Below, in pieces: positions 1-64,000 of a stretch of 64,000 nucleotides of DNA (positions are counted from its first letter, which is position 1; the number at the start of each line of letters is the position of its first letter). Source of the stretch: Lethocerus indicus (taxonomy: Eukaryota > Arthropoda > Insecta > Hemiptera > Belostomatidae); NCBI GenBank assembly GCA_019843655.1, contig JACDQD010000125.1, positions 1 through 64,000 of the forward strand, read 5' to 3'. The notes under the pieces were generated by a model. That model was not told the origin of the DNA. It saw only the letters and a program-made list of their open reading frames with translations, and ran no database searches. A program made the translations under genes and the position numbers.

Positions 1-1640
1 GGCGCAAAATCGACCAAAAAGTGCTGCTTTAGGCGTAAAATAGGGCCCGTATGATTCCCCTACTATAATTGGGCACGCCTAACTATATTGGTTTTAAGGC
101 CTAAAATGGGGTTTTTAGGCCTGCAAATGGCGTTTTTTAGGCGCAAAATCGGCTCAAGAATTCGGTTTCTGACCCAAAATGCCGCTTTTAGGCAAATAGC
201 CCAAAATGACTTTAGGCCCAAAATGGGGTTTATGCTGAAATTGGCCCAAAACTGGGGTTTTTAGCCTAAAATGGGGTTTTTAGGCGCAAAAATCGACAAA
301 AATGCTGCTTTTAGGCGTAAAATAGGCCCAAAAATAAGGTTGTTAGGTAAAAATGGGGTTATAGGCAAAATTGGCCTAAATATGCAGTTTTTAGGCTAAA
401 AAATAGTCTTTTAGGTTCAAAAATGGGGTATTTAGATGTAAATATGCCTGAAAAAAAGTGCATTTTTAGCCCTAAACATGGGTTTTGAGCCAAAATCGAT
501 TAGAAATACGATGTTTAGGCCCAAAATGGGGTTTTGACGAAAAATCGGCCGAAATGCCGTTTTAGGCCCAAAATGGGGTTTCTAGTTCAAAATCGGCCCA
601 AAATGCGGTTTTTAGGCCCAAAAATAGGGTTTTAGGCGAAATATTGACTAAAAAATGTGGTTTTAAGACCCAAAATGGTTTTAGACGTAAATTCGGACCA
701 AAAGCAGTTTTAGTCCGAACAGTATGGTTTTTAGGCCCAAAAATAGGGTTTTATATGAAAAATTTGACTAAAAAATGTGGGTTTTAGCCAAAAAATGGGT
801 TTTTAGACCAAAATGGGTTTTTAGTAGTTAATTAGCTAAAATGCAATTTTAGCCCAAAAATGGGGTTTTGAGCTCAAAAAAATCGGACTAGAAATACGAT
901 TTTTAGGCCCAAAACGGGGTTTTAGCTCAAAATCAGCCCAAAATTGTGGTTTTAGGCCAAAAATCGGACTAAAAGCACGATAGGCCAAAATGGGGTTTTT
1001 AGGCGAAAAACGGTCGAGAATGCGGTTTTTAGGTTCAAAAATGATTTTTAGGCCCAAAAATGGGGTTTTTAGGCGAAAAATCGACAAAAATGCGGTTTTT
1101 AGCCCCAAAATGAGGTTTTAGGTCCGGAATGGGGTCTTTAGGCGAAAAATCGGCCCAAAAGTGCGGTTTTTAAGCAAAATAGGCCAAAATGGGGTTTTAA
1201 GCAAAATGGATTTTTAGTTGTAAAATTAGCCTAAAATGCGATTTAGGTCCAATGGGGTTTTAGCCCAAAAATCGGACTAAAAAGCAACTTTTAGGCCCAA
1301 AATGGGTTTAGCCCAAAAATCGGCTGAATGCGGGTTTTAGCCCAAAAATAGGGTTTTTAGGCGAAAATTGGACTAAAATGGTTTTTAGACAGAAAATGGG
1401 GTTTTAAGACCCAAAATGGGGTTTTAGATGTAAAAATTAGCCTAAACTAAATTTTTAGCCCCAAAAATTGGGTTTGAAGTCAAAAATCGGACTAGAAATA
1501 CGATTTTAGTCCAAAACAAGGTTTTAGGGCGAAAATCGGTCTAAAAAGGATTTCAGGCTCCAAGTAGGACTAAAATGTGCTTTTCAGACAAAAATTGGTT
1601 TTAGCACCAAAATTTGCCCTAAAAAATTAATTTCAACCAG
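1..1640. repeat. Divergent ~30-bp tandem array, GGCCCAAAA family, orientation A
   Basis: Loose tandem repetition of a unit built from TTTTTAGGCCCAAAAATG followed by CGGTT or GGGTT, with TCGGCCCAAAA variants. Units differ by many substitutions and small indels, so this is an old or fast-slipping array. The array is cut by the window's left edge. The same family, same orientation, returns at 54860-56090, 56985-57880, 61385-62775 and 63240-64000, and in the opposite orientation at 5516-7620. Open frames here are low-complexity by-products and no gene is seen. Confidence 0.85.
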
Positions 1641-4600
1641 CCACTTTCATGGGCAAGTGTAACTCACTTTGGGACACTTGTGGGTCGAATATGGATCGAT
1701 CTGAGAAAATTTTGAAAACCTAAATTTTCGATTTCCGCTCTCTTTTAGGGGCAAGTAACTCACTTTTGTACACTTGTGGGGTGGAATATGGACAAATCTG
1801 AGAAATTTTCGAAAACTCAAATTTTCGATTTTTTACTCTCCTTTTAGGGGCAAGTGTAACTCACTTTGTACACTTGTGGGTGGAATATGAAATCGATCTG
1901 AATTTTGAAAAATCAAATTTTCGATTTTTACCTTCCTTTTAGGGCAAGTGTAACTCACTTTGTACACTTGTGGGTGGAATATGGATCAATTCTGAGAATT
2001 TTGAAAAATCGAAAATTTTCGATTTTTAGCTCTCCTTTTAGGGGCAAGTGTAACTCACTTTGTACACTTGTGGTGAATATGGGCAAATTTGACGACATTT
2101 TTGAAAAATCGAAAATTTTCGATTTTTAGCTCTCCTTTAGGGGCAAGTGTAACTCACTTTGTACACTTGTGGGGAATATGGGCAAATTCTGACGACATTT
2201 TTTGAAAATCGAAAATTTTCGATTTTTAGCTCTCCTTTAGGGCAAGTGTAACTCACTTTTGTACACTTGTGGTGGAATAGGCAAATTCTGACGACATTTT
2301 TGAAAAATCGAAAATTTTCGATTTTTAGCTCTCCTTTTAGGAAGTGTAACTCACTTTTGCACTTGTGGTGTGAATATGGGCAAATTTGACGACATTTTGA
2401 AAATCGAAAATTTTCGATTTTTTAGCTCAGGGGGCAAGTGTAACTCACTTTGTACACTTGTGTGGTGGGAATATGGGCAAATTCTGACGACATTTTTGAA
2501 AAATCGAAAATTTTCGATTTTTAAGCTCTCTTCAGGAGACGCTGTAACTCACTTTTGTACACTCTGTGGTGGGAATATGGGCAAATTCTGACGATATTTT
2601 GAAAAATCGAAAATTTTTTGGATTTAAGCTCTCCTTTACAGGGGCAGTGTAACTCACTTTGTACACTTGTGGTGTGAATATGGGCAAATTCTGACGATTT
2701 TTGAAAAATCGAAAATTTTCGATTTTTAGCTCTCCTTTAGGGGCAAGTGTAACTCACTTTTGTACACTTGTGGTGGGAATATGGGCAAATTCTGACGACA
2801 TTTTTGAAAATCGAAAATTTTCGATTTTTAGCTTTCTCCTTTAAGGGGCAAGTGTAACTCACTTTTGTACACTTGTGGTGTGAATATGGGCAAATTCTGA
2901 CGATTTTTGAAAAATCGAAAATTTTCGATTTTTAGCTCCTTTTAGGGGCAAGTGTAACTCACTTTTGTACACTTGTGTGGTGTGAATATGGGCAAATTCT
3001 GACGACATTTTTGAAAAATCGAAAATTTTCGATTTTTTAGCTCTCCTTTTAGGGGCAAGTGTAACTCACTTTTGTACACTTGTGGTGTGAATATGGGCAA
3101 ATTCTGACGACATTTTTGAAAATCGAAAATTTTCGATTTTTTAGCTCTCCTTTTAGGGGCAAGTGTAACTCACTTTTGTACACTTGTGGTGTGAATATGG
3201 GCAAATTCTGACGACATTTTTGAAAATCGAAAATTTTCGATTTTTCAGCTCTCCTTTTAGGGGCAAGTGTAACTCATTTTTGTACACTTGTGGTGTGAAT
3301 ATGGGCAAATTCTGACGACATTTTTGAAAAATCGAAAATTTTCGATTTTTTAGCTCTCCTTTTAGGGGCAAGTGTAACTCACTTTTGTACACTTGTGGTG
3401 TGAATATGGGCAAATTCTGACGACATTTTTGAAAAATCGAAAATTTTCGATTTTTTAGCTCTCCTTTTAGGGGCAAGTGTAACTCACTTTTGTACACTTG
3501 TTGTGTGAATATGGGCAAATTCTGACGACATTTTTGAAAAATCGAAAATTTTCGATTTTTTAGCTCTCCTTTTAGGGGCAAGTGTAACTCACTTTTGTAC
3601 ACTTGTGGTGTGAATATGGGCAAATTCTGACGACATTTTGAAAAATAAAATTTCTTTTTAGCTCTAGGGGCAAGTTAACTCACTTTTGTACACTTGTGGT
3701 GTGAATATGGGCAAATTCTGACGACATTTTGAAAAATCGAAAATTTTGATTTTTAGCTCTCTTTGGGGGTGTAACTCATTTTGTACACTTGTGGTTGAAA
3801 TGGGCATTTTCGATTTTGAAAAATAAAATTTTCGATTTTTAGCTCTCCTTTAGGGGCAACTGTAACTCACTTTTGTACACTTGTGGTGTGAATATGGGCA
3901 AATTCTGACGACATTTTTGAAAAATCGAAAATTTTCGATTTTTTTAGCTCTCCTTTTAGGGGCAAGTGTAACTCACTTTTGTACACTTGTGGTGTGAATA
4001 TGGGCAAATTCTGACGACATTTTTGAAAAATCGAAAATTTTCGATTTTTAGCTCTCCTTTTAGGGGCAAGTGTAACTCACTTTTGTACACTTGTGGTGTG
4101 AATATGGGCAAATTCTGACGACATTTTTGAAAAATCGAAAATTTTCGATTTTTTAGCTCTCCTTTTAGGGGCAAGTGTAACTCACTTTTGTACACTTGTG
4201 GTGTGAATATGGGCAAATTCTGACGACATTTTTGAAAATCGAAAATTTTCGATTTTTAGCTCTCCTTTTAGGGGCAAGTGTAACTCACTTTTGTACATTG
4301 TGGTGTGAATATGGGCGAAAATTTTCGATTTTTAGCTCTCTTTTAGGGGCAAGTGTAACTCACTTTTGTACACTTGTGGTGAATATGGGCAAATTCTGAC
4401 GACATTTTGAAAAATCGAAAATTTTCGATTTTTAGCTCTCCTTTAGGGCAAGTCAACTCACTTTGTACACTGGTGTGAATATGGGCAAATTCTGACGACA
4501 TTTTGAAAATCGAAAATTTTCGATTTTTTAAAGGGGCAAGTGTAACTCACTTTTGTACACTTGTGGTGTGAATATGGGCAAATTCTGACGACATTTTCGA

Positions 4601-5515
4601 AAATTTTTCACAAAATTTTCGAATAAACTCATTTTGTACCTTTTAGGGGCAAGTGTAACTCACTTTTGTACACTGAATGTGGTGTGAATATGGGCAAATT
4701 CTGACGACATTTTTGAAAAATCGAAAATTTTCGATTTTTTAGCCTCCTTTAGGGGCAAGTGTAACTCACTTTTGTACACTTGTGGTGTGAATATGGCAAA
4801 TTCTGTGACGACATTTTGAAAAATCAAAATTTTCGATTTTTAGCTCTCCTTTTAGGGGCAAGTGTAACTCACTTTTGTACACTTGTGGTGTGAATATGGG
4901 CAAATTCTGACGACATTTTTGAAAAATCGAAAATTTTCGATTTTAGCTCTCCTTTAGGGCAAGTAACTCACTTTTGTACACTTGTGGTGTGAATATGGGC
5001 AAATTCTGACGATTTTTGAAAAATAAAATTTTCGATTTTAGCTCTCCTTTAAATGGGCAAATTTGACGATGATTTTTGAAAAATCAGCAACTCACTTTGT
5101 ACTTAATATGGGCCAATTTTATATATGGGCAAATTCTGACGACATTTTTGAAAAATCGAAAATTTTCGATTTTTTGGCTCTCACTTTGTGGGGCAGTAAA
5201 AATCGAAAATTGCGTCTCCTTTTAAAATTGTACTTGTACACTTGTGGTGTGAATATAGGCAAATCTGACGATATTTTTGAAAAATCATTTTGAAATCGAA
5301 AATTTTCGATTTTTAGCTCTCCTTTTAGGGGCAAGTGTAACTCACTTTTGAACTTGTGGTGGGAATATGGGCAAATATGGGCAAATTCTGACGACATTTT
5401 TGAAATTTTCGATTTTCGACGCATAAAACTTCAGGGGCAAGTGTAACTCACTTTGGGACCTTGTCGGTAGAGAATATGGGATCGACCTGAGAACAAAAAC
5501 CTAAATTTTCGATTC
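1641..5515. repeat. ~100-bp satellite array with two inverted repeats per unit
   Basis: Roughly 38 head-to-tail units of about 95-100 bp. Each unit has the segments GGGGCAAGTGTAACTCAC, TGTACACTTGTGGTGTGAAT, ATGGGCAAATTCTGACGACA, and a palindromic segment around AAAATCGAAAATTTTCGATT. CAAGTGTA and TACACTTG within a unit are also inverted copies of each other. Core units (about 2060-5000) are nearly identical, while units at both edges (1660-2040 and 5430-5515) share older variants such as GGATCGATCTGAGAA. Open frames of up to 156 codons cross several units but only repeat the unit translation, so they are not genes. Confidence 0.95.
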
Positions 5516-7620
5516 GTTTCACATTTTTGGGGAAAAACCGTTTTCGGGTGTTTGTCAAAATTGCCATTTTTGGGGCTAAAATCACATTTTGGGCCAATAA
5601 AACCGCCAAAATGCCATTTTTGGGCAATTTTGTTTCCAAAATGCATTTTGAATGTTTGGGTCTAAAAATGCTAAAATCACATTTTGGGTCTATTTTGCGT
5701 CACAAAATTTTGCGCCATGTTTTGGGGTCTAAAATGCCACTAAAATGCCATTTTTTGGGAATTTTTTGGGCGGGCCGATCTAAAAATGCCATTTTGTGCG
5801 TATAAAATGTCTTTTTTGGGGCTAAAATCTTTTGTGGTCTAAAATGTCAAAAAATGCAATTTTGCGTCCATTTTATGCTAAATGCCATTTTTGGAATAAT
5901 TTGCGTCCAAAATGCCATTTTTATTTTGGGCCTATTTCGGGTCTAAAATGCCTTTGCGTCCAAAAATGCTATTTTGGGGAAAAACAGCATTTTTGGGCCA
6001 ATTTTGCGTCTAAAATGCCATTTTTGGGGAAAAATGCATTTTGGGGCCACAAATTTTGCGTCCAAAATGCCATTTTGGGGCTAAAAATCACATTTTTGGG
6101 CCTATTTCGGTCTAAAATGTCATTTTTGCGTCTAAAATGGTAAAAAATGCTTTTTGCGTCTAAAAAATGCCATTTTGAGGAAAAACAGCATTTTTAGCCA
6201 ATTTGCGTTAGAATGCCATTTTGGGGCTAAAAATCACATTTTTGGGCCAATTTTGCGTCCAAAATGCCATTTTGGGGCTAAAAATCACATTTTAGCTAAA
6301 AATCATTTTTGGGCTAAAATCAATTTTATGGGCCTACGAATCTAAATATAAAAATTTGGGCTAAAATCACATTTTGGGCCTTTACGGGTATAAAATGTCA
6401 TTTTTGCGTCTAAAATGCCATTTTGACAAAATAGCATTTTCGGGCCAATAAAATGCTATTTTGGGGAAAAACATTTTGGGGCATTTCGCAAAAATGCCAT
6501 TTTCTAAAAATCATTTTGGATTTTGCGTCCAAAATGCCATTTTGGGCTGAAAATTCACATTTGTGGGCCTATTTTGGTCTAAAATGCATTTTGCGCCAAA
6601 ATGCCATTTTGGGCCATTTTTAAAAATTTTATGTCCAAAATGCCATTTTTGGCCATCGTCTAAAAAATTGCCATTTTGGGAAAACAGCATTTTGGGAATT
6701 TTCGTCCAAAATGCCATTTTTGGCTAAAAATCACATTTTGGGGCTAAAATGTCATTTTGCGTCTAAAATGTCATTTTTGGGTCTAAAAATGTCATTTTTT
6801 ATGTCTAAAATGCTATTTTTCTTCCAAAATGCCATTTTGTCTAAAATGTCTATTTTTGGGAAACAGCTTCTAAAATGCCATTTTGGGGAAAAACAATTTT
6901 TGTCCAAAATGCCATTTGGGGCTAAAACACATTTTGGGCCCATTTTCGGGCCATTTCTAAAAATGTCATTTTGTGTCTAAAATGCCATTTTTGGGGAAAA
7001 ACAGCATTTTGGGCTAATTTATGTCCAAAATGCCATTGTTGGGGCTAAAATCACATTTTAATAATTTAGTCCAAAATGCCATTTTGGGGCTAAAAATCAC
7101 ATTTTTGGGCCTATTTCGGGTCCAAAATGTCCAAAAACAAAAGCCATTTTTGGGGAAAAACAGCATTTTCGGCCAATTTTGTCGTTTGCAGCATAAAATA
7201 AATGCCATTTTTGGGGCTAAAAATCACATTTTTGGGACAATTTTGCGTCCAAAAATGCCATTTTTGGGGCTAAAAATCACATTTTTGGGCCTATTTCGGG
7301 TCTAAAAATGTCATTTTTGCGTCTAAAAATGCCATTTTGGGGACAAAACCGCATTTTCGGGCAATTTTGCTTCCAAAAATGCCATTTGGGGCTAAAATTC
7401 ACATTTGTGGGCCTATTTCGGGTCTAAAAATGCCAATTTCGGGTCTAAAAATGCCATTTTTGGGCCAATTTCAGGCCTAAAAATGTCATTCTTGGGGCTA
7501 AAAATCACATTTTTGATACGATTTTGAGTCCAAAAATGCCATTTTTGCGGAGAAACCCGAATTTTCGGGCCAATTTTGCGTCTAAAATTGCCATTTTTCG
7601 AGAAAGCCCGCATTTCTACC
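5516..7620. repeat. Divergent ~30-bp tandem array, GGCCCAAAA family, orientation B
   Basis: Tandem units such as GCCATTTTTGGGGCTAAAA, ATCACATTTTTGGGCCTATT and TTCGGGTCTAAAAATG. Reverse-complemented, they resemble the array at 1-1640, so the two arrays flank the ~100-bp satellite in opposite orientation. Several short open frames are visible on both strands but all are low-complexity repeat translations. Confidence 0.85.
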
Positions 7621-8840
7621 GAATTCCGAAACCGGTATTTCACACCTGCGATATTCCAACCCCTCGCAGACAACAAAACGGGTATAATTAGATTGATGCG
7701 GAGGAATCCGCAATTATTTAGTTGCCGACACGATATATACATAGTTTTTTTTTTGAGGGGTGGCCCAAGTGGAAGATTACACGGAAATGCGGGTGGCCGC
7801 CGATTGGAAAATTTTACGGAATTAACCCCCGTTAATGGACGACCCCACTTGGAATGTCCGGCCGCCGATTGGTCCAAGAGGCGGTGGAGGCGGCGTAAGG
7901 TTTTTTTTAAATTGACCTGTCCGTATCGTCAATCAACGTGTTGGTTTTGGTGGGGGCGGGGCGGGGTTGGGGTAGGAGTAGGAGGGGAGGGGGTCACCCG
8001 CAAAATTGATAATCGTGTCACGCGGGGTGAGGGGTGGGGGTGGGGGTCTCTCTTGTTTATGGGGGTGGGCGGTGGAGGCGGATTTGGAGGCGGAGGAGGC
8101 GGGAATAATTCAAGAGATGGACGAGAGGGGGGGGGGTGCGGACCGCCCCCCGCAAATTGAATATTGAGACCGAGAGAATTGTTGGGTCGGGGAAACGCCG
8201 CCGCCGCCCCCCTCGCCGCCCCCGCCGGGTATAATTCAGCCGTGTCGAGCCCCAATCATCTTGGGGCCGGCGTTAAAATTTAATCCGTAGGCGGGGGGGC
8301 CCCCTTGTTATGGACACTGGGGGCGTTGGGAGGGTTGGGTTAACAGAATTATAAAGCTTGAGGCCGCCGCCCCCCTCCCGCCCCCGGCCTCCGCGGAATT
8401 ATACTTTACGGCCCGGCGGCCGACCGCGGTCAAACTTTAACCGCGCGGCCCCTCGTAAAAACTGCAGCTTAGTTTCGGTTGTCGGGGGTGGGGGGGGTGT
8501 TACCCCGGGGCCTTTTTTACGGCCCACCGTCCCCCCCCCCGGACGGCCCAACAATTTTCTATATCTATTATTACACAGCCGGTTTTACGAGGGTGCCCCC
8601 CCCTCACCCCCCCTGGCGGGGGGGATATCAAAGTTGCGCCCCCCTCTGACTACTAAGCCCTATTAACGCTGTGACTTTCCGCCACGGTGGCGTAAGGCGC
8701 CGACAGGGCGCGCCACCTACCGGGCTATGGGTTGCCGATTTTGAATTTTCCCCGACAATTTTAGCCCGTCGCGGACGCAATAGCATATTATTCCGAAATT
8801 TCATATTTTACGCTCGCAATACAGTCGAATTTACCCCAAC
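7621..8840. other. GC-rich, strand-skewed non-coding segment
   Basis: An abrupt change from AT-rich repeat to GC-rich sequence. About 7940-8140 is G-rich on the plus strand with many runs of three or more G. About 8200-8240 and 8360-8640 are C-rich. An open frame at 7576-8160 and its complement are Gly/Arg- or Pro-rich with no recognisable domain, so I do not call a gene. The G runs could form G-quadruplex structures; that is an inference from composition. Confidence 0.6.
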
Positions 8841-8992
8841 TCCCGATCGTTTTTGCCGGACCGGTTTCGGCGGTTCGCCATCTTCAGTAGCGGTGTTAAT
8901 CACTTTGGAAACTTTTCGAGGCGTCCTCCTTGCACTGTCACTGTCACTTGTACTGTGGCGGGTGTCTGTGTGTCATGAGTTGTATGTATGTA

Positions 8993-8997
<5 letters not shown>

Positions 8998-9066
<69 letters not shown>
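8998..9066. repeat. (TA)n microsatellite
   Basis: An uninterrupted TA run of about 69 bp. Frames reading IYIYIY here are artefacts. Confidence 0.95.
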
Positions 9067-9069
<3 letters not shown>

Positions 9070-9175
9070 GCATATAACATATATAAACCAACTGGACTGT
9101 TAATCTATCTAATACTGTTGAACAAGAAAGTGGCATGAGACATGGTATGTTGAAGGATATATAAGACATATATCT

Positions 9176-9179
<4 letters not shown>

Positions 9180-9211
<32 letters not shown>
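9180..9211. repeat. (TA)n microsatellite
   Basis: A short TA run of about 32 bp between the two longer ones of the same foldback element. Confidence 0.9.
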
Positions 9212-9215
<4 letters not shown>

Positions 9216-9381
9216 GATAAGATATTTGAATTTTTTTTTACTGACAATCCAACATAGAGTTAAGCCGATTAACAAAATCCCACCCCCTCCCCCACCACAA
9301 CACAAATAAGACAAACATCCCCCAAAAACACGTACATCATACCTAAAAAGTAATCGTCCTATTTTGACTTTGAATTAATTT

Positions 9382-9528
<147 letters not shown>

Positions 9529-9897
9529 CCGATATTGTCGATTACTCTCCGCCCGCAACTTTTTCCGCGAATTTTAGATTCCCTCCCTCTCGAGGAACTC
9601 CTCGAGACCGAATATATATCTTAGCAAATTGTCGATCACTTTTATAGGTAAACCTATAAAACACGACAACCGACACAGTACAAGCGATACGGTGACAACG
9701 AGTGCCGAAAGTGACCGACACAGCGCCGCTACTGAAGACGGCGGACGGCCGAAACCGCAGTCTAGCAAAAGACCGAATCGGCGAGAGGGGATAGAAATAC
9801 GCGAAATCTACGGTATTTCAACCCTTCGCAAAACGGGTATTTTAAAACAGTAGGGTTCGTACCGCTAGGATTTTTATTAATATTTCTCAGTTTGAAA

Positions 9898-11113
9898 AGC
9901 TATTTCCGCATCAATATTCCTCTGAAACTCGAATTTCGAAAACGTTTTTAAGTGAGAATTGAGGAGTTAAACATTTTATAATAAGACCGGTTTCGGGTAG
10001 AATTCCGAGTTCAATTTTTTAGCGACAATTGTTCAGTTGAAACAGAATTTTTAGACGAGTTTTATTGAGAATTTCCTCGGGTTGAAACCTGTTATTTAGC
10101 GATGATTTGTATATTTTAAGTATATTTGTATATTTTGACCGGGCTATAAACCTGTATTTAATTCTCAAATCGCGCCAAAACCCGAGCAAAAACCTTAATT
10201 CTCCCGTAACTAGTCTAAAAACCTAAAGTAATTCAATCTAGCGAACAAATAATGGATTATTTTTATATATATTTATTTATTATATATATATATATATATA
10301 TATATAAACAATCTCCTGCCAATCCTCCTCTGATCTCCCTCTGCCCAAAGTGGAGGAGAAAAGGGGGAAAAAAAAAACAACCCCCGCTTAATTCGCTTAA
10401 TTTTAGACCGCATTTTTGGTTCGATTTTGTGTAAAGACGGTATTTTTGGGCCCAATTTGCGCTTGTTAACCGCGTTTTTAGGGCCGATATCGGGTCTAAA
10501 AAGCGCATTTTCGCACCCGGGATTGAGAGTTTAAAACCTTTTTTTTTACAAATTTTAGCGCGATTTGAAGTTTTCATAAAGGTTTGTACACGTGTTTTAA
10601 TGGAATTTCAGGGTGTAAAGCTGGTTTCTTACGACTATTTTTAGATAAACTGAAATCTAAAATCACGGTTTAAATAGGTTTTTAGACTAGTCTTAGCGAG
10701 AATTACTGAAACCGGATTTTAGGTAAGTTTAAGTGAGAATTGAGGAGTTAAAAATTTTATAATGAGACCGGTTTCGGGTAGAATTCCGAGTTCAATTTTT
10801 TAGCGACAATTGTTGAGTTGAAACAGGTTTTTTAGACGAGTTTCATTGAGAATTGCCTCGGGTTGAAACCTGTTATTTAGCGATATTTGTATATTTTAAG
10901 TATATTTGTATATTTTAACGGGGGGAAAACGGGCTATAAACCTGTATTTAATTCTCAAATCGCGCCAAAACCCGAGTGAAAAACCTTAATTCTCGCCGTA
11001 ACTAGTCTAAAAACCTAAAGTAATTCAATCTAGCGACCAAATAATGGATTACTTTTAAGTACGCGTAAAAGCTATTTCCGCATCGATATTCCTCTGAAAC
11101 TCATTTCAAAACT
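9898..11113. repeat. Split ~310-bp direct duplication
   Basis: Segment 9950-10258 (starting AAGTGAGAATTGAGGAGTTA) is repeated with about 90% or better identity at 10730-11055. A second short segment, AGCTATTTCCGCATC with following sequence, lies before the first copy (9898-9943) and after the second (11069-11113). That order suggests the remains of a larger tandem array of roughly 1.2 kb units. Between the copies lie an (AT)n run (10270-10305) and unique AT-rich DNA. It sits downstream of the FAM50 stop codon; no gene is seen. Confidence 0.8.
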
Positions 11114-11267
11114 TGCAACACAAATTGCACTTGTCCAAAAACCCTCGATTCTAACTAAAACTCTTCCAGAAACTCTCTTAAAACGGTATAAAAAACCCTC
11201 GTCCCAACTGGTTGGAAAGTAAAAATTTCGTTTACGAATAATGATGTTTAAAAATCAAAAAAAAACC

Positions 11268-11273
11268 TTTATT
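11268..11273 (-). promoter_or_regulatory. Candidate poly(A) signal of the FAM50 gene
   Basis: The minus strand reads AATAAA about 294 bp after the FAM50 stop codon, with no closer obvious signal on that strand. It is an inference from motif and position only. Confidence 0.45.
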
Positions 11274-11566
11274 ACATTTAAATATAAACCAATCGAAATA
11301 TCAAATTGATAACAAGAAATACCAAATAGGATTGGCATGAGAGGGGTGATTTTCGGAGTGAAATTTATTATATATATATTTGTTTGGGCGAAGTCGCTAA
11401 AAACCTTAAAACTATTCGTCGGATTAATTTTCGTCGGGGCGAAACGAAAACGGTTTCTAATTTGAAAATCGGCCATTTCCATGGTGCGTTTTTTTGAATA
11501 ATAGCAAAAAAACAAGAAAAGAAAATAAGAAGAAATTCGAAATAATAAATAAACCTTCGAGCGAAT

Positions 11567-11788
11567 TTAATTTTTACACTTGTCCCTTATCGTGTACTTC
11601 TCGTAGGACTTTGTCGGATCGAACGGTTGCCACCTGCTCGCCGGAAATATGTGCTTGTTCCGTTCGTACCAACTTCTCAGGAGGACTTTGCCGGCGTGCG
11701 ATTCCTCCTTCTCGATTGTGGCGTCGCTCAACAGCCTGACGTCGTCGTGTACGTCGAAAGTGAACAGAGGACCGCTCTTGCCGCGGGC
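11567..11788 (-). CDS. FAM50: FAM50 coding exon 6 (residues 267-339, stop)
   Basis: The acceptor CTTTCAG precedes codons for [16 protein letters not shown]. The exon continues through [18 protein letters not shown] and [15 protein letters not shown] to a TAA stop. This is the most conserved C-terminal block of the XAP5 domain. The exon enters in phase 0. Confidence 0.95.
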
Positions 11789-12303
11789 CTGAAAGAAAAG
11801 AAAAGAAAAGTTTAAAATACCTAATTTTTATGTAGACCCCCCGGTTTCGCGAGACCGGAAACCGGAAAAGAGGAAACCGGCGAGAGGAGACAGAAACGTC
11901 GCGAACCTACAACAGTCATTTAAAATACCTTTTTTTGTGGTCTCCGACGGGGTCGGAATACCGCTGATTTAGCTGTCTTTTTCGTCTTTTGTGCCGGATC
12001 GGATTCGGCCGCTCGCCATCTTCAGTAGCGGTACGATCGCCGGACAGCATGACGCAGTGACAGTGCGATGAGGATGCCAAAAAAAAAAACATCCAATGCG
12101 CCAAAAGTGACCAACACCGCTACTGAAGACGGCGGGCAGCCGAAACACCGGTCTAGCAAAAGACCAGCGTCGTCACATGGCGGCAATTTACCTTTTCATC
12201 GATTATTCTGTTCCGTTTTCGCCTGAAAGGTATTCCGACGCTTAGACAAACGGATTAACAAAATCCGAAGACAGACATAACGCCCCCAATTAACAATAAC
12301 AGA

Positions 12304-12359
<56 letters not shown>

Positions 12360-12634
12360 GACTGACATACTGACACAAACGCTACAGTACGTGTGAAAGT
12401 GACAGTGGAGTGCAGTGAGGATGCCCAAAAACATCCAAAGTGCTGACAGTGACTGACACAGGCTACTGAAGATGAAGCCGCTGAAACCGGTCTAGCAAAA
12501 GACCAGAGTCACTTCGCGGCAATTTACCTTTTCATCGATTATTTTGTTCCGCTAAAGGTATTTCAACGCTGACTGACATACTGACGGATTAACAAATGGA
12601 CAGAGGAACACACACACACAAAATATATATATAT

Positions 12635-12684
<50 letters not shown>

Positions 12685-15600
12685 AACGACTGACATACCG
12701 ACACAAACACTACAGTACATATGAAAGTGACAGTGGATTGAGGATGCAGTGAGGATCGAAAAACATCCAAAGTGCTAACAGTGACTACTGAAGATGGTGA
12801 CAAAGATCACGAACCTACAGTATATTCCCCCTCGCAGACCACGGAACAGTTATTTTAAACCGATATTCAGTACTGAGCACATATTTATAGGCAGTTATGT
12901 TACATTGTAATGTGTTCACCGGTCATCCAAAAATTAACGCGAGATTTGAATTTACCACCCTTAGTCCATTCGTCAGTCGCCTGACCGGAATTTCTCCAAC
13001 CGCAGTACCGAAGAATATTATCCGTGAGCAAAGATGTTGAGGTACTTAAAAATATGTACAACGCCACTTGCTTTGGTGAATTCTGCAATTACTTAATCGC
13101 CGACCGATATTTTTACTTATAGGACTGTTTTTTTTTTTTGTAGGTTCGTCATGTTTCTGTCTCCTCTCTCGCCACTAGTTTGGTCTTTCGCCAGACCGGG
13201 GTTTCGGCGCCGCCATCTTCAGTAGCGCCCTGTGTCAGTAGTCACTGTTGTGGCACTTTGGATGTTTTTTGGGGGCATCCTCACTGCACTCCACTGTGTC
13301 ACTTTCACACTGTACTGTAGTGTTTTCACTACACACTAAACACTACAGCAAAGTGCTAACAGTGACTACTGACACAGCGCTACTGAAGATGGCGAGCGGC
13401 CGAAACCCCCCGGTCTAGCGAAAGACCGACCCGGCGAGAGGAGACAGAAACTTCAGGAACCTACAGTATATTCCAACCCCTCGCAGACCACACACACAGG
13501 TATATTAAATTAGACTACTGTAGGTTCGTGATGTTTCTGTCTCCTCTCGCCGCTGTTTGGTCTTTCGCCAGACCGGGGTTTTCGGCCGCTCGCCATCTTC
13601 AGTAGCGCCCTGTGTCAGTAGTCACTGTGGATGTTTTTTGGGGGCATCCTCACTGCACTGCACTGTCACTTTCACGTTACTGTGCCCAAAAACGTCCAAA
13701 GTGTCGGCACAGTGACTACTGACACAGGGCTACTGAAGATGGGGAGGCGGCGAAACCGGTCTAAAAAGACCAAACTAGCAGCGAGAGAGAGACAGAAACT
13801 TGACGAACCTACAGTATATTCCGACCCTCCAGACCACACACACACACACAGGTATACTAAAAATGATTTCTCTCGGCACCGCGATATTCGACATTTGAAC
13901 GGATTGTTTTCGGTTGTCGATGGTTTTTTTTAATCGGTTCGCGTCAATTTTCGGTTACACACTCGAGAAACTGGTAAACGGTAAACGCGGCCTCTCACCT
14001 TCGTTACGATGAAATCATAGAATGTGTAATGCTGCGGTAATATCAGATCCTCTTTGACGTACATCAACTGGTCGGCGGTAACCGATTTCAATTCGCTGAA
14101 CTCCCTTCTCAATATTTCCAGACATCGCTGCAGAAACTGATAGATCGAATTCCCTTCGATAAACAAAACAAAAAAAAAAACAAAAATTATATCGTTATCT
14201 GAGCGAGAAAGTATATCCCGTAGTATATCCTTAACAACCCTGTTATTCTACGAGTATTCCCTCCGTCAATGAATAATATCGATAATTCGTATAATATTGA
14301 TAATTTTCTTTTCATTCTCGACATTAAAATCGACACAGCATAAAATCGATACATTTCGGTCACTTTTGTATTTCTCCAAGACATTAATCGCGAGTTACTA
14401 CTGCGTTTAGTTTGTGCGATATAATAATTATCGGTTCGTGAAATTAACCGTCTCCTCTCACGCCGGTGTTCGGTCTTTCGCTAGACCGGTTTTTCGTGGC
14501 CGCTCGCCCCATCTTCAGTAGCGCTGTGTTACTGTCACTGTTAGAGCACTTTGGATGTGTTTTTTGGGGGGGGGCATCCTCTCACTGCCAAAAAACATCC
14601 AAAGTGCTCTAACAGTGACTGACACAGGGCGCTACTGAAGACGGGGCGAGCGGCCGCGACAAACCGGTCTAACAAAAGACCGAAAACACCGGCGAGAGAG
14701 GAGACGGAAACTTCACGAACCTACAGTATATATATATATTCCAACCCCACGCAGACCGCAAAACACAGTTATATCAAATTAATAATTATCGGTTCGAGTA
14801 AATTTTCGCAAAAAGAAAAGTTGAAAAACTTCTACTTCTAATATTGAAGATTTATTGTTAATATTTGCTGAAGATTTTCATCAAAAAGTTTCAGAATTGA
14901 ATTCGAAAAAATACGATTCCGAGCTACTTGACGATACGCAGTACGAGTTTTATCTTTGTATCGAATTTCTCCAAAAATTGCAGAATGGTTCAGAATCCGA
15001 TGATTCTTCGTCCATTTTTTCACGACAATGGGGCAAAATTTACGAACAATTGTATTCGATTATGTGAAAAAATATACGTACAAGAAGTGTATGCACAGTT
15101 ATCGCGCCGAAAACGAACTAATTAATGACCGTTATCGGTCAGTTATTAATACAGAATTGCGAAACAAATGGACGATATAAGGCACTGTCCGCTGAGAGAA
15201 AGTGTTATAATAAAGAAAATCAGTTTTAACTAGTTTTATATATTCATTTTTTATACCTTTCTTCATGCGAACGCTCTTCCTGTGACCCGAACCGTCCCAG
15301 TAGCTGAAAGTGATCTCGATCTCTTCTTCCTTCAGCGAGTTCTGTTTCGCCGCCCATTCCTGCGTGAGGCCGACAAAGAGAATCAGAATGGAGTCAAAGT
15401 TCTCGTTCAATTATTCGAATATAAATTATAAATTTAACCGCAATTTAAAATACAAATGATCCGCTGTGCCGGATATAAAAATTATATTTTAGATTTCGTA
15501 TGGTGTCTGTCTTCTCTCGTTGGTTTGGTCTTTTGCTAGACCATCGTCGGCGAATGTCAAGCTTATCGCCGTATATTCGGCTTATTGTATAATATAGAAT

Positions 15601-18600
15601 ATTGAAAACCCTTCAAGTGCAGGTTTCCGGACGCAGGAAAAATACCGGAATAGCGAGGCGTCAAACCCCCGTCCGAACCCGGGGTTCTTTGCACAAAATA
15701 ATAATACAATCCTACCGGAACCGTTTGCCCTCGAGGCGCTTTTCTGTCGGGTGAACCGGCGCGACTCGTACCGTAACCGGTTACATCGTACCGCGATCGC
15801 CGTATATAGGACGGCATGATAACGTCTTCCCTTCTACTTTCCACCCGTCGCGGCGTTATCGTCAGTTTCCCTTCACTATTCTCGATAACTAATTCCTCGG
15901 TGAAAAATAATTTGCGAAAAATCTATCGGTTCTTATATGCGTGGAAATGCGGTCCTACTTGTCTTTCACAGGATATAAACGGTATTCTTCCGGGGGATTT
16001 CTTCGGATCCTGCGGACACTGTCCATTCCGAAGGTTCGGCTCTTCTGTACAGAGTCAGTTCGGCTTCCGGATTCCGGATTATTCGTCTTCTCACTCCTCT
16101 AACGTCATCGTCATCTTCATCGCTTCCGTCTTCATTCTTACGGTGGCGAGCCGTCTCTACGTAGCGATGTAATTTCGTCCGTTACCGCCGAAAAATCGAA
16201 CTCGTCTTCGGCGAGTAGTAATATCTTCGTCGTATTCCGTACTTATCGGGGGCTCTCTCTCGGTATAACTTTCGAAAGAAATGATGCGATCGACAAGAAG
16301 GTCGAGTTACGAACCGATGTCGAAAAGCCGGAGGTCCGACCGAGATAAGACCATTTATCGGATAAGCGGTCCTTTATTTCGTATAGCGCGCCCTTATAGC
16401 TGTTTGGAGACCGCGCGTAATACGATCTACGAAAGGCCCTTCGAGTAGACCTTTCGAGCGATATTCCTTAGGTCGAACGCAGATAGACGCATCGATTCGA
16501 ACGGTGCCTCTCTCTCGGGCGCCGCTCCGGTTATCGCATCACACGCAGTGGCGCCCGAGAGGAGGCACCGCTCGAGCGCAAACGGTTCCTGTTCCGCGTT
16601 AGTATTTCCTCAAAAAAAAAGAAAAAAAAAAAATTTACCTGCCTGAGCTCCTCCCTGAGCTTGTTCTCCTGCTCTTCCCGCTCTCTGTCCGGCAGGAAAC
16701 TGGTATCGACGTCCGGATTTTTCCTGATTTTTTTCTTTTTCAATTCCGGTTCGTCGGCGTCCATACCGCCGTTCGAATCCTCGTCGGCCACACTTTCGCC
16801 GTCTTCCTCTAATGAAAACGATAACGCTTGTATCTGCAATACCAATTTCACACGGCTAGTACAAAGAAAGGTACGGGAGAAGGGGAAGGGGGGCCCGGGG
16901 CATTCCAAGAAACGAAGTATCTAAGTTTTGTCGACTTGAATCGGGGTCGGGCTGGACTTTTATGACGACAATATTGTCAAAACATTAAAAAAAAAAATGT
17001 TCCAAATATTCGAAAAAATTTCTCCGACAAGATCAAAAGTGGAGCACTGGTTTGCAACCGTTTCAAATTGAAAATTGTTAAACTGTGTTCTCGCCTAGGT
17101 GAAAGCGGTTTATAAAAATAAATTACAACAAAGCTGTAAAAAATTATTCAAAATAAGAGTTTTAAGCTCTTTTGTTACCGTTTATTGTAAGTAATTGCGG
17201 AATTCACCGACAAGTGGCGTCGTACATATTTTTAAGTACGTCAACTATTTTGGCACAGATAAGATTCTTCGATACATTATTATTCGGTCCTTTCTGAAAT
17301 ATTCGGTATCGAAATTACATTGACCAGTTGTATCGTGTGTGTGTGTGTGTGTGTGCAGAAAAAGCTAAAATGTGGTGAACCGAAATGGGCATTTCCGTCA
17401 CATTTCGCTAAATTCGTTTTCTAAAACAAGAGGCGTCGTGTCGTAAAGGCCATTATTGAGTCGCCGTAGTTCAACACTGGGACATTGCAGTGTATCTTAT
17501 CAGTGCATTCGAAACCATCTCGAACTGTCTGGCTAAATTCGGTCGGGGGGATTTTTCGTTAAAAGACGAGGAGCTGTCCAGGACATTGCAGAGAAGTGGC
17601 CCTTTTTCGTTAGACGAGGAGCTGGAGGAGGTCGACGATGACCCCGAATAAAGGCCATTATTGAGTCAAATCGCCGTAGTTCAACACTGGGACATTGCAG
17701 AGAAGCCGAATGTATCTTATCAGTGCATTCGAAACCATCTACGGGGCTTATCTGTGCAAAGAAAGGTTGGCGAAATTCCGGTCGGGGGGATTTTTCGTTA
17801 AAAGACGAGGAGCTGTCGAGGAGGACGTCCTGTGGTGGAGGAGGTCGACGATGACCCCCCGAATAAAGGCCATTATTGAGTCAAATCGCCGTAGTTCAAC
17901 ACTGGGACATTGCAGAGAAGCCGAATGTATCTTATCAGTGCATTCAAAACCATCTACGGGGCTTATCTGTGCAAAGAAAGGTTGGCGAAATTCCGGTCGG
18001 GGGGATTTTTCGTTAAAAGACGAGGAGCTGTCGAGGAGGACGTCCCTAGTGGAGGAGGTCGACGATGACCCCCCGAATAAAGGCCATTATTGAGTCAAAT
18101 CGCCGTAGTTCAACACTGGGACATTGCAGAGAAGCCGAATGTATCTTATCAGTGCATTCAAAACCATCTACGGCTTATCTGTGCAACGATGTTGATGTAC
18201 TTGTTCGTGAATTCGGCAATTACTTAGTTGTCGACCCGATATTTTTTCTTTTTCCATTGTAATTGAGTACTTTAATTTTTCGGAATTATTAAATTTATCA
18301 TTATACTTAAATATACGCAATCAGTAGAATAGAAGAAAATATCGATGTTACGTCGATAATTTCATTTTTTTTTCTTTTCTCTCGTATTATATAAAATTTG
18401 AGTTAACCTGTTTCTTCTGTCTGTTCTTCTCGGCCTGTTTTGCTTCCAGCTGCCTCTGCTGCTCCTTCTCCTTTTCCGCCTGTTTCATCGCCAATTTCCT
18501 CTCTCTCTCCTTGACGATATTCTCCTGTTTCGCCTTCATCTCGTTCAACGTGACGAGACCGATTGTCGAACTCTGCGCACGGCCAAAAAACGATTAGGGA

Positions 18601-20171
18601 GAATTTCGTGCGGCGCTAAGGCGCGCCACGTTTCGTTTTTCTTTTTGTACTTTTTAGTCCGATATTAATTACGAGCCGACAATTCGAGTTAATACATGCA
18701 AAATGTCGACGCCGTGTCGCACTTTTCGAAATATATCGCAGAGAGGAAAATTTCGAATAATTTTGTAAAATAAATACTGGTATTATTATTATTATTATTT
18801 CTGTTATAAAAGTATAAATAAATATTTTTACCGATAAAAATATTTTTTTTTTTTTCGAAATAGCATTAAAAAAATTGATTCGAAAAATCTGAAAGACAAA
18901 AAGTCGACGTTCGACGTCGGTTCAAAATACAAAATAAAAATTATGATTAATTTTGTATTTTTTTTTTTTTGCCAAGACAATGTTCTAACTAAAGTGTTTT
19001 TACATTAAAAAAAATTGATTTTTTGGCCGGTTTTTCAAAAAATCTGTGCGTTAAAAGTATAAAAATATGTTTTTTTGAAAAAATAGAAATAAAAGTTTTT
19101 TACAAAAAAAATTCGTTCTAAATAAAATAAATATTTTACCGATAAAAAAAAATAAAAATAAAAATATGATTTTTTGTCCAAGAAATGTTCTAGGAAAAGG
19201 AAGACAAAAAAATTCGACGTAGGTCGGTTCAAAATACAAAATGAAAATAAATATTTCGATTAATTTTGTATTTTTTTTGCCAAGACAATGTTCTAACTAA
19301 AGTGTTTTTTACATTAAAAAAATTGATTTTTTTTGGCCGGTTTTTTCAAAAAATCTGTGCGTTAAAAGTATAAAAATATGTTTTTTTTTGTCGAAATAGC
19401 AATTCGAAAAGAAAGACAAAAAAGTCGACGTAGGTCGGTTCAAAATCCAAAATAAAAATAAATATTTCGATTAATTTTTGTATTTTTTTGCCAAGACAAT
19501 GTTCTAACTAAAGTGTTTTTTACATTAAAAAAAAAATTGATTTTTTTTGGTCGGTTTTTTCAAAAATTCTGCGCGTTAAAAGTATAAAAATAAATATTTT
19601 TACCGATAAAAATATGTTTTTTTTTGTCGAAATAGCAATTCGAAAAGGAAGACAAAAAAATTCGACGTAGGTCGGTTCAAAATACAAAATGAAAATAAAT
19701 ATTTCGATTAATTTTGTATTTTTTTTTTGCCAAGACAATGTTCTAACTAAAGTGTTTTTTACATTTAAAAAAAAATTGATTTTTTTTAATATATTGTATA
19801 TTTAATTAGAACAATCGATTAGTTGTTAATGTTGGGAGGATATCCGTGGAGCGATTCCAGGAGTGGTCCCATCCCGTAATGCCGGAATATCCGATAGAAA
19901 TATAGTAAAATAAATAAATAAATATATACTAATGTAGATACTAATAAATAAAGATATTAGACTCTTATTTTTCGACCGGATGTAAACTCACTTTGAGCTG
20001 TTGTTCGACGGCGTCGTAGTGGGCCGCGAATTTATTTTCAATGTTCGACAATTTCAGATCCTCTTCGATTTTCTTCTTCTTGAATTCTATTTCCATTTGC
20101 GCCTGTTCCCGCTTCTTGATTAGCTGCATCGCCCGGCCGGCCTCGCTGGCCGCCCCCTTGTAATGCGCCAT
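11567..20171 (-). CDS. FAM50: FAM50/XAP5 family nuclear protein, six coding exons, 339 aa
   Basis: Complete gene on the minus strand. Coding exons are 19992-20171, 18408-18572, 16639-16833, 15257-15359, 13999-14153 and 11567-11788. Their lengths (180, 165, 195, 103, 155, 222 bp) give one continuous frame of 339 residues plus stop, and every junction has GT donor and AG acceptor. Recognised family signatures: N-terminal [15 protein letters not shown], the central [50 protein letters not shown], and C-terminal [15 protein letters not shown]. Human FAM50A, also 339 residues as I recall, has the same order. The family is nuclear and conserved from plants to animals; FAM50A has been linked to the spliceosome and pre-mRNA splicing. 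The N-terminal half is Lys/Glu-rich and probably coiled coil (residues 20-115). The start is the first ATG after a good acceptor and matches the family start. Introns carry MITEs, mariner remnants and tandem repeats, but the coding frame is intact. Confidence 0.97.
11918..12175. mobile_element. Foldback MITE copy in FAM50 intron 5
   Basis: The left arm reads AATACC, then CGGTCTCC-like and GGCCGCTCGCCATCTTCAGT. The right arm reads CCGCTACTGAAGACGGCGGG and GGTCTAGCAAAAGACC. The arms surround GATGCC and CATCC, the family's short centre. There is no coding capacity. Confidence 0.7.
12190..12600. repeat. Tandem duplication around (AT)n in FAM50 intron 5
   Basis: CGGCAATTTACCTTTTCATC plus following sequence occurs at about 12181-12265 and again at 12513-12600, each copy followed by GACTGACATACTGAC-like text and an (AT)n run (12307-12355; 12625-12680). 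This looks like a tandemly copied MITE end. Confidence 0.65.
12885..13118. mobile_element. Mariner-type remnant in FAM50 intron 5
   Basis: Ends with GCAATTACTTAATCGCCGAC followed by CGATATTT, which matches the inverted end seen at 18215-18246 and 26590-26617. It also has the internal ACTTAAAAATATGTACAACG shared with the mariner remnants at 17225 and 33660. No intact transposase is present. Confidence 0.55.
13140..13508. mobile_element. Foldback MITE copy, near complete, in FAM50 intron 5
   Basis: Two long inverted arms. The left has GTAGGTTCGTCATGTTTCTG, GTCTTTCGCCAGACCGGGGT and GCCATCTTCAGTAGCGC. The right has GCGCTACTGAAGATGGCG, GGTCTAGCGAAAGACCGA and AACCTACAGTATATTCC. The centre carries CACTGCACTCCACTGTG-like sequence. 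Total length is about 370 bp with no open frame of note. Confidence 0.85.
13513..13862. mobile_element. Foldback MITE copy adjacent to the previous one
   Basis: Same structure as 13140-13508: arms beginning GTAGGTTCGTGATGTTTCTG and ending GAACCTACAGTATATTCCGA. The two copies are head to tail with only a few bases between, so they probably arose by local duplication or nested insertion. Confidence 0.82.
13999..14153 (-). CDS. FAM50: FAM50 coding exon 5 (residues 215-266)
   Basis: Begins with GG after a CGAAG acceptor and completes the Gly codon split with exon 4. It encodes [14 protein letters not shown], then [20 protein letters not shown] and [16 protein letters not shown], core of the XAP5 domain. 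The donor is AAG/GTGAGA. Confidence 0.94.
14440..14790. mobile_element. Foldback MITE copy in FAM50 intron 4
   Basis: Left arm TCGGTCTTTCGCTAGACCGG and CCATCTTCAGTAGCGCTGTG. Right arm CAGGGCGCTACTGAAGACGG, CGGTCTAACAAAAGACCG and GAACCTACAGTATATAT. The centre includes CAAAAAACATCCAAAGTGC and its inverse. Confidence 0.82.
15257..15359 (-). CDS. FAM50: FAM50 coding exon 4 (residues 181-214)
   Basis: Encodes [16 protein letters not shown] followed by [18 protein letters not shown], the family signature WDGSGHR. The acceptor is ACGCAG and the donor AAAG/GTATAA. It ends in phase 1. Confidence 0.95.
16503..16569. other. 67-bp hairpin in FAM50 intron 3
   Basis: GGTGCCTCTCTCTCGGGCGC at the left and GGCGCCCGAGAGGAGGCACC at the right form a stem of about 20 pairs with one bulge. 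It can be extended a few pairs (one wobble) into a loop of about 20 nt. It lies about 70 nt after the exon 3 donor in the sense of transcription. It could be a microRNA-like precursor, a splicing-related structure, or chance; I recognise no known small RNA. Confidence 0.55.
16639..16833 (-). CDS. FAM50: FAM50 coding exon 3 (residues 116-180)
   Basis: Encodes the acidic stretch [14 protein letters not shown], a basic KKKKIRK cluster that could serve as nuclear localisation signal, then [20 protein letters not shown]. The acceptor is TTGCAG and the donor CAG/GTAAAT. Confidence 0.96.
17189..18246 (+). mobile_element. Mariner remnant with a tandemly amplified transposase segment
   Basis: Starts with GTAATTGCGGAATTCACCGA and ends with GCAATTACTTAGTTGTCGAC before CCGATATTTTT, consistent with inverted mariner-type ends. 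Between them a ~190-bp segment is repeated about three times in tandem (17440-18180). Its translation contains [19 protein letters not shown] and IESNRRSST, which resemble the mariner transposase N-terminal region (...FRSGDFSLEDE..., VEVDDD, IE.NP..T). The amplified segment is out of frame in places and no catalytic domain remains. It sits in FAM50 intron 2. An opposite-orientation array of the same segment is at 44560-45070. Confidence 0.72.
18408..18572 (-). CDS. FAM50: FAM50 coding exon 2 (residues 61-115)
   Basis: Encodes [16 protein letters not shown] and then a Lys/Glu/Gln-rich segment typical of the family's coiled-coil region. The acceptor is TGCGCAG and the donor CAG/GTTAAC. The length is 55 whole codons. 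Confidence 0.95.
18840..19795. repeat. ~220-bp tandem repeat in FAM50 intron 1
   Basis: About four units, each with TCGACGTAGGTCGGTTCAAA, GCCAAGACAATGTTCTAACT, AAGTGTTTTTTACATTAAA and AAATCTGTGCGTTAAAAGTA. Between them are T/A homopolymers that vary in length from copy to copy. Minus-strand frames here are Phe/Ile/Tyr-rich artefacts. Confidence 0.85.
19992..20171 (-). CDS. FAM50: FAM50 coding exon 1 (residues 1-60)
   Basis: Encodes [20 protein letters not shown] through [15 protein letters not shown], the family N-terminus. The acceptor ATACAG lies at 20176-20177, leaving only four untranslated bases before ATG, so the rest of the 5' UTR must come from an upstream exon. The donor is AAA/GTGAGT. 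The exon's acceptor and ATG are duplicated about 99 bp upstream. Confidence 0.96.
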
Positions 20172-20366
20172 TCTACTGTATAATCGGAGACAGAAAATAC
20201 AAAAAAATAAATATATATATATTTCAACGGACAACAATCTCTCACACTTTCAATTTGACTAATACGCCATTCTACTATATCGGACAGAAAATACAAAAAA
20301 TAAAAAAGTTATATTTCAACGGACAACAATCCCATGTTGCAGAACACTTTCAATTCGACGATCGTG
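20168..20366 (-). repeat. Tandem duplication of the FAM50 start-codon region
   Basis: Segments 20168-20240 and 20266-20335 are direct copies. Both hold the minus-strand sequence TTTTGTATTTTCTGTC, a TATAG or TACAG acceptor and TAGAATGGCG. In the upstream copy the ATG is followed by GCG TAT TAG, so it makes a three-codon open frame (20259-20270) rather than FAM50. Confidence 0.8.
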
Positions 20367-21863
20367 CTCAGAAACGCATTTCTTTTTCGATTTTTTATGA
20401 CTCGCAGATGAAATCGAATGTAACTTTGTACGTTTGGTAGTGAAAACGACCAAATTTGGCCGCAGTTTTTCCAAAAAAAAACAAACTATAAGACAGCTAT
20501 AACAGTAATTTTTCAACTCCCGGAGCAAATTACAGCTACGACTGTCGACGACTATATGGCTTTTAACTAATTCAAATGATTCCTACTAATAAGAGAGAGT
20601 TCCTTTCTAATTAGGCGGTTTTTTTTTTTTTTCGAAGTGTTAACTTTAACAGATTCTGAATAAGGTCAGTTTTATTATAATATTTTTACATATATTTCTT
20701 TTCGAGTCGAATTATATCATATATTTATATACGGCCACGGTAAATACAGTAAATTTTAACCGGTGGTTGTTCATCGTTATATATTTCGGTGGGGAAAATT
20801 ACAGCGATTGAACATTAACATTAGCAACATTTTTTTAAACCAGACGTATTATCATCTATCTCTTTTATCGCTGCGAATCGATCGATGTATCCGTAAAGTA
20901 TAATCGAGAAAAAAAATCCAACGGTTCTTTTATATATCGTCGGGGAAAATTTTCGGTCGGGCAAATTTCGAGGCGAAAATATCGAAATCCGTACGAGACG
21001 GAATATCGTTATATCCGCTTACGAAACATCGATCCGTTCGTCCTACATTTTATCTACATATCCCTCGATATCACTTTCGATTCTCGCTGTACGTATCGTC
21101 GATAAATCGGATTCGTAGCTCGGTATTTACATTACGTTCGCTATAAACTTCTAATTATAATCTCATCGCTACTACTGTGTCGATATCGCTATATAATTTT
21201 CACAAATTTTTCTGGGATATAGATAAGAATTCGAAATATAAAAACGACGGATAAACTCGAATCCGACGGACTCTTATTGCCGAATAACGCGACTCGACTA
21301 TAGTTCGGATCCGAGTGCGGAATAGTCGCCCAACTTCGGATCGTCCTCCGTTATCGAGAGCATAATACGATTTATACGATTATCGAAAGCGATATATCGT
21401 ATAGACAGTTTTTACGATTCGTTTTCGTCGTTACGCGTTAAATACTGAAAATTATTCGCATCGTCTCCGTAGCGGAGTCGTACAGTTCGGGATCCGTTCG
21501 GGTCGGAAATTTTTACGCCCGATTCAAGAATACCGGCTTCCGTAAGTCGAATTTCAATGCGAATACAATCTGATACTGAAACGGCTATTAATCTGTAGCC
21601 GCCCGGAGATATGACTATGCGAAACGGATTAATCGTAAAATTTTGTCCGACCGATATATTTCAACCGGCCGGAGTAATTTATAACGAAAATACTGATCCT
21701 CCAATACCTTCAACCCTTCAATTAGTTGAGAATAAAATCTGTAAATCATGAAATAGCAGTGCTGAAACACACTGACCGGTGGACCAATCAATATGAACGA
21801 TTTCTGTTGATTCCGTCCCCTTAAAATTGATTCTGTCAATCAATTGAAATTTCGTCCACTCAC

Positions 21864-21953
21864 CTGTGTCAAGATTCGTGCAATATTCAAGAATTATTCG
21901 TCGAAAATCGTCCACGAAAACAAACTCTTAGCCGTCCAAACAGACGCAACACT
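21864..21953 (-). promoter_or_regulatory. Probable FAM50 5' UTR exon with initiator
   Basis: On the minus strand the arthropod initiator pentamer TCAGT lies at 21951-21955, within GGTTTTCAGTGTTGCGTC. An AGTTT sequence at +28 matches four of five positions of the downstream promoter element. The exon ends in a strong donor CACAG/GTGAGT at 21862-21864. The next acceptor on this strand that leads to an ATG is the FAM50 one at 20176, giving a 1.7-kb first intron. This is inferred from motifs; no transcript evidence is available. Confidence 0.5.
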
Positions 21954-21955
21954 GA

Positions 21956-23340
21956 AAACCGACTTTGAAACTTGTGTCTTCACCAGCGCTGCCAACTTAC
22001 ACCCAACAAATGTAACCATCGATTTCGATGTACGAAATATTATTTGGAATTTCGTTTTGTATTTTTTGAAGTTTTTGGTGGTATTTTTAAGCCGATTTAA
22101 AAAAAACAAACAAAACAATATTCCCACTAAACGTCTTCATCAATTTGAACCGCCCGTACATCATATATCGGACGTATACTTTTATATATATTATATATAT
22201 ATATTTTATATATTATATCGGAATTCTCATTTTATTTCGCTAAAAAAACAAAACTTTAATTATTAATCTACTATATATTTTCGACAAATCTCCGGCGCCA
22301 CTTTTCCGGCAAATTTTCGATTCCCCCACTTGAGGAATTCCTCAAGACCAAAATCATGTCAAACTGATTATTGTAGACCTACTACAGTAACGAAACGATA
22401 CTGTAAATTCCGCGTTTTCCTCAATATATATCAAATAATAAGTGCTGGAGTGGGAGAGTTTTAAGGAAAAAAATAATTAATGTAATGTTTTTTTTTCAAT
22501 TTTTCCAAGAATAAGCTCTTTTTCTAGAAATTCAATGGTCGCCATTTACATTCATACTGTACCGTCTGTTGCCAACAGTGTTGCCAACATTGTTGGCCGC
22601 GGCTGAATCGAGGTAAATAAACTAGAATATAATCGAATCATTCGTTTTATTTATCATACTATGTACATTTACAACGGTCTATCGTCCGTTCTGAAATAAA
22701 AGTTATAAAAAGTTATAAAATCTTACGTATTTACAGGGGCGAAGAGAGATTCTTTCTATCGTTTATTGGATAGAATTATCGCGGACCGAATCGCCGGTTA
22801 TAATAAACGCTCAGCGACGATGCGGATGAAATTATTCGGTAGGCCGCGGTTTCTGGAATTTTCGGGGAAAGTGCCGGAAAATCCGGGAAAAAGAAAAAAA
22901 ATTCCAGACAAGTCGATCCACCGAACGGTATATTCGATCCCTCCGGACGTTACCGACAATTTAAGTTCCCCACAAGAGTACTTACATTAATTATTATAGA
23001 CGTATCGAAAAGGCGACGGATTGAGTGGTAAAAAAACGGTAAAAATAGAGTGTTGGGTGCAATGACGTATGCGCCGATATGGTATGAAACCATTACAGTT
23101 TTGACTTTTTTTTTTTTAAAAAAAACTGTAAAAGACTTTGTTCCCGGAAATCTCCTCAGTGGGAGGCGAGATGATGTACGCGAAATACTATCTCTGAAAT
23201 GACGCCTTCGGACCCCGGACAGGACGCCGAGGCCGACCGGCACCGGGACGCGCTCCTGCGTCCCCAATTTATCCCATGGATCCGGGCTCCGTATAGAGGG
23301 GTTGGCGGGAATCGAGAGATATCCCGGGAATTTAGACGGT
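21956..23340. other. Intergenic DNA and carboxypeptidase 3' UTR
   Basis: Unique AT-rich sequence with an (AT)-rich patch near 22175-22215. The minus strand carries AATAAA at 22647-22652, about 690 bp after the carboxypeptidase stop, a candidate poly(A) signal. Short open frames on both strands show no recognisable domain. Confidence 0.5.
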
Positions 23341-23682
23341 TTAGAGGTGGATGAGGAGGAGGAGGAGGAGGAGGATCACAGGCGCCAACAGGAGAGGTGT
23401 TGTCCGGGACGCCCAGGAGATGACCGGGGCCGACAGAGGCCATTCCTGCGTCCCGCGGACTCCGGGTTCGTCTTCGGCGTACCGCCAACCGCCGCCGGTG
23501 GTACCTCTACTCGTGCCGGTACTGGTGGTCGTCCTGGCGGTCGTCGTCGTGGTCGTCGTCGTCCTGACGGTCGGCGGACGAAGCCTGTCCAATTCAATGT
23601 CCATCCTGACCGGAGGAGTACGCCCCTTCTGCGGCGGTATCACCACTTTGGCGTATTTCCGTTTGTATCCTTCGGCGTCGAC
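23341..23682 (-). CDS. Carboxypeptidase exon 8: end of transthyretin-like domain, Thr linker, GPI-type tail
   Basis: The acceptor CCGCAG is followed by VDAEGYKRKYAKVVIPPQKG. Next come eight consecutive Thr, a Thr/Ser/Gly linker and the terminal segment PLLLAPVILLLLLLLIHL before the stop. The hydrophobic end with no cytoplasmic tail fits GPI attachment as in carboxypeptidase M. The Thr run is encoded by simple ACG/ACC-type repeats. Confidence 0.9.
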   Translation of the reverse strand, partial: VDAEGYKRKYAKVVIPPQKGRTPPVRMDIELDRLRPPTVRTTTTTTTTARTTTSTGTSRGTTGGGWRYAEDEPGVRGTQEWPLSAPVISWASRTTPLLLAPVILLLLLLLIHL

Positions 23683-26600
23683 CTGCGGACAAACAGGTCT
23701 TCAGCACCGGTCGGAATCCAGGCCTAGGTATATATATATATATATATCGTATTGGCAACTGGGTAATCGCGGAATTGAAAGACGAGGAGGATAGCTCCGG
23801 ATGACCGAATAAAGGCCATTTTACCTTTTGGCAATTACTCAGTTGCCAACCCCCACCACGCAGTTGAAGTGGCAGTAACTCGAAATGTAAGATTGGACTC
23901 ACTGTAAGGTAGTAGCTGTCGGGCATCAGCAGCTTCCAGTAGTATCCGTCTTGGGTCGTCGTGAAATTGATGTTCCTCGAGGCGACGGCGACGGCGGCGC
24001 CCGGGACCGGCGCCCCCGTCAACCTGTCCCTGACTACACCCTTGACGCCTCTCTGGGCCTCGCCCAAGAAACCGATCAGTGCCTGTCCAACAACAACAAT
24101 TCATTTATCGACAGTCGTAAGGGTGCATTGATGCAACCCCCATCCCCCATACTTGGATCTTCGGAAAAGGTTGGACACTTGAAGGGCGTTACTCAAACCC
24201 AAATACGGTATAGAGCTGTGGGGACCGTCCGACGTCGCTCCCTTCCGGAGATTCCAGCCGAAAAGTCCTTCCCGGTGGTATGTTGTTCCTCAACGTACCG
24301 ACAGTCGAAGAAGTCCCAGAAACCCGGTTCCTGAAGTTCCACTCCCGACTCTCCCTTTCCCCCATACCCATCCGGTGGCTTAAACGCCACACTTTCAAAT
24401 TATTTTCCCCATTGTTTTCCGACATTACTGCAATTATGTCTCCCGTCGTCGGTAGGTACCCTGTTTCGGTCATTCGCCAGACCGGTTTTTCGGCCGTTCG
24501 CCGTCCTCTCGAGTCACCGGTCACTCCGGTGGATGTTTCGCCGCGCCGCCGCGTCACCGCGCGTCACTCGTACTGAGTGACTGAGACGCGGCGCTACTGA
24601 AGACGGCGACCGGCCGAAAATCTTCCGTCTGGGCCCGAAAGACCGAAACCGGGGAAAGACACGGAAACCTACGCGAAATCTACGTTATTACAACCCAATT
24701 GGCGGGCCACAAAACGGGTCTCGATAGGGGATGAAAGAAGGAAAAATGGAAAAAACTTTCGACCAGGAATCTCTTGTGGAGCAGTCCGTCGGGCGCCCAG
24801 TGGTGCCAACCCTGAGGCCAGCCGCGAAATCGGCCGTCTCTTCGCATTACAGTAGTCAAAACTCGAGTCCAATCTGAAGGTGGACTTCGGATGAACTTTT
24901 TTTGACACCGCTACTGAAGATGGCGAGCGGCCGAAACCACGTTCCGACCCCGTTGGCAGACCACAAAACGGGTATGTTAAAAAAAGATGCAGTATAATTG
25001 GATAGGGGATGAAAGAAGGAAAAATGGAAAAAACTTTCGACCAGGAATCTCTTGTGGAGCCGTCCGTCGGGCGCCCAGTGGTGCCAACCCTGAGGCCAGC
25101 CGCGAAATCGGCCGTCTCTTGACATTACAGTAGTCAAAACTCGAGTCCAATCTGAAGGTGGACTTCGGATGAACTTTTTTTGACTACCACGTTCCGACCC
25201 CGTTGGCAGACCACAAAACGGAATATGTTAAAAAAGATGCAGTATAATTGGATAGGGATGAAAGAAGGAAAATGGAAAAACTTTCGAGGAATCTCTTGTG
25301 GAGCCGTCCGTCGGGCCCAGTGGTGCTAACCCTGAGGCCAGCCGCGAAATCGGCCGTCTCCCGACATTGACCAAAACGGCTATTGTGTTTTTGACTACAA
25401 TAATGGCGAGCGGCCGAAACCCCGTACACCATACAATGGGATTGGGGATGAAAGAAGAAGGAAGTACTTTGACCTTCGGAATCTTCCGATTGGGGGAAAA
25501 CTCTGTAATACCCGTAATTCGATGTAATTTCCAGTTAGACTACCTTTTCGTTCTGCTTCCAGATTGTGGTCAATTCCTGCGGGAACGGATAGTGGCAGCA
25601 GGCGACTTCCAGCGTGATTTCCATACATCCGTGGAACACGTAATTGTAGTCCTGCATGCCGCCTGTACAGGTAGAATATCGGTTAGGTTCTCCCAGATCT
25701 GTTTCAGTATAGTTTGTTGGGTCATGCAACTAAGTCATTGCGGGCGGGAGTTTTCGCCTGTTTACGCACGTTTACGCACGTTTACGCATCTTCAAACCTA
25801 TTCAAGAGTATTCTGAAATGTGTAATAAACAATTCAAGGTAGCCACCGTCATAATAATTAAGCATATATACGTATATATTGGGGTCGGCAACTAAGTCAT
25901 TGCGGGTTTCGTCGCCGGACGGAGAATCGGCGTTATTTCGGTATTTTTACGCACTTTTACGCATCTTCAAACCTATTCAAGAGTATTCTGAAATGTGTAA
26001 TAAACAATTCGAGTAGCCTCAATTATAATAATTAAGCATATATACGTATATATTGGGGTCGGCAACTAAGTCATTGCGGGTTTCGTCGCCGGACTGAGAT
26101 CGGCGTTATTTCGGTATTTTTACGCACTTTTACGCATCTTCAAACCTATTCAAGAGTATTCTGAAATGTGTAATAAACAATTCGAATAGCCTCAATTATA
26201 ATAATTAAGCATATATACGTATATATTGGGGTCGGCAACTAAGTCATTGCGGGTTTCGTCGCCGGACGGAAATCGGCGTTATTTCGGTATTTTTACGCAC
26301 TTTTACGCATCTTCAAACCTATTCAAGAGTATTCTGAAATGTGTAATAAACAATTCGAGTAGCCTCAATTATAATAATTAACCATATATAACATATATAT
26401 TGGGGTCGGCAACTAAGTCATTGCGGGGTTTCGTCGCCGGATTGATCAGGGGTTATTTCGGTATTTTTACGCACGTTTACGCATCTTCAAAACCTACTAA
26501 TAAAGAGTATTCTGAAATGTCAATTGCACGCCACGACTATTGCAAAAATCCGCACGACAACCGGGCCGAAGAAGTCGATGAATCCCTCAATTATTTAGTC

Positions 26601-28239
26601 GCCGACCCAATATTTCATATACAACTTCGTGTACAAAACGCTTTATTTACACGGTGTTAAAAAAAAAAAAGAGTGCACCGAGAATAGTGTGTTACACCGC
26701 TCAGTGCCAAGACTGGGCTGTTTGGTGTTTCGGTTTCGAAAAAAGGGCCGATTCTATGTTACGTTTTACGGCCCTAAGGGTCCTAAATCCCGGCTGGGAA
26801 ACGGGGGGCCGGTGCTGGGCCCGGCTTATAGCTTATATACTAACTATTTATCGATCTATTTAAACACTATAATACCGGAGAAGGGATGCCAGGCGGCTCC
26901 GTTGGTTATGCCGTCGCGTAGCTGGAACCGGCTGTCGCACGAACTCCTGGACATCGTCGGGTTGGCCGAGGCGTAGACGCCGGCCAGGTGTTGGAAAATG
27001 TCGCTGTCGGCTGTTTCGGATTCGGCGCTGGCTGGGGGAAAATCGGGGAAAAAAAAAAAAACCGTTGAAAACCCTTCAGCTTCAGCCGCTGGGGGAATTC
27101 TTCCCCAGAATATCGCAGAGTACAGGGTACAATTTACGGTATAAAATACCCAAAGTGCTTTGTACACCTACAGAGTACAATGGGGCCAATTCCGAGAGGG
27201 TATTTCGAAAATATTTTTCCCCGGATTATAAATTTATTACGAGGTCTGTTCAAAGAGTATCGCGAAGGGCATCCTCGAAGACGGACTTCAAAGGGGGGAA
27301 AAACCCAGATATTCGTACATTAAACACGAAATTCGCGATACACTTTGAACACTTATTATTCGATTGGAAATTTCGAAAATTTTCCCCGCCACCGAATCGG
27401 CCGAACGAAATACAGTTTTTCGTATCCCTTTTCCTCTGTACAACGACCTGAAATCTCGAATATGGATTAATTTTCAAAATTATCGTTAGATCGAAAAAGC
27501 GCCGTCGCCTCTTTGTTAATAAGCGGGGGTCTGTGTACACCACAGCCCCTGTGCGTATTTATATTTTTTTTTTTTTTCCGCAATCCGCCGAAAACTGATG
27601 GAAAAAGTTTCGACGGGTTGTCGGGGCCGAAAAAAGCGGGGGTGAAAAGTCCGAATTTCGAGCTGGTTTCAAATTCTCTTCTCTGTTCTGTATACGTAGA
27701 TTTCCCAGTTTTCGATTTTTTTTTATTTTTTTTATTTTTTTTTATAGAGAGAGAGAGAAAGATAGAACGTTGGTGTTAATTAGTGTTAGTGGATTGGGCA
27801 GAAGAGATGCTTAGTAGACGGCTTAAATGAAATGTTAGACTTGTTGTTAGAACTCTGTTAGTCGGAATAGGCGGGGGTTGGGGTGGGGTGGGGGATGATT
27901 CGCCGAGTTGATGCTTTTATGAGAAAAAAAATTTTATAAAAAAAAATAACAAACCGTTAAATTTCTGGCGGACCTCCTGGCCTCCGACAGTCCTCTCCAT
28001 TAGGGAGTTCAATGCTGCGAACAGAGGGTTTATTTTTTTTTTTTTTTCTTGTAAATTTCTCCGAGAAAAACTGTTTTTTCAACGATTTTTTCCCCCACTA
28101 TCCGATTAAACCCACCCCACCCCCACCCTCCCACGGTTCAAGTCTTTAAATCCCGGAAAATATCAGGATAAATAATCAAACATCGATTATAGACACGGTC
28201 ATTTGGCGTCTCCAATTTATAGACAGCGAATCCATACTC

Positions 28240-28290
<51 letters not shown>

Positions 28291-31200
28291 ACGAGGACAA
28301 AAGTCAATTATTTTTTTCAACTTTTCTGTCAATAGTCAGGTGCCCAGTCAGGATATTTTACATGTACGAGTGGCGCAGCGCACTGGGGATGCACCCGGCA
28401 AAAACATCCCCCAGAGTGCCAACGAGCGATGACTACAACAAAGCGCTACTGAAGACGGAGAGCGGTCACGAAACCGGTCACCGGCAAAAGACCGAACCAT
28501 TCGGACAGTCCATTCTTCATATCATTCATCAGTTTATTGTTCAGTTCCTCTTCAGTTCATTTTCAGTATGTTTTTTAGTTCATTTTCAGTTCATTCTTCA
28601 TATCACTCATCAGTTTATTGTTCAGTACATTTTCAGTTTATTTTCCAGTTCATTTTCAGTTTATTTTCCAGTTCATTTTCAGTTTTTCATTCTTCAGTTC
28701 ATTTCAGTTCCTTTTCCAGTTCATTTTCAGTTCATTTTTTCAGTCAGTTCATTTGTCACTTTCAGTTTATTTTTTCAGTTCATTTTCAGTTCATTCTTCA
28801 TATCATTCATAAGTTTATTGTTCAGTTCCTTTTCAATTACTCTTCAGTTCATTTTCAGTTCCTTTTCCAGTTCATTTTCAGTTCATTTCAGTTCATTTTC
28901 AGTTCATTCTTCAGTTCATTTGTCAGTTCACTTTCAGTTTATTTTTCAGTTCATTTTCAGTTCATTCTTCATATCATTCATAAGTTTATTTTTCAGTTCC
29001 TTTTCATTTCCTTTTCAGTTTCTTTTCAGTAGTTCCTTTTCAGTTCCTTCTTAGTTCCTTTTCAGTTCCTTTTCAGTTCCTTTTCAGTTCCTTTTCAGTT
29101 CCTTTTCAGTTCATTTTCAGTTCATTTTCAGTTCCTTTTCAGTTTATTTTCAGTTTTTTCAGTTCATTTTCAGTTCCTTTTCATTTCCTCAGTTTCTTTT
29201 CAGTTTCCTTTTCAGTTCCTTCGTTTTTTCAGTTTATTCAGTTCATCAGTTCATTCTTTTCATTTCAGTTCATTCAGTTCATTTGTCGTTTTTTCAGTTT
29301 AGTTTTCAGTTCATTCTTTATCATTCATAAGTTTATTTTTCAGTTCTTTTCATTTCCTTTTCAGTTTCTTTTCAGTAGTTCCTTTTCAGTTCCAGTTCCT
29401 TTTCAGTTCCTTTTCAATTCAGTTCATTCATTTCAGTTCATTTTCAGTTTATTTTCAGTTCATTTGTCAGTTCATTCATTCATCAGTTTCATTTTCAGTT
29501 TCATTTTCAGTTCATTTTCAGTTCATTTGTCAGTTTATTTTTTCAGTTCATTTCAGTTCATTCATATCATTCAAGTTTCCTTTTCAGTTCCTTTTCAGTT
29601 CATTTTCATATCATTCATCAGCTTCAGTTCACTTTTCTTTTCAGTTCCTTTTCAGTTCATTTTTCAGTTCATTCTTCATATCATTCATAAGTTTATTTTT
29701 CAGTTCCTTTTCATTTCCTTTTCAGTTCCTTTTCAGTTCTTTCAGTTCAGTTCCTTTTCAGTTCCTTTTCAGTTCATTTGTCAGTTCATTTTTCATTTTT
29801 CAGTTCATTTTCAGTTCATTTTCATATCATTCAGTTTATTTTTCAGTTCCTTTTCATTTCCTTTTCAGTTCTTTTCAGTAGTTCTTTTCAGTTCCTTTTC
29901 AGTTCCTTTTCAGTTCATTCTTCATTCATCTTCATCAGTTTTTTCATTCTTCAGTTCATTTTCAGTTCCTTTTCAGTTCATTCCAGTTCATTTGTCAGTT
30001 CATTTTCAGTTTATTTTTCAGTTCATTCTTCATATCATTCATAAGTTTATTTTTCAGTTCCTTTTCATTTCCTTTTCAGTTTCTTTTCAGTAGTTCCTTT
30101 TCAGTTCCTTCTTAGTTCCTTTTCAGTTCCTTTTCAATTCCTCTTCAGTTCCTTTTCAGTTCATTCTTCATATCATTCATCAGTTTATTCTTCAGTTCAT
30201 TTTCAGATCCTCTTCCAGTTCATTTTCAGTTCATTTTCAGTTCATTTTCAGTTCATTTGCTTTTCAGTTCCAGTTCATTTCAGTTCCTTTTCATTCTTCA
30301 GTTCCTTTTCAGTTCATTTTTTATTTTCTTTTTCCTTCCATTCATTTTATTCAGTTCCTTTTCAGTATTCCATTTTCATTGTTTATTCTTCAGTTCCTTT
30401 TCAGTTCCTTTTATTTTTTCAGTTTATTCTTCAGTTCATTTTCAGTTTATTTTCAGTTCATTTTCATATCATTTCATTTTCATTTTTTCATTTCCTTTTC
30501 AGTTCATTCATTTTCAGTTCATTCTTCATTCCTTTTCCAGTTCATTTTCATATCATTTCATTTTCATTTTTTCATTTCCTTTTCAGTTCATTCATTTTCA
30601 GTTCATTCTTCATTCCTTTTCCAGTTCATTCATCCTTCTTCAGTTTATTTTCAGTTCATTTCCTTTTCAGTTCATTTTCAGTTCATTTATTTATTTCAGT
30701 TCGTTTTCAGTTAGTTCCTTTTCAATTCCTTTTCGTCTCTTCCAGTTCATTTTCAGTTGCTTTTCATTCATTTTTCCGTTCATTTCCATTCAGTTCCTTT
30801 TCCAGTTCATTTTTCCTTTAGTTCATTTCAGTCATTCTTCATTTTCAGTTCATTTTCAGTTCCTTTTCAGTTTTCTTTATTTTCATTTTCAATTTATTTT
30901 CAGTTCATTCTTTTTCATATCATTCATGTTCATTTTCAGTTTTCAGTTTCATATCATTCATCAGTTTTTTCTGTTTACAGTTCCTTTTTCATATCATTTC
31001 ATCAGTTCATTTTCATTTTCATTCTTCATTGGTCATTCATTTTCAATTTATTATCAGTTCATTTTCCAGTTTTTTTTCATTTTCGGCTATATTTTTCAGT
31101 TCATTCTTCATATCATTCATCAGTTATTTTCAGTTCATTCTTCATATCATTCATCAGTTCCTTTCCAGTTCATTTTCAGTTCATTCAGTTGTTGTTCGTT

Positions 31201-34200
31201 TTCAGTTCGTTTTCAGTTCATTTTCAGTTGACACAACCAGGAAATCTACGGTAAACAGGATTTTATTGCGGGACCCTCGAATCTACCCGCTATCGTGACA
31301 AGAAACCGGTCTATAGTTTCTGACACAGTACAATATTTCATACCGAATTGAAATTCGAATAAAAATGTTAGAAAATTTTAGATTACGGGGTCTAAAACAA
31401 CCCCGCTTTAGACGAACAGAATATCCCATTTCAGAGGCCGTAAATATTTATTTATTAGTTTTAACACAGTTGGGAGCATTATAGAAAGCATATAACGGAG
31501 AATGAACGTTTCTCGACTTTCGCCGACGTTTCGCGAACGTCGCCGATTCCGACTTCAGGGTCCGAACCGTCACTTCGACCGATATATCCCCATTCGTTTA
31601 TATCTGGATAATCCCGTCCTGGATAATAGTTAGCACTATTACTCCGGACAGGATATCGCCCGTTACTGGAACTGGGGATGGATTAGCGCCCCCCCCCCTC
31701 CCCCACCACCGGTGTTCATGGAATTCATGGAATACTCTCCCTTATCAAAATTAAAGTTGTTTTTGTTTTGTCCGTAGCGTTTTTTTCTTTTTTCATTTTC
31801 CTCTAACCCGTTTTCCATTTTTTTTTTTCTGGAATACTATCGTCTCCCGTCCGTTTGTGCGAGATAACAACTCCGAGAAGTGTACAAAATATAGCGTAAT
31901 GTACCGAATGTGGACGTGAACGAACTTATCGAGGACAATTCCCCGCACTTTCGGTACTGACTCTGTAACTTTTACACTCATCAGAATTGTGCAAAATCCC
32001 GAAAAAATTTTTCAGTTTAACTCTAAGTGTGGACCGTGCAATGTATCCATTGGGAAATTTATATATCGATTGAGCGATTCAAAGTGAAAAGATTTTTCAA
32101 AAAAAAAAAAATCACAAAAGAAGTGGCGTTGTACAAGAATTTTTGAGTACACGTATTAAGAGTATACAAGAGGGGGTGGTCCAAAAAAATGTATCCACCG
32201 TTTGACAGCCCATAACTTGAAAACTAATTGACTGAGCTGTGCCTCATTTTTGTATGAAAGTGTAGCTTAAAGTCCAACTTAAAGTTGTATATAGCTGTAG
32301 GTGCAGGAAATCGGTCACCGTTATTAACAATACACAGACAGACAGAAACGATTCCGCCACTCATCAGTTTATTGTTCAGTACATTTTCAGTTTATTTTCC
32401 AGTATATTTTCAGTTAATTTTCCAGTTCATTCTTCATATCATTCATCAGTTTATTCTTCAGTTCATTTTCAGTTCCTTTTCCAGTTCATATTCAGTTCAT
32501 TTGTCAGTTCACTTTCAGTTTATTTTTCAGTTCATTTTCAGTTCATTCTTCATATCATTCATAAGTTTATTTTTCAGTTCCTTTTCATTTCCTTTTCAGT
32601 TTCTTTTCAGTAGTTCCTTTTCAGTTCCTTCTTAGTTCCTTTTCAATTCCTCTTCAGTTCATTTTCAGTTCCTTTTCCAGTTCATTTTCAGTTCATTTGT
32701 CAGTTCACTTTCAGTTTATTTTTCAGTTCATTTTCAGTTCATTCATATCATTCATAAGTTTATTTTTCAGTTCCTTTTCATTTCCTTTTCAGTCTCTTTT
32801 CAGTAGTTCCTTTTCAATTCCTTTTCAATTCCTGTTCAGTTCCTTTGGGTGCACGAAATCGGTCACCGTTATTAACAATACACACAGACAGACAGAAACG
32901 ATTCCGCCACCAACTGCATACAGCACCCGACTACTGACTGCACAACGTTTTCAGTTGGGATATTTGGCTCTGTTTCGTACTCTTTACTTGATGTTTTCGG
33001 TACTTAAAATACCGCACTTCATAACTGGGACTTCATTTCGTCCAATCGCTAAGCCTTGGGCCGGCCCCGCGTTCGCTCGACCAACGGAACACTGACTATT
33101 TGGCGACCGGTTTAATGTGACAAAACAGAAAAATTCCCGTACAACGGTTGTATGGGGGCGATTGGCCGAACAATAAACTATAACAGTACCGAAAATGAGA
33201 CACAATTATGTCAATTAGTTTTCGAGTTATTGACTGTCGAACAGTGGATACATTTTTTTGGGCCACCCTCTCGGGTGCACAAGTGGAGAGAGGCCGACAC
33301 CGCTACTGAAGACGGCGAACAGCCGCCGCCGCTATAGTTAACTATCGCCGTTAATTATACCGTCCGGGTGTTGGGCGTCGAAAGGGTAGACGGCGGCCAA
33401 AGTGCCTGCGTGCAGGCTGGCCGAAAGGACGAACGCAGTATCGCGCATCCACCGCCTGACTGCTTCAGTTTCCGGCTGTTCCACGTCCTGCCTATCCTCG
33501 AATATCCACGGATAGTTCCTGTCCAGATCGTATCTGTTGGCGTTGTTCCTGGAAGAGGAAGGAGGAGGAGGTCATCATCGAAAAGAGTAACTTGTTGGGG
33601 GTTCGGCGACTAAGTGCAATTGGCTCGAAATTGGCCCGACAACAAGTTGGACGTTGTACATATTTTTAAGCACCTCAACTACTTCGGCGCCGTTAAGCCC
33701 CGTCGATGGTTTCCCCTTTCGATAATGTCCTTTATTTGGGGGTCGTCGTCGACCAACCGGACGTCGAGAGAGCTCAACCCACAATCGGTGTAATTTCCGA
33801 AACTTTTAACACGAAGTACCGTATAATAACGTACCAGGAGAATCTTATCCGTGCCGAGGTACTTAAAAATACGTACAACGCCGATCGTTGTCGTTGAATC
33901 ACTTAGAATCGCCAGACTGGGTTGGCCGCTCGCCATCCTCCATTATACGGCCGAAAGCGGCGCCGCTACTGAAGGTGGGTGGCGAACGGCCGAAACACCT
34001 GGCAGGCCACAAAATACGGTCGTTCAGAAAATTCAATGAAATACGTTTAAAATTGAGCCCTTGAGCGTACAGCCCTTTAATCGAAATCGCGTCCAGAGAA
34101 TAAATCTGTATTGGACACGGATTACGACGGAATTTTTCCCTGAATTTAAAATATTGACAGCCCCTACTCTTGGGGGGTGTGACGGTAAACAAATCGGGGT

Positions 34201-36947
34201 GGTTTTACAAATACCGCCGTCTTCACCGAATCCCGGACGTTCCTGAGGGACTGTGCGATCTGAATGTGTTGGGGAAAAAAAAATACATTTCAGAACGTTG
34301 TTGCCGCTCCAGAACATCAATGTTGTTGTTCCCTGACAACAAGGCGGATGTCGGCCCACGATAATTACCCTCCTGAAACTACTTTTTTTTCCCCCCCTTA
34401 TTTCACGTTCATTTCAGTCCAAAAAAATTGCGATCTTTCGGTTTCGACTCCCCGGTGGGGGGTCTATAGAGAGGATCCTCAAGGGCGACAAGAATCACAA
34501 AGGGGAAAAATGAATCTTCCACAGCCCTTTACCTTCCAGGTCCGCTCCTGCAGATGCCGAGGACGGCCCTCTCGTAACCGTCTGGATTCAGACAGGGCAG
34601 TACGTGTATCCTGGTGTTCTTCAGCAGCCAGACAACGTAGCTGTCGCCCTTCCTGTACTGATCTATCAGGTACTGAAAACCGTTATTACATTTGATGAGT
34701 TTTGAAATATTACCTGTACACAAATGTAATCGACAATTTGACAAAATGTATTTCGGTCTTGAAGTTCCTCAAAGAGTTGTCGATAATATCGGTGTATATA
34801 TATATATATATATATATATACTATGATTAATAACTAGTTTTTGAGCAAAATAAAATTAATTTCAAACTCAAAATGTCCCGATTAAATTTAACCTAATATA
34901 TTATTAATATATTAAATGATAAACTCAAAAATTTTATCTTTTCATTTCATTCTTCAGTTTATTTTAAGTTAATTTTCAGTTAATTTTTCAGTTCATTTTT
35001 AGTTTATTCTTCAGCTCATTTTCAGTTTATTTTTTCAGTCCAATTCAGTTCTTTTTCAGTTAAGTTGCATTTTCAGTTCAGATTCAGAGTTTTCAGAAGT
35101 TCCCCGAGTTCATTTCAGTCCTTTTCAGTTCCAGTTTTTTCCTTCAGTTCCTTTTTTTCAGAGAGTTCCTTTTCAGTTCCTTCAGTCCGTTTTCAGTTCC
35201 TTCAGTTCCAGTTCAGTTCTTTTCAGTTCCTTTTTCAGTTTCAGTTCTTTCATTTTCAGTTCCAGTTCCTTTTCAGTCAGTTTTTTCAGAGTTCCTTTTC
35301 AGTGTTCATTTTCAGTTCAGTTTCCTTTTCAGTTCCTTTTCAGTTCCCTTTTCCTTTTCAGTTCCAGTTTTTCAGTTCCTTTTCAGTCCATTTTCAGTTC
35401 GTTCCATTTCAGTTCATTTTCAGTTCATTTTCAGTTCGCATTTTTCCTTTTCAGTTCATTTCAGTTCCCAGTTGTCCCTTTTCAGTTCCTTTTCAGTCCT
35501 TTTCAGTTCCTTTTTTTAGTTCAGTTCCATTTCAGTTCATCAGTTCATTTTCAGTTCATTTTCAGTCCAGTTCTTTTCATTTCAGTTCATTTTCAGTTCA
35601 TTTTCAGTTTTCAGTTCCATTTCAAGTTCAGTTCTTTCAGTTCCTTTCAGTTCCTTTTCAGTTTTCAGTTTTTCAGTCCCTTTTCAGTCCGTTTTCAGTT
35701 CCTTCTCAGTCCGTTTTCAGTTCCCTTTCAGTCCGGGATTATATAAGGGCTGATAAAAATATATTAATAGGGTATGAAAAAAAAAAAGAAAAATGACCTA
35801 CTTCTATCAATTCCAGCAGGATCTCTTTTCCGACGGGTTCGTTGCCGTGAATATTGCCGATCAGCTTCACGTTGGGCACGATCTGCGAAGGGTCGGCGTC
35901 GGACAGTTCCATCACCCACAATTTCCTGCCTGAGCGAGTGCAGACAAAAAAAATGACAATATTATGTTAGGTTAGTTTAGGTTAGGTTAGGTTAGGTTAG
36001 GTTAGGTTAGGTTAGGTTAGGTTAGGTTAGGTTAGGTTAGGTTAGGTTAGGTTAGGTTAGGTTAGGTTAGGTTAGGTTAGGTTAGGGTTAGGTTAGGTTA
36101 GGTTAGGTTAGGTTAAGGTTAGGTTGGGTAGGTTAGGTTAGGTTAGTTTTAGGTTAGGTTAGGTTAGGTTAGGTTAGGTTAGGTTAGGTTAGGTTAGGTT
36201 AGGTTAGGTTAGGTTAGGTTAGTTAGGTTAGGTTAGGTTGGGTTAGGTTAGGTTAGGTTAGGTTAGGTTAGGTTAGGTTAGGTTAGGTTAGGTTAGGTTA
36301 GGTTAGGTTAGGTTAGGTTAGGTTAGGTTAGGTTAGGTTAGGTTTAGGTTAGGTTAGGTTAGGTTAGGTTAGGTTAGGTTAGGTTAGGTTAGGTTAGGTT
36401 AGGTTAGGTTAGGTTAGGTTAGGTTAGGTTAGGTTAGGTTAGGTTAGGTTGGGTTAGGGTCGGCGTCGGACAGTTCCATCACCCGCAATTTCCTGCGTGA
36501 GCGAGTGCAGACAAAAAAAATTACCGAAAAAATATCCAGAATGTCAAAAAAGCTGACGTTCCCAAAAAGGCACGTGAGAGGGAGCATTGGACTCTCGAGA
36601 ACTGGATCATCCAAAGTTCTTATGGCGTTTATTCAAGGAACTCAAAAGGAACTGAAAGGGACGTCTGAAAGGGAACTCTGAAAGGGAACTCTGGCTTCGT
36701 ATATTTTCAATTTAGTGTCTCCCGAACATGAAAATGTGAATATCTGTAAATTCTTGTACATACCCTCGACCGACGATCCTATATCGTAGAGCCGTGCCAG
36801 CGGTTCGTTCATCGCGGCCGTCTCGTTCAACGATTCGGTCATCTCCTCGTAGCTGTGATATCCCGTCGAGGTCGTCAGGGAGGCGGCCTCCGCCGTGACG
36901 GCCGTCAACAGGAGCAAGACCAATTCGCCGGGAGTCCGCATTCTCAT
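23341..36947 (-). CDS. Carboxypeptidase M-like, GPI-anchored M14 metallocarboxypeptidase, eight exons, 478 aa
   Basis: Complete gene on the minus strand. Coding exons are 36764-36947, 35802-35929, 34533-34672, 33361-33548, 26876-27031, 25544-25662, 23903-24082 and 23341-23682. All phases agree and every intron is GT/AG. Order: hydrophobic signal peptide (residues 7-22), M14B catalytic domain (about 28-305), transthyretin-like domain (about 306-397), Thr-rich linker (about 403-427) and a C-terminal hydrophobic tail (461-478) like the GPI signal of carboxypeptidase M. Zinc ligands are H89, E92 (HGNE) and H197. R151 (GRNN) and R161 match the substrate-binding arginines, and E284 (ITLE) is the general base. 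The family removes C-terminal Arg or Lys from peptides at the cell surface. Unusual: H262 (AWHPF) where the family has Tyr (WYP or WYS), and D160 (LDRN) where it has Asn (LNRN). Activity may therefore be altered. The 14 nt before ATG follow an acceptor at 36962, so an untranslated exon lies further upstream and was not found. Confidence 0.93.
23752..23849. mobile_element. 98-bp miniature mariner-type element in carboxypeptidase intron 7
   Basis: Terminal inverted repeats TTGGCAACTGGGTAATCGC and GCAATTACTCAGTTGCCAA match at 17 of 19 positions. The interior keeps fragments (GACGAGGAG, AATAAAGGCCATT) of the same mariner segment as 17440-18180. The intron it occupies is only 220 bp. Confidence 0.75.
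23903..24082 (-). CDS. Carboxypeptidase exon 7: transthyretin-like domain
   Basis: Sixty codons in phase 0: ALIGFLGEAQRGVKGVVRDR, then LTGAPVPGAAVAV and FTTTQDGYYWKLLMPDSYYL. The GVKG and DGYY motifs are typical of the domain that follows the catalytic domain in the CPE/CPM/CPN group. The donor is ACA/GTGAGT. Confidence 0.93.
24215..24400. repeat. Dispersed ~190-bp repeat, copy 1 (carboxypeptidase intron 6)
   Basis: Contains GAGATTCCAGCCGAAAAGTC, TGTTCCTCAACGTACCGACA and GTCGAAGAAGTCCCAGAA. Related copies are at 54370-54595 (inverted) and 61080-61340, both in receptor introns. No coding signal is seen. Confidence 0.7.
24465..24715. mobile_element. Foldback MITE copy in carboxypeptidase intron 6
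   Basis: Left arm CGGTCATTCGCCAGACCGGT and TTTCGGCCGTTCGCCGTC. Right arm GGCGCTACTGAAGACGGCG, GGCCGAAA and AAAGACCGAAACC, ending near CCACAAAACGGGTCTC. The arms flank GCGTCACTCG/TGAGTGACTGAGACGC centre sequence. Confidence 0.7.
24716..25440. repeat. ~230-bp tandem repeat (three units) in carboxypeptidase intron 6
   Basis: Units carry GATAGGGGATGAAAGAAGGA, CAGGAATCTCTTGTGGAGC, GTGGTGCCAACCCTGAGGCC and GAGTCCAATCTGAAGGTGG, then a foldback-element end (GTTGGCAGACCACAAAACGG). The third unit is degraded. About 40 bp of the same unit, inverted, lies at 58188-58230 just before receptor exon 2. Confidence 0.8.
25544..25662 (-). CDS. Carboxypeptidase exon 6: catalytic Glu
   Basis: Encodes GGMQDYNYVFHGCMEITLEV then ACCHYP. 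The Glu of ITLE (E284) is the general base, and the CC pair is typical of the M14B group. The acceptor is TGTACAG and the donor AAG/GTAGTC. Confidence 0.95.
25715..26617. mobile_element. Mariner end amplified in tandem (five copies) in carboxypeptidase intron 5
   Basis: Five units of about 173 bp begin GGGTCGGCAACTAAGTCATT GCGGG (first copy variant) and contain TTTTTACGCACTTTTACGCA and GAGTATTCTGAAATGTGTAA. The block ends with CAATTATTTAGTCGCCGACC, the inverted counterpart of the unit start. The ends are typical of mariner elements (TxGGTxGGCAAxTAAGT). The transposase is missing. Confidence 0.78.
26876..27031 (-). CDS. Carboxypeptidase exon 5: contains His at the active-site Tyr position
   Basis: Encodes SDIFQHLAGVYASANPTM and then GITNGAAWHPFS. 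The family has Tyr in ITNGxxWYP; here the codon is CAT (His262). The acceptor CCCCCAG follows a pyrimidine tract and the donor is TCCG/GTATTA. Confidence 0.93.
27040..28200. other. Carboxypeptidase intron 4, first part: no feature seen
   Basis: Unique AT-rich intron with homopolymer T runs and one C/A-rich patch near 28100-28130. Open frames have no recognisable similarity. Confidence 0.5.
28240..28287. repeat. (AT)n microsatellite
   Basis: About 48 bp of AT dinucleotide just before a foldback half-element (about 28370-28500, with GCGCTACTGAAGACGG and GGCAAAAGACCGAA). Confidence 0.9.
28502..31232. repeat. 11-bp satellite TTTTCAGTTCM, largest block (2.7 kb), carboxypeptidase intron 4
   Basis: Irregular tandem array of TTTTCAGTTCA and TTTTCAGTTCC with higher-order motifs such as ATTCTTCATATCATTCATAA recurring. 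Open frames as long as 324 codons are Phe/Ser/Gln-rich repeat translations and are not genes. In the sense of the host gene the array reads GAACTGAAAA. Confidence 0.95.
31233..32160. other. Carboxypeptidase intron 4, middle part: no feature seen
   Basis: Unique AT-rich intron. A C-run at about 31690-31710 and T-runs at 31785-31830 are the only notable composition features. Confidence 0.45.
32164..33274. mobile_element. Tc1-type MITE split by an 11-bp satellite insertion
   Basis: Left end GGTGGTCCAAAAAAATGTAT and right end ATACATTTTTTTGGGCCACC are the inverted ends of the intact element at 45400-45949, and internal sequence matches that copy in reverse orientation. The element is interrupted at 32361-32848 by satellite. 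About 60 bp next to the break (32301-32360 and 32849-32910) is present on both sides. It lies in carboxypeptidase intron 4, close to exon 4. Confidence 0.82.
32361..32848. repeat. 11-bp satellite TTTTCAGTTCM inserted in a MITE
   Basis: About 490 bp, same orientation as the block at 28502-31232, and with long stretches almost identical to 28890-29050 of it (for example TAGTTCCTTTTCAGTTCCTT). It is therefore probably a recent copy of that block. Confidence 0.9.
33361..33548 (-). CDS. Carboxypeptidase exon 4: substrate-binding Arg and third zinc ligand
   Basis: Encodes NNANRYDLDRNYPWIFEDRQ, VRRWMRDTAFVLSASLHAGT and LAAVYPFDAQHPD. H197 (SLHAG) is the third zinc ligand. LDRN replaces the usual LNRN. 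The acceptor is CTTCCAG and the donor GACG/GTATAA. Confidence 0.94.
33590..34030. mobile_element. Mariner remnant and foldback fragment in carboxypeptidase intron 3
   Basis: 33598-33905 has GGTTCGGCGACTAAGTGCAA, ACGTTGTACATATTTTTAAG and TTTATTTGGGGGTCGTCGTC, all shared with the mariner remnants at 17189-18246 and 44400-45115. 33915-34025 has GCCGCTCGCCATCCTC and GCCGCTACTGAAGGTGGG from the foldback family. Nothing is coding. 34031-34532 is unique intron sequence. Confidence 0.6.
34533..34672 (-). CDS. Carboxypeptidase exon 3
   Basis: Encodes YLIDQYRKGDSYVVWLLKNT, then RIHVLPCLNPDGYERAV, with the family NPDGYE motif. The last two bases AG join exon 4 to make R151 of GRNN. Confidence 0.95.
34935..35735. 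repeat. 11-bp satellite TTTTCAGTTCM in carboxypeptidase intron 2
   Basis: About 800 bp of irregular TTTTCAGTTCC/TTTTCAGTTCA, same orientation as the blocks in intron 4. A 243-codon Phe/Ser/Gln open frame over it is an artefact. An (AT)n run lies before it at 34795-34821. Confidence 0.93.
35802..35929 (-). CDS. Carboxypeptidase exon 2: HGNE zinc motif
   Basis: Encodes RKLWVMELSDADP and NVKLIGNIHGNEPVGKEILL. H89 and E92 are zinc ligands. The acceptor is CGCTCAG and the donor GAA/GTAGGT. The first 40 bases of this exon and its acceptor are duplicated on the far side of the TTAGG array. Confidence 0.96.
35890..35954. repeat. 65-bp direct duplication, left copy (real exon 2 start)
   Basis: Covers the first 40 bp of carboxypeptidase exon 2, its acceptor and the preceding A/T tract. 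It matches 36457-36521 at all but two positions and borders the TTAGG array on its left. Confidence 0.92.
35966..36456 (+). repeat. Interstitial telomeric array (TTAGG)n
   Basis: About 490 bp, roughly 98 pentamers, with only occasional variants (TTAGGG, TTGGG, TTTAGG). TTAGG is the ancestral arthropod telomere repeat. The G-rich strand is the plus strand. It lies in intron 1 of the carboxypeptidase, within about 40 bp of the exon 2 acceptor, and is flanked by a 65-bp direct duplication. Confidence 0.97.
36457..36521. repeat. 65-bp direct duplication, right copy (ghost exon 2 start)
   Basis: Second copy of the exon 2 start. In the sense of transcription it comes first: acceptor CGCTCACGCAG, then GAAATTGCGGGTGATGGAAC, then it runs into the CCTAA array. 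One change is next to the acceptor and one converts TGG (Trp) to CGG. Confidence 0.92.
36764..36947 (-). CDS. Carboxypeptidase exon 1: signal peptide and N-terminus
   Basis: MRMRTPGELVLLLLTAVTAE is a secretory signal. It is followed by TSTGYHSYEEMTESL and PLARLYDIGSSVE, the standard start of an M14B catalytic domain. The first of two nearby in-frame ATGs is taken as start; the second is two codons later. The donor is GAGG/GTATGT. Confidence 0.92.
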
Positions 36948-37004
36948 CGGGTATACGCGACCTGAGAAAACCGGTAACGATATCAGTTTTTATAATACCT
37001 GTTT

Positions 37005-37545
37005 TGCCGCCTACTAGGGGTTGGAATACCGTGGATTTCGGCGTGTTGCCGTCTCCTCCCTCGCCTGTTTCGGCCGCCCGCCGTCTTCAGTAGCGGTGTC
37101 CAGTCACTTTGAGGACGTCGTCTGGGCGTCCTCACTGCACAGTGCACTGAGACGCTTATCGTTTCACCCCTTTGAAACTTTCGATATTTTGTATGTTCGT
37201 GATGCGTTTCTCTCTCCTCTCTCTCTCCTGCTGTTTGGTCTTTTGCTAGACCGGGGTTTCGTGGCCGCTCGCCATCTTCAATAGCGAGACACACATGTGT
37301 CATGTTGTCTGCCAATTACAGTACAGTGTGAAAGTGACACAGTGGGCAGTGCAGTGAGGATGCCCAAAAAACATCCAAAGTGCTCTAACAGTGACTACTG
37401 ACACAGGGCGCTACTGAAGATGGCGAGCGGCCCCGAAACCCCCCGGTCTAGCAAAAGACCAAACCGGCAGCGAGAGGAGAGACAGAAACATCACGAACCT
37501 ACGGTTGTATTCCAACCCCTCGCAGACCACAAAACAGGTATATAA
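37005..37545. mobile_element. Foldback MITE pair upstream of the carboxypeptidase
   Basis: One arm at 37005-37160 (AATACCTGTTTTG, GGGGTTGGAATACC, GCCGTCTTCAGTAGCGG). A full copy follows at 37185-37545: left arm GTTCGTGATGCGTTTCTC and GTCTTTTGCTAGACCGGGG; centre GATGCCCAAAAAACATCC; right arm GGCGCTACTGAAGATGGCG, TCTAGCAAAAGACCAAAC, CCAACCCCTCGCAGACCAC. This shows the outer ends well: TATACCTGTTTTGTGGTCTG in inverse. Confidence 0.82.
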
Positions 37546-38085
37546 AATTTCGATATTTTGCTTGCCATCCCTCGCCGCCAATCGTTATTATTAAATGAGT
37601 TAATTTAGATAAAATCGCGGATATAAAGAGAGAGGAGCGTGTGGGGGGGGGATCTTTTAATTTTATCTACGGGATTGTAAAAATTCCGGTAAGTCTTCGG
37701 TTTTATCGACGGGAGAATCGGGGGGGGGTGGAGTATTTAGTGTTTCTTAATTGGCAGAAGCGTGGGGGCGTCCCGATTAAAAATAGGGATTAGCGGGGCC
37801 GATGATAGCGCGCGTCAGGAAGGAAACCGGTTCAGGGGGGGGGGTGATAATAAGAGTGTCGGGCGGAAGGAGTCCGGGATATGTTGGGGAGGATAACATC
37901 TATCTAAGTTATCTTTATTTATCTTCCACCCACCCCCGGGCCAAGGGGAAACGTTTACACGACGAAGTGAAAACAGAAACACTGAAGAATCAGTGCATTT
38001 ATAGCGGTTCGCGTTGATAAAATGAAAGACGTATAGGTCCCAGGTCTGCCAACTTTGAGGGGGAGGATCGGCTGCTGTAAGGGCG
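37546..38085. other. Intergenic unique DNA with G-runs
   Basis: Four runs of seven or more G (about 37645, 37720, 37840) and no gene. It could contain the carboxypeptidase promoter, but no clear initiator was found. Confidence 0.4.
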
Positions 38086-39190
38086 CGAAGCCTGAAAAAG
38101 AACTGAAGAATGAACTGACAAATAAACTGAAAATCGACTGGAAAATTAACTGACAATAAACAGGAAAACGAACTGAAAATGAACTGAAAAATAATCTGAA
38201 AATGAACTGGAAGATGAACTGAAATTCAACTGGAAAATTATCTTAAAATGAACTGAAATTTAATTGGAAAAATTAACTGAAAATGAACTGAAAAATGAAA
38301 ATAAACTGAAAAATGAACTGAAAATGAACTGGAAAATAAACTGAAAATGAAAATGAACTGAAAATAAACTGAAAATGAATTGGAATGAACTGAAAAACTG
38401 AAAATGAACTGAAAATAACTGAAAATCAACTGAAAATGAACTGAAAATGAACTGAAAATGAAGAATGAACTGAAAATAAACTGAAAATGAAACGAACTGA
38501 AAATAAACTGAAAAATGAAGAACAACTGAAAATGGAAAAATAAAATGGACTGAAAAAACTAAACTGAAAATCAACTGGAAAAATTCAACTGAAAATGAAC
38601 TGAGAAAATGAACTGAAAATACAACTGAAAAATGAACTGAAAATGAACTGAAAAAATAAACTTGAATGAATTGAAGAACGAACTGAAAACTAACGAAAAC
38701 GAACTCGGAACTGAACTGAAGAATCCCGAAATGAAGAATGAACTGAAAAGCGTGAACTGAAAATAACTGAAGAATGAACTGAAAGAATGGTACCGAAGAA
38801 CTGAACTCGAATGAACCTGAAAAATGAACTGAAATGAATAAACTGAAGAATGAACCGGCGCGGAAGAATGGACCACTGAAAAATGATGAAAATAACTGAA
38901 GAATGAACCGAAAATGATGACAGAAAATGAAGAATGAACCGAAGAATGAACCGAAGAATGAAGAAGAATGAAAGAATAGACTGAAGAACTGAATGAAAGA
39001 ATGAACCGAAGAATGAACCGAAGAATGAACCGAAGAATGAACCGAAGAATGAACCGAAGAATGAACCGAAGAATGAACCGAAGAATGAACCGAAGAATGA
39101 ACCGAAGAATGAACCGAAGAATGAACCGAAGAATGAACCGAAGAATGAACCGAAGAATGAACCGAAGAATGAACCGAAGAATGAACTGAA
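38086..39190. repeat. Satellite GAACTGAAAAT, inverted orientation, ending in a 12-bp subfamily
   Basis: Complementary orientation to the arrays left of 36 kb. From about 39001 to 39185 it becomes a near-perfect 12-bp repeat ATGAACCGAAGA, about 15 copies, whose length multiple of three gives a false MNRR-repeat open frame. The minus-strand Ser/Val/His frame is equally artefactual. Confidence 0.93.
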
Positions 39191-40160
39191 GTTCTCGGGT
39201 TTTTAAAATGATTCATCCTGATTATTACACCAATATTGTAAACAAAATTAATACCAATATATATGAAGAAAGGCCGAGGCCGGAATTGTATGAACAATTA
39301 TTCTATATGTTTTAATGATGTTACATTTATATTTGTAAAAATATGGAGAATGATTTGATGGCGCCATATATAGATTAAGCCGCGGTATTATATTCTTTGT
39401 GAAGACCATCTTATATATAAAAGAAAAGGTATTTATTATATGAATGTATAAAAAATGTATAGGAAAGCATGTTTTACTTATGACGCTGATAATTATTTGT
39501 ATGGTTTATATCGATTTCATATCTTCTATCAGGTTTAGATGAATAAAATTATTTGAAAAGAGTAAAATACGAAGCACATATTTGATGTGTTAAAATGTCA
39601 TAAAAAATTATTTGATCTTGTGTCTTGAAGAAAGAGATGAATATCGATTCGAAAATCAGTCGAAAATTAAACGACGTTTAAAATTGTGCTGAAATCATTT
39701 TTCTTCAAAATTCTTCTGAAAGTTCACATCGAAACCGGGCGAGACCGCTGCAAATGGGATATAGAACTTTATGAAAACTGATGATAGATTTTCCGTTTAA
39801 TTTATAAAAGAAATCTTCTAGAAAACGGGCGGCTAGAAAATGTAACGGGTCGATCGAATGTTGTTCTTATCGCGACGAAAGGAAGTCGTGTTCATATCGC
39901 AAAGGAGTTGGAAACAGACACAATTGACACGGAATACAGACAAAGACATGACAGACACAGACACAGACACAGACAGGTGACAAAGACACATTTTAATAAC
40001 TGACATAATTTGACAAGGACAGAATCAAGCTCAAGAGCGGACCCTCGATAGGCCGGTGCGGTAAAACGCGAAAGCAGTCAATCAAATAAAGGAGGTGAAA
40101 AGCTAAGGAAAACGTCAAAACCGAAAAACTAAAGAAGACAAGGAACTGTCGGCAAAGGCA
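39191..40160. other. Intergenic unique AT-rich DNA
   Basis: No gene recognised. A short (CAGACA)n run lies at about 39935-39978. Confidence 0.5.
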
Positions 40161-40164
40161 AAGG

Positions 40165-41240
40165 TGGTGGCAAAGTCGAAAAAGGAATAAAAGGAGCAAA
40201 AGTGAACTGAAAAGGAACAAAGGTCGAAAGCTGAAAGAAAAGGAACTGGGGAAAAGGCTGAAAAGGAGGTAGAAAGGAGGTGGAAAAGGAGGTGAAAAGT
40301 GTGAAAAGGAACTGAAAGGAGTGAAAAGGAACTGAAAAGGAGGTGAAAAGGAGGTGAAAAGGAGGTGAAAAGGAGGTGAAAAGGAGGTGAAAAGGAGGTG
40401 AAAAGGAGGTGAAAAGGAGCTGAAAAGGAGCTGAAAAGGAGGTGAAAAGGAGCTGAAAAGGAACTGAAAAGGAACTGAAAAGGAACTGAAAAGGAACTGA
40501 AAAGGAACTGAAAAGGAACTGAAAAGGAACTGAAAAGGAACTGAAAAGGAACTGAAAAGGAACTGAAAAGGAACTGAATGAAAAGGAACTGAAAAGGAAC
40601 TGAAAGGAGGGAACTGAAAAGGAACAGGAGGAACTGAAAAGGAACTGAAAAGGAACTGAAAGGAACTGAAAAGGAAACTTAGAAAAAAAAAAAAAAAAAA
40701 AGAAAAAGAAAAGGAACTGAAAAGGAAACTGAAAAGGAACTGAAAAGGAACTGAAAAGGAACTGAAAAGGAACTGAAAAGGAACTGAAAAGGAACTGAAA
40801 AGGAACTGAAAAGGAACTGAAAAGGAACTGAAAGGAACTGGAAGGAACTGAAAAGGAACTGGAAGGAACTGATGAAAGGAACTGATGAAAAGGACTGAAA
40901 AGGAACTGATGAAAGGACTGGACTGAAGAACTGGAAGGAACTGGAAGGAACTGAAAAGGGAACTCTGGAAGGAACTGGAAGTGAGGCTAAACTGAAAAGG
41001 AACTGAAAAAGGAACTGAAAAAATAAACTGAAAAGGAACTGAAAAGGAACTGAAAGGAACTGAAAGAGACTGATGAAGGATATGAAAAGGACTGAAAAGG
41101 AACTGAAAAAGGAACTGAAAAGGAACAACTGAAAAGAACTGAGGACAAAAGAACTGAAAAAGGAATGAGAAAATGAAAAGGAACTGAAAACTGATGGAAA
41201 GGACTGAAGAAGGAACTGAAAAGGAACTGAAAAATAAACT
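40165..41240. repeat. Satellite AAAAGGAACTG/AAAAGGAGGTG, 11-bp unit
   Basis: Two subfamilies in blocks: AAAAGGAGGTG mainly at 40255-40445, AAAAGGAACTG mainly at 40450-40860, then degenerate copies. The orientation is GAACTGAAAA. The minus-strand 223-codon Phe/Ser open frame is an artefact. Confidence 0.93.
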
Positions 41241-41340
41241 GAAACGATATGCAGATGAAAAGGAACCGTTGGAACTCTGAAAAAATGAAACAATGATGAA
41301 TGTTGACTCAAATAAACTGATGAATGATATAAAATATTGA

Positions 41341-42110
41341 TATATCGCATGGGGTAACGGACATTTTATTTGAACGCTTTAATTATTATGACTGAATCGC
41401 TGACAACTCTCTACGTTTTTGACACGCCATCGCTAAACTGAATAAACAATGGAAACAATGACTCTGAAAATGAACGCGCTAAATACATACACGCGAACTG
41501 AAAAATACACTGATTATTTATCTCGTTTAAAACGGTTTTTTGTATATGAACTGAAAATGTCATTTCAAATAAAAACTCATTTCACTCCAGTACTCGAAAC
41601 GCTGGAATTTAGAAAACTGGCCGGAAATAAACTGAGACCTCGCAAAAAACAAATCTCCTATGAAAGAGATGGAGAGAATATATTAGGGAGAGAGAGAGAT
41701 AGAACTCATTTTATCTTACTAAAAAGGCTTCAATTATTAATCTGTTATTCGAGAGTATCCGACAATCTATAGAGAGATCAGGGAGAGGAGGAATTTAAAG
41801 TACTTGAGAGAGCTATAGAAAATGAAAGAAGGAGAGGAGGAGAGAGAAAGTCACTAGACACAGAATACACACTGATATTATATATCCGTTTAAAAAGATT
41901 TTGTTGTATATCATTTATTGTATATCATTTTATATCAAATATAAAAATGGAGAAAACCATGTGAGAAAATTGCCGGGCTTAGAAACTCAAGACCGCAAAA
42001 AACCGCTGGAAAACTGAGAGAGAGATAAAAGACAAAGAGACGAAAAGTCAGAAGGGAGAAGGATAAGTTCTGAGTGAACTCTGATAGGGAACAATAGATT
42101 GTAAGTATTT
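41341..42110. other. Intergenic DNA, A/G-rich
   Basis: An open frame of 107 codons at 41449-41772 has ordinary composition but no recognisable motif, no good splice context and partial internal repetition with 41870-41990. I do not call it a gene. Confidence 0.4.
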
Positions 42111-42111
42111 C

Positions 42112-42183
42112 AAGAGAGAGAGAGATGGAGAGAGAGAGAGAGAGGGAGAGAGAGAGAGGGAGGGAGAGAGAGAGAGAGAGAGG

Positions 42184-42275
<92 letters not shown>

Positions 42276-42341
42276 CGGGAGAGAGAGAGGAGACGGGAGA
42301 GGAGAGAGGGGAGAGAGAGAGAGAGAGGGAGAGAGGAGAGA

Positions 42342-42401
<60 letters not shown>

Positions 42402-42440
42402 AGGAGAGAGGGGGAGGGAGGGAGGGAGAGGAGGAGGGTT
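42112..42440. repeat. (GA)n purine microsatellite
   Basis: About 330 bp of nearly pure purine, GA with GG interruptions. It is capable of triplex (H-DNA) formation. The Arg/Glu open frame over it is an artefact. Confidence 0.95.
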
Positions 42441-42975
42441 GTTGTTATCTGCGGGCCCCGAAGAGGAAAAAACGTCGACTTTATCTGGAACGATTTGTTT
42501 CTGCCGGCCCAGAAGGCCGATTAGAGAGAGAAAAATTCCACAATATCAATCTCTCTGAAACTCCCAAGAAACTCCCCAGTTTCCAGTTATGTTCCCGGCC
42601 CTGGACGCGGTGGGGGTGGGGTCGTCCCAGAAAAGCTGTTTTCGAAAACAGAAAATTTTCGAATTTTCTTTATTATACTACAAACACCGCGTACGTACGA
42701 CAATCCCTAAAACGGGGATGAAGAAACGAACCCTCTGACGAGTCTTCAATAGGTTGAAGATTAACAGTAAAAATTGTAGATTACCTGTATTTTTGGTACC
42801 TACCTCGTTCGGTACGACGAGTAACGAATTTTTACCCCCAAAATTTCGCGAAAATTTACTTATTACGACGCATTATTCGTCGCACAAATAGTAGTTCGAA
42901 TAGGGTTTTTAAAAAAAAAAAACCGGTTCGTCGAATATTTTGCTTTCAAAATCGAGTCCCATTCGAGACAAACAA
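42441..42975. other. Intergenic unique DNA
   Basis: No gene. The minus strand has exon-like donors (ACGAG/GTAGGT at about 42804, ATACAG/GTAATC at about 42786) that could belong to an untranslated first exon of the carboxypeptidase, but nothing supports this beyond the motif. Confidence 0.35.
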
Positions 42976-42980
42976 TATTA

Positions 42981-44005
42981 AATGAAGAACGAACTGAAGA
43001 ACGAACTGAAGAACGAACTGAAGAACGAACTGAAGAACGAACTGAAGAACGAACTGAAGAACGAACTGAAGAACGAACTGAAGAACGAACTGAAGAACGA
43101 ACCAACTGAAGAATGAACCGAAGAATGAACCGAAGAATGATGAACCGAAGAATGAAGGTGAACCGAAGAATGAAGAAATGAACCGAAGAATGAACCGAAG
43201 AATGAATGAACGAAGAATGAACAGTGAAGAAGAATGAACTGAACCGAAGATGAACCGAAATGAACCGAAAGAATGAACCGAAGAGTGAACCGAAGAGAAC
43301 GAATGAAGAAGAATGAACTGAAGAATGACCCGAAGAATGAACCGAAGAATGAACTGAAGAATGAACCGAAGAATGAACTGAAAATGAACTGAAGAATGAA
43401 ACTGAAGAATAAACCGAAGAGTGAACTGAAAATTATCTTAAATGAAAATGAACTGAATGAAAAATGAACTGAAAATGAACTGTAAAATGAACTGAAAATG
43501 AACTGAAAAAATGAACTAAAATTCAACTGGAAAATTAAAAATGAACTGAAAAATGAACTGAAAATAAACTGAAAATGAACTGAAAATGAACTGAAAATCA
43601 ATGATGAAGAACTGAAAATTAACTGAAAATGAACTGAAAATCGAACTGAAAAATAAACCGAAAATTGAATCTGAAAATAAACTGAAAATCGACTGAAAAT
43701 GAACTGAAAAATAAACTAAAATCAACTGAATGATACTGAAAAAATGAACTGAAAATCGACTGAAAAATAAACTGAAAAATCAACTGGAAAAGTAACTTAA
43801 AATGAACTGAAAATCGACTGGAAAATGAACTGAAAATAAACTGAAAATCGACTGGAAAATTAACTGAAAAATAAACTGAAAATCAACTGGAAAAGTAACT
43901 TAAAATGAACTGAAAATCGACTGGAAAATTGACTGAAAAATAAACTGAAAATCAACTGAAAATGAACTGAAATTTCAACTGGAAAATGAACTGAAAAATA
44001 AACTT
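42981..44005. repeat. Satellite GAACTGAA family, 12-bp then 11-bp units
   Basis: 42981-43100 is a near-perfect 12-bp repeat GAACGAACTGAA. It then grades through GAATGAACCGAA into GAACTGAAAAT and AACTGAAAATCGACTGGAAA forms. The orientation matches the other arrays right of 36 kb. Confidence 0.93.
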
Positions 44006-44009
44006 ATTT

Positions 44010-44290
44010 TTGGGGCGATTTTCCAGGAAAAGCCGGGGACAATTTTCCAGGCAAAAACCTCTCTTAATGAACTCCATTTGCTATATATTCTCACGTTTCT
44101 ATCGAGACGTTTTCGAAAACTGTTAAATTGCCGTAGAAAAATATTCCAAGTTCGAACAATCTCCGAAAATATTTCGATTTAATACACTGTAGTTTTGGGC
44201 GATTTTCCAGGAAAATCCGAGGGCAATTTCCCCGGGAAAACCTCCCTTAATGAACTCCATTCGCTATATATTTTCCCTAGGAATGATTGA
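44010..44290. repeat. 75-bp direct duplication
   Basis: GGCGATTTTCCAGGAAAA through AATGAACTCCATTTGCTATA occurs at 44015-44095 and again, diverged, at 44198-44272. Confidence 0.75.
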
Positions 44291-44399
44291 ATTGCGGGGA
44301 AAAAATATGTCGCCAAATAACGTAGAATTCGGCCAAATTTCTTATAGACACTTTCGAAACGTACCGAAATTTCCGCTAGTTTTTGGTCCGATTCGTTCG

Positions 44400-45115
44400 G
44401 AGAGTTTCGGTTCGGCAACTGGGTATTAAATTGCTGAATTCAACCGACGACAACAAGTGGCGTTGTACAAGATTTTTAATTGCGTCAACAGAATCATGGC
44501 GCACAGAGATAAGCCCCGTAGATGGTTTAAAATGCAGCGTATAAGATAGATTCGGTTTCACTGCAATGTCCCTTCAATAATGCCCTTTATTCGGGGGTCA
44601 TCGTCGACCTCCTCCACTAGGGACGTCCTCCTCGACAGCTCCTCGTCTTTTAACGAAAAAATCCTCCGAACGGAATTTCGCCAACCTTTCTTTGCACAGA
44701 TAAGCCCCGTAGATGGTTTCGAATGCACTGATAAGATACATTCAGCTTCTCCGCAATGTCCCTTCAATAATGGCCTTTATTCGGGGTCATCGTCGACCTC
44801 CTCCACTAGGGACGTCCTCCTCGACAGCTCCTCGTCTTTTAACGAAAAATCCCCCGATAGGAATTCCGCCAAACTTTCTTTGCACAGATAAGCCCCGTAG
44901 ATGGTTTCGAATGCAGCGTATAAGATACATTCAGATTGTCCGCAATGTCCCTTCAATAATGGCCTTTATTCGGGGGTCATCGTCGACCTCCTCCACCACA
45001 GGACGTCCTCCTCGACAGCTCCTCGTCTTTTACACAGAAAGGACGACGAATAATAGACGCTATCGAAGAGAATCTTATCCGTACAGAAAGATGTTAAAAA
45101 TAACTTCGTAGATAC
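44400..45115 (-). mobile_element. Mariner remnant with tandem transposase segment, minus orientation
   Basis: Begins with GGTTCGGCAACTGGGTATTA, an end-like sequence. The ~185-bp segment found at 17440-18180 is then present about three times in opposite orientation (44560-45030). The minus-strand translation has FSLKDEELS and VEEVDDDP. There is no catalytic domain. Confidence 0.72.
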
Positions 45116-45224
45116 TGACCTGTCTGTTCCTCGGGGCTTCCTCGGGATGGCGGCAAAAAGTCCTTCTTCAGCGCTCTAAGTCCGGCGGTAAGTTGTAAGT
45201 CCCGAAAGGAAGTTTTTTGTCCTC

Positions 45225-45227
<3 letters not shown>

Positions 45228-45267
<40 letters not shown>
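45228..45267. repeat. (CT)n microsatellite
   Basis: About 40 bp of CT dinucleotide. An (AT)n run at 45370-45399 follows. Confidence 0.9.
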
Positions 45268-45271
<4 letters not shown>

Positions 45272-45357
45272 GGCAACTTCTCCTCTTGCCGACGTCCGAA
45301 TGCCGACATTCGGCAACTTGAGCCCAACTGGTCCACAATCCCTACCACCAGATAGCG

Positions 45358-46104
<747 letters not shown>

Positions 46105-46260
46105 TGAAACACAAATTAAAATGAATTATATTTATCGATGATAAATTTAATTATATTTTTTTTCAGCTTTTTCAGTTCTTCTCGTTGTCCAGTTTCTTTT
46201 GAATTAATCTAATTTGCTGCTTCATTACTTCTGGTACAATAAGTTAGTCATTTTACTTGT

Positions 46261-46261
<1 letters not shown>

Positions 46262-46291
<30 letters not shown>

Positions 46292-46375
46292 TACTCAAAA
46301 GTAATCAACAAGATAAGAATCCTCAAGAGGGGAATCGAAAAGTGGATTCGGAGAGTTGTTGTCGATAATATTGGA

Positions 46376-46448
<73 letters not shown>
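46262..46448. repeat. (AT)n microsatellites
   Basis: Two AT runs (about 46262-46289 and 46378-46448) separated by 90 bp of unique sequence. Confidence 0.9.
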
Positions 46449-46449
<1 letters not shown>

Positions 46450-46451
<2 letters not shown>

Positions 46452-47068
46452 GATTAATAATTAAAGTTTCATTTTTAGCGAAATAAAATGAATTTCAAAG
46501 TCAATAATATAATATATATATAATGAAATTGAAGTGAAATAATAAATAAACGAATATTTTAAATTAATTGAAACGGTATTCGTATTTCATTTTCTCTCCT
46601 TGTATTCGTATTTAATGTGCATTTTTTACTCTAAATAATTAATAAATTTTATTATTTTTAGCGAAATAAAATGAATTTCTTAATATAATATATATATATA
46701 TATATATAATGTTGAAGTGAAATAATAAATAAACGAATATTTTAAATTAATTGATACGGTATTCGTATTTCATTTTCTCTCCTTGTCCACATTCTATTGT
46801 ATGAATGTAATGTGCTACAATAAATCCGATTTTACTTCAATAAATAATTAATAAATTTCATTATTTTTAGCGAAATAAAATGAATTTCAAAGTCAATAAT
46901 ATAATATATATATAATGAAATTGAAGTGAAATAATAAATAAACGAATATTTTAAATTAATTGATACGGTATTCGTATTTCATTTTCTCTCCTTGTCCACA
47001 TTCTATTGTATGAATGTAATGTGCTACAATAAATCCGATTTTACTTCAATAAATAATTAATAAATTTC

Positions 47069-47126
<58 letters not shown>

Positions 47127-47176
47127 CTCTCCTTGTCCATATATATATATATATTAAAAAATAATTAATAAATTTC

Positions 47177-47230
<54 letters not shown>
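46450..47230. repeat. ~190-240-bp AT-rich tandem repeat, three units
   Basis: Units share TTTTTAGCGAAATAAAATGA, AAGTGAAATAATAAATAAAC, TACGGTATTCGTATTTCATT and TCTCCTTGTCCACATTCTAT. The last unit dissolves into (AT)n runs at 47075-47122 and 47180-47227. Confidence 0.85.
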
Positions 47231-47233
<3 letters not shown>

Positions 47234-48020
47234 ATGTCAGGAAGAAGGGTTTTACGGATAGCGAATAATAACGAGGAAATATTATTCGAAGAATATTCGA
47301 CCGTCCAAAATACAAGGTACGAATAAATTTATTTTTCTTTAAATACAAATACAACATCGATAGAAACAATGTACAAATAATGCATACGTATATATACTCG
47401 AATGTTATAATACATTAATCACTGAACTGTTTACAATATCGAAAATTAATTTAAAATCGAAACCGACTTGGAGTAGGACAATTCAACTAAACCGCTCCTT
47501 TATTTCTTTATACGATAACGTTGTACGATATCATATAATATGAATATGAATGGAATCGAAACTTATTTTCTGTTCCGCCGCCAATATCGGTCATCGCATC
47601 AATATCAATCAATATTAATATATAACGGCTTCGTATCCCTCCGTTGAATTGATTTAATCGAGATGGCTGCGCCGAATTGTTTTAACACGTCGTTTTTATA
47701 GCGCAAATTTTCTACTGTAATTATTATTTCACGTCCAATCACGTCTTAATTAATCGGTATTGATCATAAAAATAAATTTAAATATATTTGAATACAGTCC
47801 GATTTTGCGACCGGTCCCTGCTGCCGCCTGGCGGCCGTCCGCCAAACTATTTGATCAAAGCTCCGTTTCAAAACGGATTTTCATCTTCGAAATTGTCAAA
47901 AAAATTTGAATTCGCAAGAATTTTCCGCCGTCCGACTGCTAAATTACAATTGAATTTCGGCCACGGATCTCGTTTTTCCGTTTTCAAATCGTATACCGGT
48001 TTTCAAGCTCGACACTCGAG
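47231..48020. other. Intergenic unique AT-rich DNA
   Basis: No gene recognised. Confidence 0.5.
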
Positions 48021-48029
48021 CGGTGGGCG

Positions 48030-49300
48030 GCGGGGAGGGTTTCGCCGCTCGCCATCTTCAGTAGTCACTTTCGGCACTCCGGGGATGTTTTCCTTGCTGG
48101 GGGGGAGGGGAGGGCGCCTTCCTCATTGAACTGTGAGAGTCACTGACAGTTTCGAAAGTTTCTCCACAGTTCGTATACGAGTTCAAAGGTTAAAGTTCAA
48201 ATAATCGGGTCTCTGAACTATAGAGAAGAAAATTGTTTACGGCCGTAAAATTAACGTTTCGGTGGCCTCAAAAGGCGGCTTTGTTAATAAAAAAAAATTT
48301 CCGAGGCGTCCGGCGACCTTCAGCTGAAATCTCAGGAGCGGAAGGAAAAAGGAAAATTTCGGGAGGAGAACGAGTTTCAATCAATAACCTTGAGTTCTTG
48401 AGCTCAACTCAACTTAGGACAACAACACTGGCGATCGATCGGTAAGTAGCCCGTTTCGTTCGAAACCTTTTGTACGACCGACTATAATCTGTCGGCTATA
48501 GGTGGACGTCTTCAGTAGTCACTTTCGGGGCTGACGGAAGTGACACAGTGACAGCGGGCACTGAGGACGAGCCGAAAAAAAAAAACACTTCGAAAGTGCC
48601 CTAGACAGTGACTGACACGCGGAGCGCTACTGAAGACGGCGAGAGGCCGAAATACCGGTCCGGCGAAAGACCGAACCGGGGTCAGAGGTTGGGGCCGCAA
48701 TTGGCGGACAGCACGGCAAAAGTACAACAGGTGCGAGTCTAACAGACAGCGCTACTGAAGACGGCGAGAGGCCGAAATACCGGTCCGGCGAAAGACCGAA
48801 CCGGGGTCAGAGGTTGGGGCCGCAATTGGCGGACAGCACGGCAAAAAGCCTTGCACTACTGAATTAAGTGGCGGACAGTACGTACAACAGGTGCGAGTCA
48901 ACAGGTAACAGACAGCGCTACTGAAGACGGCCGAAATACCGGTCCGGCAAAGACCGAACCGGGGTCAGAGGTTGGGGCCGCAAGTTGTACTACACAATTG
49001 ACAGAAAGGCAAAGTACAACAGGTGCGAGAACAGACAGCGCTACTGAAGACGGCGAGAGGTTGAAGTCGAGAAGGCCGAAATTCAGAGGGAAATCCGCAA
49101 TGGCGACAGCACGGCAAAACTTGCCAATTCGCCTCTTCGTTGCTTTTCAGTAGCGCTCTGCGCGTCAGTCACACAGTTGTCGCTGTTCTGGACGTTCTTC
49201 TGAGGCGTCCTGTCACCGCACCGTCGCTGTGTCAATTGGCAGAGTGCTACTGAAGACGGCGAGCGGCCGAAAAGAGACGGGGAGACGAGAAACCTATAAG
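48030..49300. repeat. Tandem array of foldback-MITE arms upstream of the receptor gene
   Basis: A left arm at 48040-48130 and an inverted pair at 48500-48690 are followed by about four units of a ~125-bp repeat (48700-49110). The units carry CAGCGCTACTGAAGACGGCG, AAATACCGGTCCGGCGAAAG, GGGGTCAGAGGTTGGGGCCG and GTACAACAGGTGCGAG. An opposing arm follows (TTTTCAGTAGCGCTCTGCGC). The array ends about 150 bp before the receptor's start codon. 48131-48499 is unique. Confidence 0.78.
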
Positions 49301-49427
49301 TGTAGAGGACAACGTCAGTATTAGAACTGACACGTCAGTGGCGTACCCACGTTGGTGGGGAATACCCCAATGGTGGGGAGAAAAGCGTAATATCTCTGCT
49401 GTGCCAGAAAACATCGTTTTATTTGGT

Positions 49428-49432
49428 TCAGT
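49428..49432 (+). promoter_or_regulatory. Candidate initiator of the Methuselah-like receptor gene
   Basis: TCAGT, the arthropod initiator pentamer, within TTGGTTCAGTCTTTCGTC, 19-23 bp before the ATG. That would give a very short 5' UTR, and no clear downstream element is at the standard distance. Motif-only evidence. Confidence 0.3.
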
Positions 49433-49450
49433 CTTTCGTCGACATTCGCC

Positions 49451-49541
49451 ATGGACGGAACCATCGTACTCCTCTTAGTGGTAGCGGCGTCCAATTTCGC
49501 CCTCGCGACAACAACGACAACAACAACAACGACAACAATCG
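49451..49541 (+). CDS. Receptor exon 1: signal peptide and poly-Thr
   Basis: Good start context (TCGCCATGG). Hydrophobic residues 5-18 form the signal peptide. Ten Thr codons and Ile follow, and the exon ends in phase 1 at ATCG/GTGAGT. The poly-Thr end and donor are exactly the sequence that is amplified in the following minisatellite. Confidence 0.85.
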
Positions 49542-52500
49542 GTGAGTACTGAACAACGCCTAATCTCCCGCCTTACTTAGCGTCAGTTATCCCTATAAAC
49601 ATTTTACGCGCCCGACAATCACAAATCGTACAACAACGACAACAATATCCCTATCTCCGCCTTAAAACATAAAACATTTACGATCCGCCCGACAATAAGC
49701 ACAAATCGCGACAACAACAACGACAACAATCGGTGAGTACTGAACAACGCCTAATCTCCCGCCTTACTTAGCGTCAGTTATCCCTATAAAACATTTTACG
49801 ATCCGCCCGACAATAAGCACAAATCGCTACAACAACGACAACAATCGGTGAGTACTGAACAACGCCTAATCTCCCGCCTTACTTAGCGTCAGTTATCCCT
49901 ATAAAACATTTTACGATCCGCCCGACAATAAGCACAAATCGCTACAACAACAACGACAACAATCGGTGAGTACTGAACAACGCCTAATCTCCCGCCTTAC
50001 TTAGCGTCAGTTATCCCTATAAAACATTTTACGATCCGCCCGACAATAAGCACAAATCGCAACAACAACAACAACGACAACAATCGGTGAGTACTGAACA
50101 ACGCCTAATCTCCCGCCTTACTTAGCGTCAGTTATCCCTATAAAACATTTTACGATCCGCCCGACAATAAGCACAAATCGCTACAACAACAACGACAACA
50201 ATCGGTGAGTACTGAACAACGCCTAATCTCCCGCCTTACTTAGCGTCAGTTATCCCTATAAAACATTTTACGATCCGCCCGACAATAAGCACAAATCGCG
50301 ACAACAACAACGACAACAATCGGTGAGTACTGAACAACGCCTAATCTCCCGCCTTACTTAGCGTCAGTTATCCCTATAAAACATTTTACGATCCGCCCGA
50401 CAATAAGCACAAATCGCTACAACAACAACGACAACAATCGGTGAGTACTGAACAACGCCTAATCTCCCGCCTTACTTAGCGTCAGTTATCCCTATAAAAC
50501 ATTTTACGATCCGCCCGACAATAAGCACAAATCGCGACAACAACAACGACAACAATCGGTGAGTACTGAACAACGCCTAATCTCCCGCCTTACTTAGCGT
50601 CAGTTATCCTATAAAACTATAAAACCGCCCGACAATTTTACGATCAAATCGCCCGACAATACAACAACGACCAACAATCGCAACAACAACAACGACAACA
50701 ATCGGTGACTGAAACAACGCCTAATCCCCTTCTTACTTAGGCGTCAGTTATCCCTATAAAACATTTTACGATCCGCCCGACAATAAGCACAAATCGCTGA
50801 CAACAACAACGACAACAATCGGTGAGTACTGAACAACGCCTAATCTCCCGCCTTACTTAGCGTCAGTTATCCCTATAAAACATTTTACGATCCGCCCGAC
50901 AATAAGCACAAATCGCTACAACAACAACGACAACAATCGGTGAGTACTGAACAACGCCTAATCTCCCGCCTTACTTAGCGTCAGTTATCCCTATAAAACA
51001 TTTTACGATCCGCCCGACAATAAGCACAAATCGCTACAACAACAACGACAACAATCGGTGAGTACTGAACAACGCCTAATCTCCCGCCTTACTTAGCGTC
51101 AGTTATCCCTATAAAACATTTTACGATCCGCCCGACAATAAGCACAAATCGCTACAACAACAACGACAACAATCGGTGAGTACTGAACAACGCCTAATCT
51201 CCCGCCTTACTTAGCGTCAGTTATCCCTATAAAACATTTTACGATCCGCCCGACAATAAGCACAAATCGCTACAACAACGACAACAATCGGTGAGTACTG
51301 AACAACGCCTAATCTCCCGCCTTACTTAGCGTCAGTTATCCCTATAAAACATTTTACGATCCGCCCGACAATAAGCACAAATCGCTACAACAACAACGAC
51401 AACAATCGGTGAGTACTGAACAACGCCTAATCTCCCGCCTTACTTAGCGTCAGTTATCCCTATAAAACATTTTACGATCCGCCCGACAATAAGCACAAAT
51501 CGCTACAACAACAACGACAACAATCGGTGACAACAACTCCCGACAACAATCGGTGAGCGACAACAACAACGACAACAATACTGAACAACGCCTAATCTCC
51601 CGCCTTACTTAGCGTCAGTTATCCCTATAAACATTTTACGATCCGCCCGACAATAAGCACAAATCGCTACAACAACAACGACAACAATCGGTGAGTACTG
51701 AACAACGCCTAATCTCCCGCCTTACTTAGCGTCAGTTATCCCTATAAAACATTTTACGATCCGCCCGACAATAAGCACAAATCGCTACAACAACAACGAC
51801 AACAATCGGTGAGTACTGAACAACGCCTAATCTCCCGCCTTACTTAGCGTCAGTTATCCCTATAAAACATTTTACGATCCGCCCGACAATAAGCACAAAT
51901 CGCTACAACAACAACGACAACAATCGGTGAGTACTGAACAACGCCTAATCTCCCGCCTTACTTAGCGTCAGTTATCCCTATAAAACATTTTAAGATCCGC
52001 CCGACAATAAGCACAAATCGCTACAACAACAACGACAACAATCGGTGAGTACTGAACAACGCCTAATCTCCCGCCTTACTTAGCGTCAGTTATCCCTATA
52101 AAACATTTTACGATCCGCCCGACAATAAGCACAAATCGCGACAACAACAACGACAACAATCGGTGAGTACTGAACAACGCCTAATCTATCGCCTTACTTA
52201 GCGTCAGTTATCCCTATAAAACATTTTACGATCCGCCCGACAATAAGCACAAATCGCTACAACAACAACGACAACAATCGGTGAGTACTGAACAACGCCT
52301 AATCTCCCGCCTTACTTAGCGTCAGTTATCCCTATAAAACATTTTACGATCCGCCCGACAATAAGCACAAATCGCTACAACAACAACGACAACAATCGGT
52401 GAGTACTGAACAACGCCTAATCTCCCGCCTTACTTAGCGTCAGTTATCCCTATAAAACATTTTACGATCCGCCCGACAATAAGCACAAATCGCTACAACA

Positions 52501-55500
52501 ACAACGACAACAATCGGTGAGTACTGAACAACGCCTAATCTCCGCCTTACTTAGCGTCAGTCAGTTATCCCTATAAAACATTTTACGATCCGCCCGACAA
52601 TAAGCACAAATCGCGACAACAACAACGACAACAATCGGTGAGTACTGAACAACGCCTAATCTCCCGCCTTACTTAGCGTCAGTTATCCCTATAAAACATT
52701 TTACGATCCGCCCGACAATAAGCACAAATCGCGACAACAACAACGACAACAATCGGTGAGTACTGAACAACGCCTAATCTCCCGCCTTACTTAGCGTCAG
52801 TTATCCCTATAAAACATTTTAAGATCCGCCCGACAATAAGCACAAATCGCTACAACAACGACAACAATCGGTGAGTACTGAACAACGCCTAATCTCCCGC
52901 CTTACTTAGCGTCAGTTATCCCTATAAAACATTTTACGATCCGCCCGACAATAAGCACAAATCGCGACAACAACAACGTCGACAACAACAACATTCGATG
53001 AGTACTAAACAACCCCTAATCTCCCGCCTTACTTAGCGTCAGTTATCCCTATAAAACATTTACGATCCGCCCGACAATAAGCACAAATCGCGACAACAAC
53101 AACGTCGAGAACAACAACATTCGATGAGTACTGAACAACGCCTAATCTCCCGCCTTACTTAGCGTCAGTTATCCCTATAAAATTTTACGATCCGCCCGAC
53201 AATAAGCACAAATCGCTACAACAACAACGTCGACAACAACAACAATCGGTGAGTACTGAACAACGCCTAATCTCCCGCCTTACTTAGCGTCAGTTATCCC
53301 TATAAAACATTTTACGATCCGCCCGACAAGCACAAATCGCAACAACAACAACGCACAATCGGTGATCGCAACCTAACTCGCCGCCGTCAGTTACAACATT
53401 TTACGAACCGCCCGAAATGAGCAGCAAATCGGCAACAACAACGACAACAATGGTGAGTACTGAACAACGCCTAATCTCCCGCCTTACTTAGCGTCAGTTA
53501 TCCCTATAAACATTTTAAGATCCGCCCGCCAATGAGCACAAATCGCGACAACAACAACGACAACAATCGGTGAGTACTGAACAACGCCTAATCTCCCGCC
53601 TTACTTAGCGTCAGTTATCCCTATAAAACATTTTACGATCCGCCCGACAATAAGCACAAATCGCAACAACAACAACGTCGACAACAACAACAATCGGTGA
53701 GTACTGAACAACGCCTAATCTCCTAATCTTATTTTATTATTTTTTAAAGGAATAATGAAAAATATTCAGTTTGAATTACCGGGTTTGTCGCTGAACGTTT
53801 TGATATTATCAGCCCGATAATGGAGAAAATCGATTTATTTCCTTATCATACTCCACTAATCATTTTTTAGTACTATAAATAATGCGAGAGTCGGGTATTG
53901 GAAAATCGAAAATCGGATACTCAGGGCCGAATTCTGCTTCTACGATTTGGAATAAATTTCGTCAATAGACGCCATATTTTCGGTCTATATACAGACTGAG
54001 TGGTATTCGAGTGTGATGTATATAAATACTAAAGCCCCCCTGTATAATAAATTGTACATAATTTCAGCCGGTCCGTTCTGTATATATCTGTCGAATTCAA
54101 GTTGTTACCTCCGGTTATGGTCTAAGCGGCGGGTACATAAAGTCAGTTATCAGTCTGTATACTGATAATGACGCGTGTATAAACCACTCATTTCTCGAAT
54201 TATTGACTCGAACGTCTCGCGTCCAACGTCCTTCTTACCTGCAGCCGGCAAACGGAACGCCCTTTTCATCGGCGTTGTTTGAACAATGACTATACGATTC
54301 GTTGTCGTCCTGCTGCTGCGTTGGGCGTTGTTCCCGTCCAGCACTCGTAGACGGTTTTTTTATTGACCCTTTTTATTGTGTACAATCACCCAAGGGCTGA
54401 GAAGATCTCCAGGATGGGGTAAGAAGGGAGGAAAAGGGACTGACACTGAGTGGATTGGGATGAGGAGAAATTCGGGAACGGGACTTGGGGAACCGGGACT
54501 TTGGGACTTGGTCGACTGTCGGTATGTTGAGGAACATACCCTGGGGGGAGGATTAAGGATGGTACGAAGGACTTTCGACTGAAATCTGTTACTTGAGGTC
54601 AATTTCGATGCCCGTTATCAGTAATTGGCCTTAAGAGTCCAAATGTTTTCCGTTTTAAGTCGGATCTAGGCGGGGAGTTTCCGCGTCACTCTCTCTCTCA
54701 GAATTGTGAAATTCTTTGACTCTGAAATCGATCTATTCCCGGATGACGTTCGAGGAATTAAGGAGGAAATTTCGTTTGATCTATCGTAATTGTTCCGTTA
54801 TTGTTCGAGCCCAATCGTCCGACCGGTTCGAAGGGTCGGACAAAAAAAATGTCGGAAAAAAATGAGGTTTATAGGCCCGAAAATCGGCCAAAAAATGCGG
54901 TTCATAGGTCCAGAAATATGGTTTTCAGGCCCAAAATGCGGTTATAGGTCCAGAAATATGGTTTTCAGGCCCAAAATGAGGTTCATAGGTCGAAATATGG
55001 TTTTCAGGCCCAAAATGCGGTTATAGGTCCAGAAATATGGTTTTCAGGCCCAAAAATGCGGTTTATAGGTCCAGAAATAGGGTTTTCAGGCCCGAAAATG
55101 CGGTTTATAGGTCCAGAGAATAGGGTTTTCAGGCGCAAAAATGCGGTTTTTAGGTCCAAATTGGGGTCTTTGGGCCCAAAAATGCGGTTTATAGGTACTG
55201 AAATGTGGAGTTTAGGCCCGAAAATGCGGTTTTAGGCGCAGAAATTGGCCCAAAAATGCGGTTTTTTGGGCAGAAATTAGTCCAAAAATCGAAAAATGCG
55301 GTTCTTAGGCCTAAATTGGGGTTTTAGGCGCCAAATTGTAACGAACAGAAATGCGGTTTTTAGGCCCATGAGGTTCTTAGGCCTAAATTGGGCTTTTAGG
55401 CGCAAAATTGGCCAACGAACGCGGTTTTAGGTTAAAAAATGCGGTTTTAGGTTCCAAAAATGCGGTTTTAGGGGTAGGCCCAATGCGGTCCTGAAATGTG

Positions 55501-58500
55501 GTTTTAGGCGCAAAATTGGCCAAACGAATGCGGTTTTTAGGTTCAAAAATTCAGGTTTTAGGCCAAAATATGGTTTTAGGCCAAAATGGTTTTAGGTTCA
55601 AAAATGGTTTTAGGCCCAAATTTGGGTTTTAGGCCCAAAATTGGGGTTTTAGCCCAAAATGCGGTTTTAGGCGAAAAATTGGCCAAAAATGCGGTTTTTA
55701 GGCCCCAAATGTGGTTTTTAGGCCAAATGAGGTTTTAGGCCCAAAATGGTTTTAGGCGCAAAATTGGCCAAGAAATGCTGTTTTAGGTCCAAAAATGCTG
55801 TTTTAGGGCCAAACTGGTCCAAATTGGTTTTTTAGGCCCAAAATGCGGTTTTAGGCGCAAAATTGGCCAAAAATGCGGTTTTGAGGTCAAAAATGCGGTT
55901 TTCAGGCCAAAAAATGCGGTTTTAGGCCCAAAAATGGTTTTAGGCGGTTTTAGGCCCAAAAATGCGGTTTTAGGCCCAAATCGGGTTTTTCAGGCCCAAA
56001 TGCGGTTAATAGGTCCCGAAATGTGGTTTTTAGGCCCGAAAATGCTGTTTTTGGGCGCAAAATCGGACCGAAAATTCAATTGTTCGGCGCAAAATCGGCC
56101 AAACTGGCAAACCGGCACCCGAAAAGGTATTCCCGTATGACGTTCGAGGAATTCCGGATGGGGATAATACGAGGAGGAAATCCCGTCTGATCGTAATTGT
56201 TTCGTAATTGTTGAGCGCCCGATCCGTCCGACCGGTCCATTGAGGATTTTCCCGACATAAACCTGGAAGAAAAACAGAAAACTCTGGTTTTCTGGCGAAA
56301 CGCCAGACGATTCGGACAGTGACTGTGACTCGATGACCGGAACAGGATGTGAACGTCACATCGCTCGTGACATATTTTCCGTTCACGCTATCGACGACGA
56401 TAAGTTGTTGCAGGCCGGTCATTTCTGACAGAAAACCGGAAAAAGACCGGTTTCAGCCGTTCGGGTTTTCCATTTCGTTTTCCAACAATTTGCAATTTTC
56501 GACGATCGATCGGCGAACGACACGAGAAACTGGAAAAAGTTTCAGAAAATACTCGGACCCCGATAATAAGTCGGCGCCGAAAGTGTTTTCGAGTGAAATT
56601 TAATATCGTCGACGATTTTTTAAAATATAAGAAACGGGCGTTTCGGAATTATCTCCGAACGTTTTTATCTGGCGGTTCGGTAAACATTGAGAAACCGCTT
56701 GAGATACAAAAAATTAACGAAAACCCATTGAACGTTATTAAACTTTCAGCCGTATTTAGTGTAGAGGCGGCTAAATATTATTTTCAATTTAAAAATAAAA
56801 TAATCTAACGGTATAATTTACATACTGATAGACAGTTGTTGGCGGTCTACAATTTTACGTAGAGGGGTTTGATACCCGTTTTGTGTTCAGCGACGGGGCT
56901 GTGGAATACCCCGTAGATTTCGTGTGTTTCGGCCGCTCGCCGTCTTCAGTAGCGCTGTGTCAGTCACTTTTGGCACTTTGTCGGTATTTTAGGCGCCAAA
57001 TCGGCCCGAAAATGCGGTTTTAGGCCCAAAAAGCTCTGTTCCCAGGCGCGTGATTGGGCCCAAAAATGCGGTTTCTAGGCCCAAAATACGGTTTCTAGGC
57101 TCCAAATTGCGGTTTCTAGGCCAAAAATTTGGTTTCTAGGCCAAAAATGCGGTCTCTAGGCTCATAAATGCTAGGCCCAAAATGCGGTCTTCTAGGCTCA
57201 AAAATGCGGTTTCTAGGCCCAAAAATGCGGTCTCTAGGCTCAAAATGCGGTCTCTAGGCTCATAAAATGGTTTCGGCCCAAAATGCGGTTCTAGGCCCAA
57301 AAATGCGGTTTCTAGGCCCAAAATGCGGTTCTAGGCCCAAAATGCGGTCTCTAGGCTCAAAATGCGGTTTTAGGCTGAAATGCGGTTTCTAGGCCCAAAA
57401 TGCGGTCTCTAGGCTCAAAATGCGGTTACTAGGCCCAAAAATGCTGTTCTCTAGGCTCAAAATGCGGTCTCTAGGCCCAAAAATGCGGTTTGCGAAATAG
57501 GCCCGAAAATGCGGTTTCTAGGCCCAAAAATGCGGTTTCTAGGCCCTAAAATGGTTTTAGGCCCAAAATGCGGTTTTAAGGCGAAAAATAGGCCCAAAAT
57601 AAGGTTTCTAGGCGCAAAATCAGCCAAAAATTGCAGTTTTAGGTCCCAACATTCCTGTATTTTTTAGGAATGCGGGTTTTAGGCCCAAAAAGTTGTTCTC
57701 AGGCGCGTAATTGGCCCAAAAATGCGGTTTCTAGGCTCAAATTGCTGTTTCTAGGCCCAAAAATCCGGTTTTAAGGCGAAAAATAGGTCCAAAATATGGT
57801 TTTTAGGCGCAAAATCAGCCAAAAATTGCAGTTTTGAGGCCCCAACATCTGCATTTTAGGACCCAACATCACGACAGACAACAACCAAAAGACCAAAATT
57901 TCTGTTTTATTCAAAAATGTTCGCATATTTGGAGCATATTGAGGTTTAAATATATATATATACATTTTATTTATTTGATACATTTTGAATCACGTGGCCA
58001 CTTCCTTATTGGGCGTCTATATGGCTGGATATCGTTAATTTATGATGTGTTAAAACTTTTTTCCTTTTGTAAGGCAAACTTTCCCCTAACTTAATAAAAA
58101 AGAAAACTACTTCGCCTAGTTGTAATGTCAATAGATGGCCAATTGTAATTTTCTCTATATCCAGAGTTGACATTCTCGCCAACGTTCATTTCGCGGCGGC
58201 TGGCCTCAGGGTTGGCAGCACTGGGCGCTCAACGAACGTCTCCGGCCGTTCGCTTTTTTCACAGTCGTCTTGTCCAATTGCAGATGCGACCGCCGATGTC
58301 CGGCCAATCTTATCCGTCGTCTCCAAGTGTTGTCCTTTGGGGCAGGTCTTCGACGCCGACAACAGGACTTGCGTCCAATCGGTCATCCAGTTCGAGCCAG
58401 AATTCACAGGACCCCAACCGGACGAAGTGGACCTAATCATAGGTCTCAACTGCGACGGCGGAAGGTTAATTTACAATTTTCAATCGGTTAACGTACCCCT

Positions 58501-61500
58501 GTTTTGTGGACCGGGGTGTGTTTCGGCCGCTCGCCATCTTCAGTAGCGCTGCGTCAGTCGCAGTCGCCACTCTGGACGTTTTCCCGGGCGGGGGCATCCT
58601 CTCACTGCACCGTCACTTCGCCACTTGTACTGCGACCGACACGGCGCTACTGAAGACGGCGAGCGGCCGAAACACCCCTCCCCGGTCTGGCGAAGACCGA
58701 GGAGACAGAAATCGATTTGACGCCGTCGTCAAAACATTTAATCAAGTCGAGGATACAAGACACGGCCTAAAACACGTTTATATAACTATAATCCTCGTTT
58801 TACCTTTAAAATAGGCCTAAAACCCTTTTTTACCACAGATATTTGGTCCAAGCTCTCCGCAACACAGTTTTACATTCAAAATTGTCCTTAAACCGTAAAA
58901 CGTTTTTAACATTAAAATGACCGTAAAACCCCTTTTTTTACCTAAACAATCCGAAACTGAATTAAAAATTGTCCTCAAACCCCCGATTTCAATTATTATT
59001 ATCTCGTTCAACGTCTTACAAAAACCCCGTTCAAAACTGGCCTTAAACCCTGTTTTTGCTTTCAAAATTACTCTCAACCCTGTTTTTGCTTTCAAAACTA
59101 GCCTAAACCCTAGTGTTTTCTTTCAAAACTAGCCTGAAACTTTGATTTTTGCTTTCAAAACTAGCCTGAAACCCAGTTTTTGCTTTCAAAACTAGCCTAA
59201 ACCCTTGTTTTGCTTTCAAAACTAGCCTAAACCCTTGTTTTTGTTTTCAAAACTAGCCTGAAACCTTGTTTTTACTTTCAAAATTAGCCTGAAACCTAGT
59301 TTTTGCTTTCAAAACTAGCCTGAAACCTTGTTTTTATGCTTTCAAAATTAGCCTAAACCCTGTTTTAAAATTAGCCTTTTTTTTTCAAAACTTACCTGAA
59401 ACCTGCTTTCAAAGCCTAAACTCCGTTTTGCTTTCAAAACTACCTTTCAAAACTAGCCTGAAACCCTGTTTTTGCTTTCAAAACTAGCCTGAAACTTGGT
59501 TTTTGCTTTCAAAACTAGCCTGAAACTCTGTTTTTGCTTTCAAAACTTGAAACCTAAACTTTTTGTTTTTTGCTTTCAAAACTAGCCTTTTGTATTGCTT
59601 TCAAAATTAAATTAGCCTAAACTCCGTTTTTTGCTTTCAAAACTAGCCTGAAACCTTGTTTTTACTTTCAAAACTAGCCTGAAACCCTGTTTTGCTTTCA
59701 AAACTAGCCTGAAACTTGTTTTTGCTTTCAAAACTAGCCTGAAACTTTTTTTGCTTTCAAAACTAGCCTGAAACCTTGTTTTTGCTTTCAAAATTAGCCT
59801 GAAACTTGTTTTTGCTTTCAAAACTAGCCTGAAACCCAATTTTTTGCTTTCAAAACTTAGCCTGAAACCTTTGTTTTTGCTTTCAAAACTACCTGAAACC
59901 TGTTTTGCTTTCAAAACTAGCCTGAAACCTTGTTTTTGCTTTCAAAACTAGCCTGAAACCAGTTTTGCTTTCAACCTGAATTTTTGCTTTCAAAACTAGC
60001 CTGAAACCTTGTTTTTGCTTTCAAACTATAATTGTTTTACTTTCAAAACTAGCCTGAAACCTTGTTTTTCTTTCAAAATTAGCTGAAACTCCGTTTGGCT
60101 TTCAAAATTAGCCTAAACTTGTTTTGCTTTCAAAACTTTCCTGAAACCTTGTTTTTGCTTTCAAACTAGCCTGAAACTTGTTTTTGCTTTCAAAACTTGC
60201 CTGAAACCCAGTTTTGCTTTCAAAATTAGCCTAAACTCGTTTTGCTTTCAAAACTAGCCTGAAACCCAGTTTTGCTTTCAAATTAGCCTAAATTTTGCTT
60301 TTAAAACTAGCCTGAAACTTGGTTTTACTTTCAAAATTAGCCTGAATTTTTCTTTCAAACTAGAAACTTTTTTAAAACTAGCCTGAAACCTTTTTGCTTT
60401 CCAAAATAAAACCTCCGTTTTTGCTTTCAAAACTTGTCTGAAACCCAGTTTGTCTCTTTCAAAGATTAGCCTAAACCTTGTTTTGCTTTCAAAACTAGCC
60501 TGAAATCCTGTTGTTGCTTTCAAAACTAGTCTGAAACTTTGTTTTTGCTTACAAAACTAGTCTGAAACCTTGTTTTTGCTTTCAAAACTAGCCTGAAACC
60601 TTTTTTTTTGCGTTTAAAGCTAGCCTGAAACCCAGTTTTTACTTTCAAATCGACTTACTCTCAAACGCCGTTCTCGGCCGTATAATCGTATTTAAGACTG
60701 GCCGATTGGCTATTGTGTCGGTACTAGGCTGTGCGCGTATGTCCAGGTACAAGCTGGAGCCGGATTTGGAGCCGGGCGACGTCTACCAGCTGCTGACCAA
60801 CGGACACTCCTCCTGCCGTACACGCCGGCGGGCCCCAGCTGGTCAACCAGTTCTCCTACTGCCTCGACACCTTAGCCTACGGCCGTTCGCCGTCCACCGA
60901 CATCATCGCCCTGGTCTGCTTCCCGGTGGCCGAACCCTGGAGCGATTTGCCCTTCATCGTCTATCCGATAGGTGAGCCGGCCGAATTGTTTATTCTATCC
61001 TCAAAAGAGTCTTCTATCCTCCTTTGTAAAGGACAATATCCGTATTAAAACCGACAAGAAATCCGAAATCGCCCCCATCCAGAGATTCCAATCCTTAATG
61101 CTCCTGGTATGTGTTCCTCAACATGCCGACCAAGTCTTCAGAGTCTCTTCCAGAGATTCCAGTCGAAAGTCCTCGTACCGTCCTCCCAGTGTATGTTCTT
61201 CGACATACCGACAGTCGAAAGTCCCAGAATCCCGTTCCCGAATTTCCATTCCCGCCTTTCCTCATCCAAAGTATGTTCAATCCACTCGTCCAAGTCCCTT
61301 CTTCCCGGTCCCTCATCCCAATCCACTCGCTAATCCACTTCTTCCCAGTCCGATGCCGTAATCTGCTCGCGTGACAAAGTGCCACCGATCGGCCGAAAAT
61401 GCGGTTTTAGGCCCAAAATGCTCTTTTTATGCTCAAAATTGGATGCCGTAAGCTGCTCACGTGACAAAAGTGTCCCCGATCGGCCGAAAAATGCGGTTTT

Positions 61501-63021
61501 AGGCCCAGAAATGCTGTTTTAGACGTGAAATGGGACCAATAATGCAATTTTTTTGGGCTCAAAAAGGCGGTTTTCAGGCCCAAATATACGGTTTTTAGGC
61601 GCAAAATCGGCCAAAAAATGTGGTTTTCAGGCCAAAAAATACAGTTTTAAGGGCAAAATCGGCCGACAAATGCGGTTTTAGGCCCAAAAATGCTCTTTTT
61701 TGCTCAAAATGCCGTAAGCTGGGTGTTCCCCATGCCGTATCGGCTCGCGGAAAATTTGAAAACCGTAAAAAAGGCCCAGAAATGCTTTTTGGACGTGAAA
61801 TGGGCCTAATAATGCAATTTTAAAAAGGCGGTTTCAGGCCTAAATATACGGTTTTTAGGCGCAAAATCGGCCAAAAATGTGGCAAAATAAGCAGTTTTAA
61901 AGGGCAAAATCGGCCGCAAATGAGGTTTTAGGCCCAAAATGTTTTATGCTCAAAATTGATGCCGTAAGCTGCTCAATGCGTAAAATGCGGTTTTATTGTG
62001 TTTTAGGCTTAATCGGCCGAAAATGCGGAAAACCGTCTAAGGCCCAGAAATGCTGTTTTTGACGGAAATGGGACCAATAATGCAAGAAAGTTTTCAGGCC
62101 AAATTTTCGGTAAAATGTGGTTTTCAGGCCAAAAATTTTTTCAGGCGGCCCAAATTTTTTGAGCGCAAAATATCCCGAAATTGCGGTTTTAGGCCAGGAA
62201 ATGCTGTTTTTAACGCAAAATGGGACCAAAATGCGGTTTTCGGCCCAAATATACGTTTTTAGGCGCAAAATCGGTCAAAAATGTGGTTTTCAGGCCAAAA
62301 AGTACAGTTTTAAGCAAAAATCGGCCCAAAAATGCGGTTTTAGGCCCAAAATGCTATGTTTTCAGGCCCAAAATGCTCTTTTCATGCTCAAAATTGATGC
62401 CGTAAGCTGCTCACGTGACAAAAAGTGCCCCAATCGGCCGAAAAATCGGTTTTAGGCCCAGAAATGCTGTTTTAGACGAAATGGGACCAATAATGCGATT
62501 TTTCCACAAATATACGTTTTTAGGCCAAAATAATTCTGTTCCAAGAATCCTCATCCACTTGTCGATGTTCGCGGACACTCTCAGAATCGGCTCTAAAACG
62601 CGGTCTTTAGGCCCAAAATCGCAGAAATGCTGTTTTTAGACGTGAAATGGGACCAATAATGCGATTTTTTGGCTCCAAAATGTGGTTTTCAGGCCAAAAA
62701 ATGCGGTTTTCAGGCCAAAAACTACAGTTTTTTAGGCGCAAAATCAGCCCGAAAAAAGCGGTTTTTAGGCCCAGAAATTGTAGTCTGTAGTTGATTGTAC
62801 AACAAAAATACATATTTTTTTTTTTGCGATCGCAGGCTGCCTGCTGTCGGTGCCGTTCCTCCTGTTGACCGCCGGCGTATTCCTCTACTTCGGCGAGCTG
62901 AGGGACCTCCGCGGCAAGATAGCCATCTGCCTCACCCTCTGTCTGGCGCTGGCCTTCCTCTCACTGGCCTTTATACAGATAATGGCCGGTATACTCGATT
63001 ACGTCCCCTGCGTCGTCTTCG
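49451..63021 (+). CDS. Methuselah-like class B GPCR, 5' half, continues beyond the window
   Basis: Four exons on the plus strand: 49451-49541, 58284-58464, 60747-60971 and 62836-63021. Exon 1 has a signal peptide (MDGTIVLLLVVAASNFALA). Exons 2-3 encode a Cys-rich ectodomain with the Methuselah-type KCCPLGQVFD motif, then GLNCDGGRYKLEP, FSYCLDTLA and CFPVAEPW. Exon 4 encodes TM1 (LLSVPFLLLTAGVFLYF), the loop ELRDLRGK and TM2 (AICLTLCLALAFLSLAF). PELRNLHGK-type loops are characteristic of Methuselah-like receptors, which act at the plasma membrane and in Drosophila affect ageing and stress responses. TM3-TM7 are not in the window. Phases agree between exons 1/2, 2/3 and into exon 4, except that exon 3 changes frame once near 60811. 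The ligand cannot be told from the sequence. Confidence 0.85.
49508..53730 (+). repeat. 118-bp minisatellite made of the receptor's exon 1/intron 1 junction
   Basis: About 35 units. Each holds ACAACAACGACAACAATCG (end of exon 1), GTGAGTACTGAACAACGCC (donor and intron start), TAATCTCCCGCCTTACTTAG, CGTCAGTTATCCCTATAAAA, CATTTTACGATCCGCCCGAC and AATAAGCACAAATCGC. About 30 units keep the donor text exactly. Variant units lie at about 50640-50710, 51530-51580, 52980-53120 and 53340-53450. The first unit overlaps real exon 1, so the array starts inside coding sequence. Confidence 0.96.
53731..54360. other. Receptor intron 1, unique part
   Basis: AT-rich, no repeat. A minus-strand frame (54238-54344) ends at CTGCAG/GTAAGA, and a plus-strand 26-codon frame from 54286 begins MTIRFVVVLLLRWALF. 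Neither can be assigned to a gene. Confidence 0.4.
54370..54595. repeat. Dispersed ~190-bp repeat, copy 2, inverted
   Basis: Contains TTCGGGAACGGGACTTGGGG, TGGTCGACTGTCGGTATGTT, GAGGAACATACC and GGACTTTCGACTG, the reverse complement of text at 24215-24400 and 61080-61340. Confidence 0.72.
54860..56090. repeat. ~30-bp GGCCCAAAA-family array, orientation A, receptor intron 1
   Basis: Units such as GTTTTCAGGCCCAAAATGCG and GGTTTATAGGTCCAGAAATA at the start, then GCGGTTTTAGGCGCAAAATT. It is the same family as 1-1640. In the sense of the gene each unit has a T-tract followed by TAG/G, like a weak 3' splice site. Confidence 0.88.
56130..56880. other. Receptor intron 1, unique part
   Basis: No gene recognised. 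A minus-strand frame at 56030-56422 and a plus-strand frame at 56349-56603 overlap and show no known domain. Confidence 0.4.
56885..56985. mobile_element. Foldback MITE single arm
   Basis: GATACCCGTTTTGTGTTCAG, GGAATACCCCGTAGATTTCG and GGCCGCTCGCCGTCTTCAGT: the outer half of the family, truncated where the next satellite begins. Confidence 0.7.
56985..57880. repeat. ~30-bp GGCCCAAAA-family array, TTTCTAGG subfamily
   Basis: Units GGTTTCTAGGCCCAAAAATG and GGTCTCTAGGCTCAAAATGC alternate. This subfamily is specific to this block. Confidence 0.88.
57881..58283. other. Receptor intron 1, last 400 bp
   Basis: Unique AT-rich DNA, then at 58188-58230 an inverted 40-bp fragment of the 24716-25440 tandem repeat (TTTCGCGG, GGCTGGCCTCAGGGTTGGCA). 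The exon 2 acceptor follows within 60 bp. Confidence 0.5.
58284..58464 (+). CDS. Receptor exon 2: Cys-rich ectodomain
   Basis: The acceptor AATTGCAG is followed by a phase matching exon 1. It encodes DATADVRPILSVVSKCCPLG, then QVFDADNRTC and IIGLNCDGG. The donor is GGAAG/GTTAAT, and AG plus the first G of exon 3 makes Arg. An in-frame extension into the intron to about 58546 is possible but would break the phase with exon 3. Confidence 0.85.
58520..58720. mobile_element. Foldback MITE copy in receptor intron 2
   Basis: Left arm GTTTCGGCCGCTCGCCATCT TCAGTAGCGCTG. Right arm ACGGCGCTACTGAAGACGGC and CGGTCTGGCGAAGACCGAGG. The centre includes GGCATCCTCTCACTGCACCG. Confidence 0.78.
58800..60655. 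repeat. 31-bp satellite in receptor intron 2
   Basis: About 50-55 units of GCTTTCAAAACTAGCCTGAA followed by ACCTTGTTTTT, with the left 250 bp more diverged (TTAAAACC forms). The Lys/Phe/Ser minus-strand open frames are artefacts. The array fills most of the intron between exons 2 and 3. Confidence 0.94.
60747..60971 (+). CDS. Receptor exon 3: ectodomain end, contains a one-base frame disruption
   Basis: The 5' part reads YKLEPDLEPGDVYQLLTNG. The 3' part, in the next frame, reads GGPQLVNQFSYCLDTLAYGR, then ALVCFPVAEPWSDLPF and IVYPI before ATAG/GTGAGC. The length (225 bp) is one base more than the flanking phases allow, and the shift lies in or near ACTCCTCCTGCC (60806-60818). It is either a sequencing indel at a TCC repeat or a real mutation. 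Both halves look like receptor sequence. Confidence 0.78.
61080..61340. repeat. Dispersed ~190-bp repeat, copy 3
   Basis: TATGTGTTCCTCAACATGCC, GAGATTCCAGTCGAAAGTCC, TTCGACATACCGACAGTCGA and AAGTCCCAGAATCCCGTTCC. It partly repeats itself (two CGACAxxCCGAC modules). It lies in receptor intron 3. Confidence 0.72.
61385..62775. repeat. ~30-bp GGCCCAAAA-family array in receptor intron 3
   Basis: Units GGTTTTAGGCCCAAAATGC, TTTTTAGGCGCAAAATCGGC and CGTGAAATGGGACCAATAAT. A higher-order unit of about 230-400 bp with GATGCCGTAAGCTGCTCACG recurs at about 61443, 61961 and 62395. Confidence 0.88.
62525..62600. repeat. ~65-bp direct duplicate shared with 63183-63246
   Basis: ATAATTCTGTTCCAAGAATC, CTCATCCACTTGTCGATGTT and CGCGGACACTC occur in both intron 3 and intron 4 of the receptor, on either side of exon 4, each followed by the GGCCCAAAA array. 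Confidence 0.85.
62836..63021 (+). CDS. Receptor exon 4: TM1 and TM2
   Basis: The acceptor GATCGCAG follows a T tract. It encodes CLLSVPFLLLTAGVFLYFGE, LRDLRGKIAI, then the second membrane span and IQIMAGILDYVPCVVF. The donor is TTCG/GTAGGC, phase 1. The Cys before the donor probably pairs with the second extracellular loop, as usual in class B receptors. Confidence 0.88.
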
Positions 63022-63239
63022 GTAGGCCTCATCTATACATACAATTAACGCGAAATTTGAATTTGCCACAATTCTTGCAGTAAAATCGGCGACCCCATTA
63101 GAGTCAGTTAGTTTAGGGTCAGTACGAATGGAGTCATCATCATCAACGTCGAGGTGAAAATGCGCTTCAAATCGCGTAATGAATAATTCTGTTCCAAGAA
63201 TCCTCATCCACTTGTCGATGTTCGCGGACACTCTAAAAC

Positions 63240-64000
63240 GCGGTCTTTAGACCCAAAATCGGCCGTAAAATGAGGTTTTTAGAACCAAAAATACTGTTTT
63301 TAGGCGCAAAATCGGCCCAAAAATGCGGTTTTCAGGCCCAAAAATACAGTTTGTAGGCTCAAAATCGGCCGAAAAGTGCGGTTTTAGGCCCGACTGTTTT
63401 TCGACACAAAATTGGCCTAAAACGCTGTTTTTATGCGCAAAATCGGCTCTAAAATGCGGTTTTAAAACAAAAATGCGGTTTTCAGGCCCAGAAATACTGT
63501 TTTTAAACGCGAAATGGGACCAAAATGCGGTTTTAGGCGCAAAATGGCCCAAAATGCGTTTTAAAACAAAAATGTTTTCAGGCCAAAATACAAAACGCAA
63601 AATGCGGCCAAAATGCGGTTTTGCCCTGTTTCGTTTTCGGCCCAAAAACGCGGTTTTCAGGCCCAAATATACGGTTTTTAGGCAAAATCGGCCCAAAAAT
63701 GCGATTTCAGGCCCAAATATACGGTTTTAGGCGCAAAATCGGCCAAAAATGCGGTTTTAGGCCCAAATATACGGTTTTAGGCGCAAAATCGGCCAAAAAA
63801 TGTGGTTTTCAGGCCAAAAATTCAGTTTTAAGCAAAAATCGGCCCAAAATGCGGTTTTGAGGCCGAAATAGTGGTTTTAGGCCCAATATACGGTTTTAGG
63901 CGCATACGGTTTTAGGCGCAAAATCGGCCAAATGCGGTTTTTAGGCCGGATGCGGTTTTCAGGCCAAAAAATACGGTTTTCGCGAAAAATCGGCCCAAAA
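63240..64000. repeat. ~30-bp GGCCCAAAA-family array in receptor intron 4, cut by window edge
   Basis: Units GGTTTTCAGGCCCAAATATA, CGGTTTTAGGCGCAAAATCG and GCCCAAAAATGCGGTTTT. It continues past the right edge. Confidence 0.9.

Follow-up and report, generated by a model that had tools for sequence, protein, structure and literature searches.

A 118-bp tandem array in the 64-kb window (the whole stretch of DNA that was analysed, 64,000 nt) repeats, unit after unit, what its sequence marks as the splice donor of a gene's first exon, and the use of that exon in RNA is predicted on the same basis. The product of the gene is probably, at a weak level of assignment, a partial Methuselah-like GPCR. 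We consider it likely that the array is a near-neutral minisatellite lying over this donor, with donor 1 mainly used and the array mostly tolerated, and with at most a mild effect of its length. Donor-overlapping minisatellites are thereby extended from human genes to a probable arthropod receptor gene, and the array would be a potential test bed for donor choice and length effects, given RNA and length alleles.

Table 1. Coordinates of the array, its splice-like signals and the exons of the predicted host gene.
Feature	Position	Strand	Basis
Tandem array of 118-bp units (35 full, then a 27-nt end piece)	49542..53723	+	wrap-around alignment; TRF
Exon 1, from the start codon through a signal peptide and a Thr tract to ATCG, with its end in phase 1 (MDGTIVLLLVVAASNFALATTTTTTTTTTI)	49451..49541	+	translation; start context CGCCATGG; phase fits exon 2
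Exonic part recurring in the units (ACA/ACG Thr tract and ATCG)	49508..49541	+	exon tail compared with 31 later junctions
Donor 1, GTGAGT; sole one of 29 exact donors with an open receptor frame	49542..49547	+	motif count, U1 pairing, translation
In-frame TGA met after any of 28 later exact donors	49550..49552	+	translation
First acceptor-like end, TTAG, 39 nt after donor start	49577..49580	+	motif position
Neighbouring pair of units, starting at 52998 and 53124, with ATGAGT as donor	52998..53129	+	alignment
Exon 2: Cys-containing piece of the ectodomain, 181 nt, entered in phase 1 and left in phase 2	58284..58464	+	translation
Exon 3: ectodomain piece, two apparent one-base frame changes, donor ATAG/GTGAGC	60747..60971	+	translation, donor scoring
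Exon 4: initial transmembrane part, weakly 7tm_2-like	62836..63021	+	profile match

Wrap-around alignment of the 118-bp consensus over 49450-53800 gave a single path from 49520 to 53723, comprising the tail of exon 1, the 35 full units and the last piece. The array that the initial annotation had placed at 49508..53730 is thus real, but it ends at 53723; the Thr tract common to exon 1 and the units begins at 49508, upstream of the alignment start. The alignment and the in-phase exon joins also bore out the proposed make-up of the unit, which consists of at least the last 22 nt of exon 1, the donor and ~96 nt of intron. The units were highly uniform, with a mean identity to the consensus of 0.969, and 11 out of 35 were identical to it without insertion. 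The most divergent units (1-2 and 33) lay close to the array edges, and units 10, 11, 17 and 18 inside the array were likewise broken. Individual units carried private changes, length differences of homopolymer type were seen between units in the alignment, and the longest exact repeats within the array reached 364 nt. Within the 64-kb window no further copy of the unit was found beyond matches of 11-16 nt. Exact 22-mers of the unit had no match in bacterial and archaeal contigs and none in viral contigs, which has little bearing on animals, and the Rfam and tRNA scans gave no match each.

GTGAGT was kept at 30 of the 36 donor places (last partial unit included) and was absent from units 2, 11, 18, 30, 31 and 33, while the full ATCGGTGAGT (ATCG/GTGAGT) occurred 29 times in the array, in agreement with the earlier estimate of about 30 exact copies. 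On the + strand of the window GTGAGT was found 30 times, always inside the array. The predicted pairing energy of the array donor with the U1 5' end was -10.8 kcal/mol (29 donors). The two strands hold 6554 other GT sites, of which only 6 reach or better this value, which places the array donors in the top 0.1% and supports the initial description of them as strong. Since such pairing is expected by chance ~0.006 times per random 118 nt, the strength of the donor is not a matter of chance. The other donors of the gene were predicted to pair at -4.1 (exon 2), -9.5 and -7.9, and the later units, by the same calculation, keep donors of full strength. On the - strand outside the array there were 38 occurrences of GTGAGT, 31 of them sharing the context AAAGTGAGTTA within the 105-bp satellite at 1644-5051, where this other-strand GTGAGT pairs with U1 at -5.7. 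Among 15 arrays of the window (period of at least 40, at least 4 copies, overlaps merged), this one alone had GT sites that pair at least as strongly as -9.0 (29 of them, in 49669-53723). A GTGAGT ladder is therefore present elsewhere in the window with no known exon adjoining it, and a strong ladder is present here alone.

The joins of exons 1 to 2, 2 to 3 and 3 to 4 (exon 3 ending in phase 1) were all in phase, which supports the gene model, and GT/AG was intact at the donors of the four exons and the acceptors of three. The start context of exon 1 is good, and its N-terminus looks like a signal peptide. The acceptor of exon 3 was poor in pyrimidines, and the start and end of this exon were read in different frames, apparently owing to two one-base changes within ~50 nt, so that either the locus is a broken gene (a pseudogene) or the assembly carries indel errors. 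The sole 7TM profile support came from a 7tm_2 match of the partial protein (E 0.0015, 18.3 bits, under the cut-off of 20.6). A search of PDB sequences gave no match to the partial protein, and a large protein set, in which animals may be poorly represented, yielded 408 candidates, none at E<=0.001. The name Methuselah is taken from sequence features, namely a Cys-containing ectodomain followed by a transmembrane part.

A transcript spliced from a later donor would read GGT GAG TAC TGA past exon 1 and stop after 33 residues, and translation gave the same stop for 28 out of 28 downstream exact donors; donor 1 is thus the only productive one among the 29. In the explanation that we favour, part of the Thr tract, the donor and ~96 nt of intron would have been duplicated in tandem and then multiplied. 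Unequal exchange is the likely mechanism, and the result would be an intron 1 that opens with 36 donor places. Donor 1 would mostly be used, while occasional use of a later donor would add the intervening sequence and meet the TGA at 49550, and those transcripts would presumably be removed by nonsense-mediated decay. Receptor output might change with array length, at most mildly, as reported for the ABCA7 VNTR, and we regard such an effect, like any function of the array beyond toleration, as no more than a possibility. Copy number may likewise be polymorphic, as the initial annotation proposed.

The acceptor-like end CTTACTTAG occurred 33 times in the array and, together with the position of the first TTAG, confirmed the previously noted geometry of an acceptor-like end 39 nt after the donor and a predicted unit mini-exon of 79 nt. 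Its pyrimidine share, CTNAY word and YAG were jointly matched by 0.5% of other AG sites. The initial annotation held that such mini-exons could be spliced in and would restore the frame in threes. The phase does return every three mini-exons, but the reading is not open, because the 79-nt exons cycle through three phases and there is a TAA in the third; we thus ruled this possibility out. When consensus units were translated and followed 60 nt into exon 3, inclusion of 1 or 2 unit exons left exon 2 out of frame and inclusion of 3 to 6 led to a stop after 88 residues, so the units do not appear usable as exons. The words TATAAAA (n=31) and TCAGTT (n=34) also recurred in the array. They are TATA-like and Inr-like, but their spacing is unsuited to a promoter.

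We did not find extra conservation of the donor columns over the rest of the unit among the 35 units. The ten columns of ATCGGTGAGT were changed in 8 out of 35 units; among all 118 windows of ten columns, 82% were changed in fewer. This count draws its four exonic columns from the unit end and its six donor columns from the unit start, and so mixes neighbouring junctions. In a per-column count of events on 32 of the 35 units (three with consensus identity <110 of 118 columns were dropped), 78% of nine-column windows had as few events as the donor or fewer. The donors are at least as variable as other columns, and selection keeping them is therefore unsupported, in an array so uniform that there is little power to detect it. 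The 9-nt donor was almost never free in the predicted local RNA fold, and 67% of 300 shuffled units hid it equally well or better. Folding did not exceed that of shuffles either for the unit (z 0.46) or for its 40-nt hairpin (z -0.63), and we dropped the idea of a donor hidden by RNA structure since shuffles perform alike.

The initial annotation knew of no described case of a donor site as minisatellite, but the array belongs to a kind already described at ABCA7 and IFI6 (in the cited parts of PMC5954066 and PMC4526556). The present array stands apart in its long unit, which takes in coding sequence, in donors that are both uniform and strong, and in a host that is probably an arthropod, as suggested by a 99-copy TTAGG array in the window together with the receptor type. 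According to the cited part of the ABCA7 report (PMC5954066), the VNTR of human intron 18 flanks exon 18 with its donor included, the 25-bp unit opening with the two donor bases, and its alleles run from ~12 to ~427 units (298 to 10678 bp). Use of the second donor keeps one unit, shifts the frame and brings a premature stop, and according to the figures of that report this one-unit retention makes up 2 +/- 1% of transcripts. Longer alleles showed reduced expression and more frequent skipping of exon 19. Retention of a single unit was constant across lengths, and the authors excluded it as the cause of the reduced expression. In both systems the tandem unit carries the exon's own donor, arrays can be long, and use of a later-unit donor brings a premature stop, reported there and predicted here by translation. 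The ABCA7 unit is described in the cited part as intronic and belongs to a human ABC transporter gene, whereas the present one has 118 bp and includes coding sequence; allele lengths and RNA effects were measured at ABCA7, whereas the array here is known from one sequence alone.

In the IFI6 minisatellite (cited part of PMC4526556) the units act as splice donors and two downstream units are used, giving different isoforms, whereas a later exact donor here leads to a stop. Variable internal tandem repeats of human paralogs likewise span exon-intron boundaries and can alter splicing, but in the cited part of PMC2812944 they belong to recent segmental duplications and their effect is new introns, with the retained form often present. 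In the system of PMC4974935, as far as its cited part goes, tandem duplication also multiplies splice signals, though the outcome there is a new intron, whereas here an intron already present acquires many heads without a further productive one arising. The earthworm metallothionein repeats sit in intron 1, and the cited part of PMC12783039 does not state an overlap with a donor. With ~30 identical strong donors, the first alone predicted to give protein, the present array would be a natural experiment in donor choice, in which RNA would tell whether the first donor wins by transcription order or by position, and would bear on the length effect, a question raised at ABCA7.

Several other explanations were weighed against a tolerated minisatellite. 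It is unlikely, if the least so of these, that the locus does not work, being a receptor pseudogene or having an unused exon 1, in which case the donors would have no part in splicing: the two frame changes of exon 3 and the missing relative of the partial protein in the set searched point that way, but the start context, the signal-peptide-like start, the three in-phase joins and the GT/AG ends are all in place, and frame changes lying so close together could be assembly indels. We find it somewhat more doubtful that copy number sets output, with many strong U1 sites recruiting U1, blocking early polyadenylation or competing with donor 1. The U1 pairing of the donors would fit this, and so would the four AATAAA and one ATTAAA of intron 1, all downstream of the array; protection by U1 from early polyadenylation is reported for human, mouse and Drosophila in the cited part of PMC5499120, and at ABCA7 longer alleles have lower expression (PMC5954066, cited part). 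Against it, the donors show no excess conservation, dead donors are tolerated, RNA structure around the donor is no better than in shuffles, and the constant, length-independent retention at ABCA7 is, within the part of the report cited, evidence against donor competition there. Copy-number control of a GPCR in the full sense, by about 30 equally strong U1 sites with the first alone productive, so that length alleles would amount to heritable differences in output, appears more doubtful again.

That the units are a source of mini-exons, 79-nt pieces spliced in so as to diversify the N-terminus, is very unlikely. Each unit does offer a donor and an acceptor-like end with CTAAT in a combination rare among other AG sites, but a length of 79 nt is not divisible by three, with the losses of frame and stops given above, and the intron within a unit would be 39 nt long with its branch-like A ~21 nt from the donor. 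An intron of that length and branch spacing is probably too short for splicing, so a donor would need the acceptor of a later unit. In the tandem repeat IR1 (BamW) of EBV, whose units similarly hold donors and acceptors, the exons are nearly all included in mRNA; those units, however, measure 3 kb and contain real exons, whereas unit exons here break the frame (PMC12451641, cited part). The least probable explanation is an effect of assembly, by which the array would exist but its copy number or some of its broken units would be wrong. The homopolymer-type length differences, the frame changes of exon 3 and the long exact repeats would agree with it, but the private changes of units make pure stutter unlikely, and the objection concerns the number of units, not their kind.

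For the origin of the array, we located 31 later unit junctions by the shared word ACTGAACAACGCC, the junction at 51574 being rearranged. In 8 of the 31, ...AAATCGC was joined to GACAACAAC, which resembles CTCGCGACAACAAC, a part of exon 1 itself; the remaining junctions read AAATCGCTACAAC (18 out of 31), AAATCGCAACAAC (2 out of 31) or otherwise (3 out of 31). The exon junction may have been the source, with the first duplication joining intron to exon across a brief TCGC common to both. We offer this only as a suggestion because another form outnumbers the G form. Tandem repeats took up 41% of the window, rising to 61% within 49451-63021, and in a stretch so rich in arrays it is not very improbable that one should touch one splice site of a gene.

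Exon 3 of the receptor gene, which encodes a piece of the ectodomain (60747-60971), starts and ends in different reading frames. This difference apparently results from two one-base changes, which are either assembly indels or the mark of a broken gene. Near the same gene, the word GCTACTGAAGACGGCGAG was found six times (five on the plus strand and one on the minus strand), at 48626-49263, 56936-56953 and 58646-58663, and perhaps belongs to an interspersed repeat.

The other features are listed in the table. The 105-bp satellite contained AAAGTGAGTTA 31 times on the minus strand and forms a donor-like ladder, weaker than the GTGAGT ladder of the main 118-bp array and with no known exon adjoining it. 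The two short arrays were inverted copies of each other, with 87-94% identity over matches of 191-406 nt. The minus-strand ORF possibly belongs to a carboxypeptidase D-like gene, and TTAGG is the arthropod telomere repeat.

Repeat arrays and ORF in the window
Feature	Position	Strand	Details
Satellite	1644-5051		105-bp unit, ~33 copies
Short array	17623-18186		units ~200 bp
ORF with carboxypeptidase regulatory-like domain	23594-24097	-	PF13620, E 6.8e-10
TTAGG array	35962-36458		~99 copies, internal to the window
Short array	44507-45032		units ~200 bp
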